Assembly (NCBI GenBank): GCA_949372645.1
Contig: CASIAP010000011.1
Span: forward strand, 1-64,000
Direction of reading: 5' to 3'
DNA from: Candidatus Poseidoniaceae archaeon
GTDB taxonomy: Archaea; Thermoplasmatota; Poseidoniia; Poseidoniales; Poseidoniaceae
Length of the DNA stretch: 64,000 nt
The notes under the pieces are model-generated. The model made no database searches. It was not told the DNA's origin and saw only the letters and a program-made list of their open reading frames with translations. Every line of letters starts with the position of its first letter. Position 1 is the stretch's first letter. Positions 1 through 64,000 of the stretch are shown here, one piece after another. The translations under genes and the position numbers were made by a program.

Positions 1-161
1 GGTGATCGAATCCATCATTCGTTACTGATTGAATCCGTCATTCGTTGGTGACCGAATCCATCATTCGTTACTGATTGAATCCGTCATTCGTTGGTGACCG
101 AATCCATCATTCGTTACTGATTGAATTCGTCATTAATTGGTGATCGAATCGATGATTTTTG
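1..161. repeat. 23-bp tandem repeat at the 3' end of the Bat-type regulator gene
   Basis: Six head-to-tail units of 23 bp begin at 1, 24, 47, 70, 93 and 116, with a degenerate seventh at 139-161. Two alternating versions (starting GGTGA or ACTGA, both ending CATTCGTT in the intact copies) form a 46-bp higher-order unit. The units have no spacers. The array overlaps the last codons of the minus-strand gene ending at 133: on that strand each unit can read Asp-Ser-(Ile/Val)-(Ser/Thr)-Asn, as in the C-terminus of the gene, followed by Glu-stop in most copies. It therefore looks like repeated duplication of the gene's own 3' end. The array is cut by the window edge, so copy number is a minimum. 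Confidence 0.9.
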
Positions 162-798
162 CTTCTGCAGATTGTAAATGTTCGCTGACCGTTGCCTGCT
201 TGAGGTCCATCATTCGTGCAATGTCACGTTGAGTACAACCTCTTGGTCTACTGTAGTACCCCATCTCAATTGCCTTATCAAGTACTAATCGCTGTTTTTC
301 TGGCAGTAAATCAATGAATTCGGGTCCTTTTAGCGATTCTTCACCGAGTTTGACCTTAAATCCATTACCGACTAATTTCGACAAGTCTTCACGGATTCTG
401 CGTAATGCTTTGATGGTCCCTCGGATGGTCAATTTCATACCACTTTTATTCAATTGCGATGGACTTACCCACCATGCATCTTCATCATTGCAAAACAATA
501 ACGGAATTGGTCCAGTGAACAATACCTTAACCAATGCAGAATGAGCAGTTTGTGATTTGACTTCTAAAATCTCGAAGACTGTGTGGTCGTTTTCTAAGAC
601 CGCTGGATTCTCGAATTCTACTCGAATAAGACATACCAGTCCTTTTTCTGACCTCTCAATAAATGTGATGAATTCAGTATGATTGAAGGTATCTGATATG
701 GTCATGCCTGGTAAATCGGCCGCCGATATCAGCGAAACATCAACTTGCATGTAACGTAAATCGAGAGATTGGTCACCCAGATTTGCGGATTTATTCAT
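133..798 (-). CDS. Bacterio-opsin activator (Bat)-type HTH transcriptional regulator
   Basis: A 221-residue cytosolic protein. The last 40 residues (about 180-218) carry a helix-turn-helix of the archaeal Bat HTH_10 family: Thr-Gln-Arg-Asp-Ile-Ala near 185-195, then a recognition helix with ATVSEHLQSAEAKI. The first 150 residues have no signal peptide or membrane helix and probably form the ligand-sensing half seen in two-domain Bat-like proteins. It starts 12 bp downstream of the MscS-like channel gene on the same strand, so the two are probably cotranscribed and the regulator may respond to the same osmotic or envelope stress; that link is inference. The stop codon lies inside a 23-bp tandem repeat, and the final residues match the repeat. 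Family assignment is good; the ligand and targets are unknown. Confidence 0.8.
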   Translation of the reverse strand: MNKSANLGDQSLDLRYMQVDVSLISAADLPGMTISDTFNHTEFITFIERSEKGLVCLIRVEFENPAVLENDHTVFEILEVKSQTAHSALVKVLFTGPIPLLFCNDEDAWWVSPSQLNKSGMKLTIRGTIKALRRIREDLSKLVGNGFKVKLGEESLKGPEFIDLLPEKQRLVLDKAIEMGYYSRPRGCTQRDIARMMDLKQATVSEHLQSAEAKIIDSITN

Positions 799-810
799 GA
801 GTTCACGTCC

Positions 811-2025
811 TCAATCGTCGCCACCGGCTTCAAACATACTCAGCATACTGTTCAGTTCACGAAGATCTTCTTCGAGCATAACACGTTCCTTCTTATCCAA
901 GTCACTACCATTCAACTTCTCAGTGATGCTTTCAATTTCAATCTTCGCAGAGGCACGTTCTTTGGCTAACTGCTTGTCCTCTTTGATCATCTTCATGCGG
1001 GCCATTCGAACACTGGTGTTCTTGCGGTGAGCGTTAAAAGTAGGCGGACTTTGTGCATTGATTTCAACTGCTGTTGGATAAGGAATCTCAATGCCCTCTG
1101 CCTTGAATTGTTCATCAAGGTTCTTGAGCAACCAATCTCGAGCAATGAATTCATCTGTATAATCTTCAACCCATCCAAACATTCGGAATACTTTAGCAAA
1201 ATCACCTAACTCGAAGAGCAAGACACGAGGCTCTGGTTTAGCGATTACATATGGGCACTGGCGCATAAGTTTGAGTATGGTATACTTGACGTGGTCAATA
1301 TCTTCATCATAACTGACACCTATATCATGAACCAGTGAAATTCGCCGCCCTGCTCCATCTCCACCACCACGTGCGTGATTGATAATTGTAGAATTTACAA
1401 GGCTGTTATTCGGAACGACGACCAAGTTCTCTTCATGGGTAAGAATCTTGGTCGAGAGAATACCAACTGACACGACTGCACCTGTTTTTCCTTCGACTTC
1501 AATCCGGTCACCGACTTCGAACGGTTGATCTAAAGCCAACATGAATGAGTTGACGATGTTCCCCAAAGTCTGTTGCATGGCAAGGCCAATGATGAGTGAG
1601 AAGACAGCTAAGGATGCGAGGACTCCAAGTAATTCAATTCCCATTTCAGACAGTGCGAGGTAAAGGCCTCCAAACCAAATTGCTGCACGTGCAAGGAAGA
1701 TAATGAGAGAATTACTTCCCGATACAGTGACGCTCGAAGGCTCTGAGAATCGGTCCATGATGACTGGAATCATCACCTTAAGTGAAGCACTGAGTAAGGA
1801 AGTCGAAAGAAGAATGTAGGTTGCTTGGAACATCGGGTCTGAGGATTCGACAAAGGAATGAGTTTCGCCCAAAACCCACCTCATCGTGAGTAAAAAACCC
1901 GTAATGAGTATGAACAAGTAGATTCGCTTGGTAACTGGAGAGTAGAGTTTGTCGTCCCACTTGAATGAAGTCTTTGTCACGAAATCCAACAGAACTTTTC
2001 GCATCAAGAATCGTACGATAGCCAA
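811..2025 (-). CDS. Mechanosensitive ion channel, MscS family
   Basis: A 404-residue inner-membrane protein. Several hydrophobic helices fill the first 150 residues. They lead into the Ala/Gly-rich pore helix and the diagnostic MscS segment (about 150-215) with LGNIVNSFMLALDQPFEVGD and VVVPNNSLVNSTIIN. A cytosolic beta/alpha cage follows, then a charged coiled-coil tail rich in Lys and Glu (about 345-400), which is an extension beyond the MscS core. MscS channels open under membrane tension and release solutes on hypo-osmotic shock. The first possible start is TTG at 2025, directly after an in-frame TGA; ATG at 2004 is an alternative. A helix before the KWDD segment, common in relatives, is missing, so the N-terminus may be shortened. 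The Bat-type regulator follows after 12 bp. Confidence 0.88.
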   Translation of the reverse strand: MAIVRFLMRKVLLDFVTKTSFKWDDKLYSPVTKRIYLFILITGFLLTMRWVLGETHSFVESSDPMFQATYILLSTSLLSASLKVMIPVIMDRFSEPSSVTVSGSNSLIIFLARAAIWFGGLYLALSEMGIELLGVLASLAVFSLIIGLAMQQTLGNIVNSFMLALDQPFEVGDRIEVEGKTGAVVSVGILSTKILTHEENLVVVPNNSLVNSTIINHARGGGDGAGRRISLVHDIGVSYDEDIDHVKYTILKLMRQCPYVIAKPEPRVLLFELGDFAKVFRMFGWVEDYTDEFIARDWLLKNLDEQFKAEGIEIPYPTAVEINAQSPPTFNAHRKNTSVRMARMKMIKEDKQLAKERASAKIEIESITEKLNGSDLDKKERVMLEEDLRELNSMLSMFEAGGDD

Positions 2026-2478
2026 CCGTCAACAACGTGAGTGCACGAGGCCAAAAGACCCATTGCATGCCCATGCATCGAGTCCGTTTAGACTTGTCCA
2101 TTAGCGTCATCGATTTGCGACATGAGCCACCCTCCGCTTACCGTTCATGAAAGGTTACCCGCTCATGATAGTATTTGAGGATATCACTCCCCTTTTCAAC
2201 ACGACATTTCCTAAAAGAATGTGCTCAAATAAAGATGAGGAGGTCGAAAGGGGACGGTACATAGTCACTTCTTGAATACTTGAATTCTTGAATCTGCGAC
2301 AAAAACCCCTTTGACTTGATTGATGTCATTTCGTCGCATTCGAGTGAGATTTATGCTCTAAATGACCCACTGAACTGAAGATTACGCATTGGGAATGTTT
2401 TTTTGTTACTTTTCGATTCGATAAAATAAACACTTCATTAAATGTAAACGCCCCCCACATGGTAACAAGGCGAGAAAA
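2026..2478. other. Intergenic region between divergent genes
   Basis: About 450 bp between the start of the MscS gene (minus) and the 58-residue membrane protein (plus). A minus-strand frame reaching to 2110 overlaps the MscS start but reads as basic and low in family-like features, so I do not call it. The part near 2390-2445 is AT-rich and holds a plausible TATA element for the plus-strand gene. I see no RNA gene or long inverted repeat in the rest. Confidence 0.6.
2415..2431 (+). promoter_or_regulatory. Candidate archaeal TATA element
   Basis: An AT-rich stretch CGATAAAATAAAC lies about 48-60 bp upstream of the ATG at 2479. With the usual archaeal spacing of about 25 bp to the start site, transcription would begin near 2450-2455 and leave a short leader containing the AAGGCGAG ribosome-site candidate. 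Judged by eye only. Confidence 0.35.
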
Positions 2479-2655
2479 ATGAGTGGACAAATATCAAAAA
2501 TCGGATTTGTAGCGAGCATGTTATCAGTAGTATTATCATTGTATATTTACTTCATAACTGAAGACCAAAATTTAGGAATCTTCGTAGGTCTCTGGGCCCC
2601 AACTTTGATTCTTGCAACCAAAGAAATCGAAGAAATGCTCAAGAACAAATCTTGA
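2479..2655 (+). CDS. Small two-helix membrane protein (58 aa)
   Basis: A 58-residue frame from ATG 2479 to TGA 2655. The predicted protein starts MSGQISKIGFVASMLSVVLS, has a first hydrophobic helix (about 9-26), a short acidic loop (Thr-Glu-Asp-Gln-Asn), a second hydrophobic segment containing GIFVGLWAPTLILA (about 32-46) and a charged end KEIEEMLKNKS. An AAGGCGAG sequence sits just upstream of the ATG and a TATA-like element lies further up. The composition is typical of a real small membrane protein and not of a chance frame. Its Gly-Leu-Trp-Ala-Pro stretch resembles small uncharacterised membrane proteins of marine microbes, from memory only. Function unknown. Confidence 0.7.
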   Translation: MSGQISKIGFVASMLSVVLSLYIYFITEDQNLGIFVGLWAPTLILATKEIEEMLKNKS

Positions 2656-2660
2656 GTCTT

Positions 2661-2675
2661 TGACCCCCAGGGTCA
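2661..2675. other. Perfect 6-bp hairpin after the small membrane protein gene
   Basis: TGACCC (2661-2666), loop CCA and GGGTCA (2670-2675) form a perfect inverted repeat five bases after the stop at 2655 and about 33 bases before the next ATG. There is no T-tract, so it is either a weak RNA hairpin or a protein-binding site for the lipoprotein gene. Confidence 0.4.
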
Positions 2676-2708
2676 CATGAACGGTTCATCCAATGAGGGG
2701 TTAGTATC

Positions 2709-3368
2709 ATGAGTCATCGTCTACCCCGCGTAGGTATGGGACATCGTTTTTCTCCAGCAGTTTTGTTCACTCTGCTTATGTTGAGTGCAACAATGTCAGG
2801 ATGCTTTGGCACTGAAGAAGTTGAAGAAGAACCGATCATTGCGAGTCCACTCGATGGATTATTTACATCCACTTCATGGTACCACTACGCTGGTGCAGTC
2901 AATGCATCAAACTCCACAATAGGGTTTGACAACCTCACAGGTAATTCAACACCGTACCCTGTTTCAGGTACGTACTATGGAATTGGCGATACTACATTTG
3001 AACCTACAATTGGCGTCACATCCACTGGCGGGATTCACTATGCTTCCTTTGGTGGAGCGGGCTCAGGAAGTATGGTTTACACCTCAATGGACCAAGGTCA
3101 AACATGGGAGAACATGGGACCATTCAATCCTCTGATTCCTGATTTGGGTCAAGTCCCTTCCTCGAATGACCCGTATATCTATGTCGATAAGTGGACTGAC
3201 AGAATTGTAAAATTCGATATGCATGCTTTAACGGCAATGTTTGTTGAATACTCAGATGATGACGGCCAAACCTGGTCAATTCCGTTTACTGCTGAAGGAT
3301 ACTACACTCCACAAGACCACCAATCCATTGCTTCAATGCCGGATGTTGAATGGAATGGGTATGTATGA
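2709..3368 (+). CDS. Sialidase-fold (Asp-box) lipoprotein, N-terminal part of a frameshifted gene
   Basis: The frame encodes 219 residues and ends at a TGA created by a frameshift. A lipoprotein signal peptide covers the first 31 residues, with a lipobox ending TMSGC (Cys32), followed by an acidic linker of Glu residues. Two Asp-box motifs of the BNR/sialidase beta-propeller type follow (SMDQGQTW and SDDDGQTW). At 3360-3367 the sequence TATG occurs twice in tandem; removing one copy joins this frame smoothly to the next one, with no residues lost. The intact protein would be about 492 residues, exported and lipid-anchored. Asp-box propellers occur in glycosidases and in binding proteins; no sialidase Arg triad can be identified, so the activity is not assigned. 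Confidence 0.8.
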   Translation: MSHRLPRVGMGHRFSPAVLFTLLMLSATMSGCFGTEEVEEEPIIASPLDGLFTSTSWYHYAGAVNASNSTIGFDNLTGNSTPYPVSGTYYGIGDTTFEPTIGVTSTGGIHYASFGGAGSGSMVYTSMDQGQTWENMGPFNPLIPDLGQVPSSNDPYIYVDKWTDRIVKFDMHALTAMFVEYSDDDGQTWSIPFTAEGYYTPQDHQSIASMPDVEWNGYV

Positions 3369-4188
3369 AACAATCTATGTTTTCTGTATCAATACCGGAA
3401 GTGCTGCCGCTGGTCCCCAGTGCTCACGTTCGCTGAACGGTGGGCTTTCATGGGATGTTCAACAACCAGGATATCCGACAGATACTGCTCAATGCTCTGG
3501 TTTACACGGCCATCTTGCTGGCTCCAATGATGGGGCCATATACCGAGGAAATCCATCGTGCGACGGACCTGCAGTCTACCGAAGTTTAGACGGCGGCTCA
3601 ATTTGGACAGAACATACAATCACAACCACTGTGCCAATGCAAGAAGGATGGCACAGCCACGAAGTAGCCGTTGCAGCTGATGAAGCGGGCAACCTCTTCG
3701 CTTCATGGATCAGCATTGATGACATGCCTTGGATGGCCTACTCACGCGACCAAGGCGACACTTGGTCAGAACCAATGATGGTTGCACCACCCGGTGTCAA
3801 TGAAACTGGATTCCCGACCATTTTTGCTGGTGAAGAAGGCAGGGTTGTTGTCGGATACATCGGCGAAGGAGATGACCTTGGTGGATGGAGTGGATACATG
3901 TCGGTCATGACCGATGCTTTTGCAGAAAACCCATTGATTACAACGGTGGCTGTTAATTCACCAAATGACCCTCTTGACATTACCGATGATTGTGGCAATG
4001 TACGCTGTGGCGGATTTGGAGATTTCATTGATGTTGAACTCGATGATGAAGGACGACCTTGGATTGCCTTAGCCCATAATACAAATGGAGAACTTGGAAT
4101 TGTTGGAACCTTTGTGACTGGCCCAGCACTCTATGGAGAATTGCGACAATTGCCGGAGATTACACCCGGCGGTCCAAGCACCCTTTGA
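3355..4188 (+). CDS. Sialidase-fold (Asp-box) lipoprotein, C-terminal part of a frameshifted gene
   Basis: This is the continuation of the preceding frame after the tandem TATG at 3360-3367. It carries three further Asp-box motifs (SLNGGLSW, SLDGGSIW and SRDQGDTW), giving five across the two parts, as expected for one propeller. The start given is an ATG that could serve for re-initiation at 3355 (a second lies at 3361), but on its own this part lacks a signal peptide and half a propeller. Either the gene is broken in this genome, or one 4-bp unit is an assembly or sequencing error, or slippage restores the frame. It ends 20 bp before the convergent dnaJ stop. Confidence 0.75.
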   Translation: MGMYETIYVFCINTGSAAAGPQCSRSLNGGLSWDVQQPGYPTDTAQCSGLHGHLAGSNDGAIYRGNPSCDGPAVYRSLDGGSIWTEHTITTTVPMQEGWHSHEVAVAADEAGNLFASWISIDDMPWMAYSRDQGDTWSEPMMVAPPGVNETGFPTIFAGEEGRVVVGYIGEGDDLGGWSGYMSVMTDAFAENPLITTVAVNSPNDPLDITDDCGNVRCGGFGDFIDVELDDEGRPWIALAHNTNGELGIVGTFVTGPALYGELRQLPEITPGGPSTL

Positions 4189-4208
4189 GCCGAAGTACGC
4201 TTCAAGAC

Positions 4209-5339
4209 TCAAGCACGACGGTCTTTTGCATCTTCTTTAATACGTTGAACAAGGTCTTTTGGCCCGAGTGCTGACTTCAATACTTCAAGTGCCTTCTTTG
4301 ATTTTTTATCAATCTTTTTCGGCATGTGTAATTTCAAAAGAACGATGACATCGCCACGACCACTTCCTCGATTACGTGGCAAACCTCGCTTCTTAATCTC
4401 AACGGTATCGCCGGAATTGGAATACGGTGGGACCTTGATGGTCAATTGTTTTCCATCAATATGCTCTAAGTTCAAGGTTGTGCCCAACACTAAATCCGAA
4501 TAACCAAGCGGGAGTGACATAATGAGGTCGGCATTTGAGCGTTCAAACCAAAGGTGTTCTTCAACATCAATCTCGATGAATAAGTCACCGTCTTCGCCTT
4601 TGCCTTGAGGTGCAGGCTCTCCTTTACCACGCATGCGCAATCGGGTTCCTGCTTCGGCACCGGCAGGGATATTGAATCGGAGAGTTGTGGATTTGATCTC
4701 TTTTCCATTTCCACGGCAGGGGCTACAATTCTCATCGATTTGATGGCCAGAGCCCTCACAACGTGGACAGTCTCGTACGACGTCTTGAACAAATGGTCCA
4801 ACTTGTTGACGCATCCGTACCCGTCCTTGACCGCTGCAATCGCTACAATCTGAAATATTACCATCTTTGGCTCCAGTCCCCGCACATTGAGAACAATTAA
4901 CTGGAAGTTCAACTTCGACCTCTTCTGAACTTCCTTCGTAGATTTGTTTCAAATCAACGCTATGGAACATGCGAATGTCACTGCCACGGCGTCGTGAACG
5001 ACGACCGCCGCCACCGCCACCGCCACCAAAGATATTCGAGAAGAAATCTCCTCCGAGAATATCTTCCATATTGATGTTAAATCCGCCACTGCTGAATCCG
5101 CCAAAGGGTGAACCGCCAGGACCACTGTGACCGAACCGGTCAAATTGTGCACGCTTTTCAGCATCGGAAAGGACAGCATATGCTTCCTGGATTTCCTTGA
5201 ACTTGTTTTCTGCGTCATCTTCCTGACTACGGTCTGGATGGTACTTTCGTGCAAGACTGCGAAACGCATTCTTGAGGTCGGATGAAGAGGCATCTTTTGC
5301 CACTCCGAGGACTTCGTAATAATCTCGCTTTTCCGACAT
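4209..5339 (-). CDS. dnaJ: Chaperone protein DnaJ
   Basis: A type I Hsp40 co-chaperone of about 376 residues that stimulates the ATPase of DnaK and hands it unfolded proteins in the cytosol. In order: J domain (about 5-70) with the HPD motif at 34-36; Gly/Phe-rich linker with a run of Gly; a zinc domain with four CxxCxGxG motifs (CSQCAGTG, CSDCSGQG, CPRCEGSG, CSPCRGNG); then the substrate-binding C-terminal domains. I start at ATG 5339, which gives MSEKRDYYEVLGV and has GGGTGAG just upstream; an in-frame GTG lies nine bases earlier. In many archaea dnaJ follows dnaK and grpE; neither is in this window. All key residues are present. Confidence 0.96.
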   Translation of the reverse strand: MSEKRDYYEVLGVAKDASSSDLKNAFRSLARKYHPDRSQEDDAENKFKEIQEAYAVLSDAEKRAQFDRFGHSGPGGSPFGGFSSGGFNINMEDILGGDFFSNIFGGGGGGGGRRSRRRGSDIRMFHSVDLKQIYEGSSEEVEVELPVNCSQCAGTGAKDGNISDCSDCSGQGRVRMRQQVGPFVQDVVRDCPRCEGSGHQIDENCSPCRGNGKEIKSTTLRFNIPAGAEAGTRLRMRGKGEPAPQGKGEDGDLFIEIDVEEHLWFERSNADLIMSLPLGYSDLVLGTTLNLEHIDGKQLTIKVPPYSNSGDTVEIKKRGLPRNRGSGRGDVIVLLKLHMPKKIDKKSKKALEVLKSALGPKDLVQRIKEDAKDRRA

Positions 5340-5406
5340 AGCACTCACCCAACAAAACGAGGGGCATCAAGGACCTCTTTCAACATCTCGCATGATAAGG
5401 GCGATT

Positions 5407-6384
5407 TCAAGCGTCCAGACCACATTGTAAACAAAACGGTTCATCGAGAGGAATCGTTCCATTGCAACCCCTGCAAATCATTCCCTTTGGAGGTTCAATG
5501 ACTTGAGTGGGTTGAGAGGTTTCGTATTGAGGAATGGATAGCATTGCCATAGACTCGATACTTTCCGCTGATTGTTGCTGAGGGATGTTTGATTCCCAAT
5601 CGTAGACTTTCTCAGTGTGGGGTTGGACAACAACCTGTGGAAGAGTTTCAACCTCGGACATCACTGATTCGACAGCACCATCATCGGTCATCGAAATGAT
5701 GGTAAGTTCAGCATCATCAGAAGAGGCGACGGATCGGATTGGAGCAACAGGACGTTGAGCGGTGACCGGAGCTGCAGAAGCAGCAGCACGGAGGGCGCCT
5801 TGCTTTTTCTCTTCACGACGTTGGTCGGCATTTCCACGGCCAATCATCCGGCTAATCAAATCAAGAAATGAATCCATTGGAGATATTTTACGGGTAGCAC
5901 CAATGGTCGAATCGACGTATTCGTCATCAAAGGTTTCAGTACCTGTCATTCTTCGGTTCGCTTTACGAATACGTTCAGAATCAAGCAAGAGGTCAACTTC
6001 GACTCTTTCATCTTCACCAATTTCAAGTTCAGGAGATTCTTTGTCGATACTCGAAACTTGTTGTTGAAGTACCATTTCACCCACCGCACTGAGGTTACCG
6101 TCAAGCTGAGCATCGGTTTGCCAAACACCAGCTTCTTCCGCCTGGTAGACCTTTTTCATCGTTTTCATGGTCTGATTTCGGTGAAATTCATGATCACGAA
6201 CAGTACGGGTTTTCCGAAATAAGACGATACCGATGACAATGCCGATTCCGTACCACCCGTACATGAGGTTTGGTTCAACTTCAAACATTTCCTTAAGGGG
6301 CGTTACTGTAAAGTGAGTCACTCCCATCAGAAGCAATGGCAAAACTGCAATCCCACGGGCTGTTGCTGTTCGCTCGAATGCCAT
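5407..6384 (-). CDS. Two-helix membrane protein with C-terminal zinc ribbon
   Basis: About 325 residues from ATG 6384, which has GAGGAG upstream; a longer frame to 6429 lacks such a site. Two hydrophobic helices lie near the N-terminus (the second containing YGIGIVIGIVLF), followed by about 220 polar, low-complexity residues rich in Glu, Ser, Ala and Val that are probably disordered and cytosolic. The last 25 residues hold two CxxC pairs (CRGC and CLQC, 14 residues apart), the pattern of a small zinc ribbon. I recognise no enzyme. It lies upstream of dnaJ on the same strand, with 67 bp between them. A role as a membrane-tethered adaptor is possible but unproven. Confidence 0.75.
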   Translation of the reverse strand: MAFERTATARGIAVLPLLLMGVTHFTVTPLKEMFEVEPNLMYGWYGIGIVIGIVLFRKTRTVRDHEFHRNQTMKTMKKVYQAEEAGVWQTDAQLDGNLSAVGEMVLQQQVSSIDKESPELEIGEDERVEVDLLLDSERIRKANRRMTGTETFDDEYVDSTIGATRKISPMDSFLDLISRMIGRGNADQRREEKKQGALRAAASAAPVTAQRPVAPIRSVASSDDAELTIISMTDDGAVESVMSEVETLPQVVVQPHTEKVYDWESNIPQQQSAESIESMAMLSIPQYETSQPTQVIEPPKGMICRGCNGTIPLDEPFCLQCGLDA

Positions 6385-6447
6385 TGTGCTCACTCCTCGC
6401 TTCAATTGCCTACTCAAGTATGTTGCCATCCAATGTATGGTCCTGTA

Positions 6448-7479
6448 TCACCGGTCACTGGGTGCTCGGCCTTTACGAAACAGACCATCGAATAATCCAA
6501 TCGAAAAACTCGAATGAAGGAGAAACAAGCACAATGGAACACCAAAGAGCATTGAAATACGTTTTGAAACAATACTGCTGCGGAGACCTTCGATTACCAG
6601 TACGCCCAAATAACATCCAGGTAAAACCAAAGCGTATTCAGATTGTAAAAAGCAAAGAGTCAGTGTCGCTAAGAGTCCAAACCAAGGTAAAAACTCACGT
6701 AGACTTACTCGCTTAGGATACTTTCGCAAGACTTTCATCCGCCAAAAACCATACCGATGGCCCATCTTCCACCATTTCCGTAATCCAGAACGTTTCACCA
6801 TGTAAACACTGGTTGCAGGGGTACGATGAATAACAAAACCAGCATCAAGGAGACGCATGGAAAGATCACTGTCTTGACTGGTAATATAGGATGCATCCCA
6901 ACCACCTACTTGTTCCAATGCCAAGCGAGAATGCATAGCAAAGGCGGGCGTATTCGTTGGACTGGATTTGGTAAAAGTCTCAAATTGACCACTTCCACTC
7001 CCCAGAGGTGAGCAAAGCGTTCGTTCAATCCATGATTCAGTCATTCCGTGTTTACCGACTCGTGGTTTCACTCTGACACCCACAGCACCCAAAGGTGCTG
7101 GAGTTGCTGTATCGATACGAGACCATTCTTTTAATCGAGTTTCAAGGTGTTCGGGCTCGACCGTTGCGTGGCCAATCATTTCAACGAGATACTGAATTGA
7201 TTCCGGAAGCAGTTTTAAAGCAAGATTACGAGCCTCTGCGACGTGCTTTTTAGGATTGGAATGTAATTCAATAAGCGGTCCGTTGATTTTTTTACTTCGT
7301 TCGATAGCTTTGGTCACTTCATTGCGTGTTGAATCTTCTGAACCACCATCGAGAACTAAGACCAGGTGCTGCTTAGCGCTCAATGTTTGAGCAATCAGTG
7401 AATCCAGGCATGCACCAATATGCATCGACTCATTCAACACTGGAATGACTGATGCAATCGACGGTTGAACATCACTCAT
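6448..7479 (-). CDS. Glycosyltransferase family 2, membrane-associated
   Basis: About 343 residues from ATG 7479 (an upstream GTG at 7509 is possible). The N-terminal half is a GT-A fold: ASVIPVLNE opens the nucleotide-binding strand, LVLDGGSEDST is the usual Asp-Gly/Ser motif, and SQDSDLSMRLLDAGF corresponds to the (Q/E)DxD region that holds the metal and acceptor base. Two or three hydrophobic helices at the C-terminus (about 255-330) place it on the membrane. Family 2 enzymes move a sugar from a nucleotide- or lipid-linked donor; substrates cannot be read from the sequence. It could feed the lipid-linked glycan used by the oligosaccharyltransferase further along the window, which is inference. 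It is divergent from the UPF0201 gene. Confidence 0.88.
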   Translation of the reverse strand: MSDVQPSIASVIPVLNESMHIGACLDSLIAQTLSAKQHLVLVLDGGSEDSTRNEVTKAIERSKKINGPLIELHSNPKKHVAEARNLALKLLPESIQYLVEMIGHATVEPEHLETRLKEWSRIDTATPAPLGAVGVRVKPRVGKHGMTESWIERTLCSPLGSGSGQFETFTKSSPTNTPAFAMHSRLALEQVGGWDASYITSQDSDLSMRLLDAGFVIHRTPATSVYMVKRSGLRKWWKMGHRYGFWRMKVLRKYPKRVSLREFLPWFGLLATLTLCFLQSEYALVLPGCYLGVLVIEGLRSSIVSKRISMLFGVPLCLFLLHSSFSIGLFDGLFRKGRAPSDR

Positions 7480-7554
7480 ACCCTTTGCCAATATGCCTTT
7501 GACTTTCACCTCTTCGCCATTTTACTTGACAAAAGGCATGTTCATGTGCAAGTG

Positions 7555-8085
7555 ATGGTTGGCGATGGTATGCAAGACCCACTGCTTCGGCTCAATGGTG
7601 TCAATGAAAATTTACGCATCCGTATTGAAACTGAACTGAGGGGAGCTGATTCCCCTGAAAAGGTGGAGCAAGCGGTCTTAGCAATATTTCCAGAATTCCC
7701 AAGAGGGAATACATCTGAAGAACCATCACTCGGGAAAGCGATTCTCGAAACATGGAGTGCTGAACAGGTTTCACTGGAAACATATCTCAAATTGCTTCAC
7801 GACTACAGAATACTCGATACTGCACTGGATGCAATGACGGTGCATTTCGATGGACAAAAAACCCAATTCCACTTACTACGCCAGGCAGCGATTGCTGGAA
7901 AAGTGGCCTTCCCCCTACCGAATGAACAACCACTTGGAGGAGTCATAACCATCACATTAGAAGGAGAACACCTCGGTGATTGGCTTGAAGCTGCAACATG
8001 GCACAAGGGACGAGATATTGCCCCACGTTCAATCAAAGATGACAATGCAATGGGCGAGGATGGTGAAGCAGCTACTTGGCTTTAG
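7555..8085 (+). CDS. UPF0201 (PF01877-type) RNA-binding-like protein
   Basis: About 176 residues. RIETELRGADSPEKVEQAVL and the later DYRILDTALDAM ... FHLLRQAAIAGKVAF are the conserved blocks of the archaeal UPF0201 family, in which structures show an L5-like fold. The family is conserved in archaea and its role is not established. I start at ATG 7555; GTG 7552 and ATG 7570 are alternatives, and the frame runs further upstream into the neighbouring promoter region, where the residues no longer look like the family. The 3' end overlaps the convergent peptidase/Nudix gene by 14 bp. Confidence 0.8.
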   Translation: MVGDGMQDPLLRLNGVNENLRIRIETELRGADSPEKVEQAVLAIFPEFPRGNTSEEPSLGKAILETWSAEQVSLETYLKLLHDYRILDTALDAMTVHFDGQKTQFHLLRQAAIAGKVAFPLPNEQPLGGVITITLEGEHLGDWLEAATWHKGRDIAPRSIKDDNAMGEDGEAATWL

Positions 8086-9118
8086 GTAAGTAGGCTGTTT
8101 TTCTCATCCAATCGACAACGGCCTCATCGTTTCCAAGCCAATCAACGATCGAAGTATCCGCAAGATGTCGCCAAGAAACTTCATCATGAGCAGTCCACAA
8201 TTCTTTGTCTTCCAGATCAGGTATTTGACCATCATAATTTGTAGGTAATACATGCAGAGCGATATCGATCTCGATGAGTGAATGGTACCAGGTGCCAATA
8301 GACTTCTCACATATCACTTTCCAACTGAATTCTTCCATGATTTCACGTTCAAGAGCTTGAATAAGCGATTCATTCGGTTCAACTTTACCTCCAGGGAACT
8401 CCCATTTGCCAGAATGTGATTCGGTAACTGAGCGACGAGCGATGAGGTAGTGGTCGTTTTTAGAAATTAAAGCTGCAACAACTGAAAGAACAGGCCGATA
8501 CATCATTCGCTGAAGAATCTCTTGAACAAGTTCCTTGCCTTCGGAAATAGAGCACTTTTCAGATGAAGGAAGATGGAGAAAGAGGCATGGGATATTTTGA
8601 TCATCTGTGTTTGAAGTGGCTTCAAGAGCTGAAAGGGTACGATAGAATGTTTCGTTGCAGAGAAATGTTCCTGCATCATTCGAAAGTTCGCATTCCATCG
8701 ACCAGCCCAAAGGCATCCATGATTCCACCGGGATTGAGATTGATAAATCTCCTGTACCAGTGAGGCTCTGGCCCCTGGTTTGACGACCAGAATTGTCAGG
8801 TATGGGCATGTCGATTCGATCTTGTGCAAGTGTTTCTAACCGGGGCATTTGACATGAGTCACATAACCCGATATGGAGAATTGCATCCCAATGCTGGCCC
8901 TGATGAAGAGCAGAGGAAATTTCGGTTGAACCCGCCAAATCAACAGAGAGTACACGTTTATCGATTGAAACGGTCAGAGGACTTTCAGTGTGTTGACGCA
9001 GGTCAGACCAAGGGTCCTTGAATAGCAGTGTTGAAGGTAAGGTTTCAACTAGTTCACTGGAGATATTACGCTGATGGTGCCCAAATGGCTCAAAACCCGT
9101 CACCAATATCCGAGCCAT
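8072..9118 (-). CDS. Pyroglutamyl peptidase I (C15) fused to MutT-like Nudix hydrolase
   Basis: One 348-residue frame with two enzyme domains. Residues 1-205 are a C15 pyrrolidone-carboxylate peptidase: ILVTGFEPFG at the start, Glu95 in RLETLAQDR, IPDN at 106-109, Cys154 in DAGTFLCNETFY and His182 in LHLP, so the Glu-Cys-His triad is complete. Residues 208-340 are a Nudix hydrolase: SGKWEFPGGKVEPNE leads into the box G244-x5-E250-x7-R258-E259-x2-E262-E263, with Ser265 in place of the usual Gly. The layout resembles MutT/8-oxo-dGTP diphosphatase, and the ARR before the box also fits. The peptidase removes N-terminal pyroglutamate; the Nudix half would clean nucleotide pools. The link between the two is unclear. 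No signal peptide, so cytosolic. Confidence 0.88.
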   Translation of the reverse strand: MARILVTGFEPFGHHQRNISSELVETLPSTLLFKDPWSDLRQHTESPLTVSIDKRVLSVDLAGSTEISSALHQGQHWDAILHIGLCDSCQMPRLETLAQDRIDMPIPDNSGRQTRGQSLTGTGDLSISIPVESWMPLGWSMECELSNDAGTFLCNETFYRTLSALEATSNTDDQNIPCLFLHLPSSEKCSISEGKELVQEILQRMMYRPVLSVVAALISKNDHYLIARRSVTESHSGKWEFPGGKVEPNESLIQALEREIMEEFSWKVICEKSIGTWYHSLIEIDIALHVLPTNYDGQIPDLEDKELWTAHDEVSWRHLADTSIVDWLGNDEAVVDWMRKTAYLPKAK

Positions 9119-9172
9119 ACCGATGCCTTGTCAAGGGGGGCTTTTGATACTCTTGCCGAGAGATTACCCGTC

Positions 9173-9556
9173 ATGTTGACAAATAAGAACCACTACGAAG
9201 GTACAGTGGGGAGTATGGAAGCACATCCAGAATTGATTCTTTCTCTCACGAATGAAGAGAAACATGGGATACTTGATTGGCGTCCAATCCGATTGTTTCG
9301 TGAAATTTGGAAAGAAATCACGTTTGGAGTAGGATTTTGGGGAACTTTGCGTCCATTGATCACAGCGTTCTTGGCAATCATTCCATTTATGTTCCTTGGT
9401 CAGCACTTTAATCGACAACATCGTAAGGCCTTTGACTGGACAATGCTCCAAATCCCACTTGCTCTAACAATTGTTCTTTGGCCAGGATTGTGGCTCTACT
9501 CAATATTTCATGCATGGCGAGAAGCCACCAAGCAAATTGCAGCCGGGTCCGACTAA
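9173..9556 (+). CDS. Small membrane protein, two helices
   Basis: About 127 residues from ATG 9173; ATG 9215, closely preceded by GGGGAGT, is an equally good start. A polar N-terminus is followed by two hydrophobic helices (TLRPLITAFLAIIPFMFLG and PLALTIVLWPGLWLYSIF), separated by a basic HFNRQHRKAFDW loop, and a short amphipathic end. It does not match a family I know. It is divergent from the peptidase/Nudix gene and its stop overlaps the zincin lipoprotein stop by 4 bp. Confidence 0.65.
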   Translation: MLTNKNHYEGTVGSMEAHPELILSLTNEEKHGILDWRPIRLFREIWKEITFGVGFWGTLRPLITAFLAIIPFMFLGQHFNRQHRKAFDWTMLQIPLALTIVLWPGLWLYSIFHAWREATKQIAAGSD

Positions 9557-10344
9557 GGAGTCCACAACTGATCAGTGCATGGTATTGAACCATCGGCTAA
9601 CCCAATCAAATCGTTTTTGTCATCAACATCAAACTCGGTCGGCAATTCATTGTCAAAGAAATTTGCAATACTTGAAGATTCAATTGCCCAATACATGACT
9701 GAGTCTTCATTACTCGAGTGACCTGGTTTGGAACTATCTTCATGATCTGCCGGAGATGTATATACTGTGTTGACCAAGCCTAAAAGGTGACCAAATTCAT
9801 GAATAAGAACACTGTTTTCAATTTTTTCTGCAGAGGGACGCCGGAAAACATTTTCTGCATCATCGATAGAATCTTTGAAAATAGATATCGTCGATGCGTC
9901 AACGGCAACTCCTAGCACACTGGTATCATGATAGGTTCCTGAAGGGAAAATGACTTGCCAATAAAGGGTAGAGTCATCTCTTGGGTCGTGACTTTTTTCC
10001 TCCCATCCAGAGGTACGAATATCACTTGCTTGCCAAACTTCCCTGTCACCAAAATCAGTTTCAGTGAAGAGTATTTCAATACCCTTTGGCTTAGCACATA
10101 CTGATTCCAGACGTTCTTTCAACATATCAGTCGATGTTGTTTCAGGTTGGTAGCCGAGTTCATAGTCAATTTCAATCACCATTGAGGTATAGGTCGAGTC
10201 ATCAAGACACGCAAGTGTTAATCCACCGGGAATCCCACGATTCGAACCGGAATTTAAAAGACCATCAGTGCCAAGACAGCCAGAGAGTATTGGGGATATG
10301 AGCACAACGAGTATCCCGAAGCAGATGCGGACGCCTTTCTCCAT
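9553..10344 (-). CDS. Zinc metalloprotease-like lipoprotein (HEFGHLLGLVN)
   Basis: A 263-residue exported lipoprotein: signal peptide with lipobox ILSGC (Cys23), then a zincin domain. HEFGH at 182-186 gives two zinc His and the catalytic Glu. It continues LLGLVN, so the position where metzincins have the third His or Asp is Asn192. A Met-turn-like VMYW lies at 216-219, and His201 or His209 in between could supply the third ligand. This GLVN variety resembles archaeal and bacterial extracellular zincins with a His-rich loop before the VMYW. It follows the 150-residue protein by 37 bp in a minus-strand surface cluster and would act outside the membrane, on a protein or peptide. Confidence 0.8.
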   Translation of the reverse strand: MEKGVRICFGILVVLISPILSGCLGTDGLLNSGSNRGIPGGLTLACLDDSTYTSMVIEIDYELGYQPETTSTDMLKERLESVCAKPKGIEILFTETDFGDREVWQASDIRTSGWEEKSHDPRDDSTLYWQVIFPSGTYHDTSVLGVAVDASTISIFKDSIDDAENVFRRPSAEKIENSVLIHEFGHLLGLVNTVYTSPADHEDSSKPGHSSNEDSVMYWAIESSSIANFFDNELPTEFDVDDKNDLIGLADGSIPCTDQLWTP

Positions 10345-10381
10345 GATGGCCGGTGCAGGTGGTTATTTTCAAACCCATTGC

Positions 10382-10834
10382 TCACCAGTCTTCTGGAATT
10401 TCAAGGGGTGAGAACAGTTGACCTGGACCTTTCGCTTTGGCCAATTGGGTCCGAGAGAGAGCCTCCCAAGGGCGCAGTGCCAGTAATCCTTCAGCCAATG
10501 AGGCATCGATTTCAACAAGTGTCACACGGACAAGGGTGGCTAAAATGTCCATTCTATCTGCATCAATAATTTTGAATATTTTTTCAAGGTCAAACGTGAA
10601 ATCATTACTATCACTTTCTGGAGTTTCAATTGCCCAAGGGTGGGTTACTGAATCTGGGAAGGTTTGTTGGGTGGCATTGATGTGGTCATCTAAGGAACGT
10701 GAAAGGCCAGCAATATGCTTACTCAGAACAAGACTCACTTCAATCAATGGCATGCTTAACTGATTGATGAGATTGACCATCCGTTCTTGCAGAGTTACCA
10801 TGCCATCAACGGCCGAGGCCTCTTCCTCAGTCAT
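10382..10834 (-). CDS. Small cytosolic protein, function unknown
   Basis: A 150-residue acidic protein without signal peptide or membrane helix. The first half (about 1-60) is predicted helical with heptad-like Leu, Ile and Val spacing (for example NLINQLSMPLIEVSLVLSKH). The second half includes LATLVRVTLVEIDASLAEGL and ends in Pro-Glu-Asp-Trp. It starts nine bases after the TGA of the C-terminal tail of the 1783-residue surface protein and ends 37 bp before the zincin lipoprotein, so all three are probably one transcript. A role as a cytosolic partner of the surface protein's tail is a guess. Confidence 0.7.
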   Translation of the reverse strand: MTEEEASAVDGMVTLQERMVNLINQLSMPLIEVSLVLSKHIAGLSRSLDDHINATQQTFPDSVTHPWAIETPESDSNDFTFDLEKIFKIIDADRMDILATLVRVTLVEIDASLAEGLLALRPWEALSRTQLAKAKGPGQLFSPLEIPEDW

Positions 10835-10843
10835 ATGAACAAC

Positions 10844-11060
10844 TCATTTGGTCATTGCATCAACGTACTGCCATCCGAAGTGGTTCCATTGATCTTGAGT
10901 CCATCCCTGGGGCAAGCCAGTAGGTGGAATTGGTGGAGGGGCACGTTGTGCTGGTGAATCATTAGGAACTGAACCGTTCAAGGCATTCGGGATTCCACCC
11001 ACAGCACTGTCAGAGATGTTATCGGTGGTATTCTGAACGACGTTAGGGGATGCCTGAAGA
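10844..11060 (-). pseudogene. Displaced C-terminal tail of the 1783-residue surface protein
   Basis: A minus-strand frame here continues the large surface protein after its premature TAA at 11043. It is rich in Asn, Ser and Pro, then has a Pro run and ends GWTQDQWNHFGWQY followed by VDAMTK. This end is the Gly-Trp-Thr ... Gln-Trp ... Gly ... Tyr tail common on membrane-anchored surface proteins of this lineage. Dropping one base near 11055 (for example one G of TCAGGC) makes both parts a single frame. Either a recent frameshift, a sequence error, or a tail lost in this strain. The long minus-strand frame that contains it begins at 11113, inside the other gene, and is not separately meaningful. 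Confidence 0.65.
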
Positions 11061-14000
11061 TTTGTCCTCCGAAGGTGCTGAAGTGGCCAGAGGTGCAACT
11101 GTTGGTTGAACATTTCCTGAGAATGGAACTTCAGGGTTTGGCGGAGGGAACGTCAACCCGACTGGAGGAGGTACACCTGATGTGAGATCAGGCAACACCT
11201 TTGAGTGATTTAACTCATCAATTACTTCGGCTGTTTGGTCTTCGACTCCACCTTCAAATTCACCCGAGCGAATACGTCGATTCATGACCAGCAGCCACAT
11301 TGCAAGACTGAGTGAGATTAATGCAACCAGATAGAGAACGATACTGAACGTGCCTTCCTGAGCTTGAAGTGCGAGGGCTTCTCCGTCCCGAATTGTTTCC
11401 TCTTTGATGAGTAAAGGGTCAATGGATTTACGATCCATTTCAACTTCATCAACCAAAACAAGAAGACGGAAATTGATATTTTCACCTGCTTTGACATTGG
11501 CGACTGTTGGGAGTGTTCCTGTAACAAATGCTCCAGCAGTAGCCACAAGGTCGACACGTGCTGTATCTTCCCAGAAACCACCATTAACGGCTCTTTGCAA
11601 TACAAATGCCACGTCACCCTTACCTCCGAGATTACGTACTTCAAAGTCGAGTCCTACAGTTTGATCCATTATTGGACTTGGATCATCCCAAGAAAAAGAG
11701 CTGGAATCAGCATCGAAGTCAATACTTGGTCCAAGCAAAGCCAAGGACCATGAAGCGATGGGTTGAGTAATCGAATTACCCAGAGTGTTGAATGGATTCC
11801 CTGCCGAATCAGAACCAGAGACCCAGACATCAACCATATAGGATGGTAGCAGTGTTGTCGCACCAGAGTCGGTAAGGTCAAGATTACCGGTCCAAAAGAA
11901 TTGGCCACCGAAAGGTGTGGTTTCAGGTAGAGGAACACTACCTCGAGAGATTTCTGCCTCACCTGCCCGAACACGATAATGTAAAACTGCAGGTTCATCG
12001 AGGTCAAATCCATAATCATCAATAGTTTCAAGCATTACTTGCAAATTACCACAAGAGCCGATTGAAAGGTCTGAACCTGATACGACATTATCCAACGATA
12101 CATCCCCAATATTCGGGCGAGAACTGTCGACTGCCAAACGAACCCGTTGGAAGGATGATGTTTCATCCATCGCCAAGCCAGGTAAATCATTGAGGCCTAA
12201 ACGTAAGTCAAGGTGACCAGATGGTACGGAAGGAATCAACAAATCAAGGCTAAACTCACCATCTTCACGGGTTGAGGTCGTCCAGGTATTATCATAATCT
12301 CCAAAGACGACATCAAATGAACCTGCAGGTGCAGGAGTTTCATCTTCCGAGAAGAGGACTCGCCCGTTAATGCGTAATGCTTGTCCAGCACCAATGAGGG
12401 TTTCTTTGAAATCCGAGTTGTAGTGATTGGTCCCATCACGTAATTCGACTGCACGAATATGACCTTCCGTGGTATCAAACCTGAAGTCATTATCAAGGCT
12501 CCAAGCATCGTTTCCTAAGCCCGCAGTGGTCTGGAAACAGGGCGTAACTTCGCCCTCGTTGCATGGTAAATCAGTTACTAAAATCTTTGGAATTATGAGA
12601 CTGACACCGTTGGTGTCAAATGATTCAGGAAATGTCCATGTTAATTGGAATCGGGCAAGTATTTTGATGATGGAGTTATTGTTTTCATCGATTTTAACGC
12701 TTGAGTAGAGGTTTGATACTGCAATATTTGCAGATCCTGATTCCATCACAGCAATTGGGGTTCCGTCTGGGCCGTTGGTCAAAGAGATGAAGATAGAAGT
12801 TTCATCATCATTGAAATTCCCACCGAGAGCGAGTTGGATATATTGAATATCCTGCCAACCATTACGGTCTGAAAGAAGGATTTGAGCAGTGTATGAGATT
12901 CCAGGGTGGAGTGGTGATTGGTCATCGTGACCCAGTATTGTTGAATTATCAAGATCAAGTTCCGGTTCAAATTCGACACGAATTTTGTAAGTACCTAAAT
13001 CGTTTTCCCAATTTGGAGTTACTTCACCAGGGACATATCCGCAAGCGATGTTGCTGTCGGGACAGACCGGACCACCGCCCATTACAATCGCATTATTTTG
13101 TGCATCCGTTCCGGAAACAAAGTAAGAAACACGTTGCCCATGTTGAAGCATTGAGTCATCGATAAGACTATCAAAAATATTCAATCCACCAGTTTGAGTA
13201 TCCGGTGATGTAATCGTTTTCATTTCATATTCATCAGAATTTGGTAGACCATCAAAGTTGTAATCGCTGCAACCAATTGAAACGCTGGCCTTGCAACCAA
13301 GCCAATAATGCAGAGTAATTTGACTTGGAGGATCAACTGAATCTTGAACAAGAATACTGATTGCTTGACCACCCGGAGAAGGGGGGCCTGCATGACGCTC
13401 GCTTCCATCTGCCGGAGTCGATGAAAGTACAAGTGGTGAGTTTCCATCCAATACCAATCGGATTGTATTGTAACCTGGGTTTGCATATACCGAACCGTTT
13501 TTCATTTGTACAGCTTGAACATAGAAAATCATGCCACCTGGTGTAGATTCAAGCGGTGATTGGAACGTAAGATTATACCCACCAAATGCTGGATTTTGTT
13601 CTTGAGCCAAGAGCGTTGGTTCCCCTATTGGATCTCCATCAAAGGTGACGTTTTGCCCGAGCACTTGTAGCATAAATTGCCCAGCTAAAGGAGTGAGTTG
13701 TGAATTTTGGAAATGTATACTTCCGGTGAACGAGAGGTTGAAACCACCCCGCACCCAATCCAGTGGGGAGAGTTCACGACCAGTTTCGTCAAAGACACGT
13801 AACCCATCCAACTGGATATCATTTTCGACAATGACGTCTAAACCATCGGTTTCCCAAGCTGCTACTGCTTGGCCTAAATCATCCTCAATGGAAATGAGTG
13901 CTTGCATCTTACTTTCATCATCCCATGTCCAATTGACTAAAATTGGAATCCGGATGGAAACCATGCCATCTGAATCAGTGACTGATGTGCAATTCGCTAC

Positions 14001-16394
14001 ATCAAATTGTACGATTCCTCCTGCATCACTCACCAAAGAGCAGGTATCGCCTCTTTCCCAATCAAATGCTGGATTTTCACCATATGAATTGTTCAGAGCA
14101 ATGAGGGCTTCAGTAACTTTGTCAACTTCATCACCTGGAGCAATTCGAATCTGAAGATTTCGATAGATGCCATCGGGAGAAAGTAGACCGCCCTCTAATG
14201 TAGCATCAATTACACGAGTCTGCATCTGATAGGCGATATCAATGTTTGATATTTTCACCCGTCCAGAGGTTGCAGCTTTCACTGCGATAGGGATAAGTAC
14301 ATCACCATCTCCATTCCGAGGAATCATGGAGTTAAACGCTTGAACAAGTGATGGTTGAGATTTTACCTCAACATTTACAATTGATTCATCACTTGCAGTG
14401 ACTGCTGACTCATTCAAGAAAAGAAGAGATTCCCAATCCCAAATGAGATCATTGCCAACGTCTAATTTTGGACGGTCTGGATAACCTTCTTCATATTCCA
14501 TGGTGATCGAGTCAATAATGGGTGAAAACGAAGTATCGGATGACAATAAACTCACTGTATAACGAATAGTATCTCCGGCCTCTGTTGATGGGAAACTTAC
14601 TTCTTGGTTATTCAATGCTGGAAGCCAGGAAGAACCATTATCATTTGAAACCTGAACCTGCATGGAAGTGCCAGACGGAATATCAGCAACCCAATTCGGC
14701 CTTACTTTACCGACTTTTGTACCGGTTGTGTAAGGGGGAGAAGTCCAACTTCCAGATGGGGAGTACTCGGTTGAATATTCAACATCAACCCACCATGAAA
14801 CTGCTGTTGAACCAATTAATTGTGCCTTCCAAACCAAATCATTGCCAGGATAAGAAAAATGAATTGTTGTATTCGATTCTACGGACTCCCAGTGTGTTCC
14901 GTTATCTGCAGAAACCCAATAATCGACCCGATCACCTATCGAGGCAGCAGACCAATAGGTTTGCATATTTACGCTCAAGATTGGATCGACTGATTCAGTA
15001 ACTGGGCCAAACCATGTCGTAGTCCCAGGGGCTGGAGTGGTTTTGTATTGCCATCCAGTACCATACTCACGGTAGTACAAAGTTGCCGAAGACCATGTGG
15101 AATATCCACAATCGACAGTGACGAACCGAGTACCGTCAAATTGGAGTCCGTAACCAAGAGCAGAAAGCAATCTTGAACCGGATTGTGGAACTAAAGAAGT
15201 GGAAGTTCCAGAAATTGTCCAAGCTTCCAATTGATCTTTGTCTTGACTCGAAGTACCTTTCTGACAGCGCATGAAGAAAGTGGTTTCATTGACTTCTAAT
15301 CCACGAACTTGTTGTCCACTCTTGCCACACTCCCAAGAACTTCCAGATGAGGAGGAAAAGGAATACATGTCCTGACCGCGCGTATATTGACCATCGGGCT
15401 GATCTCCGAAAATGTATGGAACAATACGTCTTTGAGCGTTATGGACAACCCAAACCTCATCTGTCATTCTGTCATAAGCAATTGCTGTGTATTCGGAATA
15501 TTGAGGTGATATATCGTATGAATCGATACATTTCCAGGTATCATCTCTCGAGATATCCATCTCAAGAACACGATGGTATTGAGTTGGAGCCGATGAGGAG
15601 TAATGGTAACGATAGCCTGAGAGAATTGCAAACATTCGTTCATCATCAGTGATGGTCCAATCTCGGAAACCATAACTCCCATAGTATGAACTTGAATGAA
15701 GCGTAGGGAGCGTACATTGGCCTTGATCTAACGTAATAACTGATTCTTTGGTTGCATTATTTGGATAAAGGCGATGAACAATATTCTGGAATGTAGAAGT
15801 ACTCCATGTTGACATGAAGAGCCAATCGTGATGCTTCAAAATGGCACCTTGAGATTGTTTCATAAGATTGGTTGAAGTTTTCAGAGCTTGTTGTGAGAAT
15901 CTACTTTCTGTAGAATTTGAAGTATGGGGTTGTCGAACAGCGTATGAACCATTATCGAGCCATGCATCTGATACCGAATTTTCAATTTCATCGTATCCAT
16001 GTGGGAAGAAAGTCGTTGATCGATTGGAAAAGGCCAAACTCAAGTCGCCACTCCGTGCATCAGTGGCAGAAGAAGTGCCTTCAATCCATTCATCTCGGTC
16101 ATCAGTAACAGTTTGACTCCATCCCGTAGCTGAGGCACCTGAAAGAGTCATTGAAACTTCGGTGACTAAGGCTCCCTTGGGCAATGAAACCATTGCCCCA
16201 ACATCAGGATTAGCCCCTTGGTATAATGCGACATATTCGCTTGAACCATCGTGCAGTGAGTAAATGTGACGGGAGACTCCCGCAGCATCAGCAGATCCTA
16301 CCACAACATCTGCCAATGGACCCATTGGTGAAAGAACCAAGATGCCAAAAAGGATGAACATTATTCCGCGGCCATTGGATGAATCGTTCTGCAT
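11043..16394 (-). CDS. Giant membrane-anchored surface protein (1783 aa)
   Basis: Exported protein with a signal peptide in the first 38 residues and one C-terminal membrane helix (about 1680-1703, LYLVALISLSLAMWLLVM) followed by basic RRIR and a cytosolic tail. The outside portion is almost all beta-rich, Asn/Ser/Thr-rich sequence with many N-x-S/T sites. Early residues have a propeller-like character with repeated Trp and Asp. The middle and end show Ig-like segments with large spacing, including one with paired Cys (CKASVSIGCSDYNFDG), a short calcium-binding-like loop. I recognise no catalytic motif. ATG 16394 is preceded by GGGGGG at a good distance. The reading frame stops early at 11043 because of an apparent 1-bp frameshift; the tail continues in another frame. 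It follows the TSP3 protein by 67 bp. Confidence 0.85.
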   Translation of the reverse strand: MQNDSSNGRGIMFILFGILVLSPMGPLADVVVGSADAAGVSRHIYSLHDGSSEYVALYQGANPDVGAMVSLPKGALVTEVSMTLSGASATGWSQTVTDDRDEWIEGTSSATDARSGDLSLAFSNRSTTFFPHGYDEIENSVSDAWLDNGSYAVRQPHTSNSTESRFSQQALKTSTNLMKQSQGAILKHHDWLFMSTWSTSTFQNIVHRLYPNNATKESVITLDQGQCTLPTLHSSSYYGSYGFRDWTITDDERMFAILSGYRYHYSSSAPTQYHRVLEMDISRDDTWKCIDSYDISPQYSEYTAIAYDRMTDEVWVVHNAQRRIVPYIFGDQPDGQYTRGQDMYSFSSSSGSSWECGKSGQQVRGLEVNETTFFMRCQKGTSSQDKDQLEAWTISGTSTSLVPQSGSRLLSALGYGLQFDGTRFVTVDCGYSTWSSATLYYREYGTGWQYKTTPAPGTTTWFGPVTESVDPILSVNMQTYWSAASIGDRVDYWVSADNGTHWESVESNTTIHFSYPGNDLVWKAQLIGSTAVSWWVDVEYSTEYSPSGSWTSPPYTTGTKVGKVRPNWVADIPSGTSMQVQVSNDNGSSWLPALNNQEVSFPSTEAGDTIRYTVSLLSSDTSFSPIIDSITMEYEEGYPDRPKLDVGNDLIWDWESLLFLNESAVTASDESIVNVEVKSQPSLVQAFNSMIPRNGDGDVLIPIAVKAATSGRVKISNIDIAYQMQTRVIDATLEGGLLSPDGIYRNLQIRIAPGDEVDKVTEALIALNNSYGENPAFDWERGDTCSLVSDAGGIVQFDVANCTSVTDSDGMVSIRIPILVNWTWDDESKMQALISIEDDLGQAVAAWETDGLDVIVENDIQLDGLRVFDETGRELSPLDWVRGGFNLSFTGSIHFQNSQLTPLAGQFMLQVLGQNVTFDGDPIGEPTLLAQEQNPAFGGYNLTFQSPLESTPGGMIFYVQAVQMKNGSVYANPGYNTIRLVLDGNSPLVLSSTPADGSERHAGPPSPGGQAISILVQDSVDPPSQITLHYWLGCKASVSIGCSDYNFDGLPNSDEYEMKTITSPDTQTGGLNIFDSLIDDSMLQHGQRVSYFVSGTDAQNNAIVMGGGPVCPDSNIACGYVPGEVTPNWENDLGTYKIRVEFEPELDLDNSTILGHDDQSPLHPGISYTAQILLSDRNGWQDIQYIQLALGGNFNDDETSIFISLTNGPDGTPIAVMESGSANIAVSNLYSSVKIDENNNSIIKILARFQLTWTFPESFDTNGVSLIIPKILVTDLPCNEGEVTPCFQTTAGLGNDAWSLDNDFRFDTTEGHIRAVELRDGTNHYNSDFKETLIGAGQALRINGRVLFSEDETPAPAGSFDVVFGDYDNTWTTSTREDGEFSLDLLIPSVPSGHLDLRLGLNDLPGLAMDETSSFQRVRLAVDSSRPNIGDVSLDNVVSGSDLSIGSCGNLQVMLETIDDYGFDLDEPAVLHYRVRAGEAEISRGSVPLPETTPFGGQFFWTGNLDLTDSGATTLLPSYMVDVWVSGSDSAGNPFNTLGNSITQPIASWSLALLGPSIDFDADSSSFSWDDPSPIMDQTVGLDFEVRNLGGKGDVAFVLQRAVNGGFWEDTARVDLVATAGAFVTGTLPTVANVKAGENINFRLLVLVDEVEMDRKSIDPLLIKEETIRDGEALALQAQEGTFSIVLYLVALISLSLAMWLLVMNRRIRSGEFEGGVEDQTAEVIDELNHSKVLPDLTSGVPPPVGLTFPPPNPEVPFSGNVQPTVAPLATSAPSEDKSSGIP

Positions 16395-16461
16395 ATCTGC
16401 CCCCCTTTTTATGGCTTAGAGCCTTTGGCCTTTGAACCATACGCATACTCGTTACTCAAAA

Positions 16462-19400
16462 TCAGCCAGTCTGACGTGAATCATACCGAATAGGAGATGA
16501 GTCACCGCGTATACCATCTTCTTCATCGTCATGCACTTCAAACCAGTCGACCATCCAATCACCATCGGTATCCCAATTCATTGGATCTGAACCTTCAGCG
16601 ATATGGTCATTATCCAAATCCAGTAAATACCAACCGAATTCATGTTCACCAACAGCCCGTACCGGTGCTGTGTTCGGAGAACCAACATAGTAAATATCCC
16701 AAGCATCAGTTCGGTTCCCAGCTAAATAGATTTCATCATCGTTTGAATCAAGAACAAGGAAATTCGTATCTTTATCATCAACTAAGTATGCAAACCGAAT
16801 GTCACTGTTGAAGGATTTGTCCATTTTCAAATAGTTCTCTGAGCTTACACCGGCAGAATCAAGTTTCAACAAGGCTGCCCGAAGTTGCCACCATTCGAGA
16901 ACAATTTCTCCGCCATAAATCATGCCACTGAGGCGAACTGCATTCGGAGATGAGAGATCAGAATCAGTAATACCATAGAACTCTTGGAAATTCGTATAGG
17001 GTTCATAGACACATCCAGCACCAGTACAATCCCAATTACCATCTTGGTCGGGATCATAATTCGCATCGAGAGGGTCTGCAGGATTCATAGTAAACCAAGT
17101 TAACGACAGGTCTGGACGAGAAAGGATACCTTCTGAGCCTTGTTGCGACAATGGCAAACAAGAATCTGTATCGGTCGTACAAGCACCACCAGTCATAGCA
17201 TCAATCCAAACGACACGGATTGGTAAAAGCGAACTGAAATTATCATTTGATTCATTCCATGCTTTCGAATATTCAAACCAGTCCGGCAACATATCTCCAT
17301 CTGTATCGTTATCACTGGGGTTTATTCCATACTTGAACACTTCACGACCATCGGAGAGATTGAAATCTTGTTGATGATATACGACAACTCCGTTGGAAAC
17401 AACCGTAGAATAGGAAATGCTGTCTTCATCCGAATCATTCAAATCGGGACGAGTTAAATTGTCCCACTCCATCCAATTCGTGAATGGTAAATCGCCAATT
17501 CCAGGCTGAATAGGTGCAGAGGCAGGAGTAAACGTACGTCCGGACCAGGCTCCTTGTTGAGCAGGCTGATCAAAGGAAGAGCGGTCATACCAACCATCAT
17601 GATCCCCATCATAGTTGACATCCCACGGATTTAATGGATTCGAGGCCCAATGGTTAATCGTTGAAACATCCTCCATACCATAGATTGCATAACAATACTC
17701 CCATCCATCTTCAATACCGTCTGAATCAGAATCAATATTTGTAGGGTCTGCTACTCCGAGTAAGGTTCGGTTGAAGTTATCTTCATCGAATTCATTAATC
17801 AGAACCATGCGGTCAGCACTCGACTGACTCTTTGATACGAAATCAGTATACAGTGCTTGTTGAGCCTGTTCAAAGGTCATTCCAAGTTCTTCGATGTACG
17901 CATTGATAGCATCGTCACCAAAGCCGATAAATCCTTGATCTGCAGGCACAGAGAACCGAGAAATGTATTTCCCATATGTTCGAGACTCCCATTCACGTAA
18001 ATTCGAAAAACGTTCATCAACCGATATATTACCATCACCATCGCAGTCGAAACTATCCCCATCAGTATCAAGATTGACGTCGCTATCGATGAGAGGATTC
18101 ATACTCCAACGATTCTCTTCCAGGTCCCATTCAGTAAACCAGTATTCAAACCCATCAAACATACCATCATCATCCGTATCTGGGTTGGTTGGGTCTGTCA
18201 TACCGAGGAGTGTGGAAAGAATAGCATTCGGTGGCACTCCTGCTTGCCAATCATTGAAATCAGTTAGCAAACGCTTCCCACGAGTTTCTTTGGTAATGAG
18301 AATATTAAAGACACGCTGGGCTTTTTCAGTTGGTTGTTGAATATCACCATCAAGATGGAGAAGCGGAGCATCGGAAGGATGATCTAATCCATTTACTGGA
18401 TTCTCAATGGCAATAGCAAATTCTTGACTGTCCGTCAAACCATCACCATCTCCATCAAATCCACCATCGTCTGGAACAAGAGGATTGAGTGTCCAAGTTT
18501 CAGCGGTGAAATTCCAAGTTGTGAACAACTGTTCAATCCCGTCAATCATTCCATCACCATCGGTGTCAATGTTATTCGGATCTGAAGTCAAACCAGTCAA
18601 ATTTATTTGATCAGAAGAGATAAACGATCCAAATGAATTCTCAAAGGTGTATCCCGGCCATTGTTGTAAGGCAAAAGCGGAACCAACAGTCGTGACAAAC
18701 CATTGAGGCGCTGTCCGGTTCTGATCCGTTTCGCTAAGTAATGGAGAAATTGAATTGTATTCTTCCCAATTCGCCATTCCATCATCATCAGCATCTTCCC
18801 ATCGATCTGCAGAATCTAATGGATTCAAAGTCCATGCATCATCGAGAACATTCCACCGGGCAAACCAAATCTCCCAGCCATCAGGCATCCCATCAGAATC
18901 AGAATCCGCATCAAATGGATCTGCAGAACCAATGTTGGTGAGAGTTTGAAGTGCAGTAACTGAGCCCGAAGCACGGTCTCCGAAATTTTCTTCCGGCAAA
19001 CCATAATCACTGATGTTTGCGAAGAGATCTGTAGAGAAACCATTTGGAAGTGGTTCACCAGCAAGTGTTTGGTTACCAGAGAACAGATCCGAGCGGATAT
19101 GGAATTCCAAATAATTAACAAAGGCCTCAGAATCTTCGAGAACCCCATTATGATTGATATCATACCCGTCACCATCTGGGTTTTCAAAGAGATCGGATGC
19201 ATTGAGTGGGTTCACTCCTTGGCGAGAAGGGTCCCATGTGCACGCACCACCTGATTCCCATCCATCGGGTAAAGAGTCGCCATCGGAATCGATATTATTG
19301 GGGTCTGCCTCAAACCATTCTCGAGAAGAGTTTACTGATTCACCATGTGATTCAAACAGCAACCCCTCAAGAGCCGCACCTCGTACGAGCGACCACTGGT

Positions 19401-22215
19401 ATTCGCAAAGATTCACAAGTCCATCTCGGTCTGCATCCCAGTTTGCATCTTCGGCTCGATTAGGATCGAGAGTCCAATTATTACCTCCATTAAATGAAGA
19501 TCCAACCCAGCGCCGATGCTGAATTTCCCACCCATCTGGCATACCATCGCCATCACTGTCGAAGTTTGTAGGATCTGTTCCTTGGTCACTGCTTGAAAGG
19601 CCGAGGTAAGTCGCATTAGCTGCTTGTCCTGCCGCATCATCACAAATATATTCCATTTGAACAGAATAATGGCACCAAAGGTTTGAATCTTGATAAAAGA
19701 AGCCGAAATATTCGCTACCATCTCCCAAACCATCTCCATCGGTATCACCGACTTTGGGGTTGGTAGAATTGTAGCCATTGAGAGATTGGGTCACATAACG
19801 GTATTCATCGAGATTCGTCCACAGACGTTCCAAGAATCCATCGCTGTCTTGGTCAAGGTCGATTCCATCGGTGTCGGCATCGAAGAGTGAATCCCATGGA
19901 TCGGTCGGATCCAATCCATTGGCAACCTCCCAGCCATCGGGCATTCCATCATTATCAGAATCATTTGCACCGGGATTCATCAATTCCAAATTTGCATATT
20001 GGCCTGGTGAAGAACCAGTAAATACGGTCGTATTTCCTTCAATTGTCATCGTTTGGAGAGTCACTAATTCTCCAAAAACATCTTCTTGAGCTTGGAGACC
20101 ATAGACCGCGGAATAATCTCCTGAAATGGCCCATAGACCCTTGTCTGAACCGATGAGAATCTCATCACCAGTTGGATGGATTGAGTGAACGTTATTGTAT
20201 TCGCGAACATAACGACCATCAATGCCTGGGTGTTCGAGTAACCCACTGTGGGAAATCGAATTATCTAAGAGGCTCATCTTGTGAACTCCAGATGGGGTGC
20301 CGAACCACAAAACCTGTGCATTGGATAGAGTCGGACCAGCGAGTGACATTGTTCGAACATTGGCAGGATTCGCAACCATACCGAGAGAGAGCGAACGTAA
20401 TTCCTCGATAGAGGTTGGATAAGGAGTGACTTCTGGAGAGTAATAAAATCGCCATGCCAATTCAAAATTACCACGTGCAGTGGATGTTTCGCCAAATAAC
20501 AATCCTCGGTCAGTTCCTACATACAATGTATTATTTCCACCACCTGCTGGACCATGAGCAATAGACGTAACCATAGCCTGCGATTGGCTTAGTGCGGTGC
20601 TGAGGCTTATAGCAATCTCATATTGCTCAGTAATTTGAGCAGAGGTGGTGATTTCATACACACCACCTTCGCCTGATTGACCTAAGCCAAGCACGAGTTG
20701 ATTTTGGTTATTGGTGTTTAGGAGTGAAAGAGCAAATATTTCCTCGGAGAGTGACCAGTCCCAAGTAGTGAGTGCGGCAAGATTGCCATCTTCTTGAAGT
20801 GGGGCAACTGCTAAGCCAATGTTCGTGGCAATTGCTAAGGCAAAGGGAGAGCCATCAACTGCGAGAAGTAACGATTCATGTAATTCAACACCTTGCGGCA
20901 TCCAATGGTCATAACTGATCATTTGGTCATAGTCAAAAACAGTCATTCCATAACGAGTGGTTGCATACAACATTGTACCGTCTTCATCGAGGTCGCGTAT
21001 ATCATGATGTATGAGGCTCATCTCATCGGCTGGTGAAAGATAGCTCAACGGTACATATTCATGAGTGTCGAGTTGATTACCAAGTAAAACCGTTTTAAGA
21101 CCGGGGAGAACAGAGTTCCCATTATCATTGTGAACAAAATATTCTTCCAATGTTGAAAGTGATTCACCTAAAGCAATCGCAGTCAGTGTGCGACTCACAT
21201 CGGGTGAAACGCCACCATCACGGTTCGCATCCCATCCATCGAGGTCGGGGTCGAGCAAAGCGTTGGTTCGGTTCAGGGGTTCTAGACCGAAATGGACTTC
21301 CCATCCATCCGGAATCCCGTCTCCAAAAGAGGGAAACAAGCGTCGAATCGAAAATCCATCCCAATGATAGCGGTCAGAGTCTGCTAGCAAAGGATCGGTC
21401 CCCAGCCAGAGGTCTTCATCGATCACCATGGATGCATTTTCAGTACAAGCAGAGAGCAAATTCTTGAATGTTGCATTTGGCCCTGTTGGAATAAATGGCC
21501 AGTTCTTGAAGACTGATCCATCTGGCAAAGTTGCTGAGCACCACATTCCATCTAATTCAGTCGTGTGAGTCAATGGTGCACCTTGAATATATTCTTCAGG
21601 TGAAGAAAACCGTTCGGATGTAGATAACACCCCGTCTCGATTGACGTCAAACCCATCTTCATCAGGATCATCATACAAATCAGAGCCGTTCAATGGGTCA
21701 AAGCTCTTACATTCATATTTCAAAGAAACAGAATTGTAACCACCAAGACGTTCACACATGTATGCCTCATAGCCATCGGGCATTCCGTCACCATCAGTAT
21801 CGGACATACGAGGGTCGAGATAACTCCTTTCACCCAAGTCATTGACTTCTCCAGTCAATCCCCGCGGGAATCCAGGTGACGTACAATTTGCGGGATAAGG
21901 CCAACAATACTCTTCGGTGGCATTCAAGCCATCATGGTCTTGGTCGGTAAAAGCATCTGAAGCATTGTTGCTGTCCATCCCCTGCATAACGATGGCACGA
22001 CCATCAATAGTGCTCCAATTCATCCATTCTTCAAACAGGTTTTCATGAACGTCCGGTATTTTGTCTCCATCGGAATCAGTGGTAGGTGGCTTAGAACCAT
22101 CCGTCGTATCCGGATGGAGGTTCGAAACCGGCGAAATAGAAGGGAATTGCGACATGAACAGTAAACTTGCAACAACTGCAAGAGTGGTTAGAAGAGTGGT
22201 TAAACTACGACGCAT
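16462..22215 (-). CDS. Giant secreted thrombospondin type 3 repeat protein with inserted beta-propeller (1917 aa)
   Basis: Signal peptide in about the first 28 residues, then arrays of Asp-rich calcium-binding TSP3 repeats such as DTDGDGMPDGYE and DSDGDGMPDGWE. The repeats recur with spacers of 60-110 residues that often contain W...NPL...D and N..EY, so the true unit is larger than the Asp motif. Between about residues 365 and 745 the repeats are interrupted by a propeller-like domain with seven or so strands of the type LYATTRYGMTVF, TNIGLAVAPL, LYVGTDRGLLF and ILIGSDKGLWAI. The protein ends after a last TSP3 motif with no membrane helix, lipobox or sorting signal that I can see. It is probably a calcium-stiffened adhesin or scaffold held by a partner, perhaps the adjacent 1783-residue anchored protein. 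Confidence 0.88.
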   Translation of the reverse strand: MRRSLTTLLTTLAVVASLLFMSQFPSISPVSNLHPDTTDGSKPPTTDSDGDKIPDVHENLFEEWMNWSTIDGRAIVMQGMDSNNASDAFTDQDHDGLNATEEYCWPYPANCTSPGFPRGLTGEVNDLGERSYLDPRMSDTDGDGMPDGYEAYMCERLGGYNSVSLKYECKSFDPLNGSDLYDDPDEDGFDVNRDGVLSTSERFSSPEEYIQGAPLTHTTELDGMWCSATLPDGSVFKNWPFIPTGPNATFKNLLSACTENASMVIDEDLWLGTDPLLADSDRYHWDGFSIRRLFPSFGDGIPDGWEVHFGLEPLNRTNALLDPDLDGWDANRDGGVSPDVSRTLTAIALGESLSTLEEYFVHNDNGNSVLPGLKTVLLGNQLDTHEYVPLSYLSPADEMSLIHHDIRDLDEDGTMLYATTRYGMTVFDYDQMISYDHWMPQGVELHESLLLAVDGSPFALAIATNIGLAVAPLQEDGNLAALTTWDWSLSEEIFALSLLNTNNQNQLVLGLGQSGEGGVYEITTSAQITEQYEIAISLSTALSQSQAMVTSIAHGPAGGGNNTLYVGTDRGLLFGETSTARGNFELAWRFYYSPEVTPYPTSIEELRSLSLGMVANPANVRTMSLAGPTLSNAQVLWFGTPSGVHKMSLLDNSISHSGLLEHPGIDGRYVREYNNVHSIHPTGDEILIGSDKGLWAISGDYSAVYGLQAQEDVFGELVTLQTMTIEGNTTVFTGSSPGQYANLELMNPGANDSDNDGMPDGWEVANGLDPTDPWDSLFDADTDGIDLDQDSDGFLERLWTNLDEYRYVTQSLNGYNSTNPKVGDTDGDGLGDGSEYFGFFYQDSNLWCHYSVQMEYICDDAAGQAANATYLGLSSSDQGTDPTNFDSDGDGMPDGWEIQHRRWVGSSFNGGNNWTLDPNRAEDANWDADRDGLVNLCEYQWSLVRGAALEGLLFESHGESVNSSREWFEADPNNIDSDGDSLPDGWESGGACTWDPSRQGVNPLNASDLFENPDGDGYDINHNGVLEDSEAFVNYLEFHIRSDLFSGNQTLAGEPLPNGFSTDLFANISDYGLPEENFGDRASGSVTALQTLTNIGSADPFDADSDSDGMPDGWEIWFARWNVLDDAWTLNPLDSADRWEDADDDGMANWEEYNSISPLLSETDQNRTAPQWFVTTVGSAFALQQWPGYTFENSFGSFISSDQINLTGLTSDPNNIDTDGDGMIDGIEQLFTTWNFTAETWTLNPLVPDDGGFDGDGDGLTDSQEFAIAIENPVNGLDHPSDAPLLHLDGDIQQPTEKAQRVFNILITKETRGKRLLTDFNDWQAGVPPNAILSTLLGMTDPTNPDTDDDGMFDGFEYWFTEWDLEENRWSMNPLIDSDVNLDTDGDSFDCDGDGNISVDERFSNLREWESRTYGKYISRFSVPADQGFIGFGDDAINAYIEELGMTFEQAQQALYTDFVSKSQSSADRMVLINEFDEDNFNRTLLGVADPTNIDSDSDGIEDGWEYCYAIYGMEDVSTINHWASNPLNPWDVNYDGDHDGWYDRSSFDQPAQQGAWSGRTFTPASAPIQPGIGDLPFTNWMEWDNLTRPDLNDSDEDSISYSTVVSNGVVVYHQQDFNLSDGREVFKYGINPSDNDTDGDMLPDWFEYSKAWNESNDNFSSLLPIRVVWIDAMTGGACTTDTDSCLPLSQQGSEGILSRPDLSLTWFTMNPADPLDANYDPDQDGNWDCTGAGCVYEPYTNFQEFYGITDSDLSSPNAVRLSGMIYGGEIVLEWWQLRAALLKLDSAGVSSENYLKMDKSFNSDIRFAYLVDDKDTNFLVLDSNDDEIYLAGNRTDAWDIYYVGSPNTAPVRAVGEHEFGWYLLDLDNDHIAEGSDPMNWDTDGDWMVDWFEVHDDEEDGIRGDSSPIRYDSRQTG

Positions 22216-22340
22216 TTTGAGACCAGCCTACGAAGCATACGCTTCGCAGATGTGTAACCCTCTCAAGACACTTATGAGGATGATGGAGCGATGTTCGGAC
22301 AATTTAAGATTCAGTGACCGGAGACATACTCCCATTAAAG

Positions 22341-22508
22341 ATGAGATTCGAAGACTTCACAGAAGAAAACGAGTGGAAAAAACAACTCATCGCATCCAAC
22401 CTCTCCGGTTTCTTCAAAGGCCGCTCGCGCCCGGTGCATCTTGATTCAGATGACCATGACACTCACGCATCTCGGTACAGGCAGTCGTGGAAACGCTACT
22501 TTGCTTGA
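22341..22508 (+). CDS. Possible small protein (55 aa) upstream of the MBL-fold gene
   Basis: A short frame from ATG 22341 (also open up to 22314) encodes a polar protein starting MRFEDFTEENEWKKQLIASN, then a basic stretch FFKGRSRP, and ends inside the hydrolase gene in another frame. The N-terminal half looks protein-like, but the overlap of about 59 bp with the next gene and the lack of a clear ribosome site make it doubtful. The rest of the 22216-22449 gap holds the divergent promoters. Confidence 0.3.
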   Translation: MRFEDFTEENEWKKQLIASNLSGFFKGRSRPVHLDSDDHDTHASRYRQSWKRYFA

Positions 22509-23268
22509 AACCGAGAATGCAAAGATTTTGATTGATCAAGGATTCAGTGGAGCTCAACTTGAAAAGAGGCTGGGGCGATTGAAGATTCATCCAACTGAGA
22601 TTGATTTTATGTTCATCAGCCACCATCATGGGGATCATGGCGGCGGTGCCGCAGTAGCACAAAAGCGTTGGAATATTAAGGTACAAGCAAACCATCGAAC
22701 TGCTGAAGAACTCGGATTAATTCCGGAGCTTACACATTATTTCGAATCATTAGACCTCATACATGTCAGCCAAGATTTAGCGGTACTACCAGTCCCGGTA
22801 CCGCATTCGGGTGCTGACAATGTCGCCTTCATTGCAAGCCACAATGGTGGTCGAGCAGCAGTCATTACGGATCTTGGTTCTTGGACAGATGAATTGATCA
22901 CTCACGTTCGAGGATGTGAACATATTGCCATTGAAGCGAATTATGATCATAACCGTTTGATGAATGGTCCCTATCCTTACTCGCTTAAAGACAGGATAAG
23001 TGGCCGAGGAGGGCACTTATCAAATGACCAAACAGGAGAATTTCTTGCTCAAGTGTGCACCCCCGCAACGAAAAGCATTTCATTAACCCACTTGTCAGAG
23101 AAAAATAATCAGCCGCACTTGGCAGAATCAACAGTCTTGTACCATATTGATGAGGTATTTACTGGAGATATTTCCATATCGCTTCAAGATGGTCCTGAAC
23201 GCTCCCATTATATTGGTAAAAGTGAGCTATTTGAATCATCTACGGCACTCAATCCGACTCATCTGTAA
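22450..23268 (+). CDS. Metallo-beta-lactamase-fold hydrolase (YycJ/WalJ-like)
   Basis: About 272 residues, cytosolic. LTHLGTGSRGNATLL and ILIDQGFS near the N-terminus are the opening strands of the MBL fold in YycJ-like proteins. FISHHHGDHGGG (about 56-67) is the metal-binding HxHxDH motif; a later VPHSGADN, VITDLGSW and ALEANYDHN-like block (here IAIEANYDHN) supply further ligands, and LTHLSEKNNQPH is the C-terminal His block. Relatives are phosphodiesterases or nucleases; the exact substrate is open. A start at TTG 22441 or ATG 22456 is possible. It is divergent from the TSP3 gene and separated from the pilin-like operon by a GC-rich hairpin. Confidence 0.85.
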   Translation: MTMTLTHLGTGSRGNATLLETENAKILIDQGFSGAQLEKRLGRLKIHPTEIDFMFISHHHGDHGGGAAVAQKRWNIKVQANHRTAEELGLIPELTHYFESLDLIHVSQDLAVLPVPVPHSGADNVAFIASHNGGRAAVITDLGSWTDELITHVRGCEHIAIEANYDHNRLMNGPYPYSLKDRISGRGGHLSNDQTGEFLAQVCTPATKSISLTHLSEKNNQPHLAESTVLYHIDEVFTGDISISLQDGPERSHYIGKSELFESSTALNPTHL

Positions 23269-23278
23269 TCACTCGAAT

Positions 23279-23295
23279 CACCCCCCTAGGGGGTG
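23279..23295. other. GC-rich perfect hairpin between MBL gene and pilin-like operon
   Basis: CACCCCC (23279-23285), loop CTA and GGGGGTG (23289-23295) form a perfect 7-bp stem, 10 bp after the MBL stop and about 20 bp before the first pilin-like ATG. There is no following T-tract. It may end the upstream transcript, or be an operator or 5' leader hairpin for the operon. Confidence 0.5.
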
Positions 23296-23314
23296 TGGGA
23301 AGGTCAATGGCTAA

Positions 23315-24400
23315 ATGATGCCAAAGCATGAGCCGTCTGTGAACGCACAATCAACCACTGTTTCGCACCCGTCCCTACGCCGGGACCAACGGGCAGTGAG
23401 CGAAGTGCTTGGAGTTGTCATGATGCTGGCAATGGTCATTACAATCATGGGTGGTGTTTGGGTATTTTTGAATCCATACATCAGTGACTTTGAAGACAAC
23501 ACAAACTGGAACAGTGCCAATGGGATTGCAGAACGGTTCCAAGATCGCATCGATGTTGCAGGAAGCGCTCCTGAAGGTACTGGGATTCGCCACACTCTTG
23601 CATTGCAATCAACGACAATTCAGCCGATTGTAAAAGTGGAAACATGGACGATTGCTGCTGATTTGACGCCCTATGATTCAGTAACTGTTCGGAATGTGAA
23701 CATCTCTACTTTTGGAATTTCATCAATGAATGAAACCGCTCGTAGCATTACGGTTGAGACCGAATTTGGTATTGAAAATCATACCTTCGACGCCTCACAC
23801 GAAGAGGTCATGGTAAGACATACATCCTCCTCTCAACATTGGATCACAGTGACGGTTTTCGATGCAGATGGTCTTGCGATTCACCGAAGCGTATCTTATC
23901 TCGTGTCAGGTATTCAAATCACGACGTCTTTAGGGATTGGAGAACACCAGATTGCCTTAATGAATGATGCTCGTGCTGAACGATTTCCGAATGAACCATG
24001 GCGTGTCACGCAATATCCTAATCTTGAAATCGACACGTTAGTTAACGGAGAATTCAGACTATCGCTGGTTCTAAATGATGTCACCATTAACGGTTCACTT
24101 GGATCAGCAAACCAAATCGCCATGGATATGATTTCACTTGGCCCGATGACGCTCTTCTCTGGTCATGCATACAACGTTAAATTCACAGTCATCAATGCAC
24201 TCAATGATTTAATCACGCCACAATACCATGAGCGAATGTTGGACGAGTATACATTGAACAGAGCATCTGGTACCTTGGATACCTATATCGGTTACGCCCC
24301 CTACATGCGAGCAAGTGGTGCAGACGGTTTTACTGTTGAGACTCAAGGTGCACAATTATTCTTAGAAGTGGATGTCAAACGTGTGGAGGTCTCCAAATGA
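23315..24400 (+). CDS. Archaeal type IV pilin-like protein 1 (361 aa)
   Basis: A class III (prepilin) signal near residues 25-55: a positively charged segment RRDQRA followed by VSEVLGVVMMLAMVITIMGG. Archaeal prepilin peptidases cut just before such a Val-Ser-Glu/Pro start, leaving the hydrophobic helix as the assembly core. The remaining about 300 residues are beta-rich with N-x-S/T sites and no membrane helix. It is larger than a typical pilin, so it may be a minor or tip pilin. The start is ATG 23315, with a second ATG directly after it and AAGGT upstream. It overlaps the next gene by 4 bp (ATGA). Confidence 0.82.
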   Translation: MMPKHEPSVNAQSTTVSHPSLRRDQRAVSEVLGVVMMLAMVITIMGGVWVFLNPYISDFEDNTNWNSANGIAERFQDRIDVAGSAPEGTGIRHTLALQSTTIQPIVKVETWTIAADLTPYDSVTVRNVNISTFGISSMNETARSITVETEFGIENHTFDASHEEVMVRHTSSSQHWITVTVFDADGLAIHRSVSYLVSGIQITTSLGIGEHQIALMNDARAERFPNEPWRVTQYPNLEIDTLVNGEFRLSLVLNDVTINGSLGSANQIAMDMISLGPMTLFSGHAYNVKFTVINALNDLITPQYHERMLDEYTLNRASGTLDTYIGYAPYMRASGADGFTVETQGAQLFLEVDVKRVEVSK

Positions 24401-26607
24401 ACTCTGCTCTCCTACGTGATGAAGAGGCAGTTTCAGCAGCAGTGGCAACTGTGCTGTTGTTCGGTGGCGTCTTGTCGATAATTGCGATGATGATGGCCTC
24501 AATGATTCCAGTTATCGAAGAGCTCGAAGGGTCAATAGAACGACATGATATGTCATCCCAGATGTCACTCTTAGCACATCAGACTGCAGCTCTTAGTGAA
24601 ACCGGAATGCCCGGTGACTCCACAGAAATTGAATTGATTCCAGTCGATGGAACACTCAATTGGAACATGATGCAGAGCAGTATGTGGTACTCAGCTACAT
24701 GGGCCGACGACACGAGTTTCCGTGTGCAAGGAGCCCTTGATTATGATGATGAATTTAGTGTCCGACACCCTGAGTCAATGAATACGGCATTCTGTATTGA
24801 TGATCTACGTCTCGGTCCCGCAAATCCGTATTTGTTCACGATTCCTGAATGGGCTGATAGTATCTCGATGACTGCATCGCCTGGCCTTGCACTCCCCTTA
24901 GGCCCAATTGAAATTGAAATATGGAATCAGTCTGTCAAACAATCCGAGCGTAATCTGATGGTTGATGGCATGTACACACTTGATACAAGCGCAACTGGTG
25001 AACTTGTGATTCGTTCCTCTCATCAACTGCATCTGTTGATCTCAAAAGGAGGGGGTGGCACAGCTCTTATGCAAGCCAACGACCCAAGTCCAATTGATTC
25101 AACTGGCACTTCCTGGTCACTCCCATTGCAAAGTGGTAGCACACAAATCCATATCGTGAGTGAAGTTGCAAACCAAATCGTTGTGACAAATCACACCTCT
25201 ACCTCGCATTATGCACTACCATCAAATCAAAATAATGTCGGTATAACATTTGATCATCTCTTTTCGCTTGATGCTCCTGAAGTGGTACACATCACCACAA
25301 GTGCACCATCGCGATTGGTACTTCAAACGAATATCGAAGATGATGTTGGACAAATGGCTTGGCCAAGTATTGATGGACAATACCTCGGACATTCCTTTGT
25401 TGCTCCTTCACTCGAAGGTGAAGTTGTATTTACGAATCCTGGCATCAGCAGTGTCTCGGTGACTTGGAGAGGCGGAGGTATTTCTGTGGCTCCAAATCAG
25501 AGTGTTGTATTTGATTGGCCACCAGCAGAAATTGAGGGGGCGCCAATGCTGGATGCAAATGGTGACCTTTTCGTATCATGGAGAGGAGATACCAATGGTT
25601 CAGGATTACAAGTCCTACCGGCTGACGATACTGGAGCATTATCTGGCCAAGCACACACACTTCATGCAGATGGAGTACAAGTAAACCAGATTCATCTTGC
25701 ACGTGCAGGATCGATTGCAGAATGGAATTTAACGGGAACTACAACTGGAAACGGCTCTCTTTTCGATACTGATACTCAATTGACTCTCAACGTCAACAAT
25801 GGTACGAACCGGATGAATATCGAAGAAGGTCATGCTCTAAGATTGTATCATTTGCGGGGCCAAAATGGACTCATACAAGCGCATCATGATGGAGCTCAAC
25901 GCTGCTTAGCGATCAATGTTCAAGCAAGCGGTTGGATCGAATCACAACTCCCATGGCAATCGATGAGTGGAAGAAGTCAAGTCGACTTGAAAAATGCTTG
26001 GAAAGCAGGTACTCACCCTGCCAGCATGCAGATCACTTTGATTGGAGTCAATGGTGCCTCAACTCATGCCAATTTAGGAACAGTATGGGGTTTTCACCTT
26101 TCTCGACTTAGCTATGAGTTTTCATCTTCGATAACGGGAATGGAAGTGGCCTATGTAGGAGGTGCCGTTGTGACCAATCATCCCGAATTTGAACCTTATA
26201 TCGTAGTTTCACCTTCTGACCGAGGAGGTCCTGGGCCAAGGTTTGCAGCTACGATTCCTTCTCTTCACCCAACCCAAGACAGTGTAAGTGGTGCAGGAAG
26301 CATGAATTTGGATATCGAACTTGTTGACCGTTCATCACTTGCGTCAGCAACAGCATTTGAAGTCCGACGTGGATGGTCAAATCCGTATGGTGTAGCGATT
26401 GCTGATGCTTCAGCAGACGGGCTTGAATCAAGTGAAGACTGGACGATTTTCCCTGGACGTATCGATCTACTCACGGACTATGTCGGATGGGTACCAGACC
26501 CTTCTTATGCGACTTCAGAAGCAGTTTGGCATACCAATGGGCATCCGATTCAATTCACTTTACAAATCGCTGCACTCAATGCCCATATGACCGAGGTGAT
26601 TTCATGA
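24397..26607 (+). CDS. Pilin-like large surface protein 2 (736 aa)
   Basis: Starts inside the stop of the previous gene (ATGA). The N-terminus reads LLRDEEAVSAAVATVLLFGG, again a charged segment before a Val-Ser start and one long hydrophobic helix (about 12-40), so it shares the pilin-like signal. The following about 690 residues are extracytoplasmic, beta-rich, with many Trp, Ser and N-x-S/T sites and several Ig-like stretches. No enzyme motif. The size is far beyond normal pilins and suggests an adhesin mounted on a pilus or a pseudopilus-like scaffold. Haloarchaea encode clusters of similar pilin-like proteins of unknown function. Confidence 0.78.
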   Translation: MNSALLRDEEAVSAAVATVLLFGGVLSIIAMMMASMIPVIEELEGSIERHDMSSQMSLLAHQTAALSETGMPGDSTEIELIPVDGTLNWNMMQSSMWYSATWADDTSFRVQGALDYDDEFSVRHPESMNTAFCIDDLRLGPANPYLFTIPEWADSISMTASPGLALPLGPIEIEIWNQSVKQSERNLMVDGMYTLDTSATGELVIRSSHQLHLLISKGGGGTALMQANDPSPIDSTGTSWSLPLQSGSTQIHIVSEVANQIVVTNHTSTSHYALPSNQNNVGITFDHLFSLDAPEVVHITTSAPSRLVLQTNIEDDVGQMAWPSIDGQYLGHSFVAPSLEGEVVFTNPGISSVSVTWRGGGISVAPNQSVVFDWPPAEIEGAPMLDANGDLFVSWRGDTNGSGLQVLPADDTGALSGQAHTLHADGVQVNQIHLARAGSIAEWNLTGTTTGNGSLFDTDTQLTLNVNNGTNRMNIEEGHALRLYHLRGQNGLIQAHHDGAQRCLAINVQASGWIESQLPWQSMSGRSQVDLKNAWKAGTHPASMQITLIGVNGASTHANLGTVWGFHLSRLSYEFSSSITGMEVAYVGGAVVTNHPEFEPYIVVSPSDRGGPGPRFAATIPSLHPTQDSVSGAGSMNLDIELVDRSSLASATAFEVRRGWSNPYGVAIADASADGLESSEDWTIFPGRIDLLTDYVGWVPDPSYATSEAVWHTNGHPIQFTLQIAALNAHMTEVIS

Positions 26608-27080
26608 ATCGAATAGCATTGAAGAATGATGAACGTGCTGCTGCAACAGAATTAGGATATATTTTCACTTTTCTTCTTGGAGTCTTACTGCTAACGATGT
26701 TCAGTCTATGGGCTTATGAAATTGAAACAGCAACCCGTGAACGATGGAATGAAAATGCCATTCAATCGAACTTAGACGACCTCGCTGCTGCTGTGGAAAG
26801 AGCAGATGAGGCAAGTCGAATGGGTTCTGTTGACTATGCAGAAAAGGTGACGTGGCGATTGACAGAAGCCGATGAAGGTCGGATGACACTTATTTTGACC
26901 GATACCTCTCTCGAACTGATTCATGATGGTGGAACCTTGGATACGAATGTTTCAATCTCCGGTACAGGTGCTGGGAGCCACACAGGTACTATTGTACTGG
27001 CAGGAGTCTCATCATTATGGATTGTTCACACTGATGGAATTACATCTCTGGAATATGATCGGCCTCAATCAAAGAATTGA
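26604..27080 (+). CDS. Pilin-like protein 3 (158 aa)
   Basis: ATG 26604 overlaps the previous stop by 4 bp (ATGA); the frame is open further upstream but that part lies in the preceding gene. The N-terminus, KNDERAAATELGYIFTFLLG, repeats the charged-then-hydrophobic pattern of the other two, with a helix over about 12-38. A short amphipathic region (NENAIQSNLDDLAAAVERAD) and a small beta domain follow. Its size is that of an ordinary minor pilin. The stop at 27080 is one base from the convergent stop of the STAND regulator. Confidence 0.78.
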   Translation: MNRIALKNDERAAATELGYIFTFLLGVLLLTMFSLWAYEIETATRERWNENAIQSNLDDLAAAVERADEASRMGSVDYAEKVTWRLTEADEGRMTLILTDTSLELIHDGGTLDTNVSISGTGAGSHTGTIVLAGVSSLWIVHTDGITSLEYDRPQSKN

Positions 27081-27081
27081 T

Positions 27082-29607
27082 TCATCGACCCATAACTGCA
27101 GCATGGACTTGGGCTTGAACTTCCCGCATTCGAGACTTCGCACCAAGTTCTCTAAACACCGATAAGGCTCTTTGCAAATATTCCATTCGACGAGGTTTAT
27201 CTGGTGCCACGCCACCAAGACGAGAGAGGAGTTCTCCGATTTGCATGCGTAAATCATTCGCTTCAGCAATAACCAGTGCTTCACGGTAATGCTCCATTGC
27301 ATCTTCTGCACGTCCTGAATCCTGTAAAACTTCACCAAGTAAAATCGTAATCTCTACCAGCGACAATAAGTCACCTGCTTCACTCATCGTCTCAAGTGCT
27401 GTCGAATAATGATGCGAAGCTACGTCACCGTCCCCCACTTTGGCATAATATCGTCCAAGGACTGCCTGAGCCCGAGCATGGAGTAAGACATCATCATCTC
27501 CATCGGTATTTTCGAAGGCTTCGAGGGCATGGGTTCGAGCACGATCGATTTCACCAAGCTCAAGGAATGAACGGGCAAGAGTGAGTTGCGTACCTATCAG
27601 TTCAGTGTTATTTGAACCTTCTAAGATGGTCTCTACTTCACCATATGCTTCCAATGCTTTCACAATATCATTCTTTCGACGTAATAAATATCCCATGTTA
27701 TTGTAAGAGCGTGCTGCACCCTTGGCATCACCAAACTGAATAAACTTCTCGAGTGCATCATGGTGCATCGTCAGTGCTTTGTCAGTATCGCCTTGTTTCA
27801 GAGCGATATCTGCTAATGCTGAAAGTACCTCTGCATCGAGGCGTGTCACTTTGGAAGATGAGTTTAGAGATTGAGTTGAAAGGAATATGTTTTCTGCCTC
27901 CAAAAAACGACCAAGAAGAACAAGAATTTCACCACGGAGTTGCAAAACTCTCATACGCACCTGAATCTCAAGTGAATCCATCGAAAGGCCTTCAATGAGT
28001 CCAAGTAATTCCATGTGTCCTTGGGCAATGAGATCTCTACCTTCATCAGCAATCAATATTGCTGCGTCTTCGCCGTCACCTGACCGAATGAGATGATATA
28101 TTCGTTCGATAACAATGCCGGGAGAAGGTGTCTGTTTTTGATACCAAGTGTGACACTTCGCATGGAACTCTTTCTTCGTATTTTCAGCAAGACTTCTCAA
28201 GAGAAATTCTCGAATTAAATCGTGGACATCGTAATAGTCAATATCTCCTTGCCGTGCAAGTCCTTGTTCAACCAGTGCATCAAGTTCATCTGTATCCAAA
28301 CCTTGTTCGGCAAGCGCACTCAAAGCGATTGGTTCTCGATAAATGGCAAGGGCTGAAAGTACACGCTTTTGTTCAGCACTCAACTTTGAAAAGATTTCTA
28401 CAGTGACATAATTTTCCAAGGTTTCATGGAATGCACCTGCAGAAGCACCACGGTTAATCAGTTCCAACACTAAGGGGTGACCCCTTGATAGACCGTGAAT
28501 ATGTAACCACTGTTCGTCTCCAAGGTCTTCAAAACTGCTCAAAAGTTGCCGTCCAGCATCGGAATCAAGACCATCGAGTGGGAGAACTAAACTGGCAATA
28601 CGACCTTCTGCATCTTTGGCGGGCACTACTGGTTTGAATGAACGCGAAAAGATCACAAGGCCTATTTCTTCCTCGCTACCAAGCAAAGCGAGAGACATTG
28701 CTTGAAACGTTTGATGAAGGGTGGTATCGGCCACCTTGTGGAAGTCATCAATAACCATTAACGTCGGAGTTCCCTCTAACGAGTCAACAAGTAATCGGGC
28801 TGCATCAGCGGGTTGAGGGACTGGAGTCGCAGCCAAATAGTCAGCAAAAGTTGAATCGCCAATGTTGGCCAACCAATCTGCCACCGCCTCAAAAAAAGAC
28901 CGTGAGCCTTCCCAATCTTGGCATCGATGATACAAGAGGTTTCGTCGATGCATAAATCGTTCAATAAGTTTGGATGCAATAGTTGTTTTACCAATTCCTG
29001 CAATACCCGGTACCAATAAAGTAGTGGCGCGAGCATCGATAAGGCTCACCATATTATCCATTTCCTTTTCTCGGCCATAGAAATGTCGTAGTCTTGGAAG
29101 ATCGCCAAGTGATGTCACCAGTTGTTTTTCAACATGCTTCGAAAGGTCTCTTTCAACCAAGTCAGCTGACAGTGTACGTGTATCTAATACACAATTATCA
29201 TCCATGTAACGGATAATATCAACAGGTCGCATTGAGAAGTCAAGATGGTCATTGAGCTCACCTAAAGTAGAATTTATAATGGCGCCATCATCCATAATAC
29301 TGCGTAGTGGGAAACTTCGCAATCGAACCCAAGTATCCTCGGACACATTGATCCCAGAATCTGTCAAAAAATACGCTTTACGTTTTCGAGAAACCCCCGA
29401 AACGTGTGCTTGGCGTTCAATCAAGAGGCCTTCGTCTTTCAATCCTGCAATAGCGCGGGGAACATTTGAGCGAGCGATAGCAACAGCATTCGCGATTCCC
29501 ATCTGTGAAAGTGCGAATGGAACTTCCACACTGCTTTTGAAATCAGAATAATCAAGCAAATGCAAGAGTATTCTCTCCTGCACTCCCGGTTTCGGTTGAA
29601 GAGCCAT
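27082..29607 (-). CDS. Winged-helix / STAND NTPase / TPR signal-transducing regulator
   Basis: An 841-residue cytosolic protein in three parts. A MarR-like winged helix covers about 8-85 (VPRAIAGLKDEGLLIERQ is the recognition helix and wing start; KRKAYFLTDSG ends it). A STAND/NB-ARC type NTPase follows (about 175-480) with Walker A GIAGIGKTT at 201-209, Walker B LMVIDD at 283-288 and an IFSRS sensor-like segment. A tetratricopeptide array fills the rest (about 500-830). MalT and related proteins share the logic: ligand binding by the repeats releases the NTPase, which then drives multimerisation. The DNA-binding domain at the N-terminus favours a transcriptional regulator. It faces the pilin-like operon tail to tail, with one base between the stops. 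Confidence 0.85.
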   Translation of the reverse strand: MALQPKPGVQERILLHLLDYSDFKSSVEVPFALSQMGIANAVAIARSNVPRAIAGLKDEGLLIERQAHVSGVSRKRKAYFLTDSGINVSEDTWVRLRSFPLRSIMDDGAIINSTLGELNDHLDFSMRPVDIIRYMDDNCVLDTRTLSADLVERDLSKHVEKQLVTSLGDLPRLRHFYGREKEMDNMVSLIDARATTLLVPGIAGIGKTTIASKLIERFMHRRNLLYHRCQDWEGSRSFFEAVADWLANIGDSTFADYLAATPVPQPADAARLLVDSLEGTPTLMVIDDFHKVADTTLHQTFQAMSLALLGSEEEIGLVIFSRSFKPVVPAKDAEGRIASLVLPLDGLDSDAGRQLLSSFEDLGDEQWLHIHGLSRGHPLVLELINRGASAGAFHETLENYVTVEIFSKLSAEQKRVLSALAIYREPIALSALAEQGLDTDELDALVEQGLARQGDIDYYDVHDLIREFLLRSLAENTKKEFHAKCHTWYQKQTPSPGIVIERIYHLIRSGDGEDAAILIADEGRDLIAQGHMELLGLIEGLSMDSLEIQVRMRVLQLRGEILVLLGRFLEAENIFLSTQSLNSSSKVTRLDAEVLSALADIALKQGDTDKALTMHHDALEKFIQFGDAKGAARSYNNMGYLLRRKNDIVKALEAYGEVETILEGSNNTELIGTQLTLARSFLELGEIDRARTHALEAFENTDGDDDVLLHARAQAVLGRYYAKVGDGDVASHHYSTALETMSEAGDLLSLVEITILLGEVLQDSGRAEDAMEHYREALVIAEANDLRMQIGELLSRLGGVAPDKPRRMEYLQRALSVFRELGAKSRMREVQAQVHAAVMGR

Positions 29608-29666
29608 AATCTTGTCTCCCTCTTATCTCCTCTTCAATACTTCCGATTCAGTGAGCCAAAGATGCT

Positions 29667-32600
29667 TCACTGCTCAGGTGAATAATTAGGGTCTGGGGCC
29701 CAATTATTCGATTCTGCATCCCATATCCATCCAGGATGTTGGCCTGCCTGATGAGCAGTCGCCACTTGCGGTTGGGCAACAACAGGTGTTGTTGCAACTT
29801 GTGCAGAAGGTATTGCAACTGGTTGTTGACGAGCTTTTGCCCAAGCATAGGGGTCATCAGCAACTTGTTCTTGCGCAGCGAGTGTTTCAGCCTCTTCATC
29901 TAGGTCATCGTATTCAACTTGGAAGAAAAACATTCCAGCGCCCAAGAGAGCAAGAAGAACGAACGCGATGATTCCGAACAACAAGAAATTGACATTAGAT
30001 GATTCTCCATCTCCTGCACCCAGCATAAACAGAGCATCAGAACTTCCATCGCGTTCGGTAAACACTTGGTCATCCATTTCGAAAATAATGTTACGTGGCC
30101 CATCATTTCCAGAAAGCTGACTGCTTGAGATTTCCATACACCAAGACGAATCTGCATTCACGCGTGTTTGGTTAATTCGAACACCGGACAAACTATCGTA
30201 TCGTGCCTCAACTAAACTGTTAGGCAATCCTTGACCACAGAAAATTGCAGGGTTATCGGGGCTCAATGGCTCAGTTTTCTGTTGAATTACATTGAATGTG
30301 ACTTCAACAACTACGATGTTGACTTTGTAAGAATAGTTAGCGGAGCCATACGAGTCTCTGGCTTCAAACATCAAACCAACGATCGACCACTCAGAAACTT
30401 CACTTGAAAGGCCAGTGACATATGCAGGGTTGTATTTCACAACTCCACCGGTACTAAATGTGAGGTAATCGCCATACTCATCATCGACGAGAGTTGTTAA
30501 ATCATCATATACATCGAATACCAATCCATCTGTGCGGCTTGAAACTACACCATCAGGGTCTGAAAAATATTCTGTCAAGTCGATACTAATTCCACCATTA
30601 CAGCGGTCTTGTTTCGTTGGGTTTGAATCGCAATATAACGTGATTTTACTTACCCAAGCGGAGTCATTGAACACTGGAACCAGATTTTCTGCATCACTCG
30701 GATTGTCGATAGTGATACGAATCGTGTTTGTATTCGAGTAATTCTTTCCATCCCATGCCTTGATAATCAATTCATATTGCTGATCGTGAATCAGGTCCGA
30801 AGTATCCCATGTGGTATACCATGCACCATTTTGAGCGAAGGTTGTGACTGGATCTGGACCATTATTAATTTCAGTTCCACTGGCCAAGTCAAAGATGACA
30901 ATTTCAACTCGTGTCACAAGACCGTCGTTATCCAAAGCAACACCTTGAATCAATTGAGCCTCACTTGCTCGAAGAGTATCAGAATTCAATGGTTCACTCA
31001 ATTGAACAAAAGGAATTGCATTGTCCGTATTCACGGTGAGAGTTCGACTTTCATAGGTACAGTCCATCCAGCCGGTCTTTACGTTACAGAAGTCACTGTC
31101 AGATGCCCATATACGGAAATTGTAATCACCACTTGGCAAGTCTGAGAAGATCCAATCATATGCCCAAGCAGTTGACCCGGGGATGTTAAAGTTCGCAGAG
31201 TAGGGTGCAGCGTAATCATTGCCAAGATTATTACAACAGGAAGGTCCAGTTATTTCAAACCAAATCGAGGTGATATCACTACCCCAAGTTCCTGTGTACG
31301 GATCACTCGCCGTTCCTGTAAACGTAACTTTACCGTTATCATGGGACGTTCCATCATTTGGAGTATTGACCAAAATACTTGGTGCAACGAGATTCAGTTT
31401 GTACTTTCGGACTTCAACGGGAGAGTAATCTAATCCGTCATATGAACGGACGCGGAATGTAACATCGCCTTCACCATCTGGGTGAGCTGACATTTCCCAA
31501 TCGAAGGTCCATGTATTGAATGGATGGTTCGATTTGGTAATCTCGCTGCCAGCACCAGAGACGTCAACAGCAGAATACCAATCTGTTGAACCTGGGGGCT
31601 GTATTTCAACACGCTTGATAAGTCCAAATTGGTTTTGGTACGCAATGTAATCAACAGGGTAAGGTCCACCAATTCCATCCCATGCAGAACCTGTTAGAGT
31701 GACGGTTGTTGCAAATGAAAACCCATCGTTCTGAGTCACAGTTACGCTCGGTTTGAGATTATCAAGATTAATTACATCATCAATCGGACCACTGAGGACA
31801 AAATCAAATTCCTTTTCTCCTTTGCCAAACATGTAAGCTTCTACGGTATAAAACGGTAATTCACGTCCACCTGTACAATCGATGTCTGCAGAATCAACTT
31901 GAGTGTCTCCATCATTATCATAACCATCTGCACATGAATTCTCATCGATGAAGACGGGATTGCCTTGTGAATCTGTAACTCCAGGAATCTGAACATTACT
32001 TTCTCCGACAAGATGATTCCAATTTCGGTCGAGTAAGAAATCAGAAGGAAGGGAGACTTCAGGTGTGAATCCATAGGCATCTGTCGTTAGAGTGTAGAGT
32101 GGCAGTCCAGTTGCGTCACGAATGACTACTGTTGCATCGACAACGTTACTGTTCTTGGCTTTGACTTGGTATTGGACCAACTCACCTTCACGTACTTGAC
32201 TTCCCCAAGCTGAGTTTTGATTCTGAACGTGAATTTTTGATGAATCAAAATTTTGTAAATCGGCATATGAGAACACAGTCGAATTCGCGACAACTTCCAG
32301 TGCCATTGGCATAAATGCTGGAGGCATGATTGCTGTTGAAGGAACGATGAGACATTCCTCGAGAACATAGGGACATTCTGAACTAAGCCAGCTGAGTTGC
32401 ACTGGATACATTTCGTTGCCCCCTGGATTCGGAATGAATTCAGATTGAACGGTAACTCGTGATTCAGTAATGTTATAGATTTGCGAGGCATTCGTGTATG
32501 AATTATTTGAAAAGTATGCTATTGAGCCATATTTGTCTTTCGCAATCTTGTCATCATACATGGAAATATTGGCTGCAAATCCGGAAACCTCTATTTCATT

Positions 32601-34088
32601 CCCTTGTGCATTGACGATGCTGCCTTTGATTCGCATTCCATCGCCACCATTGTTGGTTACTTTATTATCATAAAGGGTAGCAGAAGCCATGAAAATATTA
32701 AACGCAGGACAGGCGAATTCCCCACCATACATTTGTGAATTACAAGTGCCGGTGTTGTTTGAGATTTCGTTATTTGCAAAATACAATCGAGATGCAGTTG
32801 GTCTTGGAACATTCCAGCCTTGGTCATCGAAGTGATATTCACCGAGCAAAACTGCCTCTGCACCTGTATCTTGAATCGTATTGTTTTCAGCACTTACATC
32901 TGAGGTGCCGAAAATCCAAAATCCATTGAACCCACCAATAGGCCCAATAGTGTTGTCATTTGCAATTACAAACGAGTCCCGTATTGCTAATCCCGAACCA
33001 GCTGAAGCACCGGAGATCACGTTACGGTTTGCATCAACAATCGCACCATCATAGGCTGTAATCCCTGCACCTTCTTCAGTCGTAATGGTATTGTCATTCA
33101 GATAGAGGGTGTGGTTAATCGTACCTGTGACCTTGTGCGAGTTCGTGTCAATACCGTTGCATTTGACATCAATAGTAGAGTTCGTCAGTGATCCTGAACT
33201 CAATTTCAGATACACCCCGAGTGAATTATCCTTAATCTCCAGTCTCGAAAGGTCGATATATGAATTCTCGACATGAATAACGGTTCGACCATCTTGACCT
33301 TGACATCCAGGTTCGTTGTCACCGGTAAAAACTGAATCTTGAATGCGCATTGTACCAAGAATTCCAGCACCGGCCCCATAGCCACGTACTGCAGCTGCGT
33401 CATACCCATTTCCATCAACTCCATTGGTAAATGTAGAATCAGAAATCAATGGAGAGGCAAGGTCAAGTGCGAGAATATTTGAGGTGTTAATATTTTCGAA
33501 AGAAAGACCGGTTGCTGTGGTCGAGGAACCGTCGAACACCAAGACTCCGTATTGTTTCCCACTGACTTGACTGGTGTCAAATGGAAGGCCATAGGCATTT
33601 TCAAAATGAGCATATTTAATCGAGGTGAGTGCTTGGTCAATCGTTGAACGGATGACCATTCCTGAACCACACCCAGTATCACCGTTGTAATTTGGATTAT
33701 TGGTATTATTCGTATAGCAACGACCGACTGGAGTATAGTCCGTAGGTAATGACCAGACAAAACGTGCCTGGTTACTTGATGAGCCTGAACTCGAACCGCA
33801 AGAAACATCGCCAATGCAAATTGCACCTTCAACATCGATGTAGTTTCCAAATGGGATATTGATGGTCGTTCCTGCATTAACAATAAGTTGAGCACCCTCG
33901 GCAACCAAAACATCGCCATTAAGATTCATCGTCCCTGTCCATGTTTCGGTTCCAGAGATGATTCCAGAATTCGTTTCGTTCACAGCGGAAGCGGCTGGTA
34001 TGGTAATGAGGCCAGTTAAAACGGACAGCAAAAGTAGTGCGACCAATGATATGCTCTTGTGTGATGTTGTGTTATTCAAAATAGACAC
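29667..34088 (-). CDS. Surface protein with parallel beta-helix, Ig-like domains and membrane anchor (1473 aa)
   Basis: Signal peptide over about residues 1-36. Next is a segment with ETWTGTMNLNGDVLVAEGAQ, similar to the start of the surface protein at 47457. Residues about 60-560 form a right-handed beta-helix, with recurring NNxI and NxIxxTGAEAV turns and several Cys pairs. A short Asp-rich calcium loop (YDNDGDTQVDSADIDC) follows, then three or more Ig/FN3-like modules (about 790-1130) and one membrane helix near 1368-1390. The cytosolic tail is acidic, then Pro/Gln-rich, and ends with HPGWIWDAESNNWAPDPNYS. Such beta-helices bind or cleave polysaccharides; no lyase residues are evident. Probable N-glycoprotein. 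Confidence 0.85.
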   Translation of the reverse strand: MSILNNTTSHKSISLVALLLLSVLTGLITIPAASAVNETNSGIISGTETWTGTMNLNGDVLVAEGAQLIVNAGTTINIPFGNYIDVEGAICIGDVSCGSSSGSSSNQARFVWSLPTDYTPVGRCYTNNTNNPNYNGDTGCGSGMVIRSTIDQALTSIKYAHFENAYGLPFDTSQVSGKQYGVLVFDGSSTTATGLSFENINTSNILALDLASPLISDSTFTNGVDGNGYDAAAVRGYGAGAGILGTMRIQDSVFTGDNEPGCQGQDGRTVIHVENSYIDLSRLEIKDNSLGVYLKLSSGSLTNSTIDVKCNGIDTNSHKVTGTINHTLYLNDNTITTEEGAGITAYDGAIVDANRNVISGASAGSGLAIRDSFVIANDNTIGPIGGFNGFWIFGTSDVSAENNTIQDTGAEAVLLGEYHFDDQGWNVPRPTASRLYFANNEISNNTGTCNSQMYGGEFACPAFNIFMASATLYDNKVTNNGGDGMRIKGSIVNAQGNEIEVSGFAANISMYDDKIAKDKYGSIAYFSNNSYTNASQIYNITESRVTVQSEFIPNPGGNEMYPVQLSWLSSECPYVLEECLIVPSTAIMPPAFMPMALEVVANSTVFSYADLQNFDSSKIHVQNQNSAWGSQVREGELVQYQVKAKNSNVVDATVVIRDATGLPLYTLTTDAYGFTPEVSLPSDFLLDRNWNHLVGESNVQIPGVTDSQGNPVFIDENSCADGYDNDGDTQVDSADIDCTGGRELPFYTVEAYMFGKGEKEFDFVLSGPIDDVINLDNLKPSVTVTQNDGFSFATTVTLTGSAWDGIGGPYPVDYIAYQNQFGLIKRVEIQPPGSTDWYSAVDVSGAGSEITKSNHPFNTWTFDWEMSAHPDGEGDVTFRVRSYDGLDYSPVEVRKYKLNLVAPSILVNTPNDGTSHDNGKVTFTGTASDPYTGTWGSDITSIWFEITGPSCCNNLGNDYAAPYSANFNIPGSTAWAYDWIFSDLPSGDYNFRIWASDSDFCNVKTGWMDCTYESRTLTVNTDNAIPFVQLSEPLNSDTLRASEAQLIQGVALDNDGLVTRVEIVIFDLASGTEINNGPDPVTTFAQNGAWYTTWDTSDLIHDQQYELIIKAWDGKNYSNTNTIRITIDNPSDAENLVPVFNDSAWVSKITLYCDSNPTKQDRCNGGISIDLTEYFSDPDGVVSSRTDGLVFDVYDDLTTLVDDEYGDYLTFSTGGVVKYNPAYVTGLSSEVSEWSIVGLMFEARDSYGSANYSYKVNIVVVEVTFNVIQQKTEPLSPDNPAIFCGQGLPNSLVEARYDSLSGVRINQTRVNADSSWCMEISSSQLSGNDGPRNIIFEMDDQVFTERDGSSDALFMLGAGDGESSNVNFLLFGIIAFVLLALLGAGMFFFQVEYDDLDEEAETLAAQEQVADDPYAWAKARQQPVAIPSAQVATTPVVAQPQVATAHQAGQHPGWIWDAESNNWAPDPNYSPEQ

Positions 34089-34192
34089 CTACCCTTACCC
34101 ATAACACACTCGACTATAATACTGCGCCTCAATTGCCAGTTTTATAATATCAAATAAAGTCTTTAATATCAATAAAAGCACTCATTTAGTAT

Positions 34193-34219
34193 CATAAGTG
34201 GACAAAAATATCACTTATG
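34193..34219. promoter_or_regulatory. Inverted repeat in AT-rich leader of the beta-helix protein
   Basis: CATAAGTG (34193-34200) and CACTTATG (34212-34219) form a perfect 8-bp inverted repeat with an 11-bp AT-rich spacer. It lies in the 208-bp gap between the subtilase stop (34297) and the beta-helix protein start (34088), next to several TATA-like stretches at about 34140-34175. Half-sites one helical turn plus apart fit an operator bound by a dimer; a terminator for the subtilase gene is the other option. Confidence 0.45.
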
Positions 34220-34296
34220 CGTGTGGTTTTGAACACTCTATCAGTCCGTAGCAGCAACTTTAACCGATATGAAGTGGTTGACGCTGCATGAGGAAT

Positions 34297-35517
34297 TTAA
34301 CACGGGGAGGTCTGAGTCGCCAGGTCTTGATACCAATCCCAAGCCTGGAGTTGACCATATCCCCAATGGTCATCATGTTCAACGGAATCCTCATACTTGA
34401 GTGAGGAATTCCTCAGAGAAGATTTTACGAGGTCAATACATTCTCCATTTGATGATGAAGTCGGTTTGTATTCTGGAAATGCTTCGAGAAGTAACGACAA
34501 TGCACCTGTCACAAAAACAGTCGAATCTGAAGTTCCACTGCTCGAGTACCAACTGTCACCAAGACCAGTGCTAATGATACCTACACCCGGTGCTATGACT
34601 TCTGGTTTCAAGTGAGGGTTTTGGCGGAGCGTTCCATCAGGCATAACTTGTGATCCTGCTGATGAATTTACCCATACCGTTTGTTCTTGTGTTGATGCTC
34701 CAACAGTAATCACACGTGGAACATTTCCTGGTACTGAGACCAAGCCGTCATCTGAACCACCACCGTCGTTACCTGCAGCAGCGACGACAAAAATGCCTGA
34801 ATCAACCGCACGTCGTACTGCAGAAACGCTCGCCCCCTCAGTTTGCATTTCGATGTTTTGTTCCCCCCCAAGAGAAAGTGAAATGATATCTGCTTGGAAG
34901 ACATCCTGGCACCACTGAATGGCATTCGCAACAGTTTGTTCAGAACCACTGTTCAGATCATTCTCATCCGCACCCAAGGCAGCCACCATTGCCAGGGAAA
35001 TATTCGGGGCAATACCCAATTGGTGATTTCCAGAGACCAGAATTCCTGCCATGAGAGTGCCGTGGGAAATAAAACCATAATCGATGGGTGCGTTCGAACT
35101 ACCGATCATATCTTTGAAAGTCACGTCGACTTCAGAGAAAGCAGGGTTACTCAAATCAATACCCGTATCTACCATACAAACTTTCACCCCAGAACCAGTA
35201 AGATCGAATTCCGAAAAGTCATTGAATTGAGATTGCTCATTCGCCCATTCTGATTTTGGTGGCGACAACTCGAGAAACAAGAGCCCTGAATTCCATACAA
35301 CAAGTAAGATTATGACAAGGATTGCAAATACAGCACCATTGGTTGCAAGAACTCTTCTGCGTCGCAAACGTGGCATAGGTATGGCATCCAAAGGAGCCCA
35401 TCCCGTAACTTCTGCACGCCAGCTGTCCTGAAAACCAACTGCCGAGGGGTCAATGGCTGAAAGTATGTGTGGATCATTAGGTTCTGGAAGCAATTCCAAG
35501 TTCTCAATTCCCTTCAT
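34297..35517 (-). CDS. Membrane-anchored subtilisin-like serine protease (S8)
   Basis: A 406-residue protein with a cytosolic N-terminus of about 57 residues, a single membrane helix (about 58-83) preceded by RLRRRR, and an external S8 protease domain. Catalytic residues are all visible: Asp117 in CMVDTGID, His152 in SHGTLMAG, the oxyanion Asn250 in AAAGNDGG and Ser330 in SSGTSDST. The usual GTSMATPH is changed to GTSDSTVFVTGA, but Ser remains. There is no propeptide of the inhibitor_I9 kind and no secretion signal, so this is a type II anchored form. It likely trims surface proteins or digests peptides at the cell surface. Its gene lies directly downstream of the giant oligosaccharyltransferase on the same strand, with 70 bp between. 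Confidence 0.92.
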   Translation of the reverse strand: MKGIENLELLPEPNDPHILSAIDPSAVGFQDSWRAEVTGWAPLDAIPMPRLRRRRVLATNGAVFAILVIILLVVWNSGLLFLELSPPKSEWANEQSQFNDFSEFDLTGSGVKVCMVDTGIDLSNPAFSEVDVTFKDMIGSSNAPIDYGFISHGTLMAGILVSGNHQLGIAPNISLAMVAALGADENDLNSGSEQTVANAIQWCQDVFQADIISLSLGGEQNIEMQTEGASVSAVRRAVDSGIFVVAAAGNDGGGSDDGLVSVPGNVPRVITVGASTQEQTVWVNSSAGSQVMPDGTLRQNPHLKPEVIAPGVGIISTGLGDSWYSSSGTSDSTVFVTGALSLLLEAFPEYKPTSSSNGECIDLVKSSLRNSSLKYEDSVEHDDHWGYGQLQAWDWYQDLATQTSPC

Positions 35518-35587
35518 AGCGTCACCTCCATAGCATTACACCAACAAAGTAACTTGAGTAACTTTGGATATAATGTGTTGTCTGGTT

Positions 35588-38500
35588 TCAGAATCTATTT
35601 GAAGAAGATTTCGCACGAGAAACTCGAATTCCACCGTAAATCACTAGACCGCCGAGTATGGCAATAGCCACAGTAAACCATGGTGTTGATTTCGATTCAA
35701 CAGTGATGTAATATTCGATCGAGAAGTCAATGGTTTTATCTTCTCCACCGATACCAATTTCCTGAGTCACTTGTGAACTCTCATCGCCAGCAACCTCGAC
35801 ACGGACTTCAAATCGAACGGTATTCGATGAATCTTCTGCAAGTAAATCAAACTCAACATTCGTTGTAGCATTTGGATTGAGCGTAATCGTCTGTGAACCG
35901 AGAGACTTACCGTCAACGATACTTGCAGATACAACCACATTCGAGCTTCCGAGGAAACCAAGGTTCGTGACCGGAATCACAAGTTGGCCAGCTGAGTCCG
36001 CTACGTTGTCGGAAAGAGTTACGATATCACCTTGGTCAATGAAAAGTTCAATGCTCGCTTTGGTGATTGACACATTGAATGAATCCGTAAAAATACCATC
36101 TTCACTGGTGACAGTTACGGTCACTTTCTTGGTACCCGAAGTAAAGTCATCAGATGAATAAGCGGTAAACATTTGCGAGCGACTGCCGGTCTTTGGAATG
36201 TTGATGGCTGAAGTCATTGGAGTGACTTCCCAACCTTCAGGGATGTTATCCGAGAGTTCAATGGTAAACAAGTCATCACCGTTCCCAGTGTTTTCGAGCA
36301 TGAAGCTGAATGAACCACTTCCTCCTGTTCCAATTCCAATTTCAGTGACAACATCACTGAACTTAAATCCATAGATTTGTGGAATTTGGACCGAAACAGC
36401 AATTTCACTGGAAGGTGTTGAGTCGGTATCCAAGCGAACCTTAAGTGTGTGTGGATCTTCCAAATGCCATGCATCAGACTGGTTTGGTGCGAGGATTCGT
36501 ACGCTGAGAACTGCAGAAGACTCTACACTCGTATCGTTAGAATTATTACCAATTCCGAGTGAAAGTTCATACGATTCGACATACTCAGTTCCATTCCAGA
36601 ATTCTACCTTCCAGTTTGCTTCGTCTGGTGAGACACCTACGAGGCCAAGAACATCGAAGACTTGGACAGTTTCTGTGCCATCATAGCTTATGTTCAAATC
36701 AAACTCAATGGCTTGGTAAGCTACATCGTTTTCGATTGCAATGAACTCAAGGTCAGAGTCCTCAACAGATGTTGCATTCATCATACTTCCTTCAACAAGA
36801 GTTATTGAGGTATCAGAGTTGATTGTACGTGTGTATGAAAGAGTGACTGGGGAACGACCCTCGGCAACTTGAGTTACAGCACCACCGATATATCCCATTT
36901 CCAAGCCCATACTATGCTGGAGAGTGATGAACGAAGAATCCATCTCAATTTGTTCAGAAGGCATGAGAATACTGATACTACCATCAGTCCCTACAGGCAT
37001 ATCCCATTCTATCTCGGAACCTACTGCGAAAGTAACCGATACCGATTCATTCAGCAGACCAGAGCCATTACTAACAGAACCGGCATGGTATTCATTCAGG
37101 CCAATATCAGTCCAAGTTGTTGTCAAATCAATCCAGCCACCAAGACTCATCTCGAGATCGAGTGTGGCCCCATCCGAAATACTTGCATCGAGTAAGCCGA
37201 CAGCGACACCGCCACCATTGGCTCCAGCATCTGCTTCAGTAACGATGACAATCCACTTACCAGGTGCAATGACTGCAGACCAAGTAAGTTGGTCATTGGC
37301 AAATACAGGAGTTACGGTTTGAGATTCTCCAGCCATACCGCTTGTTGGATAAAGAGTAACTGTCGAACCATTCAATCGACTCGCATCATTAATGTCGGTC
37401 ACATTTCCTGAGACACTAACATTTCCTGCAGTTATTTCAATATCGTGTGATTCAGGATCAGAGTGAACTGGATAAGCACTCGAGTTCGAGAGGTTGTAGA
37501 CCTCAGTACTGAATCCTTCTTTACTGACAGTGACTTGATAGTCATCTTCAATTGGAACAAACAGAGACCAAACTCCGTATTCATTTGTTGTTACGTTTGT
37601 ATCGACCAGGGTATTGTTGCCAAGAATCGTCACTGTTGCATTCGCAACACCTTCGGTTCCATCAGGAATGTCATCATCATCGAGATCCCAGAAGACCTTG
37701 CCACTGATTTCGACTTCAAGTTCTGCGAAAATTTTCTCAAGGTTGATGATACCATCCTCGGATAATGAGGGTGGGTAGGGTGTCGAAGAGGTGTCGAGAG
37801 TCCACTGGCGTTGAGGTGTTGTTTCGTTGAGGAATAAACTCCAGTTTCCTGGCATCAATTGTTCGCTAACATTGCCATATGAATCTGACTTTGAAAGCGT
37901 AATATTGCCAAGTCCATCATGACTTACAAGAGTCACACGAATTCCAGACATATTTTCCTTGGTTGTGTTCTCTTGAAGTTGGAACTTGAATTCAATCACT
38001 TCAACGCATGATAAATTCAAGCCCATTCGAACTGATAAATCGTCGCCAACTGTGAAAGCAGAACGGAGTGTTTCAGTACTGTCATTCGTCGCAAAGAATG
38101 GTGCAACAATCGCGACCCAGTCCCCTGTAGGGACGTAAGAAGCAAAACTACCGTTCACATCAGATTCGATATTCAACCACAAATCATCAGCTTCATTTCG
38201 GAGCAAGAATTGCTTCTCAATAGCATCGCCGCTAGAGTTTGTAAGTTCTCCAGTAACCAAGTATTCATTACGAAGTGGGAACGATAAAGCTTCTTCATAT
38301 GCATCAAGTCCGATCAAAACAGGTTCAAACGGCTCTGATCCGACGAGAATATAATCTGAGGCATTCTCACCATCCGCATCTGTTACGTTGAACTGTAGGC
38401 TATACACTCCCGGCTCAAGTATGACGGTAATATTACCAGCAGATGAATAATTATCTGCAGTGTAATTGTGTTGTTGACCGTGATTGTTCAGTGGCACAAG

Positions 38501-41500
38501 AGTGAATGCAGGGCTCACTGCAGTCCCATTGGCAAAGACACCATCTGCGCCAGCATCCATAAAGAGGTTGAGTTCAATGGTAAGATAGTCTGGATAAACA
38601 AACATTTCAATAATGTTTGTAAGCAATTCTTCGGAAACCACAACATTGTAATTGTCAAGTGTTGTCGAATTCAATGCTTCGTCCTCAACACTGAAATCCC
38701 AATCACCTGCTTGTAGATTAAAGATGAATGTCCCGGTATCTGAGATAGTGGTTCTCCATTCGAGACCATCTGTGTCTGTGGCTACGACTGTTTGGGCACT
38801 GTAGCCAGGTACATCGCCATCCCAAAGGGAATTATTATCGTAAAGGTAAACAAATCCAGACACTGCAGTCGTTGGTTCAAGATACATGAGGCCATTATCA
38901 AGTTCTTCATCCCCAGTAAGCTCAATTAATTGACCACCAGACATTTGTGAAGTTATGCTGAAGGTTGTCATGTGGAAGGTGTTACCGCTCGGTAGACGAA
39001 TACTGTAAGTGCCATTCGTAGCTACTTTGGTCGTGAATGTCAAGTCATTTGCAACAAAGCTAATGTCCAGACCTGATGCTGATTCACTTTGTTCGAACTT
39101 TAAATTGTCTTCTTGCGAATTCCATTCAGTATGATTAATCATGCCGTCCCCCTTATCCATGACACGAATAGTGCCATTAACCCAAGTACCAATTGCATAA
39201 GTACTGTTCATGGAGATATCTTCTGAATCAAGGTCTACAGAATCAAACAAAATGTATTCATCTCCGTTTTCATCTGAAATCATATACGACCCCATCGGCA
39301 ATTCAATGTAAACAAGTCCGTTCTCGTCTGAAGTAGAATTAATTGGTCCAAACATTGGATCTTTGTTTGTGAACGTTACAACTCTTCCGGCGATATCAGT
39401 GTATGCTTCCTGAGTAATATCGTCAATTTCGGAATTCAGTTGTAATGAGATATCATACAAATCCGGGACATCCATCAACAAGCTGAAGTTTTCTGAATCA
39501 TCTCGAACCAAAAAGGTATAATTCAATTCATACCAACCATCATTGTCAACGTCCACGCGGTAATAATACTCACCTGCAGACATAGGGCCATAGGAAAAGT
39601 TACCGTTTTCATCCGTAAGGATGAGAGCCGCTTGTTCAACACCAAATTCAAGATCGACTAATTCAATCGTTTCATTTGCGTATGGTTCGTTGAAGAAATC
39701 TACCAACGTGTCTTCAAAGATTGAACCCGGCATAGTCATTGCCAAATCATATGAAGGTGTGATCTCAACGTTCACTGGATCTGGTAAAAGAACTTCCTTA
39801 CCGTTCTCCAATTGAGCAATCATGTTGTAGACTCCTGGAAGCAATCCAGTGATGTAGAATGAACCTGGCTGGACCATTGGTCCAGAGAAATCGCCAGGAC
39901 CGACAAACAGACCAGTACCATTGAGGGTTCCGGTTCCCTCAAAGGAACCTGTAGCTTCAAACGAGTCACCAGAGTGATCGGTAATCAATGTGGAAATTCC
40001 GTCAGAGGTTAGTCGGCCGTTTGCTTCTACTTCACCTTCGAGGAGATAGACCATTGGAGAGGCTGAAGCATCTTGAATACAGAGTGTTTCATTCGCAGGC
40101 ATTGGAGCTGTTTCGTTATCGAGACAGGAAACGACACTTTGGTTCGCAACCCATGATGCAACAAGAGACCCTTTACCGTTCCAAGTTCCATTGCTTGTGT
40201 AAACACGATTGTCTGCAATCGAACGAGTAAAGGTTCCAGTAAAATCATCTGCAAAGGCAACGCCATTGCTTTCGAAGGTTCCATTTTCAGTGAAGGTTAC
40301 TTCACCAGTTCCTTGTAGGATACGAGTGTCTTCAGATGAGAATGAACCATTGGTTGTCGTGAGCGTGTAGTTTTCAGTCATCGACCAAATGTTACGCAGG
40401 ATGAAATCAGTACTGACTAGTGCATCCCCGTTAAACGACTCATGGCCAGTCCATGTGACTTGGCCAGAAACACCACTGCTTTCAACAGCGATGTTGAATG
40501 GAGTTGTAGCATCGGCATCAGGTGCACGGTCTGCTTGTTCTGCGGTAATGTTGAGTTGAGATTCGCCAAGCCAGCTCATGTTTGCAACTTCACCAAGAAT
40601 TGCGGTGATGTCATTGGTTTGACGGTCATCGTTATTCTCGGTAAGAATATCCCCGAGGCCTTGCGAGAAAGCGCCAGAACGGATGTTATCTTGAGCTGCT
40701 ATTGGGTTGTAATCACCAGCATATGCACTCACACGGATACGACCGGCAGGTGCATCGAATGACCAATGTCCATTTTCATCTGCATCGGTGAAACCAATCG
40801 GAACCCAATAGGTATCCGGATCTAAATCCTCAGGACCTTCACCAGAGAAAGCGTCACGCTCAATCAGCAATCGAACACCAGATAATCCTTGGCCGTTATC
40901 ACTCATAGTGACTTGACCTGAAATCTCTGCTCCAGAGTAATACTTGAGAATCTTGACAAGTGTGTTGGTCGATGAGATACTGGTGGTTTGTTGTTCTGCT
41001 GTGACTGAACTGTTCGCTTCAGGTGAATACCAATTAGCAATAACAAAATGGTTTTGCATAGCACCAGGCAGTGGAAGAGCTTGGCTGAGAACACTACCAG
41101 GGCTACCTGATTGACCGAAGTGCTGTGCAGGTTGAGGGTTAGACGAGCCTGAATCGACACCGAGTGAAGAGGCTCCGTAACCGACATAGGTCCGTGCAAG
41201 CATGGTGTCAAAGAAGGCTGGGTTGTGGTCAACTCGGACATCTTGTACTTGTAATGGATCAATATCTGCACCAGATTGTTGATTCAGGAAGTCTTCAGTA
41301 ATTGCTTGGTCGACTTCTTCACGACTCATTTCATCCGGGAATTCACCACGCATAGTTTCGTACACTTCATCCATGTAGGTGGAGATATCTTGTCCACTCA
41401 AAATGGTAGGTGCACCGAAAATACCCATTGGTTGACCTTGATTATAATTCATGTCTTCAGTGTATCGACCAGCACGAGGGTATAATCTGTTATCGATTGC

Positions 41501-44500
41501 GAAGTATCGGATTTCGTGGTCACGTTCAATCATGTCACCTGGAGCACCGTTGTAATCTTGGACGGAATAATATCCTTCCATATTAATCAAATCATCATAC
41601 ATGTCGATGATTTGTCCGTCATCAAGTGTGTGTGAGAGTAATTGAACGGTCAATGAAAGACGTGTGTTCTTACGGTGAATGTTCGTGGCGACTGAATCGT
41701 ATTCTTCAATAAGATCTGCTGTGTACCAGTAATCTCCAATGATATAGTGAGTGGTATCAACAACTGTATCATCACCTGTACGGATGTTAGAGTTGAAGGC
41801 ACGCTCTGCTTCAGAGAGTTCAGACCAGTCCTCATCGACACATGTTGCCGAGAGAGCTGCAGTACAGAGTAGACGTTCGCCACCATCGTAAATACGCCAG
41901 TATTGTGTCGATGAGTCAAATATGCCATCGGTTTGGTGATGGCCGACTGCCATCACGACATCGTCATTGGTTTGGAACACTTCGAAACTGCTCAATTGTG
42001 CTAGTGCGATGGTGTCTTCGTGGTTATAATTTGTAGAAATGGTCGAAAAGAGCTCCATTTGCTCTTCCCCGAGATAGGATCCCACGATATTGCTGTATCC
42101 TGCGGTGAAAGCAGTCTCATCTGTACGTGCTTGGTTATATTGGATGTCACCTTGACCGAGTTGCCAGATAAACATCGAAACGAGGTCTTCTTGGTTGCGT
42201 GCAAGTAACATGTTTCCGGAAGCAGGGATTCCAGATTGGAAGTTATCAGAAACGGATGGATGCTCGCCCGTATCGAGTGCTTGGAAACCATAGTCCCACC
42301 AAGATACAAATGCTGGGCGCTCAGAGTATTCCATCTCGGTATCTTGAGCTGCAAGCCATTCATACGCAGAGTTCCAACCATTATCATTGAATCCAGAGCC
42401 GAACGAACCGAGATACCAGTTCCCATCATAAGCACTGTCATCAAGAAGTGAGAATCCAGCGATTTCCCATCGGAATGCATCAGGGATGAGGTTGTAAATA
42501 ACTTCATCAATCTCATCTTCAGCATTGTTACTGCCAGGAATGGCAGCATCAAGGCCGTAAGTAAATTGTTGCCCAAGAAGCATAACCATGATGAGCATGA
42601 TTGCAGAGAAGGACGGTGTACGCCAGACTGCAATTCGAGCTCCACGGATACGGTCTTCAGGAGAGCGGATTCCAAGTTTCTTCCAAGTCTTCACCAAACC
42701 GCCCCAATTTGCCCACTTCCATAGAGATACAATTCCCCAAGCACCGAGAACGGCGATTGCTGGTGTAGCATTGAACATGAATCGAGCTGCAGTCCAAGCC
42801 ATGAATGAAGCGGCAAGAATCCAAACACCAAACACGAGGTTTGTTTGCTTGCGTTGACGAAGAGCCGACCAAAGGCAAAGAACACCCGTGATCAAAGAGA
42901 GAACGAAAGTAATCGGTCCAAATTGAGCAAAGAGTTGCCCACGATCTGGTGCGTTTGCTTCAGCAACCGTTCCGAAAATCTTTGTCTTTGTGAAATAGCC
43001 ACTACCGGTAAACAAGACGTCCCATGCGTTTGAGATATTTGCTTGCTTGAGAAGCCAAAGTGCCAAGAAGAACACAGCACCAGCGCCAGCAAGTACGCCT
43101 AAGATAAGCAACCAAGGCTTGTCACGGAATCCGGTTGTTACAAAGCTAATAGCCAAAGTAAATCCGATGATAAACAAGAACGGTTGAAGACCGGTTCCGT
43201 TGAGGATAAGATCAATTTGTGGATGACCATAGAATGGAAGTGCCATCAAGAAATTTACCATGAGCATGGTCAAGAACAATACATTCAGTGTGGTTGAGTC
43301 ACGGCGGCGGAACATGTTGAGAGCAACTTGTGCAGCATATGCCAAGAACAGAATCGATGGTCCTACTACGAAACCTTTCCAACCGAGTGAAACGATACCG
43401 AAGCTAACACCTGCCAAAACTGCGGCAGCAAAAGCAGCCTTTCGTTGTTCGATAACTGCAGAAATTGAGGCAATGAAAGCCATTGGTGTTGCTGATGAAC
43501 TGCGAATCAATCGCTCTGTTCCAGCATACTTGACTGCTCGTAACCAAAACATGAACCCAAGCGTAAGGAACAGCATGATGAAACCATCGTGGTCTGCAAG
43601 AGCCCAGGTTGTGTGGCTCACGTGTGCAGGCATAAAAGCGAGAAGCCATGCAGCGATAACTGCTGCCTTTGGACCAATATGCTCCCGTGCAATAGCTGCA
43701 ACTGGCAAAATAGTAAGTGCGCCGTAAATAGCAGGTAGAGAAAGAATAGCCCACCAAACTGCATCACCGTCTGCAAAGAACGGCTCAAGCAACATTGCAA
43801 CCACAGCAATTGACCAGGTGAACAATGGAGGTCGAGGGTTGATTCCACCGACGGGGTAGAAACGGTCAGCATCAACGATCATGTGAGCGTTATTTGCAAG
43901 AATATAGTCAACAACCCGCTTCATGTACCAAGGGTCAGAACCACCAGTCATGTCCCAGTTTCCAGTCCCGTATGCATTCATCGAAGGCACAACATACCAT
44001 TGTGTTCGAATAACAAGACCAAAGAAGAAAGCAAGTCCAATCATGACACCTGCCCAATGTTGGTTCCAGAATAAACGAGCACCTGAGTATTCATGTTCTT
44101 CACGGTTAACCCATCCGCCCCATGAATCATGAGTGGAGATGGAATAAATTGCGACACCGATAAAGAATGTAATTCCGAGCCAGATGAGACTTCCCCAGCT
44201 ACCATTCAACATGTCAACGGAGAACATGCCAGCATCATACCATGTCGAGACCAAATACAAGGTCCACAATGATCCGAGAGTCATTGCACGTGTATGCCAG
44301 CGTTCTGCAAACATACCTGCAACAATTAGAGCAACCATACCGGTGAAGAAGGCGGACCAGTAGCCAAAGTGACCGTGGTAACCTTCAACAGTTGTGATTC
44401 CAAGTTTGTCTGCCACAGATACTGTGTCGAAGTGCCAAAGACTTCCGATGTGAGCAAGGGCCCAAACACCGAGAGCGATCTGAAGAGGTAGATTCTTCTT

Positions 44501-45166
44501 GTTGAATGCTGAGGTGCTTTCGCTGTTCAAGAAACTGAACCAACCAACTTCGCCGACCGGTGTCAAAATGCCACGCGTGAAAGTAGCAACAAGTGTTCCA
44601 ACAAGCGTGAAGAGCGTCAGAGAGGAAAAGAATTGGTATCCCACTGCCTGATACTTCAAATTCAAAGTCGATACAAAGCTTGCCTGTTCTTCGGGAGCAG
44701 CTAAGTTGTAAATCTCTGGTAGATTGGCAAGAGCATCTCCTGCCAAAATCATTCCAAGATTGACACCAACGGCCATGAAGATGATGATGGTTGCAAGTTC
44801 ATGACGGCCGCGAGCAGTCATGAAGTGAACGCCAAAGGTGACAAGTGCGAACAAGAGTCCGGCGAATGCACCATAATCCTGCATGTAGATGATTTCCGCA
44901 CCGATTAGAGCAGTAGCCAGCGTTAAGAGGGAGATTGTGGCTTTTGAGAGGTTTGCGGATTCGGACTTTTCGAGCATTGATGGGAGAAGTCCCAAAATGC
45001 TTGCAACGATGACGAAAATCATCGGCGTCAGGTTGTCTACATCAAGTGCGAAGGTGACTCCAGCTAGCTTGATGGCTGCGATGGCGAGCAGAACTGCAAG
45101 GGGGGCGATAAGCCATCCAAGCGGTGCTGCTGGCGCGGTGCGTGTTGTGCCAGTTTTTTGTTCCAT
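35588..45166 (-). CDS. aglB: Giant oligosaccharyltransferase AglB/STT3 with extra N-terminal membrane module and long surface domains (3192 aa)
   Basis: The catalytic subunit that moves a lipid-linked glycan to Asn in N-x-S/T of exported proteins. Residues about 15-350 add roughly ten membrane helices before the STT3 core. The core starts near 370: SDPWYMKR (Asp411) with VDADRFYPVGG and RPPLF (about 430-449), ADHDGF at 524-529, TVAE at 733-736, ARFMFNATPA near 794, and WWDYG at 956-960. These cover the metal-binding acidic residues, the TIXE-type motif and the sequon-binding motif. After the usual globular domain (to about 1450) come about 1,700 residues of carboxypeptidase-regulatory-like and Ig-like repeats and a NEW3/CARDB-like stretch, then a final helix (about 3163-3183) with a short basic tail. 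Normal AglB is 600-1000 residues. One uninterrupted frame. Confidence 0.92.
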   Translation of the reverse strand: MEQKTGTTRTAPAAPLGWLIAPLAVLLAIAAIKLAGVTFALDVDNLTPMIFVIVASILGLLPSMLEKSESANLSKATISLLTLATALIGAEIIYMQDYGAFAGLLFALVTFGVHFMTARGRHELATIIIFMAVGVNLGMILAGDALANLPEIYNLAAPEEQASFVSTLNLKYQAVGYQFFSSLTLFTLVGTLVATFTRGILTPVGEVGWFSFLNSESTSAFNKKNLPLQIALGVWALAHIGSLWHFDTVSVADKLGITTVEGYHGHFGYWSAFFTGMVALIVAGMFAERWHTRAMTLGSLWTLYLVSTWYDAGMFSVDMLNGSWGSLIWLGITFFIGVAIYSISTHDSWGGWVNREEHEYSGARLFWNQHWAGVMIGLAFFFGLVIRTQWYVVPSMNAYGTGNWDMTGGSDPWYMKRVVDYILANNAHMIVDADRFYPVGGINPRPPLFTWSIAVVAMLLEPFFADGDAVWWAILSLPAIYGALTILPVAAIAREHIGPKAAVIAAWLLAFMPAHVSHTTWALADHDGFIMLFLTLGFMFWLRAVKYAGTERLIRSSSATPMAFIASISAVIEQRKAAFAAAVLAGVSFGIVSLGWKGFVVGPSILFLAYAAQVALNMFRRRDSTTLNVLFLTMLMVNFLMALPFYGHPQIDLILNGTGLQPFLFIIGFTLAISFVTTGFRDKPWLLILGVLAGAGAVFFLALWLLKQANISNAWDVLFTGSGYFTKTKIFGTVAEANAPDRGQLFAQFGPITFVLSLITGVLCLWSALRQRKQTNLVFGVWILAASFMAWTAARFMFNATPAIAVLGAWGIVSLWKWANWGGLVKTWKKLGIRSPEDRIRGARIAVWRTPSFSAIMLIMVMLLGQQFTYGLDAAIPGSNNAEDEIDEVIYNLIPDAFRWEIAGFSLLDDSAYDGNWYLGSFGSGFNDNGWNSAYEWLAAQDTEMEYSERPAFVSWWDYGFQALDTGEHPSVSDNFQSGIPASGNMLLARNQEDLVSMFIWQLGQGDIQYNQARTDETAFTAGYSNIVGSYLGEEQMELFSTISTNYNHEDTIALAQLSSFEVFQTNDDVVMAVGHHQTDGIFDSSTQYWRIYDGGERLLCTAALSATCVDEDWSELSEAERAFNSNIRTGDDTVVDTTHYIIGDYWYTADLIEEYDSVATNIHRKNTRLSLTVQLLSHTLDDGQIIDMYDDLINMEGYYSVQDYNGAPGDMIERDHEIRYFAIDNRLYPRAGRYTEDMNYNQGQPMGIFGAPTILSGQDISTYMDEVYETMRGEFPDEMSREEVDQAITEDFLNQQSGADIDPLQVQDVRVDHNPAFFDTMLARTYVGYGASSLGVDSGSSNPQPAQHFGQSGSPGSVLSQALPLPGAMQNHFVIANWYSPEANSSVTAEQQTTSISSTNTLVKILKYYSGAEISGQVTMSDNGQGLSGVRLLIERDAFSGEGPEDLDPDTYWVPIGFTDADENGHWSFDAPAGRIRVSAYAGDYNPIAAQDNIRSGAFSQGLGDILTENNDDRQTNDITAILGEVANMSWLGESQLNITAEQADRAPDADATTPFNIAVESSGVSGQVTWTGHESFNGDALVSTDFILRNIWSMTENYTLTTTNGSFSSEDTRILQGTGEVTFTENGTFESNGVAFADDFTGTFTRSIADNRVYTSNGTWNGKGSLVASWVANQSVVSCLDNETAPMPANETLCIQDASASPMVYLLEGEVEANGRLTSDGISTLITDHSGDSFEATGSFEGTGTLNGTGLFVGPGDFSGPMVQPGSFYITGLLPGVYNMIAQLENGKEVLLPDPVNVEITPSYDLAMTMPGSIFEDTLVDFFNEPYANETIELVDLEFGVEQAALILTDENGNFSYGPMSAGEYYYRVDVDNDGWYELNYTFLVRDDSENFSLLMDVPDLYDISLQLNSEIDDITQEAYTDIAGRVVTFTNKDPMFGPINSTSDENGLVYIELPMGSYMISDENGDEYILFDSVDLDSEDISMNSTYAIGTWVNGTIRVMDKGDGMINHTEWNSQEDNLKFEQSESASGLDISFVANDLTFTTKVATNGTYSIRLPSGNTFHMTTFSITSQMSGGQLIELTGDEELDNGLMYLEPTTAVSGFVYLYDNNSLWDGDVPGYSAQTVVATDTDGLEWRTTISDTGTFIFNLQAGDWDFSVEDEALNSTTLDNYNVVVSEELLTNIIEMFVYPDYLTIELNLFMDAGADGVFANGTAVSPAFTLVPLNNHGQQHNYTADNYSSAGNITVILEPGVYSLQFNVTDADGENASDYILVGSEPFEPVLIGLDAYEEALSFPLRNEYLVTGELTNSSGDAIEKQFLLRNEADDLWLNIESDVNGSFASYVPTGDWVAIVAPFFATNDSTETLRSAFTVGDDLSVRMGLNLSCVEVIEFKFQLQENTTKENMSGIRVTLVSHDGLGNITLSKSDSYGNVSEQLMPGNWSLFLNETTPQRQWTLDTSSTPYPPSLSEDGIINLEKIFAELEVEISGKVFWDLDDDDIPDGTEGVANATVTILGNNTLVDTNVTTNEYGVWSLFVPIEDDYQVTVSKEGFSTEVYNLSNSSAYPVHSDPESHDIEITAGNVSVSGNVTDINDASRLNGSTVTLYPTSGMAGESQTVTPVFANDQLTWSAVIAPGKWIVIVTEADAGANGGGVAVGLLDASISDGATLDLEMSLGGWIDLTTTWTDIGLNEYHAGSVSNGSGLLNESVSVTFAVGSEIEWDMPVGTDGSISILMPSEQIEMDSSFITLQHSMGLEMGYIGGAVTQVAEGRSPVTLSYTRTINSDTSITLVEGSMMNATSVEDSDLEFIAIENDVAYQAIEFDLNISYDGTETVQVFDVLGLVGVSPDEANWKVEFWNGTEYVESYELSLGIGNNSNDTSVESSAVLSVRILAPNQSDAWHLEDPHTLKVRLDTDSTPSSEIAVSVQIPQIYGFKFSDVVTEIGIGTGGSGSFSFMLENTGNGDDLFTIELSDNIPEGWEVTPMTSAINIPKTGSRSQMFTAYSSDDFTSGTKKVTVTVTSEDGIFTDSFNVSITKASIELFIDQGDIVTLSDNVADSAGQLVIPVTNLGFLGSSNVVVSASIVDGKSLGSQTITLNPNATTNVEFDLLAEDSSNTVRFEVRVEVAGDESSQVTQEIGIGGEDKTIDFSIEYYITVESKSTPWFTVAIAILGGLVIYGGIRVSRAKSSSNRF

Positions 45167-45342
45167 ATTTTATCCCTCAAAGGTGTTTGCGCGACAGCAG
45201 CAAGGCTGAAGCGTCTTCGCCACTGAAGAGCCTCTTTTAATGGTGACTGTCTAAGAACGACATATTAAAGCCACGCTGTAACGCATTTAATAGGCTGATA
45301 TTAACCCTCGGATTTTACGAAAATAAGGGCATCAAAAACCCA

Positions 45343-46617
45343 TCAAAGTGCACGGAATGCGATGTCTGTTCTGTAGTGAGAACCTTCGAGTTCAATCGTC
45401 TCAATGAGTTGATATGCCAATTTTACAGATGCCTCAAGTGTCGGCCCTGATGCGCTGCATGAGAGAACGCGACCTCCGGTTGAAATGAGTTGGCCTTCGG
45501 TGTTGAAACCGGTGCCTGCGTGGTTGATCCAAGCTTTGGCACCGTTCACTTGAAGGAGGTTCGGAGAAAGGCCATGAATTCGACGCCCTTTAATCGGAGA
45601 TTGTGGATAACCTTCTGCTGCAAGAACAACACTGGCTGCGAAATGATCATGAAATTCTACATCAAGCTCTGCTAACCGGTCGGTGGATGCAGCTTCAAGA
45701 ACTTCAAACACATCTGTTTTCAACAAAGGAAGTGTAATTTGACATTCAGGGTCACCGAACCGAACGTTGAATTCAACTACATTCGGCTCTCCAGAATCCG
45801 GAATCATCAATCCGACATACAGGACGCCTCGGTAAGGTGTCCCGGATGAAGTGAGATAGGCATGCATCGGTTCTATAATCGATTCAATGGTTTTTTGACG
45901 CACTGCATCAGTAACCACGGGTGCTGGACAGTAGGCGCCCATACCACCAGTATTCGGACCTTCATCACCATCAAATGCACGCTTGTGATCTTGACTTGCG
46001 GGGAGGCAAACATAGCCGGAGCCATCCATAATGACCAACATGCTTGCTTCTTCTCCAGGCAAAAAATCTTCAAGTAAAACTTGCCCATCTGTCTGAATAG
46101 AATGTTCAATAAAAGAACGTGCTTCATCGCGGTCTTGAGTCACCACAACACCCTTCCCACCAGCTAAAACATCACGCTTTACCACCCATGGATTCCCTGC
46201 AAAATCATCTAAGGCAGCTTCGATATCACTTGAAGCCGAAAGAACATGGAATGCCGCAGTAGGAACGTTTGCCTCTCGCATAACTTGCTTTGCATGCAAT
46301 TTGGAGCCTTCAAGATTGGCGAGGACACCTACCGGTCCGAAGCATGGAATGGCGAGCTCCTCTAAACGGTCTGCGAGTGCGGCACACAGAGGTGCCTCAG
46401 GTCCAACGACGACCAAATCAGCATTGAGAGTTTTCGCTAAGTTCAACAGTCCTTCGATATCGGTTGCTGAAATCAAGTGATTCTTAGCTAAAGAAGAGGT
46501 TCCTGCATTCCCTGGTGCACAATGGAGTTCACCAACATGCTTGGATTGTTTCAATTCCATGCATAACGCATGTTCACGTCCACCTCCACCGACAACGAGT
46601 ACGACCTTGTCTGCCAT
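45343..46617 (-). CDS. purD: Phosphoribosylamine-glycine ligase
   Basis: GAR synthetase, the second step of de novo purine synthesis, joining glycine to phosphoribosylamine with ATP. About 424 residues, the family's usual length. VVGGGGREHAL at the start binds the phosphoribosyl group, DLVVVGPEAPL follows, and the ATP-grasp domain shows NPWVVKRDVLAGGKGVVV, AFDGDEGPNTGGMGAY and NVRFGDPECQ. I begin at ATG 46617 (MADKVVLVVGGGG), where homology starts; nine more codons upstream are open to 46644 but lack family character. No other purine gene is nearby. Confidence 0.96.
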   Translation of the reverse strand: MADKVVLVVGGGGREHALCMELKQSKHVGELHCAPGNAGTSSLAKNHLISATDIEGLLNLAKTLNADLVVVGPEAPLCAALADRLEELAIPCFGPVGVLANLEGSKLHAKQVMREANVPTAAFHVLSASSDIEAALDDFAGNPWVVKRDVLAGGKGVVVTQDRDEARSFIEHSIQTDGQVLLEDFLPGEEASMLVIMDGSGYVCLPASQDHKRAFDGDEGPNTGGMGAYCPAPVVTDAVRQKTIESIIEPMHAYLTSSGTPYRGVLYVGLMIPDSGEPNVVEFNVRFGDPECQITLPLLKTDVFEVLEAASTDRLAELDVEFHDHFAASVVLAAEGYPQSPIKGRRIHGLSPNLLQVNGAKAWINHAGTGFNTEGQLISTGGRVLSCSASGPTLEASVKLAYQLIETIELEGSHYRTDIAFRAL

Positions 46618-46752
46618 GGTCTGTCTGGGTCGCCGCCATCCCATAATCCCATCGCGTCTACATGCAGACAGTTCGCCACCTCCTGCAGTTTCAGAGGGGA
46701 TGCTTCAAAGACCGCCCCCCAAGCCATCAAGTAAAGGTGTGAGCCTTTGGTG

Positions 46753-47412
46753 ATGAAAATGAATTTTCTTGGACTCTGTGTATTGACGCTCTGGCTTTAC
46801 TTACCTGGATTTTTGGCCAACACGTTTGCCATGATGTGGGGCAAATGGCTGCCGAAGACCGGATATGGACCTTGGCCAATCGATGGCGGTCGAACTCTCA
46901 GCGATGGAAACAGAATCCTTGGAGATGGAAAAACATGGAATGGCCTCATTGGAGGTTCATTGACTTCCGGACTCTTGTGTATGCTTCTTGTGGCTTCCTT
47001 TGGCGAAGTGCCATCAACAGATGCTGTGATCGGAGAAAATGGAGTCTTTACTCATCCATTACAAGGGGCTGAGGATGCCTGGTTTTCTCTTGGAGGTGAA
47101 ATGCTCACCGCATTCATCTTGGGTTCCTTCCTCGGTTTCTTTTGTCTGGTTGGTGACAGTACTGGCTCGTTTGTTAAGCGTCGCCGAGGCCTCAAGCGTG
47201 AAGGTGAAATATCTTCAAAAGCGCCTCTTCTCGACACACTACCTTTCGCTATCATGGTATTTTTGGCAGGGCAAATGTTCCTCGGAACCTCTGTTCTAGC
47301 TGATTCGGAATTAAGACTCCCGATGTTGGCATTAATTGCCTTCACACCTGTTTTACACCGGTCATTCAATCTTCTTGGTTACAAGATGGGTTGGAAAGAC
47401 GTGCCCTACTGA
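46753..47412 (+). CDS. carS: CDP-2,3-bis-O-geranylgeranylglycerol (CDP-archaeol) synthase
   Basis: Membrane enzyme that activates archaeal lipid precursors with CTP before polar head groups are attached. About 219 residues with four to five helices. PGFLANTFAM near the start, PIDGGRTLSDGNRILGDGKT with the catalytic Asp-Gly-Lys-Thr in the first loop, GDSTGSFVKRRRGLKREG in the second, and APLLDTLPF downstream are the family's signatures. ATG 46753 is used; TTG 46747 and ATG 46759 are possible. AAGGTG lies upstream. It is divergent from purD and 44 bp before a surface protein gene. Confidence 0.93.
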   Translation: MKMNFLGLCVLTLWLYLPGFLANTFAMMWGKWLPKTGYGPWPIDGGRTLSDGNRILGDGKTWNGLIGGSLTSGLLCMLLVASFGEVPSTDAVIGENGVFTHPLQGAEDAWFSLGGEMLTAFILGSFLGFFCLVGDSTGSFVKRRRGLKREGEISSKAPLLDTLPFAIMVFLAGQMFLGTSVLADSELRLPMLALIAFTPVLHRSFNLLGYKMGWKDVPY

Positions 47413-47456
47413 TTCCGGAGCGAAGCCTATAATGGGGTTTTACTCTACCGTGTAAC

Positions 47457-49208
47457 ATGCGAACCGCCCTTTCATTGACATTGCTCTTGGTTATCACATC
47501 ACTGAGTACGCTCGCTGGAGTTCATGCTGAAATCCCAAGTGATGGTTCAACAGTTGCCACCAGTGATGACGAAACGTGGAATGGAACCAATGACATGGAT
47601 GGTAATCTAACCGTCACAAACGGAACTTCTTTGACAATTGAAGGTGACCTTACGATGGCCACGGGGAGTTCAATCACCGTCGAAGAAGGAGCGACCCTTA
47701 CGGTCACTGGTTCGCTACTTGGAGAAGAATTAGATTCGGGACTGGCTGTTTTTGACAATCCGCAGTCAAAGACACAATTGCATATGAATTTTGGTGACCT
47801 CGCTGAATCTGGGCAATTACGATTCGACTTTGGCCAAATGATTCCAGCATCAGCCATGTTCAACATAACCATCGGTGAACAAACAATCGATGCTGCGGGA
47901 AAAGATCATATTTTCATAGATGTGTCCCTCAATGGTAGTGATTTACTCGCTGACTTCGACATATTCTATCCATTTCCGATACAAATTGTTTCCGTCCAAG
48001 CACTTCATTCTGGCAGTGCACAATCTCCGATTCTATCCGCAAGTGAACTCAACCACACCAATGGAAGTTTAATTTGGAACAGTGCTTCATTCACGCTTGA
48101 TGTTCAAGGAATATTGAAGGTCGACAGTGCTACAATCTATGGTGCTGAAATTACTTGTTCCGGAGTGTGCGAGATACAGTCGAGTACGTTGATTGGGAGC
48201 GCACCAATCAATGTTGAAGACGGGGCAAGCATCGTTGTCAATTCCAGCTCAATACTTGGAAGCCGTACCGATGAGGATATCATTGTACACGACCTTGCCG
48301 AAATAACTTACACAGAGAATCAAGGAACAGGTGGTATCACCGATGGATGGATACGATTACTCTCTCAACGCCAGATACAAACCAATTCGGGAAATATTAC
48401 TGTCCACCAAACTGGAATTGGGTATGGTGGTTCCACTCGTGACGATTTTACAGACTCAAATGGATTGATTGACATTGGAGGAAGTGAATGGCTACGAATC
48501 GTAGAATGGGTCGACCAACATGGAGTCTATCATTCCGAAGATGCTGAACTTGTCTTTACTCTGGGCACACCTGGTAAAAGCTGGGGTAACTTCTCGATCA
48601 CAATTCCTGCACCACAAACGCCTACGGCTGTCGTTAATATTCCACTACCATACATCGAAGTCGTTTCCATCGATGCTGAAGATACAACTGCAGAAGTTGG
48701 CAAAGGGATCGGTGCTATGGTCACTGTTCGAAACACGGGTGATGCCACAGCTACGGTCAACATCTGGTGTTATGTCGGCGACAACGACACCTCGACAAGT
48801 TCGCTCACAACGACACTTACCGCAGGTGAAGAAAAGCTACTCCCTGTGACATGGTGGGCAAATACTGACGGTGCTCAAATACTCAATTGTCGAGCACTCA
48901 TTCCAGATATATTGAAACCGATTGCGACAAATGTGACCAACGTCGAAGGTGGAAACTCTCAAGAAGTGGGATGGTACATTGGTGAGGATACGGAAGACAA
49001 ACCGTATATCGTCTATGCTATTCTAGTCGTTCTGATTGCCATTGCAACTGTGTTGTTTGCTCGTAATGCAAATAAGAAGATCGAAGCGAGTGATGTCGAA
49101 GAGCACTTTGAAGAAGATCAACAAGAACAAGAAGATGCAGAAGAACTCGAAGACTCAACTGTTTGGAAAGTGGTGGATGAAAGCAACGAAGAAGACGAAG
49201 AAGATTGA
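47457..49208 (+). CDS. Membrane-anchored surface protein with acidic tail (583 aa)
   Basis: Signal peptide over about 1-24, then a Thr/Ser-rich beta region. The segment ETWNGTNDMDGNLTVTNGTS resembles the opening of the 1473-residue protein and reads as stacked short strands (LTIEGDLTM, ITVEEGATLTV). A beta-helix-like middle follows, then a CARDB/Ig-like domain near 390-490 (VTVRNTGDATATVNIWCYV). A single helix at about 510-530 (YAILVVLIAIATVLFA) leads to a 50-residue tail that is mostly Glu and Asp. Many N-x-S/T sites. It follows carS by 44 bp. No enzymatic motif. Confidence 0.8.
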   Translation: MRTALSLTLLLVITSLSTLAGVHAEIPSDGSTVATSDDETWNGTNDMDGNLTVTNGTSLTIEGDLTMATGSSITVEEGATLTVTGSLLGEELDSGLAVFDNPQSKTQLHMNFGDLAESGQLRFDFGQMIPASAMFNITIGEQTIDAAGKDHIFIDVSLNGSDLLADFDIFYPFPIQIVSVQALHSGSAQSPILSASELNHTNGSLIWNSASFTLDVQGILKVDSATIYGAEITCSGVCEIQSSTLIGSAPINVEDGASIVVNSSSILGSRTDEDIIVHDLAEITYTENQGTGGITDGWIRLLSQRQIQTNSGNITVHQTGIGYGGSTRDDFTDSNGLIDIGGSEWLRIVEWVDQHGVYHSEDAELVFTLGTPGKSWGNFSITIPAPQTPTAVVNIPLPYIEVVSIDAEDTTAEVGKGIGAMVTVRNTGDATATVNIWCYVGDNDTSTSSLTTTLTAGEEKLLPVTWWANTDGAQILNCRALIPDILKPIATNVTNVEGGNSQEVGWYIGEDTEDKPYIVYAILVVLIAIATVLFARNANKKIEASDVEEHFEEDQQEQEDAEELEDSTVWKVVDESNEEDEED

Positions 49209-49239
49209 ATTCACTCAATCTCTATATTCATCAACGGTT

Positions 49240-50487
49240 TCAACAAACTTCCATGGTTCTTTGTTCACTACTGGCATCAAAATCCAGTTCCCAAGAGTTA
49301 CTGCTCACCATAATGCCTGTTGCAGTGGATTCGGAATCTGTCATTCCTTGGTAATGGTCATTGGTGATGATGATCTCAAATGTATAGCATCCTGCACCGT
49401 CATAGAATGAATCTTTTTGGATGTATTCGGTATTACCGCTACCGCCTGCAAAGTTATCCATGGCAGTTCCCGGAAGACCTAGCCAACCATTGGTCTTTCC
49501 ACTTTTTGCGCCAGCAATGGAACTCGTCCATGTTGCATCAAGGCCGTTTACTGTGATGGTTGGAGAGCTGTATTCTGTAGAACCGCTTTTCTTTATACGC
49601 ATTTGCATGGTATAATCAGATGCAAGAGGCGTAAGTCCGAGATTGGTCATCGTATGTTCCCCATTGTCACGTGTTTTTTCATCTGGACCAAATAATCCCA
49701 TAATAGATTCCACAACAAGTCCGTCAACGCTTGTCGAAGTTACTTGACCCGAAGTTTCAGTTTTCAGAACTTCTGAAATACGAGCACCAGAATTCAGAAC
49801 TTCACGGTTCATGAGAGATGGTGTAATAGTTGAAGAAATTGTTTGGTCATCATCCGAAGTCACTTCGATGGTGTAAGTATTGAGATCAGTGAGTTGATAG
49901 TCTTGAGCATTACCATCAAAAAAAGCACTGAGTGGTGCTTTGAACTTTGCTCGGTCATTGGACAAGGTGAGGGAATCTGTCCAGAGCACTTCATCGTCTA
50001 AGCTGATGGTTGCAGTCGCAGAATCAAATGTCCCACGTACGTAAAAAGTGATTTCGTCACTTTCTTCACTCAAACCGATTTCTGTGAGAGCCATTGACGA
50101 ATCGGATGGTATGAGCACTAATGCAGCATACGGACCGGCAGCAACTAAGACCGCCATGAAGATCGAAATACCAAGTTTAACTGTATTCATTTCACCTTCA
50201 GCTAATCGTTCTGATTGAACAATGAGCCCAATCCCCACCAGGAGAACAGCACAGACCACCAAAAGGCCCATGCCGCCGCCTTGGAGAGCAAGGACACCAC
50301 CTATGACGATAGCAACCCATCCACCAATGTTGAGGTTTCTTGCAGAATCTGGGTTTGATGGTGCTTTAGATTTCGGAGAGGTTGATGGTGCTTGAGTCGG
50401 AATGACTGGAGTCACTTTTTTAGTGACAACTTCTGCATCCATTGTCTCGGTTTTGGTAGCGTTTGCTTTGTCTAAGAGTCCACCCAT
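49240..50487 (-). CDS. Membrane protein with extracytoplasmic beta domain (415 aa)
   Basis: No signal peptide. About 50 polar residues rich in Thr, Pro, Ser and Lys form a cytosolic start, then three hydrophobic helices (about 55-130; VAIVIGGVLALQGG and ISIFMAVLVAAGPYAALVLI are the clearest). The rest (about 135-415) is a beta-rich external domain with DDEVLWTDSL and several Ser/Thr-rich strands and one late Cys at the C-terminus. I recognise no family. It converges with the acidic-tail surface protein (31 bp between the stops). Confidence 0.75.
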   Translation of the reverse strand: MGGLLDKANATKTETMDAEVVTKKVTPVIPTQAPSTSPKSKAPSNPDSARNLNIGGWVAIVIGGVLALQGGGMGLLVVCAVLLVGIGLIVQSERLAEGEMNTVKLGISIFMAVLVAAGPYAALVLIPSDSSMALTEIGLSEESDEITFYVRGTFDSATATISLDDEVLWTDSLTLSNDRAKFKAPLSAFFDGNAQDYQLTDLNTYTIEVTSDDDQTISSTITPSLMNREVLNSGARISEVLKTETSGQVTSTSVDGLVVESIMGLFGPDEKTRDNGEHTMTNLGLTPLASDYTMQMRIKKSGSTEYSSPTITVNGLDATWTSSIAGAKSGKTNGWLGLPGTAMDNFAGGSGNTEYIQKDSFYDGAGCYTFEIIITNDHYQGMTDSESTATGIMVSSNSWELDFDASSEQRTMEVC

Positions 50488-50587
50488 AAGTATCCCTGCT
50501 AAATGAGCGTTTAGCGTGGGGGATTATCAAAGCAACCCCTCTACGAACGGGTTTCATTGCGATTATCGCAGGTGCCTGTCGAAGCCG

Positions 50588-51517
50588 TCACAGGCCAGGA
50601 GCTGATTCATACCAGACAAAGTCATCTTCTTCGTCTCGGTTTTCGGTAAGCCGGCGGCCTGCTACTGCTGCAGCAAGAACGACCATTGAGAGTGCAGGTA
50701 CGACTTCGAAACCTGGCAGGTAGACACCTCGGACATACACGGTGATCATTTGTGATTCACGGATACATCCACCGTTGTTACAAGCGAATTCAGATTCTGC
50801 ATAGAAGTCAAGGACGTGGTAAGCATCGCTCCATCCTTGTGTCTTCGGAGTTCGTGCCATGACACGGACTTTGGTAGCTGTTGGAATAGCGTCGATTTGT
50901 ACCTTAACTGCAGGCAGGTTAATTGTGAAACCTGCTTCTTCCAAAGTCTCACGACTGGATTCAGTGATTCCAACCTTCATGAAGTCGATTTGGTTACCGA
51001 GATTGTAAACCTTGAATTCAAAGTTCTTATCCTTCTTTGGCATCAATTGAACGAATGGTTCGACTGCTTCGACTTGAACCAAGGAATATTGCATGATGTT
51101 GACAATCATGTTGTTCTGGGATGAAGCTGAGTTAATTGGAGGCAAGGAGTTGATTTCTTGTACTTGGGCTGAAACCGATAAAGTTCGACTCTGCATCACC
51201 ATGTAGGGTGTTGCACGGACCGAGATTTGGAAATCGACTTCTGAGTTACCACCGATATACATGTCACCAGGGGCGGCAGTTGCAAGGCCGTCGCTGGTCA
51301 CCAGAATGCTAATTTTTTCTTGGTAAGTGGTTGGATTGTTTGCCGTGCAAGTGGTGAAACCGTTGTATGTAGAACCCGGCTTAACTTCAATATTGATAGA
51401 GATAGGCGCACATGAAAGTGAGATTGCTGCAGTCGGCGTTTGTGCCGAAGCAGGTACAGCCACAATCATGACTGAGCAGAGGTAAAGGGCAAGCAAGAAC
51501 AGAGCACGCTTCATCAT
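50588..51517 (-). CDS. Exported surface protein with possible PGF-CTERM-like sorting motif
   Basis: About 309 residues from ATG 51517 (an in-frame GTG is nine bases upstream; GGTGTGA precedes the ATG). Signal peptide with ASAQ cleavage region near 25. Two beta domains follow, of the NEW3/CARDB type (IEVKPGSTYNG and KDKNFEFKVYNLGNQIDFMKVG), with two Cys pairs. Near the C-terminus LPGFEVVPALSMVVLAAAVAG plus Arg-Arg matches the form of a PGF-CTERM signal (Pro-Gly-Phe, hydrophobic helix, basic end), which in haloarchaea is processed by archaeosortase A. Unlike those, about 20 mostly acidic residues follow the Arg pair, so it may be just an anchor. Monocistronic, next to tRNA-Met. Confidence 0.78.
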   Translation of the reverse strand: MMKRALFLLALYLCSVMIVAVPASAQTPTAAISLSCAPISINIEVKPGSTYNGFTTCTANNPTTYQEKISILVTSDGLATAAPGDMYIGGNSEVDFQISVRATPYMVMQSRTLSVSAQVQEINSLPPINSASSQNNMIVNIMQYSLVQVEAVEPFVQLMPKKDKNFEFKVYNLGNQIDFMKVGITESSRETLEEAGFTINLPAVKVQIDAIPTATKVRVMARTPKTQGWSDAYHVLDFYAESEFACNNGGCIRESQMITVYVRGVYLPGFEVVPALSMVVLAAAVAGRRLTENRDEEDDFVWYESAPGL

Positions 51518-51610
51518 AGTAGTCACACCTAGTGGTCTACCCCAGCAATGAGACCCTCATAACCATTGCGCCGTGGTGGCTCTAAAAATGGCCTACGTGG
51601 TACTCAAATG

Positions 51611-51615
51611 AAAAA
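51611..51615 (-). terminator. T-tract terminator of the tRNA gene
   Basis: On the minus strand the tRNA 3' end is followed after one base by TTTTT, the typical archaeal T-rich termination signal. Confidence 0.6.
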
Positions 51616-51616
51616 G

Positions 51617-51690
51617 TGGGCCCGAAGGGACTTGAACCCCTGACCCCCCGGTTATGAGCCGGGTGCTCTAACCAACTAAGCTACGGGCCC
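51617..51690 (-). tRNA. tRNA with CAT anticodon (Met, or Ile2)
   Basis: Reads 5' GGGCCCG acceptor, D-arm TAGCTTAGTTGGTTAGAGC, anticodon stem CCCGG with loop CTCATAA and CCGGG, T-arm with GGTTCAAGTCC, and 3' CGGGCCC plus discriminator A. The anticodon is CAT. CCA is not encoded, as is normal in archaea. The first pair is G1-C72 and not A1-U72, and the anticodon stem lacks the three G-C pairs of initiator tRNA, so it is an elongator Met or a CAT-Ile2 whose C34 is modified to agmatidine. I cannot separate those by eye. No intron. Confidence 0.95.
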
Positions 51691-51733
51691 CTAAGTCGAG
51701 GGAATAGGCGCAAGAGAAGAACTTATCTCTACA

Positions 51734-53035
51734 TCATTCAAACTGTGAAAGAGAGGACTGCGATGGTTTAACCCACTCACGGACATTGATTTCAAGTTCA
51801 TCACGGATAGATTCCGGAACGAAGATGAGGGCTCGTTCATTTGGTTGAGTAAGTGACCGAACCAGTGGTGAATGATCTGCTGCATCTCGGCCATCTTCAA
51901 GCAAAATCCCTTGTTCATACGGCATGTAGCCACGCTTGGAAATACGAGCGGTAATGATATCGATTGAAGGATTGTATCCGGCTGCTTCCACCAGAGGTTC
52001 GAGTCTCGGCAAAACAACATCAATCATTTCGGTCGACAATCCTTCAATACGCAAGGATTTATGGAAATCACGACGTGACAGCAGGCGCATTGCATAATGG
52101 GACAAAACAGTGTCTGGGTGTTCTGCCCATTCCGGCAAGGCGACGCGTATGTGTGCATCGTTCAATGCAGCATACCCTTTGGCATCAAGGGCGCTGTTCA
52201 ACAACATATTCTCGAGTGGAGAAGAGAGTTTGAGTGAACCGTCTTGTGCCAGTTTACGTGCCCTTGAAAGCATTCGAACAAGATAATTCTGAGTTAGCAT
52301 GTTGACCTTGTGGAAATAGACTTGCTGATACATGTGGTAACGGGTGACAAGATAGGCTTCAATCGCCGGTAATCCCCACGACTTGACATAGAAATGACCT
52401 TCTTCATTCACTCTGAGAGCTCGAATAACTCTCGCAATGTCAAATCCACCGATTTGTGCACCCGTATTCGCTTGGTCTCGAACCATGTAGTCCATGCGGT
52501 CAACATCGAGTTGGCTGGAAACGATTTCCTTCATGAAAGAGGGAATTGCAATTCCATCGTATTCAGAATCGCCATCCATAAGTGCGAAAAGTCGATTTCT
52601 TCGTTGAGCTCCAAGAACTTCGAGAAGGGCCATCCCAACTTCTGTGTCTTCTGATTCTAACAGAACTCGGCCCCAATGTTCGTGTGAGTGGTAGGTTGCA
52701 AAAACTTCGGGGGTCTCTAAGAGATGGGAAAACGGGGGGTGGCCGATATCGTGAAGCAATGCTGCTAAACAAATCAGTTCGCCGTCATCCTCTGAAACAA
52801 GGTCTGGTTGAACTTCGTTCAGTGAGGTGATTAAGGTCCCAGCCAAGTGGTAAGCACCCAGTGAATGAGAAAAACGGTTGTGATTTGCGGCAGGGAAAAC
52901 ATACTCGCATGTAGAAAGTTGTTGGATCGAACGAAGCCGTTGAAACTCCCGTGTATCGATTATTTTAGCATGGTTCGCAGGAACGAAGATATCCTTATGG
53001 ATTTCATCTCGAATCACACGGTCACGCATGGCCAT
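51734..53035 (-). CDS. HD-domain phosphohydrolase (COG1078 type)
   Basis: About 433 residues from ATG 53035. HD metal site: His57 in NRFSHSLG, His95-Asp96 in LLHDIGHPPFSH, then HSHEHWG (about 117) and a later Asp in VDRMDYMVRDQANTG. This is the SAMHD1/dGTPase-like COG1078 group, related to dNTP triphosphohydrolases. Such enzymes cut (d)NTPs; the exact substrate here is untested. The long upstream extension to 53269 overlaps the divergent gene and is unlike the family, so I exclude it. A TTTTTAAT stretch about 30 bp before ATG suggests a nearly leaderless mRNA. It is divergent from the surface OB-fold operon. Confidence 0.9.
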   Translation of the reverse strand: MAMRDRVIRDEIHKDIFVPANHAKIIDTREFQRLRSIQQLSTCEYVFPAANHNRFSHSLGAYHLAGTLITSLNEVQPDLVSEDDGELICLAALLHDIGHPPFSHLLETPEVFATYHSHEHWGRVLLESEDTEVGMALLEVLGAQRRNRLFALMDGDSEYDGIAIPSFMKEIVSSQLDVDRMDYMVRDQANTGAQIGGFDIARVIRALRVNEEGHFYVKSWGLPAIEAYLVTRYHMYQQVYFHKVNMLTQNYLVRMLSRARKLAQDGSLKLSSPLENMLLNSALDAKGYAALNDAHIRVALPEWAEHPDTVLSHYAMRLLSRRDFHKSLRIEGLSTEMIDVVLPRLEPLVEAAGYNPSIDIITARISKRGYMPYEQGILLEDGRDAADHSPLVRSLTQPNERALIFVPESIRDELEINVREWVKPSQSSLSQFE

Positions 53036-53126
53036 CCCCAGGAAGCGGTCTGCTTTTCCATTAAAAAGGGCCCGCACGCCAAAAAGGTATAGAATCTGTA
53101 AACATACAACGGAATGCGAAGGGACA
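53036..53126. promoter_or_regulatory. Divergent promoter region
   Basis: This 91-bp gap serves both the HD hydrolase (minus) and the OB-fold operon (plus). GGTATAGAAT at 53086-53095 lies about 32-40 bp before the plus ATG; CTTTTTAATGG on the minus strand lies about 30 bp before the minus ATG. GAAGGGA just before 53127 is the likely ribosome site. Shared regulation is possible. Confidence 0.4.
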
Positions 53127-54908
53127 ATGCCTAAGCACGGGGGTGGTTTGAATCGCAATATGGCGGATCCTCTCAAGGACATTATGCTAAAAATAACCGA
53201 TGACAATCCGGCCACGCGTGGCCAGAAATTGTGGGTTATGTTTGCCCTTTCTCTGTTCTTGGTCGCCACCTTAAACTGGTATGCAATGGTTCGAGAACCT
53301 CAAGTGGTCGATATTGAAGATCTCGTCCAACATAAAAACGAGGTCGTATTAGTTGAGGGGAAAGTTATCTCTTGGATTGAAGACCGATACGGCAATGGAG
53401 AAGACCGAGTCGATTTGGTCATCGAGGACGATACTGGAGTCATCCAAGTGCGATGGTATTCGACGGGAACAATTCCTCCCATCGGTACCAATGTTACGGC
53501 GATGGGTGATGTAGTCGACTATAACGGTAGGTTTTACATGCAAGCAACGGGCTCAGGCGCCCTGTATTGGGAACCTGAAGATTTGCCAGTTCTCGAACGA
53601 GTATCCATTTCAGATCTTGCCGTATCACCTGAAGATTATGTAGGACAGATTGTAACGGTGAAGGGATTCATCAGCGAATCGATAAATCCAGATGCCACCT
53701 TTACCTCCGCCTACATTACCGATTCTTCACATCAAATGCAACTTTTGGTTCAATCAGCCACTGGTGTTTGGATTGAAACAGATTCGAAAATTGAAGTGAC
53801 GGGAATGATTGCTTACCAAGAGACAAGTTTGCGATGGGCGCTCATGACTCAAGGCCCAACCCTCCTCATCGACAGAAGCCATACGCCTCAAATTAATATG
53901 CTCGAATGGTCAGGTGAATCGACATGGAGTTATGAATCTGGGAGTATGGTCTCCATGGCAGGTACCGTTTTGATTACCAACGGTCAGTGGACACTCTCTG
54001 GACCAAACGGTAACATGATGTGCATTCTTCCAACCGATGAAGACATCACAAGCGCTGATTCACAAGGCTACAACGGATCTGCTTACGAAGCTGCAGGGCG
54101 CTTAATGTGGAACAATGAACGTAGTATGTGGTGTATCGATGCGAACAACGGCAATGGAACAAATCTCATTGATCCAATGTCCGCAATGTCGATGCAGGCC
54201 ATGCTTTCTGCTAACCCTGCCTCTATGTTACAGACGCCGAGCAAACGATACACACTCAGCACATTCATGCAGTATTCCTTCGAACCCCTCGATACGAATG
54301 GCTACTTTGTCGACAGTCAGACCTACACCTTTGGTCAAACACGTGTGGCAATGTCGTTCCCATCGACACGAACTGAATGGATCGAAGCGGGCCAAGGGCT
54401 CATTGCTAACGTCACAGTTTCGTGGGATGATCAGAAAATGATGATGCGACTCATGGTTGACACCTACCAGTTAGTAGGGGAACCACCAGAACCTCAGACA
54501 ATACTTTGGGATGCAGGGGCGACACAATGGGGCTACACCAAAAACCAGTATGTGCTCATCGATGGTAAGGCAGCACTCCATGAAGATGGGTGGTATCTTG
54601 AGCGGCCAGGTTCTGAACAATCCATCAAACTGAATGTCCAACTCAATGCTATCGGTACCGATTCCTTGCACGAAAATCAATCACTGACATGGAGCGGGAG
54701 ACTACGGCAAATCGAACATCCAAGTGATTTGTCTCTGGTCTTTTCTCTCGATGATGCAGATGCTTTCGACAGAGATGGCGACCGTTTGGCCGACAGTTTT
54801 GAAGAGGCGACAGGTTTGAATTCAAACACCATCGATTCAGATGGTGATGGAATCAATGATCGAGAAGAAGTGGAAAACGGAACCGGTCCAAATAACGGAA
54901 ATTCCTGA
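53127..54908 (+). CDS. Membrane-anchored surface protein with OB-fold domains and TSP3 tail (594 aa)
   Basis: A short basic cytosolic start is followed by one helix (about 35-54, VMFALSLFLVATLNWYAMV), so the body is outside. Next come two or more OB-fold modules: residues about 70-160 (VLVEGKVISWIEDRYGNGED, IQVRWYS, VTAMGDVVDYNGRFYMQA) and about 165-260 (VTVKGFISESI, LLVQSAT, IEVTGMI). A Met/Trp-rich beta region follows, and two TSP3 calcium motifs end the protein (DRDGDRLADSFEE and DSDGDGINDREE). OB-folds often bind single-stranded nucleic acids or oligosaccharides. First gene of an operon; the next starts nine bases after its stop. ATG 53127 has GAAGGGA upstream. Confidence 0.8.
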   Translation: MPKHGGGLNRNMADPLKDIMLKITDDNPATRGQKLWVMFALSLFLVATLNWYAMVREPQVVDIEDLVQHKNEVVLVEGKVISWIEDRYGNGEDRVDLVIEDDTGVIQVRWYSTGTIPPIGTNVTAMGDVVDYNGRFYMQATGSGALYWEPEDLPVLERVSISDLAVSPEDYVGQIVTVKGFISESINPDATFTSAYITDSSHQMQLLVQSATGVWIETDSKIEVTGMIAYQETSLRWALMTQGPTLLIDRSHTPQINMLEWSGESTWSYESGSMVSMAGTVLITNGQWTLSGPNGNMMCILPTDEDITSADSQGYNGSAYEAAGRLMWNNERSMWCIDANNGNGTNLIDPMSAMSMQAMLSANPASMLQTPSKRYTLSTFMQYSFEPLDTNGYFVDSQTYTFGQTRVAMSFPSTRTEWIEAGQGLIANVTVSWDDQKMMMRLMVDTYQLVGEPPEPQTILWDAGATQWGYTKNQYVLIDGKAALHEDGWYLERPGSEQSIKLNVQLNAIGTDSLHENQSLTWSGRLRQIEHPSDLSLVFSLDDADAFDRDGDRLADSFEEATGLNSNTIDSDGDGINDREEVENGTGPNNGNS

Positions 54909-54917
54909 GGTGTTCTC

Positions 54918-56429
54918 ATGCTCGATGCCTATCTCTACGAACTCAGCTGGATGTTTGCAGCCTTGTTTTTAGGGGTTGGAATGGGTACTCTCACTGGGAT
55001 TATTCCTGGTTTCCACGTCAACAATGTCGCACTGATTTTACTTGCTTTAGCTCCTGCACTGCTCAGTATCGGGATTCCTCTTTCAGCAGTTGCTGGCATC
55101 ATTGTGTCAACAGGAACGGTACACACGTTCCTCAATTACATTCCTTCGGCTTTGATGGGGGCGCCCGATGCTGACCAAGCGCTGTCCCTTTTACCAGGTC
55201 ACAGAATGTTACTCTCTGGAAATGCTGCACGAGGAGTCGCTTGGTCTGCTCGCGGGTCACAACTCGGACTGTTTCTCTCCCTCCCGTTGATTGTTTTGGC
55301 ACGAATTGCATTTGGACCGGAACTTGGATGGTATGAAGATTTGCGAACCATGCTACCGTTCATTTTATTGACTATTTCATTGTTATTATTAGCAACCGAA
55401 ACGACGCGTCTCGATTGGCCAAAGTGGTTGCAAATCTCAACCCTAGGGAAACTCGGTACCGATTCACGATTAGCAGGTTTCTTTTCAGCTACCGCCTTTT
55501 TCTTACTCACTGGACTGTTTGGATGGACCATCATTGGACCGCATTCACTCCCAGCACGTTCTCCACTTGATATGCCGGGAGCAAGCCTCCTACTCCCGAG
55601 CTTAGCAGGATTGTTTGGTATCGCCAATTTGCTGGATATTTATGCAACCACTTCTCACCTCCCTCCACAGAAAGAAAACTGGGATTTACCTCCTGCTCGA
55701 CCGTTATTGGTCCCATGCTTCTGGTCTGGAGTCGCAGGCGCATCGATGGGTGTCCTACCGGGAATGACTGCATCTCAAGCAACGGTTCTGGTCATGGGTG
55801 GTCGGAACGTGGCCGCTAAAATACAAGGCAAGCAAGGTTTTGGAATGGATTGGGAAACTCGTCGCTTGACTGAACTCTCTGATGATGAACTTCTCGAAAT
55901 CGCAAAAGCAGAATCCGATGAAGGCGTGGAAGGTCCACAAACCAAACAGGATTTAGAGATCATTGCGATTCTATCTGCGGTCAACACTGCAGTTACAGTA
56001 TGTGTCCTTGGATTCCTCTACATCATTGGACGTTCACGTTCTGGTGCAACCTTGGCTCTCAAAGCAATGTATCCTGTTGATACTTGGAGCAGTCTTGAAC
56101 CAACGGCTGATTTCATTCGATTGTTGGCCATTACTCTGGCCGCTGGCCTCATGGCTATGCCGATTATGCGATATGTTGGCATGGGTATGTTACGACTTCA
56201 CGCTGCTATACCACTTCAACAAATGATCATGAGCGTTATTCTTTTCGTGGCTGCTTTGGTGTTTGTCAGCACAGGTTTCATCGGATTGGCAGTCCTCATT
56301 GTGGGTACAATGCTGGGCCTCTTGCCTCCACGGCTGGGCATCCGGCGTAGTCACGCCATGGGTGTTATTTTGGTGCCAATCACTTACCTCTTATTCGAGA
56401 ATCTCGTCGATAACGCCGGATTCCTGTGA
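54918..56429 (+). CDS. TctA/DUF112-type integral membrane permease-like protein
   Basis: A 503-residue protein with about ten to twelve helices. GMGTLTGIIPGFHVNNVALI at the start and MGVLPGMTASQATVLVMGG near 275 are paired repeats of the TctA (tripartite tricarboxylate transporter large subunit) fold, and LGLLPPRLGIRRSHAMGVIL closes the archaeal COG1784 subgroup. A cytosolic loop (about 295-345) is acidic and charged. There are no TctB or TctC partners here, so it may act alone or use a surface binding protein. It starts nine bases after the OB-fold gene and precedes the surface PLD gene by 42 bp. Substrate not assignable. Confidence 0.85.
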   Translation: MLDAYLYELSWMFAALFLGVGMGTLTGIIPGFHVNNVALILLALAPALLSIGIPLSAVAGIIVSTGTVHTFLNYIPSALMGAPDADQALSLLPGHRMLLSGNAARGVAWSARGSQLGLFLSLPLIVLARIAFGPELGWYEDLRTMLPFILLTISLLLLATETTRLDWPKWLQISTLGKLGTDSRLAGFFSATAFFLLTGLFGWTIIGPHSLPARSPLDMPGASLLLPSLAGLFGIANLLDIYATTSHLPPQKENWDLPPARPLLVPCFWSGVAGASMGVLPGMTASQATVLVMGGRNVAAKIQGKQGFGMDWETRRLTELSDDELLEIAKAESDEGVEGPQTKQDLEIIAILSAVNTAVTVCVLGFLYIIGRSRSGATLALKAMYPVDTWSSLEPTADFIRLLAITLAAGLMAMPIMRYVGMGMLRLHAAIPLQQMIMSVILFVAALVFVSTGFIGLAVLIVGTMLGLLPPRLGIRRSHAMGVILVPITYLLFENLVDNAGFL

Positions 56430-56471
56430 ACATACGAAAGCCATTCTTCGGAGAGGCATAGGGAAAGTGAT

Positions 56472-59400
56472 ATGCCCCTTGACCGAACCCATAGACTGTT
56501 GGTGAACACCATGAATGCCGTATTCCGCTCCCTCAGCCTCGCAGCCCTTATGATTCTCTCAACAATGGTTCCTTTTGGAGTTTCATCTCTTGAAGAGACC
56601 ATTGATGCTTCATCCACTTCAAGTCGTTCATTGGCTTGTACAGGCGATATTTGTCTTAACGAAGCTCTACCGAATCCAAATGGCTACGATAATGCCAGTT
56701 GGCCGGGTGGCGAATGGGTGGAGATTCATAACTCGGGAAATACAACAGTCGATGTTCGAGATTGGTATTTGACCAATAAGGCAGCCAAAGTATTGACTTT
56801 CGATTTGAACTCCATTGTTGATTATGATGCTGCAGATGCGACCAGTTGGGAAATTGAACCGGATGAATACATGGTGATTGCACGAAATGGATTGCCAAGT
56901 TCGGTCTTCTATCTTGCAAATACCAATGATATCATCTCGTTGTTCAATTCTTCAGGTGTTCAACTGGACCAAGCAACATGGACGTTCACCTCCTCCGGGG
57001 CGCCTTCTGGCACCAGTCTTGAAGAAGACAGCCTGAGTGCCACTGGAGATTGGGTTGCCACCAATGGACCAACACCAGGTGCAATCAATACAGGTGCCTC
57101 AACTGGTGGTCCAACCGTGTATCCCTCGGACTTAGTCATCAATGAAGTAATGTCGAACCCTTGGCCATCGAACGATAACGCTACATGGCCTGGTGGCGAA
57201 TGGATTGAAATTTACAACTCAGGAATGACTTCGATGGACTTGACTGGATGGTCACTCGAAGATGCTGCAGGAAATGCTCTTGACTTTAACGCCAACCACC
57301 TTGTTGGATACTCAAATGATTCAAACTCGACCAGTATCGCTCCTGGTGATACACGAATCATCGCAGTCAACGGCTCTGGTAATTCCGGAGTTTTGAACAA
57401 TGGTGTGGAAACATTGTCATTGCTTTGGCCAAACGGAACCAAAGCACAGCAAATTACCTGGACTGATACCGAAGCAGGATTCTCACTCGTCGAAAGTACG
57501 TCTTCACAATATTGGGCCTATGCTGCATACCCAACTCCTAATGCCAGTAATCCCTTAGATTTCTCAGTTATTGCTTCAACACCCTCTCCAATTGAATTTG
57601 CAGAATTATTATCCAACAGCAGCTTGGATGGTTCTGCATTCCCCGATGGTGAGTGGATTGAATTGCTCAACACTGGAAATACTACAGTGGATTTGTCGGG
57701 TTGGTCAGTCATTGATGGCATGGGGAACGTCACCTACCTCGATCCAGGTTCACTTGTCTTCAACCAAACACAGGGTTCAACTTCAATAGATGCGGAAGGT
57801 CGACGCCTGATTCAATTCAATACAGGTACGGAATTATGGGATTACTATAACCAACTTATGCTCCGTGATTCGACAGGAATGATTGTTGACTCTGCTTGGT
57901 ACACGACTGATTACGGTCAAAATGTTTCACTGGTTCCTGCCGAAGTTGATGCTGACCCTTGGATTCCTTCGAATGGGATGACACCTGGCCAGCCAGAACT
58001 TGAACAATCACCTTCAACTGGCCTCGTGATTTTCACCGAAGTCTTCCCAGATGCGGTCGGAAGTGATTCACAACAATGGCCACTTGGGGAATGGCTTGAA
58101 ATCTATAATAATGGCGCAACTGCTCTCGATGTGAGTGGATGGAAATTGCAGGCTGCTGGTCGTTCATTGACCCTTCACCAATTCAACATGCCTCTACAAT
58201 CGACCGCAATGATTCAACCGGGTGAAGTAGCACTGATTGCCTTAAACGGAACAACGAGTTTCTACCTCAAACACACGACACCAGACACGATTACTTTACT
58301 CGATGGGGACGGTAACGTGGTTGATACAATCGCTTGGACCTCAACGGTTGAAGGTGAATCATTGATTGCTCCAAACAGCACCCATGCAGGTGCTGGACCG
58401 CTTGGCACTGGTGCTTCAAACGGCAGTGATTGGATTCAATCTGCTTGGATGACACCCGGTGAACTCAACCCTGTGTGGCCAATGTATTCCGGAACTCACG
58501 ACTTAGTTGTCACTGAAATTTTAGCATACTGCAAGGATGACTCTGTGGAACCTCTGGAAGATTGGATTGAAGTCATGAACAACGGTACAATCGAGCTTAA
58601 TTTGAGCCGTTGGAGAATCGATACAAATGATGGAGATCGTCGCTTTTTCAGAACCATATCCATGTGGAATCAGTCCGATGACTCGATGTTACTCGCCCCT
58701 CAAGAGCGTGCAGTTCTCCTCATGGAGAAAAATGTAATCTCAGGTATGGGAGACCAATTACAACTCTCGGACCCAGATGGAACTCCAGTACAATCTGCAC
58801 AATGGAATATTGTCAGCGACTGCCAAACAATGGGACCTGGCGAGGCCGAACAGGACGGGTGGCAGTTACTCCTTTGGCCTACACCAGGCTATGAGGAACC
58901 TGATGCAACAATCTTTGCTGAGGCACAAGATATCATCTTTAGCCGCTTTATGCCCGAAGGCTCAACTACCATTTCAACCAATACAGAATTCATTGAAATC
59001 ACCAACATTGGAGACAATCTGGCTTACATGAATGGATGGATGTTCACACTCACGAATTCAGCAAATGAGGCCACCGATTATTCCTTTGGTGAGATCACGA
59101 TTCCCTCCAACGAATCAATCATTCTTGCATCTGATCCAAACGGTCTTTCTGTTTATGAAGATGGAACGATTATTGGATTTGATTCTGCTATGACCATATC
59201 GGGGCTTTCACTGCCAAATTCCGGTGCAACACTTCAGATCATGACTCCCAACGGTATCCTCGCAGATACAGTCGTCTACGGGAATGGACCTGTAGAAGTC
59301 GAAGGATGGAGCGGAATCAGTTTGGTCGAACCTGTCGCAAGCCTTTCCCTGCTGGTCTACCATCGAGGTGACGGTTGTGGCAATTTGCCCGATACTGATG

Positions 59401-61427
59401 TTGCCTTGGATTGGCAACATCGCTGGGGACGATTGGGAGCAAGTACCTTCTGTGGACCAACTCTGTTTTCGGGCACGAGTACGGTCACCCCGTTGATTGG
59501 TCCTCAAGATGGCTTGGTTGACTTGGTTGCATGGATTGACAATGCCAATGAATCATTGCACGTTCACCTGTATCATATCGAACAGCCAAATTTAGTTCAA
59601 GCACTTATTGAAGCTCATAACCGAGGCGTTGAAGTAACCGTTGTTCTCAACTATGCAGAATATTGGTGGAACAACTATGACAAGAACAATCAGATTGGCA
59701 CGGCAAATATACTTGCAACAGCTGGAATTGACACCTTCTGGTTTGGTGGACAAAATGATGAACCCTATAGCTACCTCCACAGTAAAATCGCTGTACGAGA
59801 CAATGAAAGTGTCTGGATTGGTTCAGGAAACTGGAAGAGTTCATCACAGCCAGCACCCGACGAGCGTGGAAATTCCGAATGGGGAGTCATCATACACAAT
59901 GCTGACCTTGCTCAAAAGGTATTGACTCAGATTACCTATGATGAATCTTCCAGTCGAACCTACATCACCCAAATCATTCCGGGCTCTGCTCCAACTGATT
60001 GGTCGATGGATTCACTCAGAAATCTTGTCAATGGCACAACGGCTGAACCGATTACGACCAATGTGTCAGGTCGGCTCATTACTTGCCCAGACACCTGTAT
60101 TGACGGCCTAGTCTGGATGATTGAGCAAGCAGATGAAGAGATTTTGTTATCCTTACAATACCTTGATGTTGATTGGAGTTGGGGCTGGGGAGACAATCCG
60201 ATTGTTACTGCTCTGGAAAATGCTGCTCAAAATGGAATTCGAATACGATTAATTTTGAACGGGGCTTATCTCGACAAAGATATTCAAGAAGTTGTTGATA
60301 CCTTCAATGAAGAATGGAACTCGACCCTTGGATATGACATCAATGCAATTGTCATGAGTGAGGATGATGAAGTATCCAAACTGCATAACAAAGGCATGAT
60401 TGTTGACGCTGAGCATGTTCTGATCTCATCAATTAACTGGGGAGATTCTGCAACAACCCGTAACCGTGAGATGGGACTCATTCTCACGAGCGCAGAAGTG
60501 ACGGCTCCTTTCCTTGCTGGATGGTATCGTGATTGGGTTCGTACTGACAATGTAACGGACACAGATAACGATGGACTGCCTGATTATTGGGAAGTCGCAA
60601 ATGGACTCAACCGAACGACTCGAACTCTCACTGCCCAAAATATTCTTGAAGGCGACTATGATGCTGATGGCGACGGGTTACTGAATAAAATCGAGTATAT
60701 CTTTGGCAGCCATGCAACCAATGCCGATACAGATGGAGATTGCATACCTGATGCAGTTGAAGTCTCTTGGGCGCAATCAACTGCTCTAGATTCAACGGTT
60801 GAGGATGTATCTCCAACATCAGCATTGACACTTGCAGATGCAGATGGTGATGGTGTGAACGAATCAGAAGCCCTTGGATGTGACCTTGGTGGTATACTCA
60901 CGGAAGAGAATCAGACAACGATCGACAACAGTACATTGGATGATGATGGGGATGAAGTCATCAATCGTGATGATGACTGTCCAAATACCGTTGCGGGTAT
61001 TCCGGTTGACGGAAAGGGTTGTTCAACAGAACAACGTAATTCAAATGCCGCACCAAGTGCAGATTCGAGTTCGAGTTTTGGCACTGACATGATGTTTTTC
61101 TTCATGCTAGCTGGTGTCATATTAGCGGCTGGTGCATTCTATATCTTGAGGAATATCGAAAGTGAGGGAGAAGAAGTCAAGGATTTAATTACCCTTGAAA
61201 GTGCAAACCTTGATGCGCTTGCTGGTTCGACAATCGATGCAGGCAACTGGGATATGCCCGTTCTCGATGGAAGTGGAGCAGCACCCAAAACGTCTGGACT
61301 TTCACCCGAACAACTTGCTCTTTGCCCTGGATGGCCTGAGGCCACGATTCAATCGTATCTTGACCAAGGATGGTCGATTGAGCAATTAGGTGAATACTAT
61401 CAAGAACAGGTCAAGGAACACGCTTGA
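56472..61427 (+). CDS. Surface lamin-tail / phospholipase D / TSP3 protein (1651 aa)
   Basis: Signal peptide in the first 40 residues (a start at ATG 56511 with GGTGA upstream would also fit). Six lamin-tail domains follow, each with a form of GEWIEIYNSGxxxxDLxGW, starting near 60, 220, 372, 517, 677 and 817. A phospholipase D fold then has both HKD motifs: HSKIAVRD at about 1103 and HNKGMIVD at about 1305, each followed by GSGNW or SSINW. Two TSP3 regions (about 1365-1420 and 1450-1520) lead to a membrane helix near 1540-1560 and a tail with CPGWPEATIQ and YLDQGWSIEQLGEYY. PLD enzymes with both HKDs hydrolyse phosphodiesters; secreted ones include nucleases. The lamin-tail domains fit binding of nucleic acid or surface. 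Confidence 0.88.
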   Translation: MPLDRTHRLLVNTMNAVFRSLSLAALMILSTMVPFGVSSLEETIDASSTSSRSLACTGDICLNEALPNPNGYDNASWPGGEWVEIHNSGNTTVDVRDWYLTNKAAKVLTFDLNSIVDYDAADATSWEIEPDEYMVIARNGLPSSVFYLANTNDIISLFNSSGVQLDQATWTFTSSGAPSGTSLEEDSLSATGDWVATNGPTPGAINTGASTGGPTVYPSDLVINEVMSNPWPSNDNATWPGGEWIEIYNSGMTSMDLTGWSLEDAAGNALDFNANHLVGYSNDSNSTSIAPGDTRIIAVNGSGNSGVLNNGVETLSLLWPNGTKAQQITWTDTEAGFSLVESTSSQYWAYAAYPTPNASNPLDFSVIASTPSPIEFAELLSNSSLDGSAFPDGEWIELLNTGNTTVDLSGWSVIDGMGNVTYLDPGSLVFNQTQGSTSIDAEGRRLIQFNTGTELWDYYNQLMLRDSTGMIVDSAWYTTDYGQNVSLVPAEVDADPWIPSNGMTPGQPELEQSPSTGLVIFTEVFPDAVGSDSQQWPLGEWLEIYNNGATALDVSGWKLQAAGRSLTLHQFNMPLQSTAMIQPGEVALIALNGTTSFYLKHTTPDTITLLDGDGNVVDTIAWTSTVEGESLIAPNSTHAGAGPLGTGASNGSDWIQSAWMTPGELNPVWPMYSGTHDLVVTEILAYCKDDSVEPLEDWIEVMNNGTIELNLSRWRIDTNDGDRRFFRTISMWNQSDDSMLLAPQERAVLLMEKNVISGMGDQLQLSDPDGTPVQSAQWNIVSDCQTMGPGEAEQDGWQLLLWPTPGYEEPDATIFAEAQDIIFSRFMPEGSTTISTNTEFIEITNIGDNLAYMNGWMFTLTNSANEATDYSFGEITIPSNESIILASDPNGLSVYEDGTIIGFDSAMTISGLSLPNSGATLQIMTPNGILADTVVYGNGPVEVEGWSGISLVEPVASLSLLVYHRGDGCGNLPDTDVALDWQHRWGRLGASTFCGPTLFSGTSTVTPLIGPQDGLVDLVAWIDNANESLHVHLYHIEQPNLVQALIEAHNRGVEVTVVLNYAEYWWNNYDKNNQIGTANILATAGIDTFWFGGQNDEPYSYLHSKIAVRDNESVWIGSGNWKSSSQPAPDERGNSEWGVIIHNADLAQKVLTQITYDESSSRTYITQIIPGSAPTDWSMDSLRNLVNGTTAEPITTNVSGRLITCPDTCIDGLVWMIEQADEEILLSLQYLDVDWSWGWGDNPIVTALENAAQNGIRIRLILNGAYLDKDIQEVVDTFNEEWNSTLGYDINAIVMSEDDEVSKLHNKGMIVDAEHVLISSINWGDSATTRNREMGLILTSAEVTAPFLAGWYRDWVRTDNVTDTDNDGLPDYWEVANGLNRTTRTLTAQNILEGDYDADGDGLLNKIEYIFGSHATNADTDGDCIPDAVEVSWAQSTALDSTVEDVSPTSALTLADADGDGVNESEALGCDLGGILTEENQTTIDNSTLDDDGDEVINRDDDCPNTVAGIPVDGKGCSTEQRNSNAAPSADSSSSFGTDMMFFFMLAGVILAAGAFYILRNIESEGEEVKDLITLESANLDALAGSTIDAGNWDMPVLDGSGAAPKTSGLSPEQLALCPGWPEATIQSYLDQGWSIEQLGEYYQEQVKEHA

Positions 61428-62224
61428 ACATCACAAGTTTGACAAAGGACCCCGGTCTGCAAAGATTGATTGCTATGGTCTATCGCTCAAGTAACCCTGT
61501 CCTCTCGAATAAGTTTTGGAACGATATTGAAGGATATGAGAGCATGTCCTATGAAGGGACAATGCAAAAGATTGGCATCATGTTTGGAACCACGTTCTTC
61601 TTTGCAGCATTGATTGGCTATGCTGCCATTTCAATCAGTATGAACATCGCCATGACAGGGGCGATCATTGGCGGCATAGGCGGATTCATTCTCGTTCTTT
61701 TGTTAATGTTTACGCGCCCAAAAAACCCCGTACCATTAATGCTCTCATATGCTGCGTTTCAAGGTCTATTTGTCGGCGGAATGTCCCTTATTTTTGAACA
61801 AATGTATTCGGGAATCGTCTTTCAAGCAGCTGTCGGAACAATGTGCATTACTGGAGCCATGTATGGATTGTATGCCACACGAATTATCAAGGCTACTCCA
61901 CTCTTCCAAAAAGTACTCATGAGTCTTGTGATAGGGATTATGTTGCTGTATGCGGTCTCGTTTATCCTTTCGTTAATACCTGGATCTTTTCAAGTTCCAT
62001 TCCTGCATTCCTCTGGACCAATGGGGATTTTAGTGACCTTATTTATTCTTGGTGTGGCTTCATTATGCCTCATTATGGACTTTAATTTCATTGAATCTGG
62101 AATTCAAAACCGAACACCTAAAGTTGGTGAATGGTGGGGAGCCTTTGGACTCCTTGTGACGGTTATTTGGATCTATATCGAGATGCTGCGACTCCTTTCA
62201 AAAGTTCGTAGTAATTTGGACTAA
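61424..62224 (+). CDS. Bax inhibitor-1/YccA family membrane protein
   Basis: A 266-residue protein with seven hydrophobic helices after a 55-residue cytosolic start. MDFNFIE near the end and EWWGAFGLLVTVIWIYIEML are the BI-1/UPF0005 C-terminal block, with the acidic residues that form the pH-sensing pair in BI-1 calcium-leak channels. It begins with TTG overlapping the previous stop (TTGA), with AAGGA upstream; ATG 61475 is the fallback. Its place in the operon suggests cotranslation with the PLD protein, but the functional link is unknown. Confidence 0.88.
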   Translation: MNITSLTKDPGLQRLIAMVYRSSNPVLSNKFWNDIEGYESMSYEGTMQKIGIMFGTTFFFAALIGYAAISISMNIAMTGAIIGGIGGFILVLLLMFTRPKNPVPLMLSYAAFQGLFVGGMSLIFEQMYSGIVFQAAVGTMCITGAMYGLYATRIIKATPLFQKVLMSLVIGIMLLYAVSFILSLIPGSFQVPFLHSSGPMGILVTLFILGVASLCLIMDFNFIESGIQNRTPKVGEWWGAFGLLVTVIWIYIEMLRLLSKVRSNLD

Positions 62225-62234
62225 TGAAGGTGAA

Positions 62235-63194
62235 ATGATGCGAAGCATCCCAGTCGTCGATTTTTCAGAGTATACAAGTGGCGAACATCTACGCCAACAA
62301 GCGTTCATTCAAGCAGTGGGTGATTCACTCAAGGATATTGGATTCTTTGCATTGAAGAACCATGGGATTCCATTGGAAGCCATCGAACAAGCCTATCAAC
62401 AAGGTGATGTCTTTTTTGCGCTTCGTGAATCGACTAAAAAGACCTATCTTCAACCCAAGATTGCTCATCAACGTGGGTATACTGCTTTTGGAATTGAGCA
62501 TGCTAAGAACAATCCTGCACCGGATTTGAAAGAGTTTTGGCAAAGTGGACGGAGCCATCCAACGACTGGTGAACTACCGACCTATGTAGCAAATGTATGG
62601 CCCGACCATGATGTGCCTGGATTCAAACCGGTCATTGATGGACTATTCACACGTATGGAAGCACTGTCACAAAGCCTCTTGCATTCATGCAGCCTGTATC
62701 TTGGAAAACCAAAGAATTGGCTCAGCTCAATGGCAGCAGACGGAAATACCATCATGAGAATCATTCACTACCCTCCACTTGGTGACGAAGTACCTCAAGG
62801 AGCGGTTCGTTCAGCTGCGCATGAAGATATCAATTTCATCACCTTACTGGTCACGGCAACAGCCGATGGACTGGAAGTCAAGGATCATGATGGGAGTTGG
62901 ATACAAGTTGAAGGCGATGCAAGTCACATCATTGTCGACTCTGGAGACATGCTACAGAATCTCACCAATGGCCTGTTCAAATCCACAACACATCGTGTTG
63001 TCAATCCGAGTAATTCCAATGCTCGTCGGTTTTCGATGCCAATGTTTGTCCATCCACGTAACGATATTGACTTAACTCCACGAGAAGAATTCATCCAACT
63101 CACTGGTGGAACGTCCTTGTTTCAATCCATCACTGCAGGTCAATATCTTCATCAGCGTTTGGTCGAAATCGGTCTTGCTAAAGACGAGGTGTGA
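62235..63194 (+). CDS. 2-oxoglutarate/Fe(II)-dependent oxygenase, isopenicillin N synthase-like
   Basis: A 319-residue cytosolic protein (ATG 62235 or 62238; AAGGTGAA upstream). IPVVDFS at the start and DIGFFALKNHGI are the DIOX_N block. The jelly-roll core has the iron triad His196-x-Asp198 (AAHEDINFITLL) and His253 (STTHRVVNP), with Arg264/265 followed by Ser (RRFSMPMF) to bind 2-oxoglutarate. The family hydroxylates, desaturates or closes rings on many small molecules, including nucleobases such as thymine in fungi. It starts 10 bp after the BI-1 gene and ends four bases before thymidine phosphorylase, so a nucleobase substrate is worth testing, but this is inference. Confidence 0.9.
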   Translation: MMRSIPVVDFSEYTSGEHLRQQAFIQAVGDSLKDIGFFALKNHGIPLEAIEQAYQQGDVFFALRESTKKTYLQPKIAHQRGYTAFGIEHAKNNPAPDLKEFWQSGRSHPTTGELPTYVANVWPDHDVPGFKPVIDGLFTRMEALSQSLLHSCSLYLGKPKNWLSSMAADGNTIMRIIHYPPLGDEVPQGAVRSAAHEDINFITLLVTATADGLEVKDHDGSWIQVEGDASHIIVDSGDMLQNLTNGLFKSTTHRVVNPSNSNARRFSMPMFVHPRNDIDLTPREEFIQLTGGTSLFQSITAGQYLHQRLVEIGLAKDEV

Positions 63195-63198
63195 GCAA

Positions 63199-64000
63199 AT
63201 GAGTGATGACCTCATTCAACGGTTATGTGCCTCGATTCAAAAGAATGAATCGATGATGATGGCTGATTTATCACTCTTCATTGAAGGGGTAGCTCAACGT
63301 CAGATTGCAGTTGAGAATATTGAAAAATGGCTTCGCAGTGTACATGCACATGGGATTTCAGTCGATGAAACCACAGCACTAACACGTGGCATGATGAATT
63401 CAGGTGCTGTATTGGAGTGGCAAGGTCCAAAAAATGTAGCTGATAAACACAGTACTGGAGGAGTTGGAGACAAGATGTCCTTGATTCTCGCACCAGCACT
63501 TGCAGCTTGTGGTCTTCGAATACCGATGTTAGCGGGTAGAGGACTGGGCCACACCGGTGGTACGATTGACAAACTTGAATCAATTCCTGGCTTCAATTGT
63601 GACCTCACCCCAAAACAAATGCAAGATGCTGTGCAAAAAGTAGGGTGTTGTATCGCAGCACAAAATGATGCCATTGCACCTGCAGATGGGTTACTCTATG
63701 CAATACGTGATGTCACAAATACCGTTGACAGTATACCGCTCATTACCGCTTCCATCGTATCGAAAAAGGCAGCAGAAGGATTGAATGCTCTGGTACTTGA
63801 TGTGAAATGTGGCAAGGCAGCCTTCATGAAAACCGAGCAGGATGCTCTCGCTTTAGCCGAATCAATGGTCGGTGCAGCCAAAGGATTGGGAATCAAGACT
63901 GTAGCGCAAATTACCGACATGAATGAGCCAATTGGTTCACACATTGGCAACGCTCTAGAGATTCTTGGTAGCGTCTATGTGCTTCAAGGAAAGGGTTCCA
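63199..64000 (+). CDS. deoA: Thymidine phosphorylase, partial at the window edge
   Basis: The frame from ATG 63199 is open to the last base, giving about 267 residues of a roughly 430-450 residue enzyme. DKHSTGGVGDK (phosphate site), SLILAPALAACGLRIPMLAG, GRGLGHTGGTIDKLESIPG and later VLDVKCGKAAFM are the pyrimidine nucleoside phosphorylase signatures. The N-terminus lacks the about 80-residue extension and the GGxPGN form of archaeal AMP phosphorylases, so this is the thymidine/pyrimidine type. It splits (deoxy)nucleosides into base and sugar-1-phosphate. GAGGTG lies upstream of the ATG, which is four bases after the oxygenase stop. Last visible gene of the operon. Confidence 0.93.
   Translation, partial: MSDDLIQRLCASIQKNESMMMADLSLFIEGVAQRQIAVENIEKWLRSVHAHGISVDETTALTRGMMNSGAVLEWQGPKNVADKHSTGGVGDKMSLILAPALAACGLRIPMLAGRGLGHTGGTIDKLESIPGFNCDLTPKQMQDAVQKVGCCIAAQNDAIAPADGLLYAIRDVTNTVDSIPLITASIVSKKAAEGLNALVLDVKCGKAAFMKTEQDALALAESMVGAAKGLGIKTVAQITDMNEPIGSHIGNALEILGSVYVLQGKGS

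Follow-up and report, generated by a model that had tools for sequence, protein, structure and literature searches.

Our results show that throughout the archaeal order Poseidoniales the glycosylation enzyme AglB/STT3 exceeds the archaeal AglB of solved structure more than threefold in length, and that it carries a tail resembling the enzyme's own substrate. The gene was read in a stretch of 64,000 nucleotides from Candidatus Poseidoniaceae archaeon (assembly GCA_949372645.1, contig CASIAP010000011.1, positions 1-64,000; hereafter the window), where a single stop-free frame of 3,192 codons on the minus strand (35588..45166) encodes the complete protein of 3192 aa. It consists of a ten-helix N-terminal membrane module (N-module), a catalytic STT3 core, and an external tail with a second membrane anchor. 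The length of about 3,200 residues in Poseidoniales is due to the addition of the ten-helix N-terminal part and of the long external rod. The enzyme is a variant of the known AglB/STT3 whose membrane module is for now an orphan, and from sequence and predicted structure we lean towards a reading in which an ordinary AglB reaction would be combined with a self-glycosylated, doubly anchored arch and a cytosolic accessory N-module. In the surface ocean, Poseidoniales belong to the most abundant archaea, and to our knowledge little has been established about their cell surface. No paper on a giant AglB in Poseidoniales/Marine Group II was found in the openly accessible literature.

All parts of the protein lie on the minus strand. 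The N-module (residues 1-358; 44093..45166) holds ten transmembrane helices between residues 14 and 345, with both ends predicted to be cytosolic. It is followed by the STT3/AglB transmembrane catalytic domain (residues 361-880; 42527..44086) and by the external catalytic and adjoining domain (residues 881-1480; 40727..42526), in which sequons are few. The external tail (residues 1481-3159, about 1,680 residues; 35690..40726) strings together beta-sandwich domains of the transthyretin-like/CarboxypepD_reg and Ig-like kinds and carries about 55 N-X-S/T sequons; by hydropathy, Pfam, NCBIfam and motif searches it contains CarboxypepD_reg, CARDB-like and NOMO-like beta-sandwich domains, the best recognised being a Pfam CarboxypepD_reg domain (1e-13) at residues 2505-2557 (37496..37654). 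A C-terminal membrane anchor (residues 3160-3185; 35612..35689) and a short end complete the chain. The first-pass annotation, made from the sequence of the window, had described one frame with the motifs SDPW, ADHDGF, TVAE and WWDYG, about ten extra N-terminal helices at residues 15-350, and an end of about 1,700 residues of Ig-like and carboxypeptidase-regulatory-like repeats plus an anchor; all of this was borne out, with the motifs at residues 410, 524, 733 and 956, and the ten helices recovered in an AlphaFold2 model. The C-terminal residue is Phe (..RF or ..APF) in 20 of 21 Poseidoniales AglB sequences, after a variable basic stretch.

The core very likely acts as in known AglB, and would transfer glycans from a lipid carrier onto N-X-S/T sites of exported proteins; the use of N-X-S/T sites by Poseidoniales is something we infer from the sequences, the sequon enrichment of the tail giving only indirect support for such a transfer. 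Several lines of evidence support this assignment. First, Pfam PF02516 matches residues 408-667 (7e-14, 52.5 bits against a cut-off of 24.5), and NCBIfam archaeo_STT3 (TIGR04154) matches residues 375-993 at 1e-48, but its 166 bits lie below the 450-bit subfamily cut-off. Secondly, a profile of 72 Poseidoniales sequences aligned to Archaeoglobus fulgidus AglB places SDPW (residues 410-413; 43928..43939) on GGNDPWY, ADHDGF (residues 524-529; 43580..43597) on DHH, TVAE (residues 733-736; 42959..42970) as the counterpart of TIAE, and the acceptor-binding WWDYG (residues 956-960; 42287..42301) on WWDYG. The metal motifs SDPW and DHD, the TIXE/SVSE-type Glu of TVAE, and WWDYG are invariant across the 72 sequences. 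Thirdly, an AlphaFold2 model of residues 1-1190 (pTM 0.67, its catalytic loops being of low confidence) has the GT-C fold, with Foldseek E values of about 1e-9 to STT3A and AglB, and profile comparison against PDB likewise assigns the core to STT3/AglB. We did not locate the DK/MI motif of the acceptor side, and the external domain aligns poorly beyond WWDYG. The gene is the sole STT3 match, and thus the sole N-oligosaccharyltransferase match, in the source genome (estimated 84% complete). A. fulgidus AglB (PDB 3waj, 7e9s; 875 aa) has the same GT-C membrane core and the same metal and acceptor motifs, and is likewise a single-subunit enzyme, whereas the Poseidoniales protein adds a 358-residue N-module of ten helices, about 1,700 external residues and a second anchor.

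The two additions differ in age. We read 60 AglB loci from 31 Thermoplasmatota families. MGIII, the class-level sister (f3), and many further families have an AglB of 1,850-2,750 residues with a terminal anchor and a normal start only; other Thermoplasmatota families have AglBs of 900-1,430 residues lacking the anchor. The long forms of MGIII and about 16 further families share the core, a collinear tail and the terminal anchor with Poseidoniales; unlike Poseidoniales they have shorter tails and no N-module (two families, f13 and f20, carry an unrelated one). The earlier statement that the usual AglB is three to five times shorter applies to A. fulgidus AglB, but within Thermoplasmatota anchored forms of 2,000-2,750 aa are common. 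Tails of Poseidoniales and 15 tails of other Thermoplasmatota are collinear (hhalign 100%, E 5e-70, 1,093 columns), and profiles of segments agree. By script count the long form changes twice on a quick, midpoint-rooted tree of the core, and one of these changes is a row (f17b) cut at a contig end, so that one origin of the long form fits the tree. From these comparisons the anchored transthyretin-like/CarboxypepD_reg tail is old and common to many Thermoplasmatota, which fits a single origin.

The N-module profile, on the other hand, is present in 63 of 64 Poseidoniales genomes and in none of 179 others, always within the AglB frame save for short frames resembling contig fragments, and the module appears once on the core tree, on the Poseidoniales stem. 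Judged from these profiles and the tree, tail and N-module were acquired in separate events, the tail being an old feature shared among many Thermoplasmatota and the N-module one restricted to Poseidoniales. Aligning against relatives, a check proposed at first pass, thus found both additions conserved within Poseidoniales, of which only the tail is shared with other Thermoplasmatota. The same stem of the core tree displays an unusually large change in the core itself, about 1.04 substitutions per site. In two other families (f7 and f25; loci L102 and L119) the last AglB helix starts with PGF, after which come a hydrophobic stretch and arginines; we take this to resemble the archaeosortase PGF-CTERM signal, so that the tail may be cut and lipid-anchored there.

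The tail is strongly enriched in N-glycosylation sequons. In the window protein it contains 55 N-X-S/T motifs compared to 21.5 expected by shuffling (z 8.8, about 2.5-fold), and the reversed motif S/T-X-N occurs 22 times (21.7 expected). The external catalytic domain (881-1480) has one sequon against 4.6 expected, and z is only 0.1-3.3 for the large ORFs that neighbour the gene in the window. The tail z exceeds 3 in 20 of 21 Poseidoniales; pooled over the named loci, tails hold 3,196 sequons (1,252 expected; reversed motif 1,333), with ratios of 0.72-fold in the head and 1.09-fold in long flanking ORFs. Both the reversed-motif control and the flanking ORFs speak against an effect of composition, which is rejected. 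Sequons at 1539, 1749, 2213, 2447 and 2858 are kept in 17-20 of 21 sequences, at a tail identity of about 30%. This enrichment of N-X-S/T in the AglB tail is new here. Haloferax volcanii AglB is itself N-glycosylated, and likewise eukaryotic STT3 (PMC8241124).

Since sequons are enriched and the reversed motif lies near expectation, the tail is probably a glycoprotein modified by the enzyme's own activity. According to our reading the transthyretin-like domains would form a rod, heavily N-glycosylated by its own or by neighbouring copies and tied back to the membrane by the last helix, thus making a sugar-coated arch around the glycosylation site; we consider such a self- or neighbour-glycosylated arch likely. 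Several other families are sequon-enriched too, with about 90 sequons in each of the f13 and f20 tails. In the tails of the sister class MGIII sequons are barely enriched (z -0.1 to 3.3), and self-coating is therefore not universal among the long forms.

The domain content of the tail also brings a second function into consideration. Among solved structures, NOMO2 is the closest relative of the tails (E 1e-6 for Poseidoniales tails; E 1e-25, over several stretches, for a profile of non-Poseidoniales tails), and NOMO and EMC7 Pfam domains recur in AglB tails. NOMO is a transthyretin/prealbumin-like array with a C-terminal single-helix anchor, a layout that the tails seem to share. It is a subunit of the BOS complex in the eukaryotic multipass translocon (PDB 9c7v), and has been described as an array of prealbumin-like domains within the translocon complex (PMC11186639). 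From these likenesses it could be hypothesized that the tail serves chiefly as a docking scaffold at the site of export, as the eukaryotic translocon subunit does, and that the sugars only protect it. NOMO differs, however, in being a separate protein without an enzyme domain, and the likeness may reflect only a shared, generic domain family: transthyretin-like/CarboxypepD_reg arrays are generic, and adhesins, scaffoldins and carboxypeptidases also match the tails weakly. Because domains of this type are widespread, the likeness to NOMO should be interpreted as a lead that does not prove a shared function, and we regard a tail that is mainly a docking scaffold as possible, with the odds against it.

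For the N-terminal region the structure prediction suggested at first pass was run, and AlphaFold2 returned a model of ten helices (pLDDT 83, pTM 0.83). The charges of the loops fit an inside N-terminus, ten crossings and an inside C-terminus; with an even number of helices and the N-terminus inside, the topology of the core is unchanged and its active site stays outside. Conservation is biased towards the cytosolic side, where 27 of 171 positions are at least 90% conserved compared to 10 of 175 on the external side (Fisher p 0.003, a modest effect in a test that treats positions as independent). The positions conserved at this level include P62, E123, R198, W209, E288 and T292.

Searches for relatives of the module were consistently negative. 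No consistent Pfam or NCBIfam family was found, and the weak matches (Colicin_V, MacS and others) each occurred in one of 20 members and are attributed to chance. A fold search gave no PDB or BFVD match at E<=0.001 (best PDB E 0.15), and across Pfam, NCBIfam, PDB and BFVD neither sequence nor fold matched a known transporter, flippase or glycosyltransferase. The fold search covered PDB and BFVD, and predicted structures of cellular proteins may still include relatives of the fold. The readings of the module as a copy of the STT3 core or as an internal 5+5 repeat were rejected, with no profile match (hhalign probability 0.1-0.2%). Standalone genes for the module were likewise dismissed; there is one copy in the genome, and the short frames elsewhere look like contig fragments. 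With no detectable relative, the role of the module has to be read from its topology and conservation. Tentatively, and as the best of several options, we suggest that it is an accessory subunit fused in cis, working through its conserved cytosolic face, which would dock the enzyme to the protein-export machinery or to the supply of lipid-linked glycan, by analogy with the separate accessory subunits of the eukaryotic oligosaccharyltransferase.

The module could instead act on the donor directly, binding, scrambling or flipping the lipid-linked glycan and passing it to the fused core. Its ten helices adjoin an enzyme that uses lipid-linked glycan, and the invariant charged residues E123, R198 and E288 lie on the face predicted to be cytosolic, the side on which the donor is built. 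However, the module has no sequence or fold similarity to a solved flippase or transporter (best E 0.15, TM <0.3), and MGIII and most Thermoplasmatota manage without it, so that direct handling of the donor seems to us rather doubtful.

The accessory-subunit reading gains interest from a second fusion. AglB of f13 and f20, found in 3 of 194 Thermoplasmatota genomes, has a different multi-helix N-terminus (L105:2928-3731 and L112) that is 44% identical between the two families. Homology of the Poseidoniales module to these helices was rejected, with no profile match (probability 0.4%). Fusion of a multi-helix module to the AglB N-terminus thus appears to have happened at least twice independently, and its occurrence at the same end in two unrelated lineages suggests that there is a job which single-subunit oligosaccharyltransferases need done, as is met in eukaryotes by accessory subunits. 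With the giant AglB, what such subunits do can be tested in archaea. A further step would be to see the whole protein as matching, in one chain, the oligosaccharyltransferase-translocon assembly of eukaryotes, with the orphan ten-helix module as cytosolic docking subunit and the self-coated, NOMO-like rod as the external side of the export site; we think this unlikely.

It has also been proposed, in the first-pass annotation, that the enzyme is at the same time a structural surface protein. The strong sequon enrichment of the tail gives independent support to a surface protein as such. An abundant element of an S-layer-like lattice would in addition be consistent with a very large, sequon-rich and doubly anchored external region, but anchorage at two points in the membrane fits an arch more readily than a detached lattice, the protein showed no domain of lattice type, and the gene is present in a single copy. 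Moreover, a metatranscriptome study lists "oligosaccharyltransferase" only among the enriched genes of one genus, with the identity of the gene unstated (PMC9723583). We therefore hold the lattice to be improbable.

The 3,192-codon frame is real, and is neither a misassembly nor a strain-specific fusion. A match was found in 189 of 194 genomes of the order, in all 21 genera and both families, and frames that are not cut short are about 3,120-3,330 residues long; 58 of the 79 named loci have a complete frame of 3,145-3,321 aa. Gene order is also kept, with PurD upstream in 72 loci and a subtilase downstream in 62. One-frame forms with both additions occur in every Poseidoniales genus examined, as the sequences indicate for a single chain kept order-wide, and the arrangement named beforehand as refutation, separate genes for the three modules in relatives, was looked for in Poseidoniales and none was seen. 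That some relatives have shorter frames might favor a misassembly or local fusion, but frames below 3,000 aa at named loci are accounted for by a contig end in 13 cases, by N gaps in three and otherwise by one frameshift, and with architecture and synteny recurring in both families, and same-length frames throughout the order far beyond chance, this explanation is rejected as having a negligible probability.

Loci L221 (in G002, a single-contig genome of the window's genus) and L172 each display a single frame change, at about residues 1543 and 2000 respectively, in an otherwise continuous sequence; either errors of sequencing or genuine breaks could account for these. A record titled Deltaproteobacteria bacterium AH-558-G13 (L137) contains a clear Poseidoniales giant AglB with 57% identity to the query, and is probably mislabelled. 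In the window the subtilase (34297-35517, minus strand; Peptidase_S8, 1.6e-35) has an N-terminal membrane helix and is encoded on the same strand as AglB, starting 70 bases downstream of it; such a membrane-anchored protease could process surface proteins or cut the AglB chain. Elsewhere in the window two very large ORFs of 1,783 and 1,917 aa (11043-16394 and 16462-22215, both minus strand), with no or little Pfam signal, are probably surface proteins, and a protein of 1,651 aa (56472-61427, plus strand) contains six Lamin Tail Domain stretches and two phospholipase-D-like domains.
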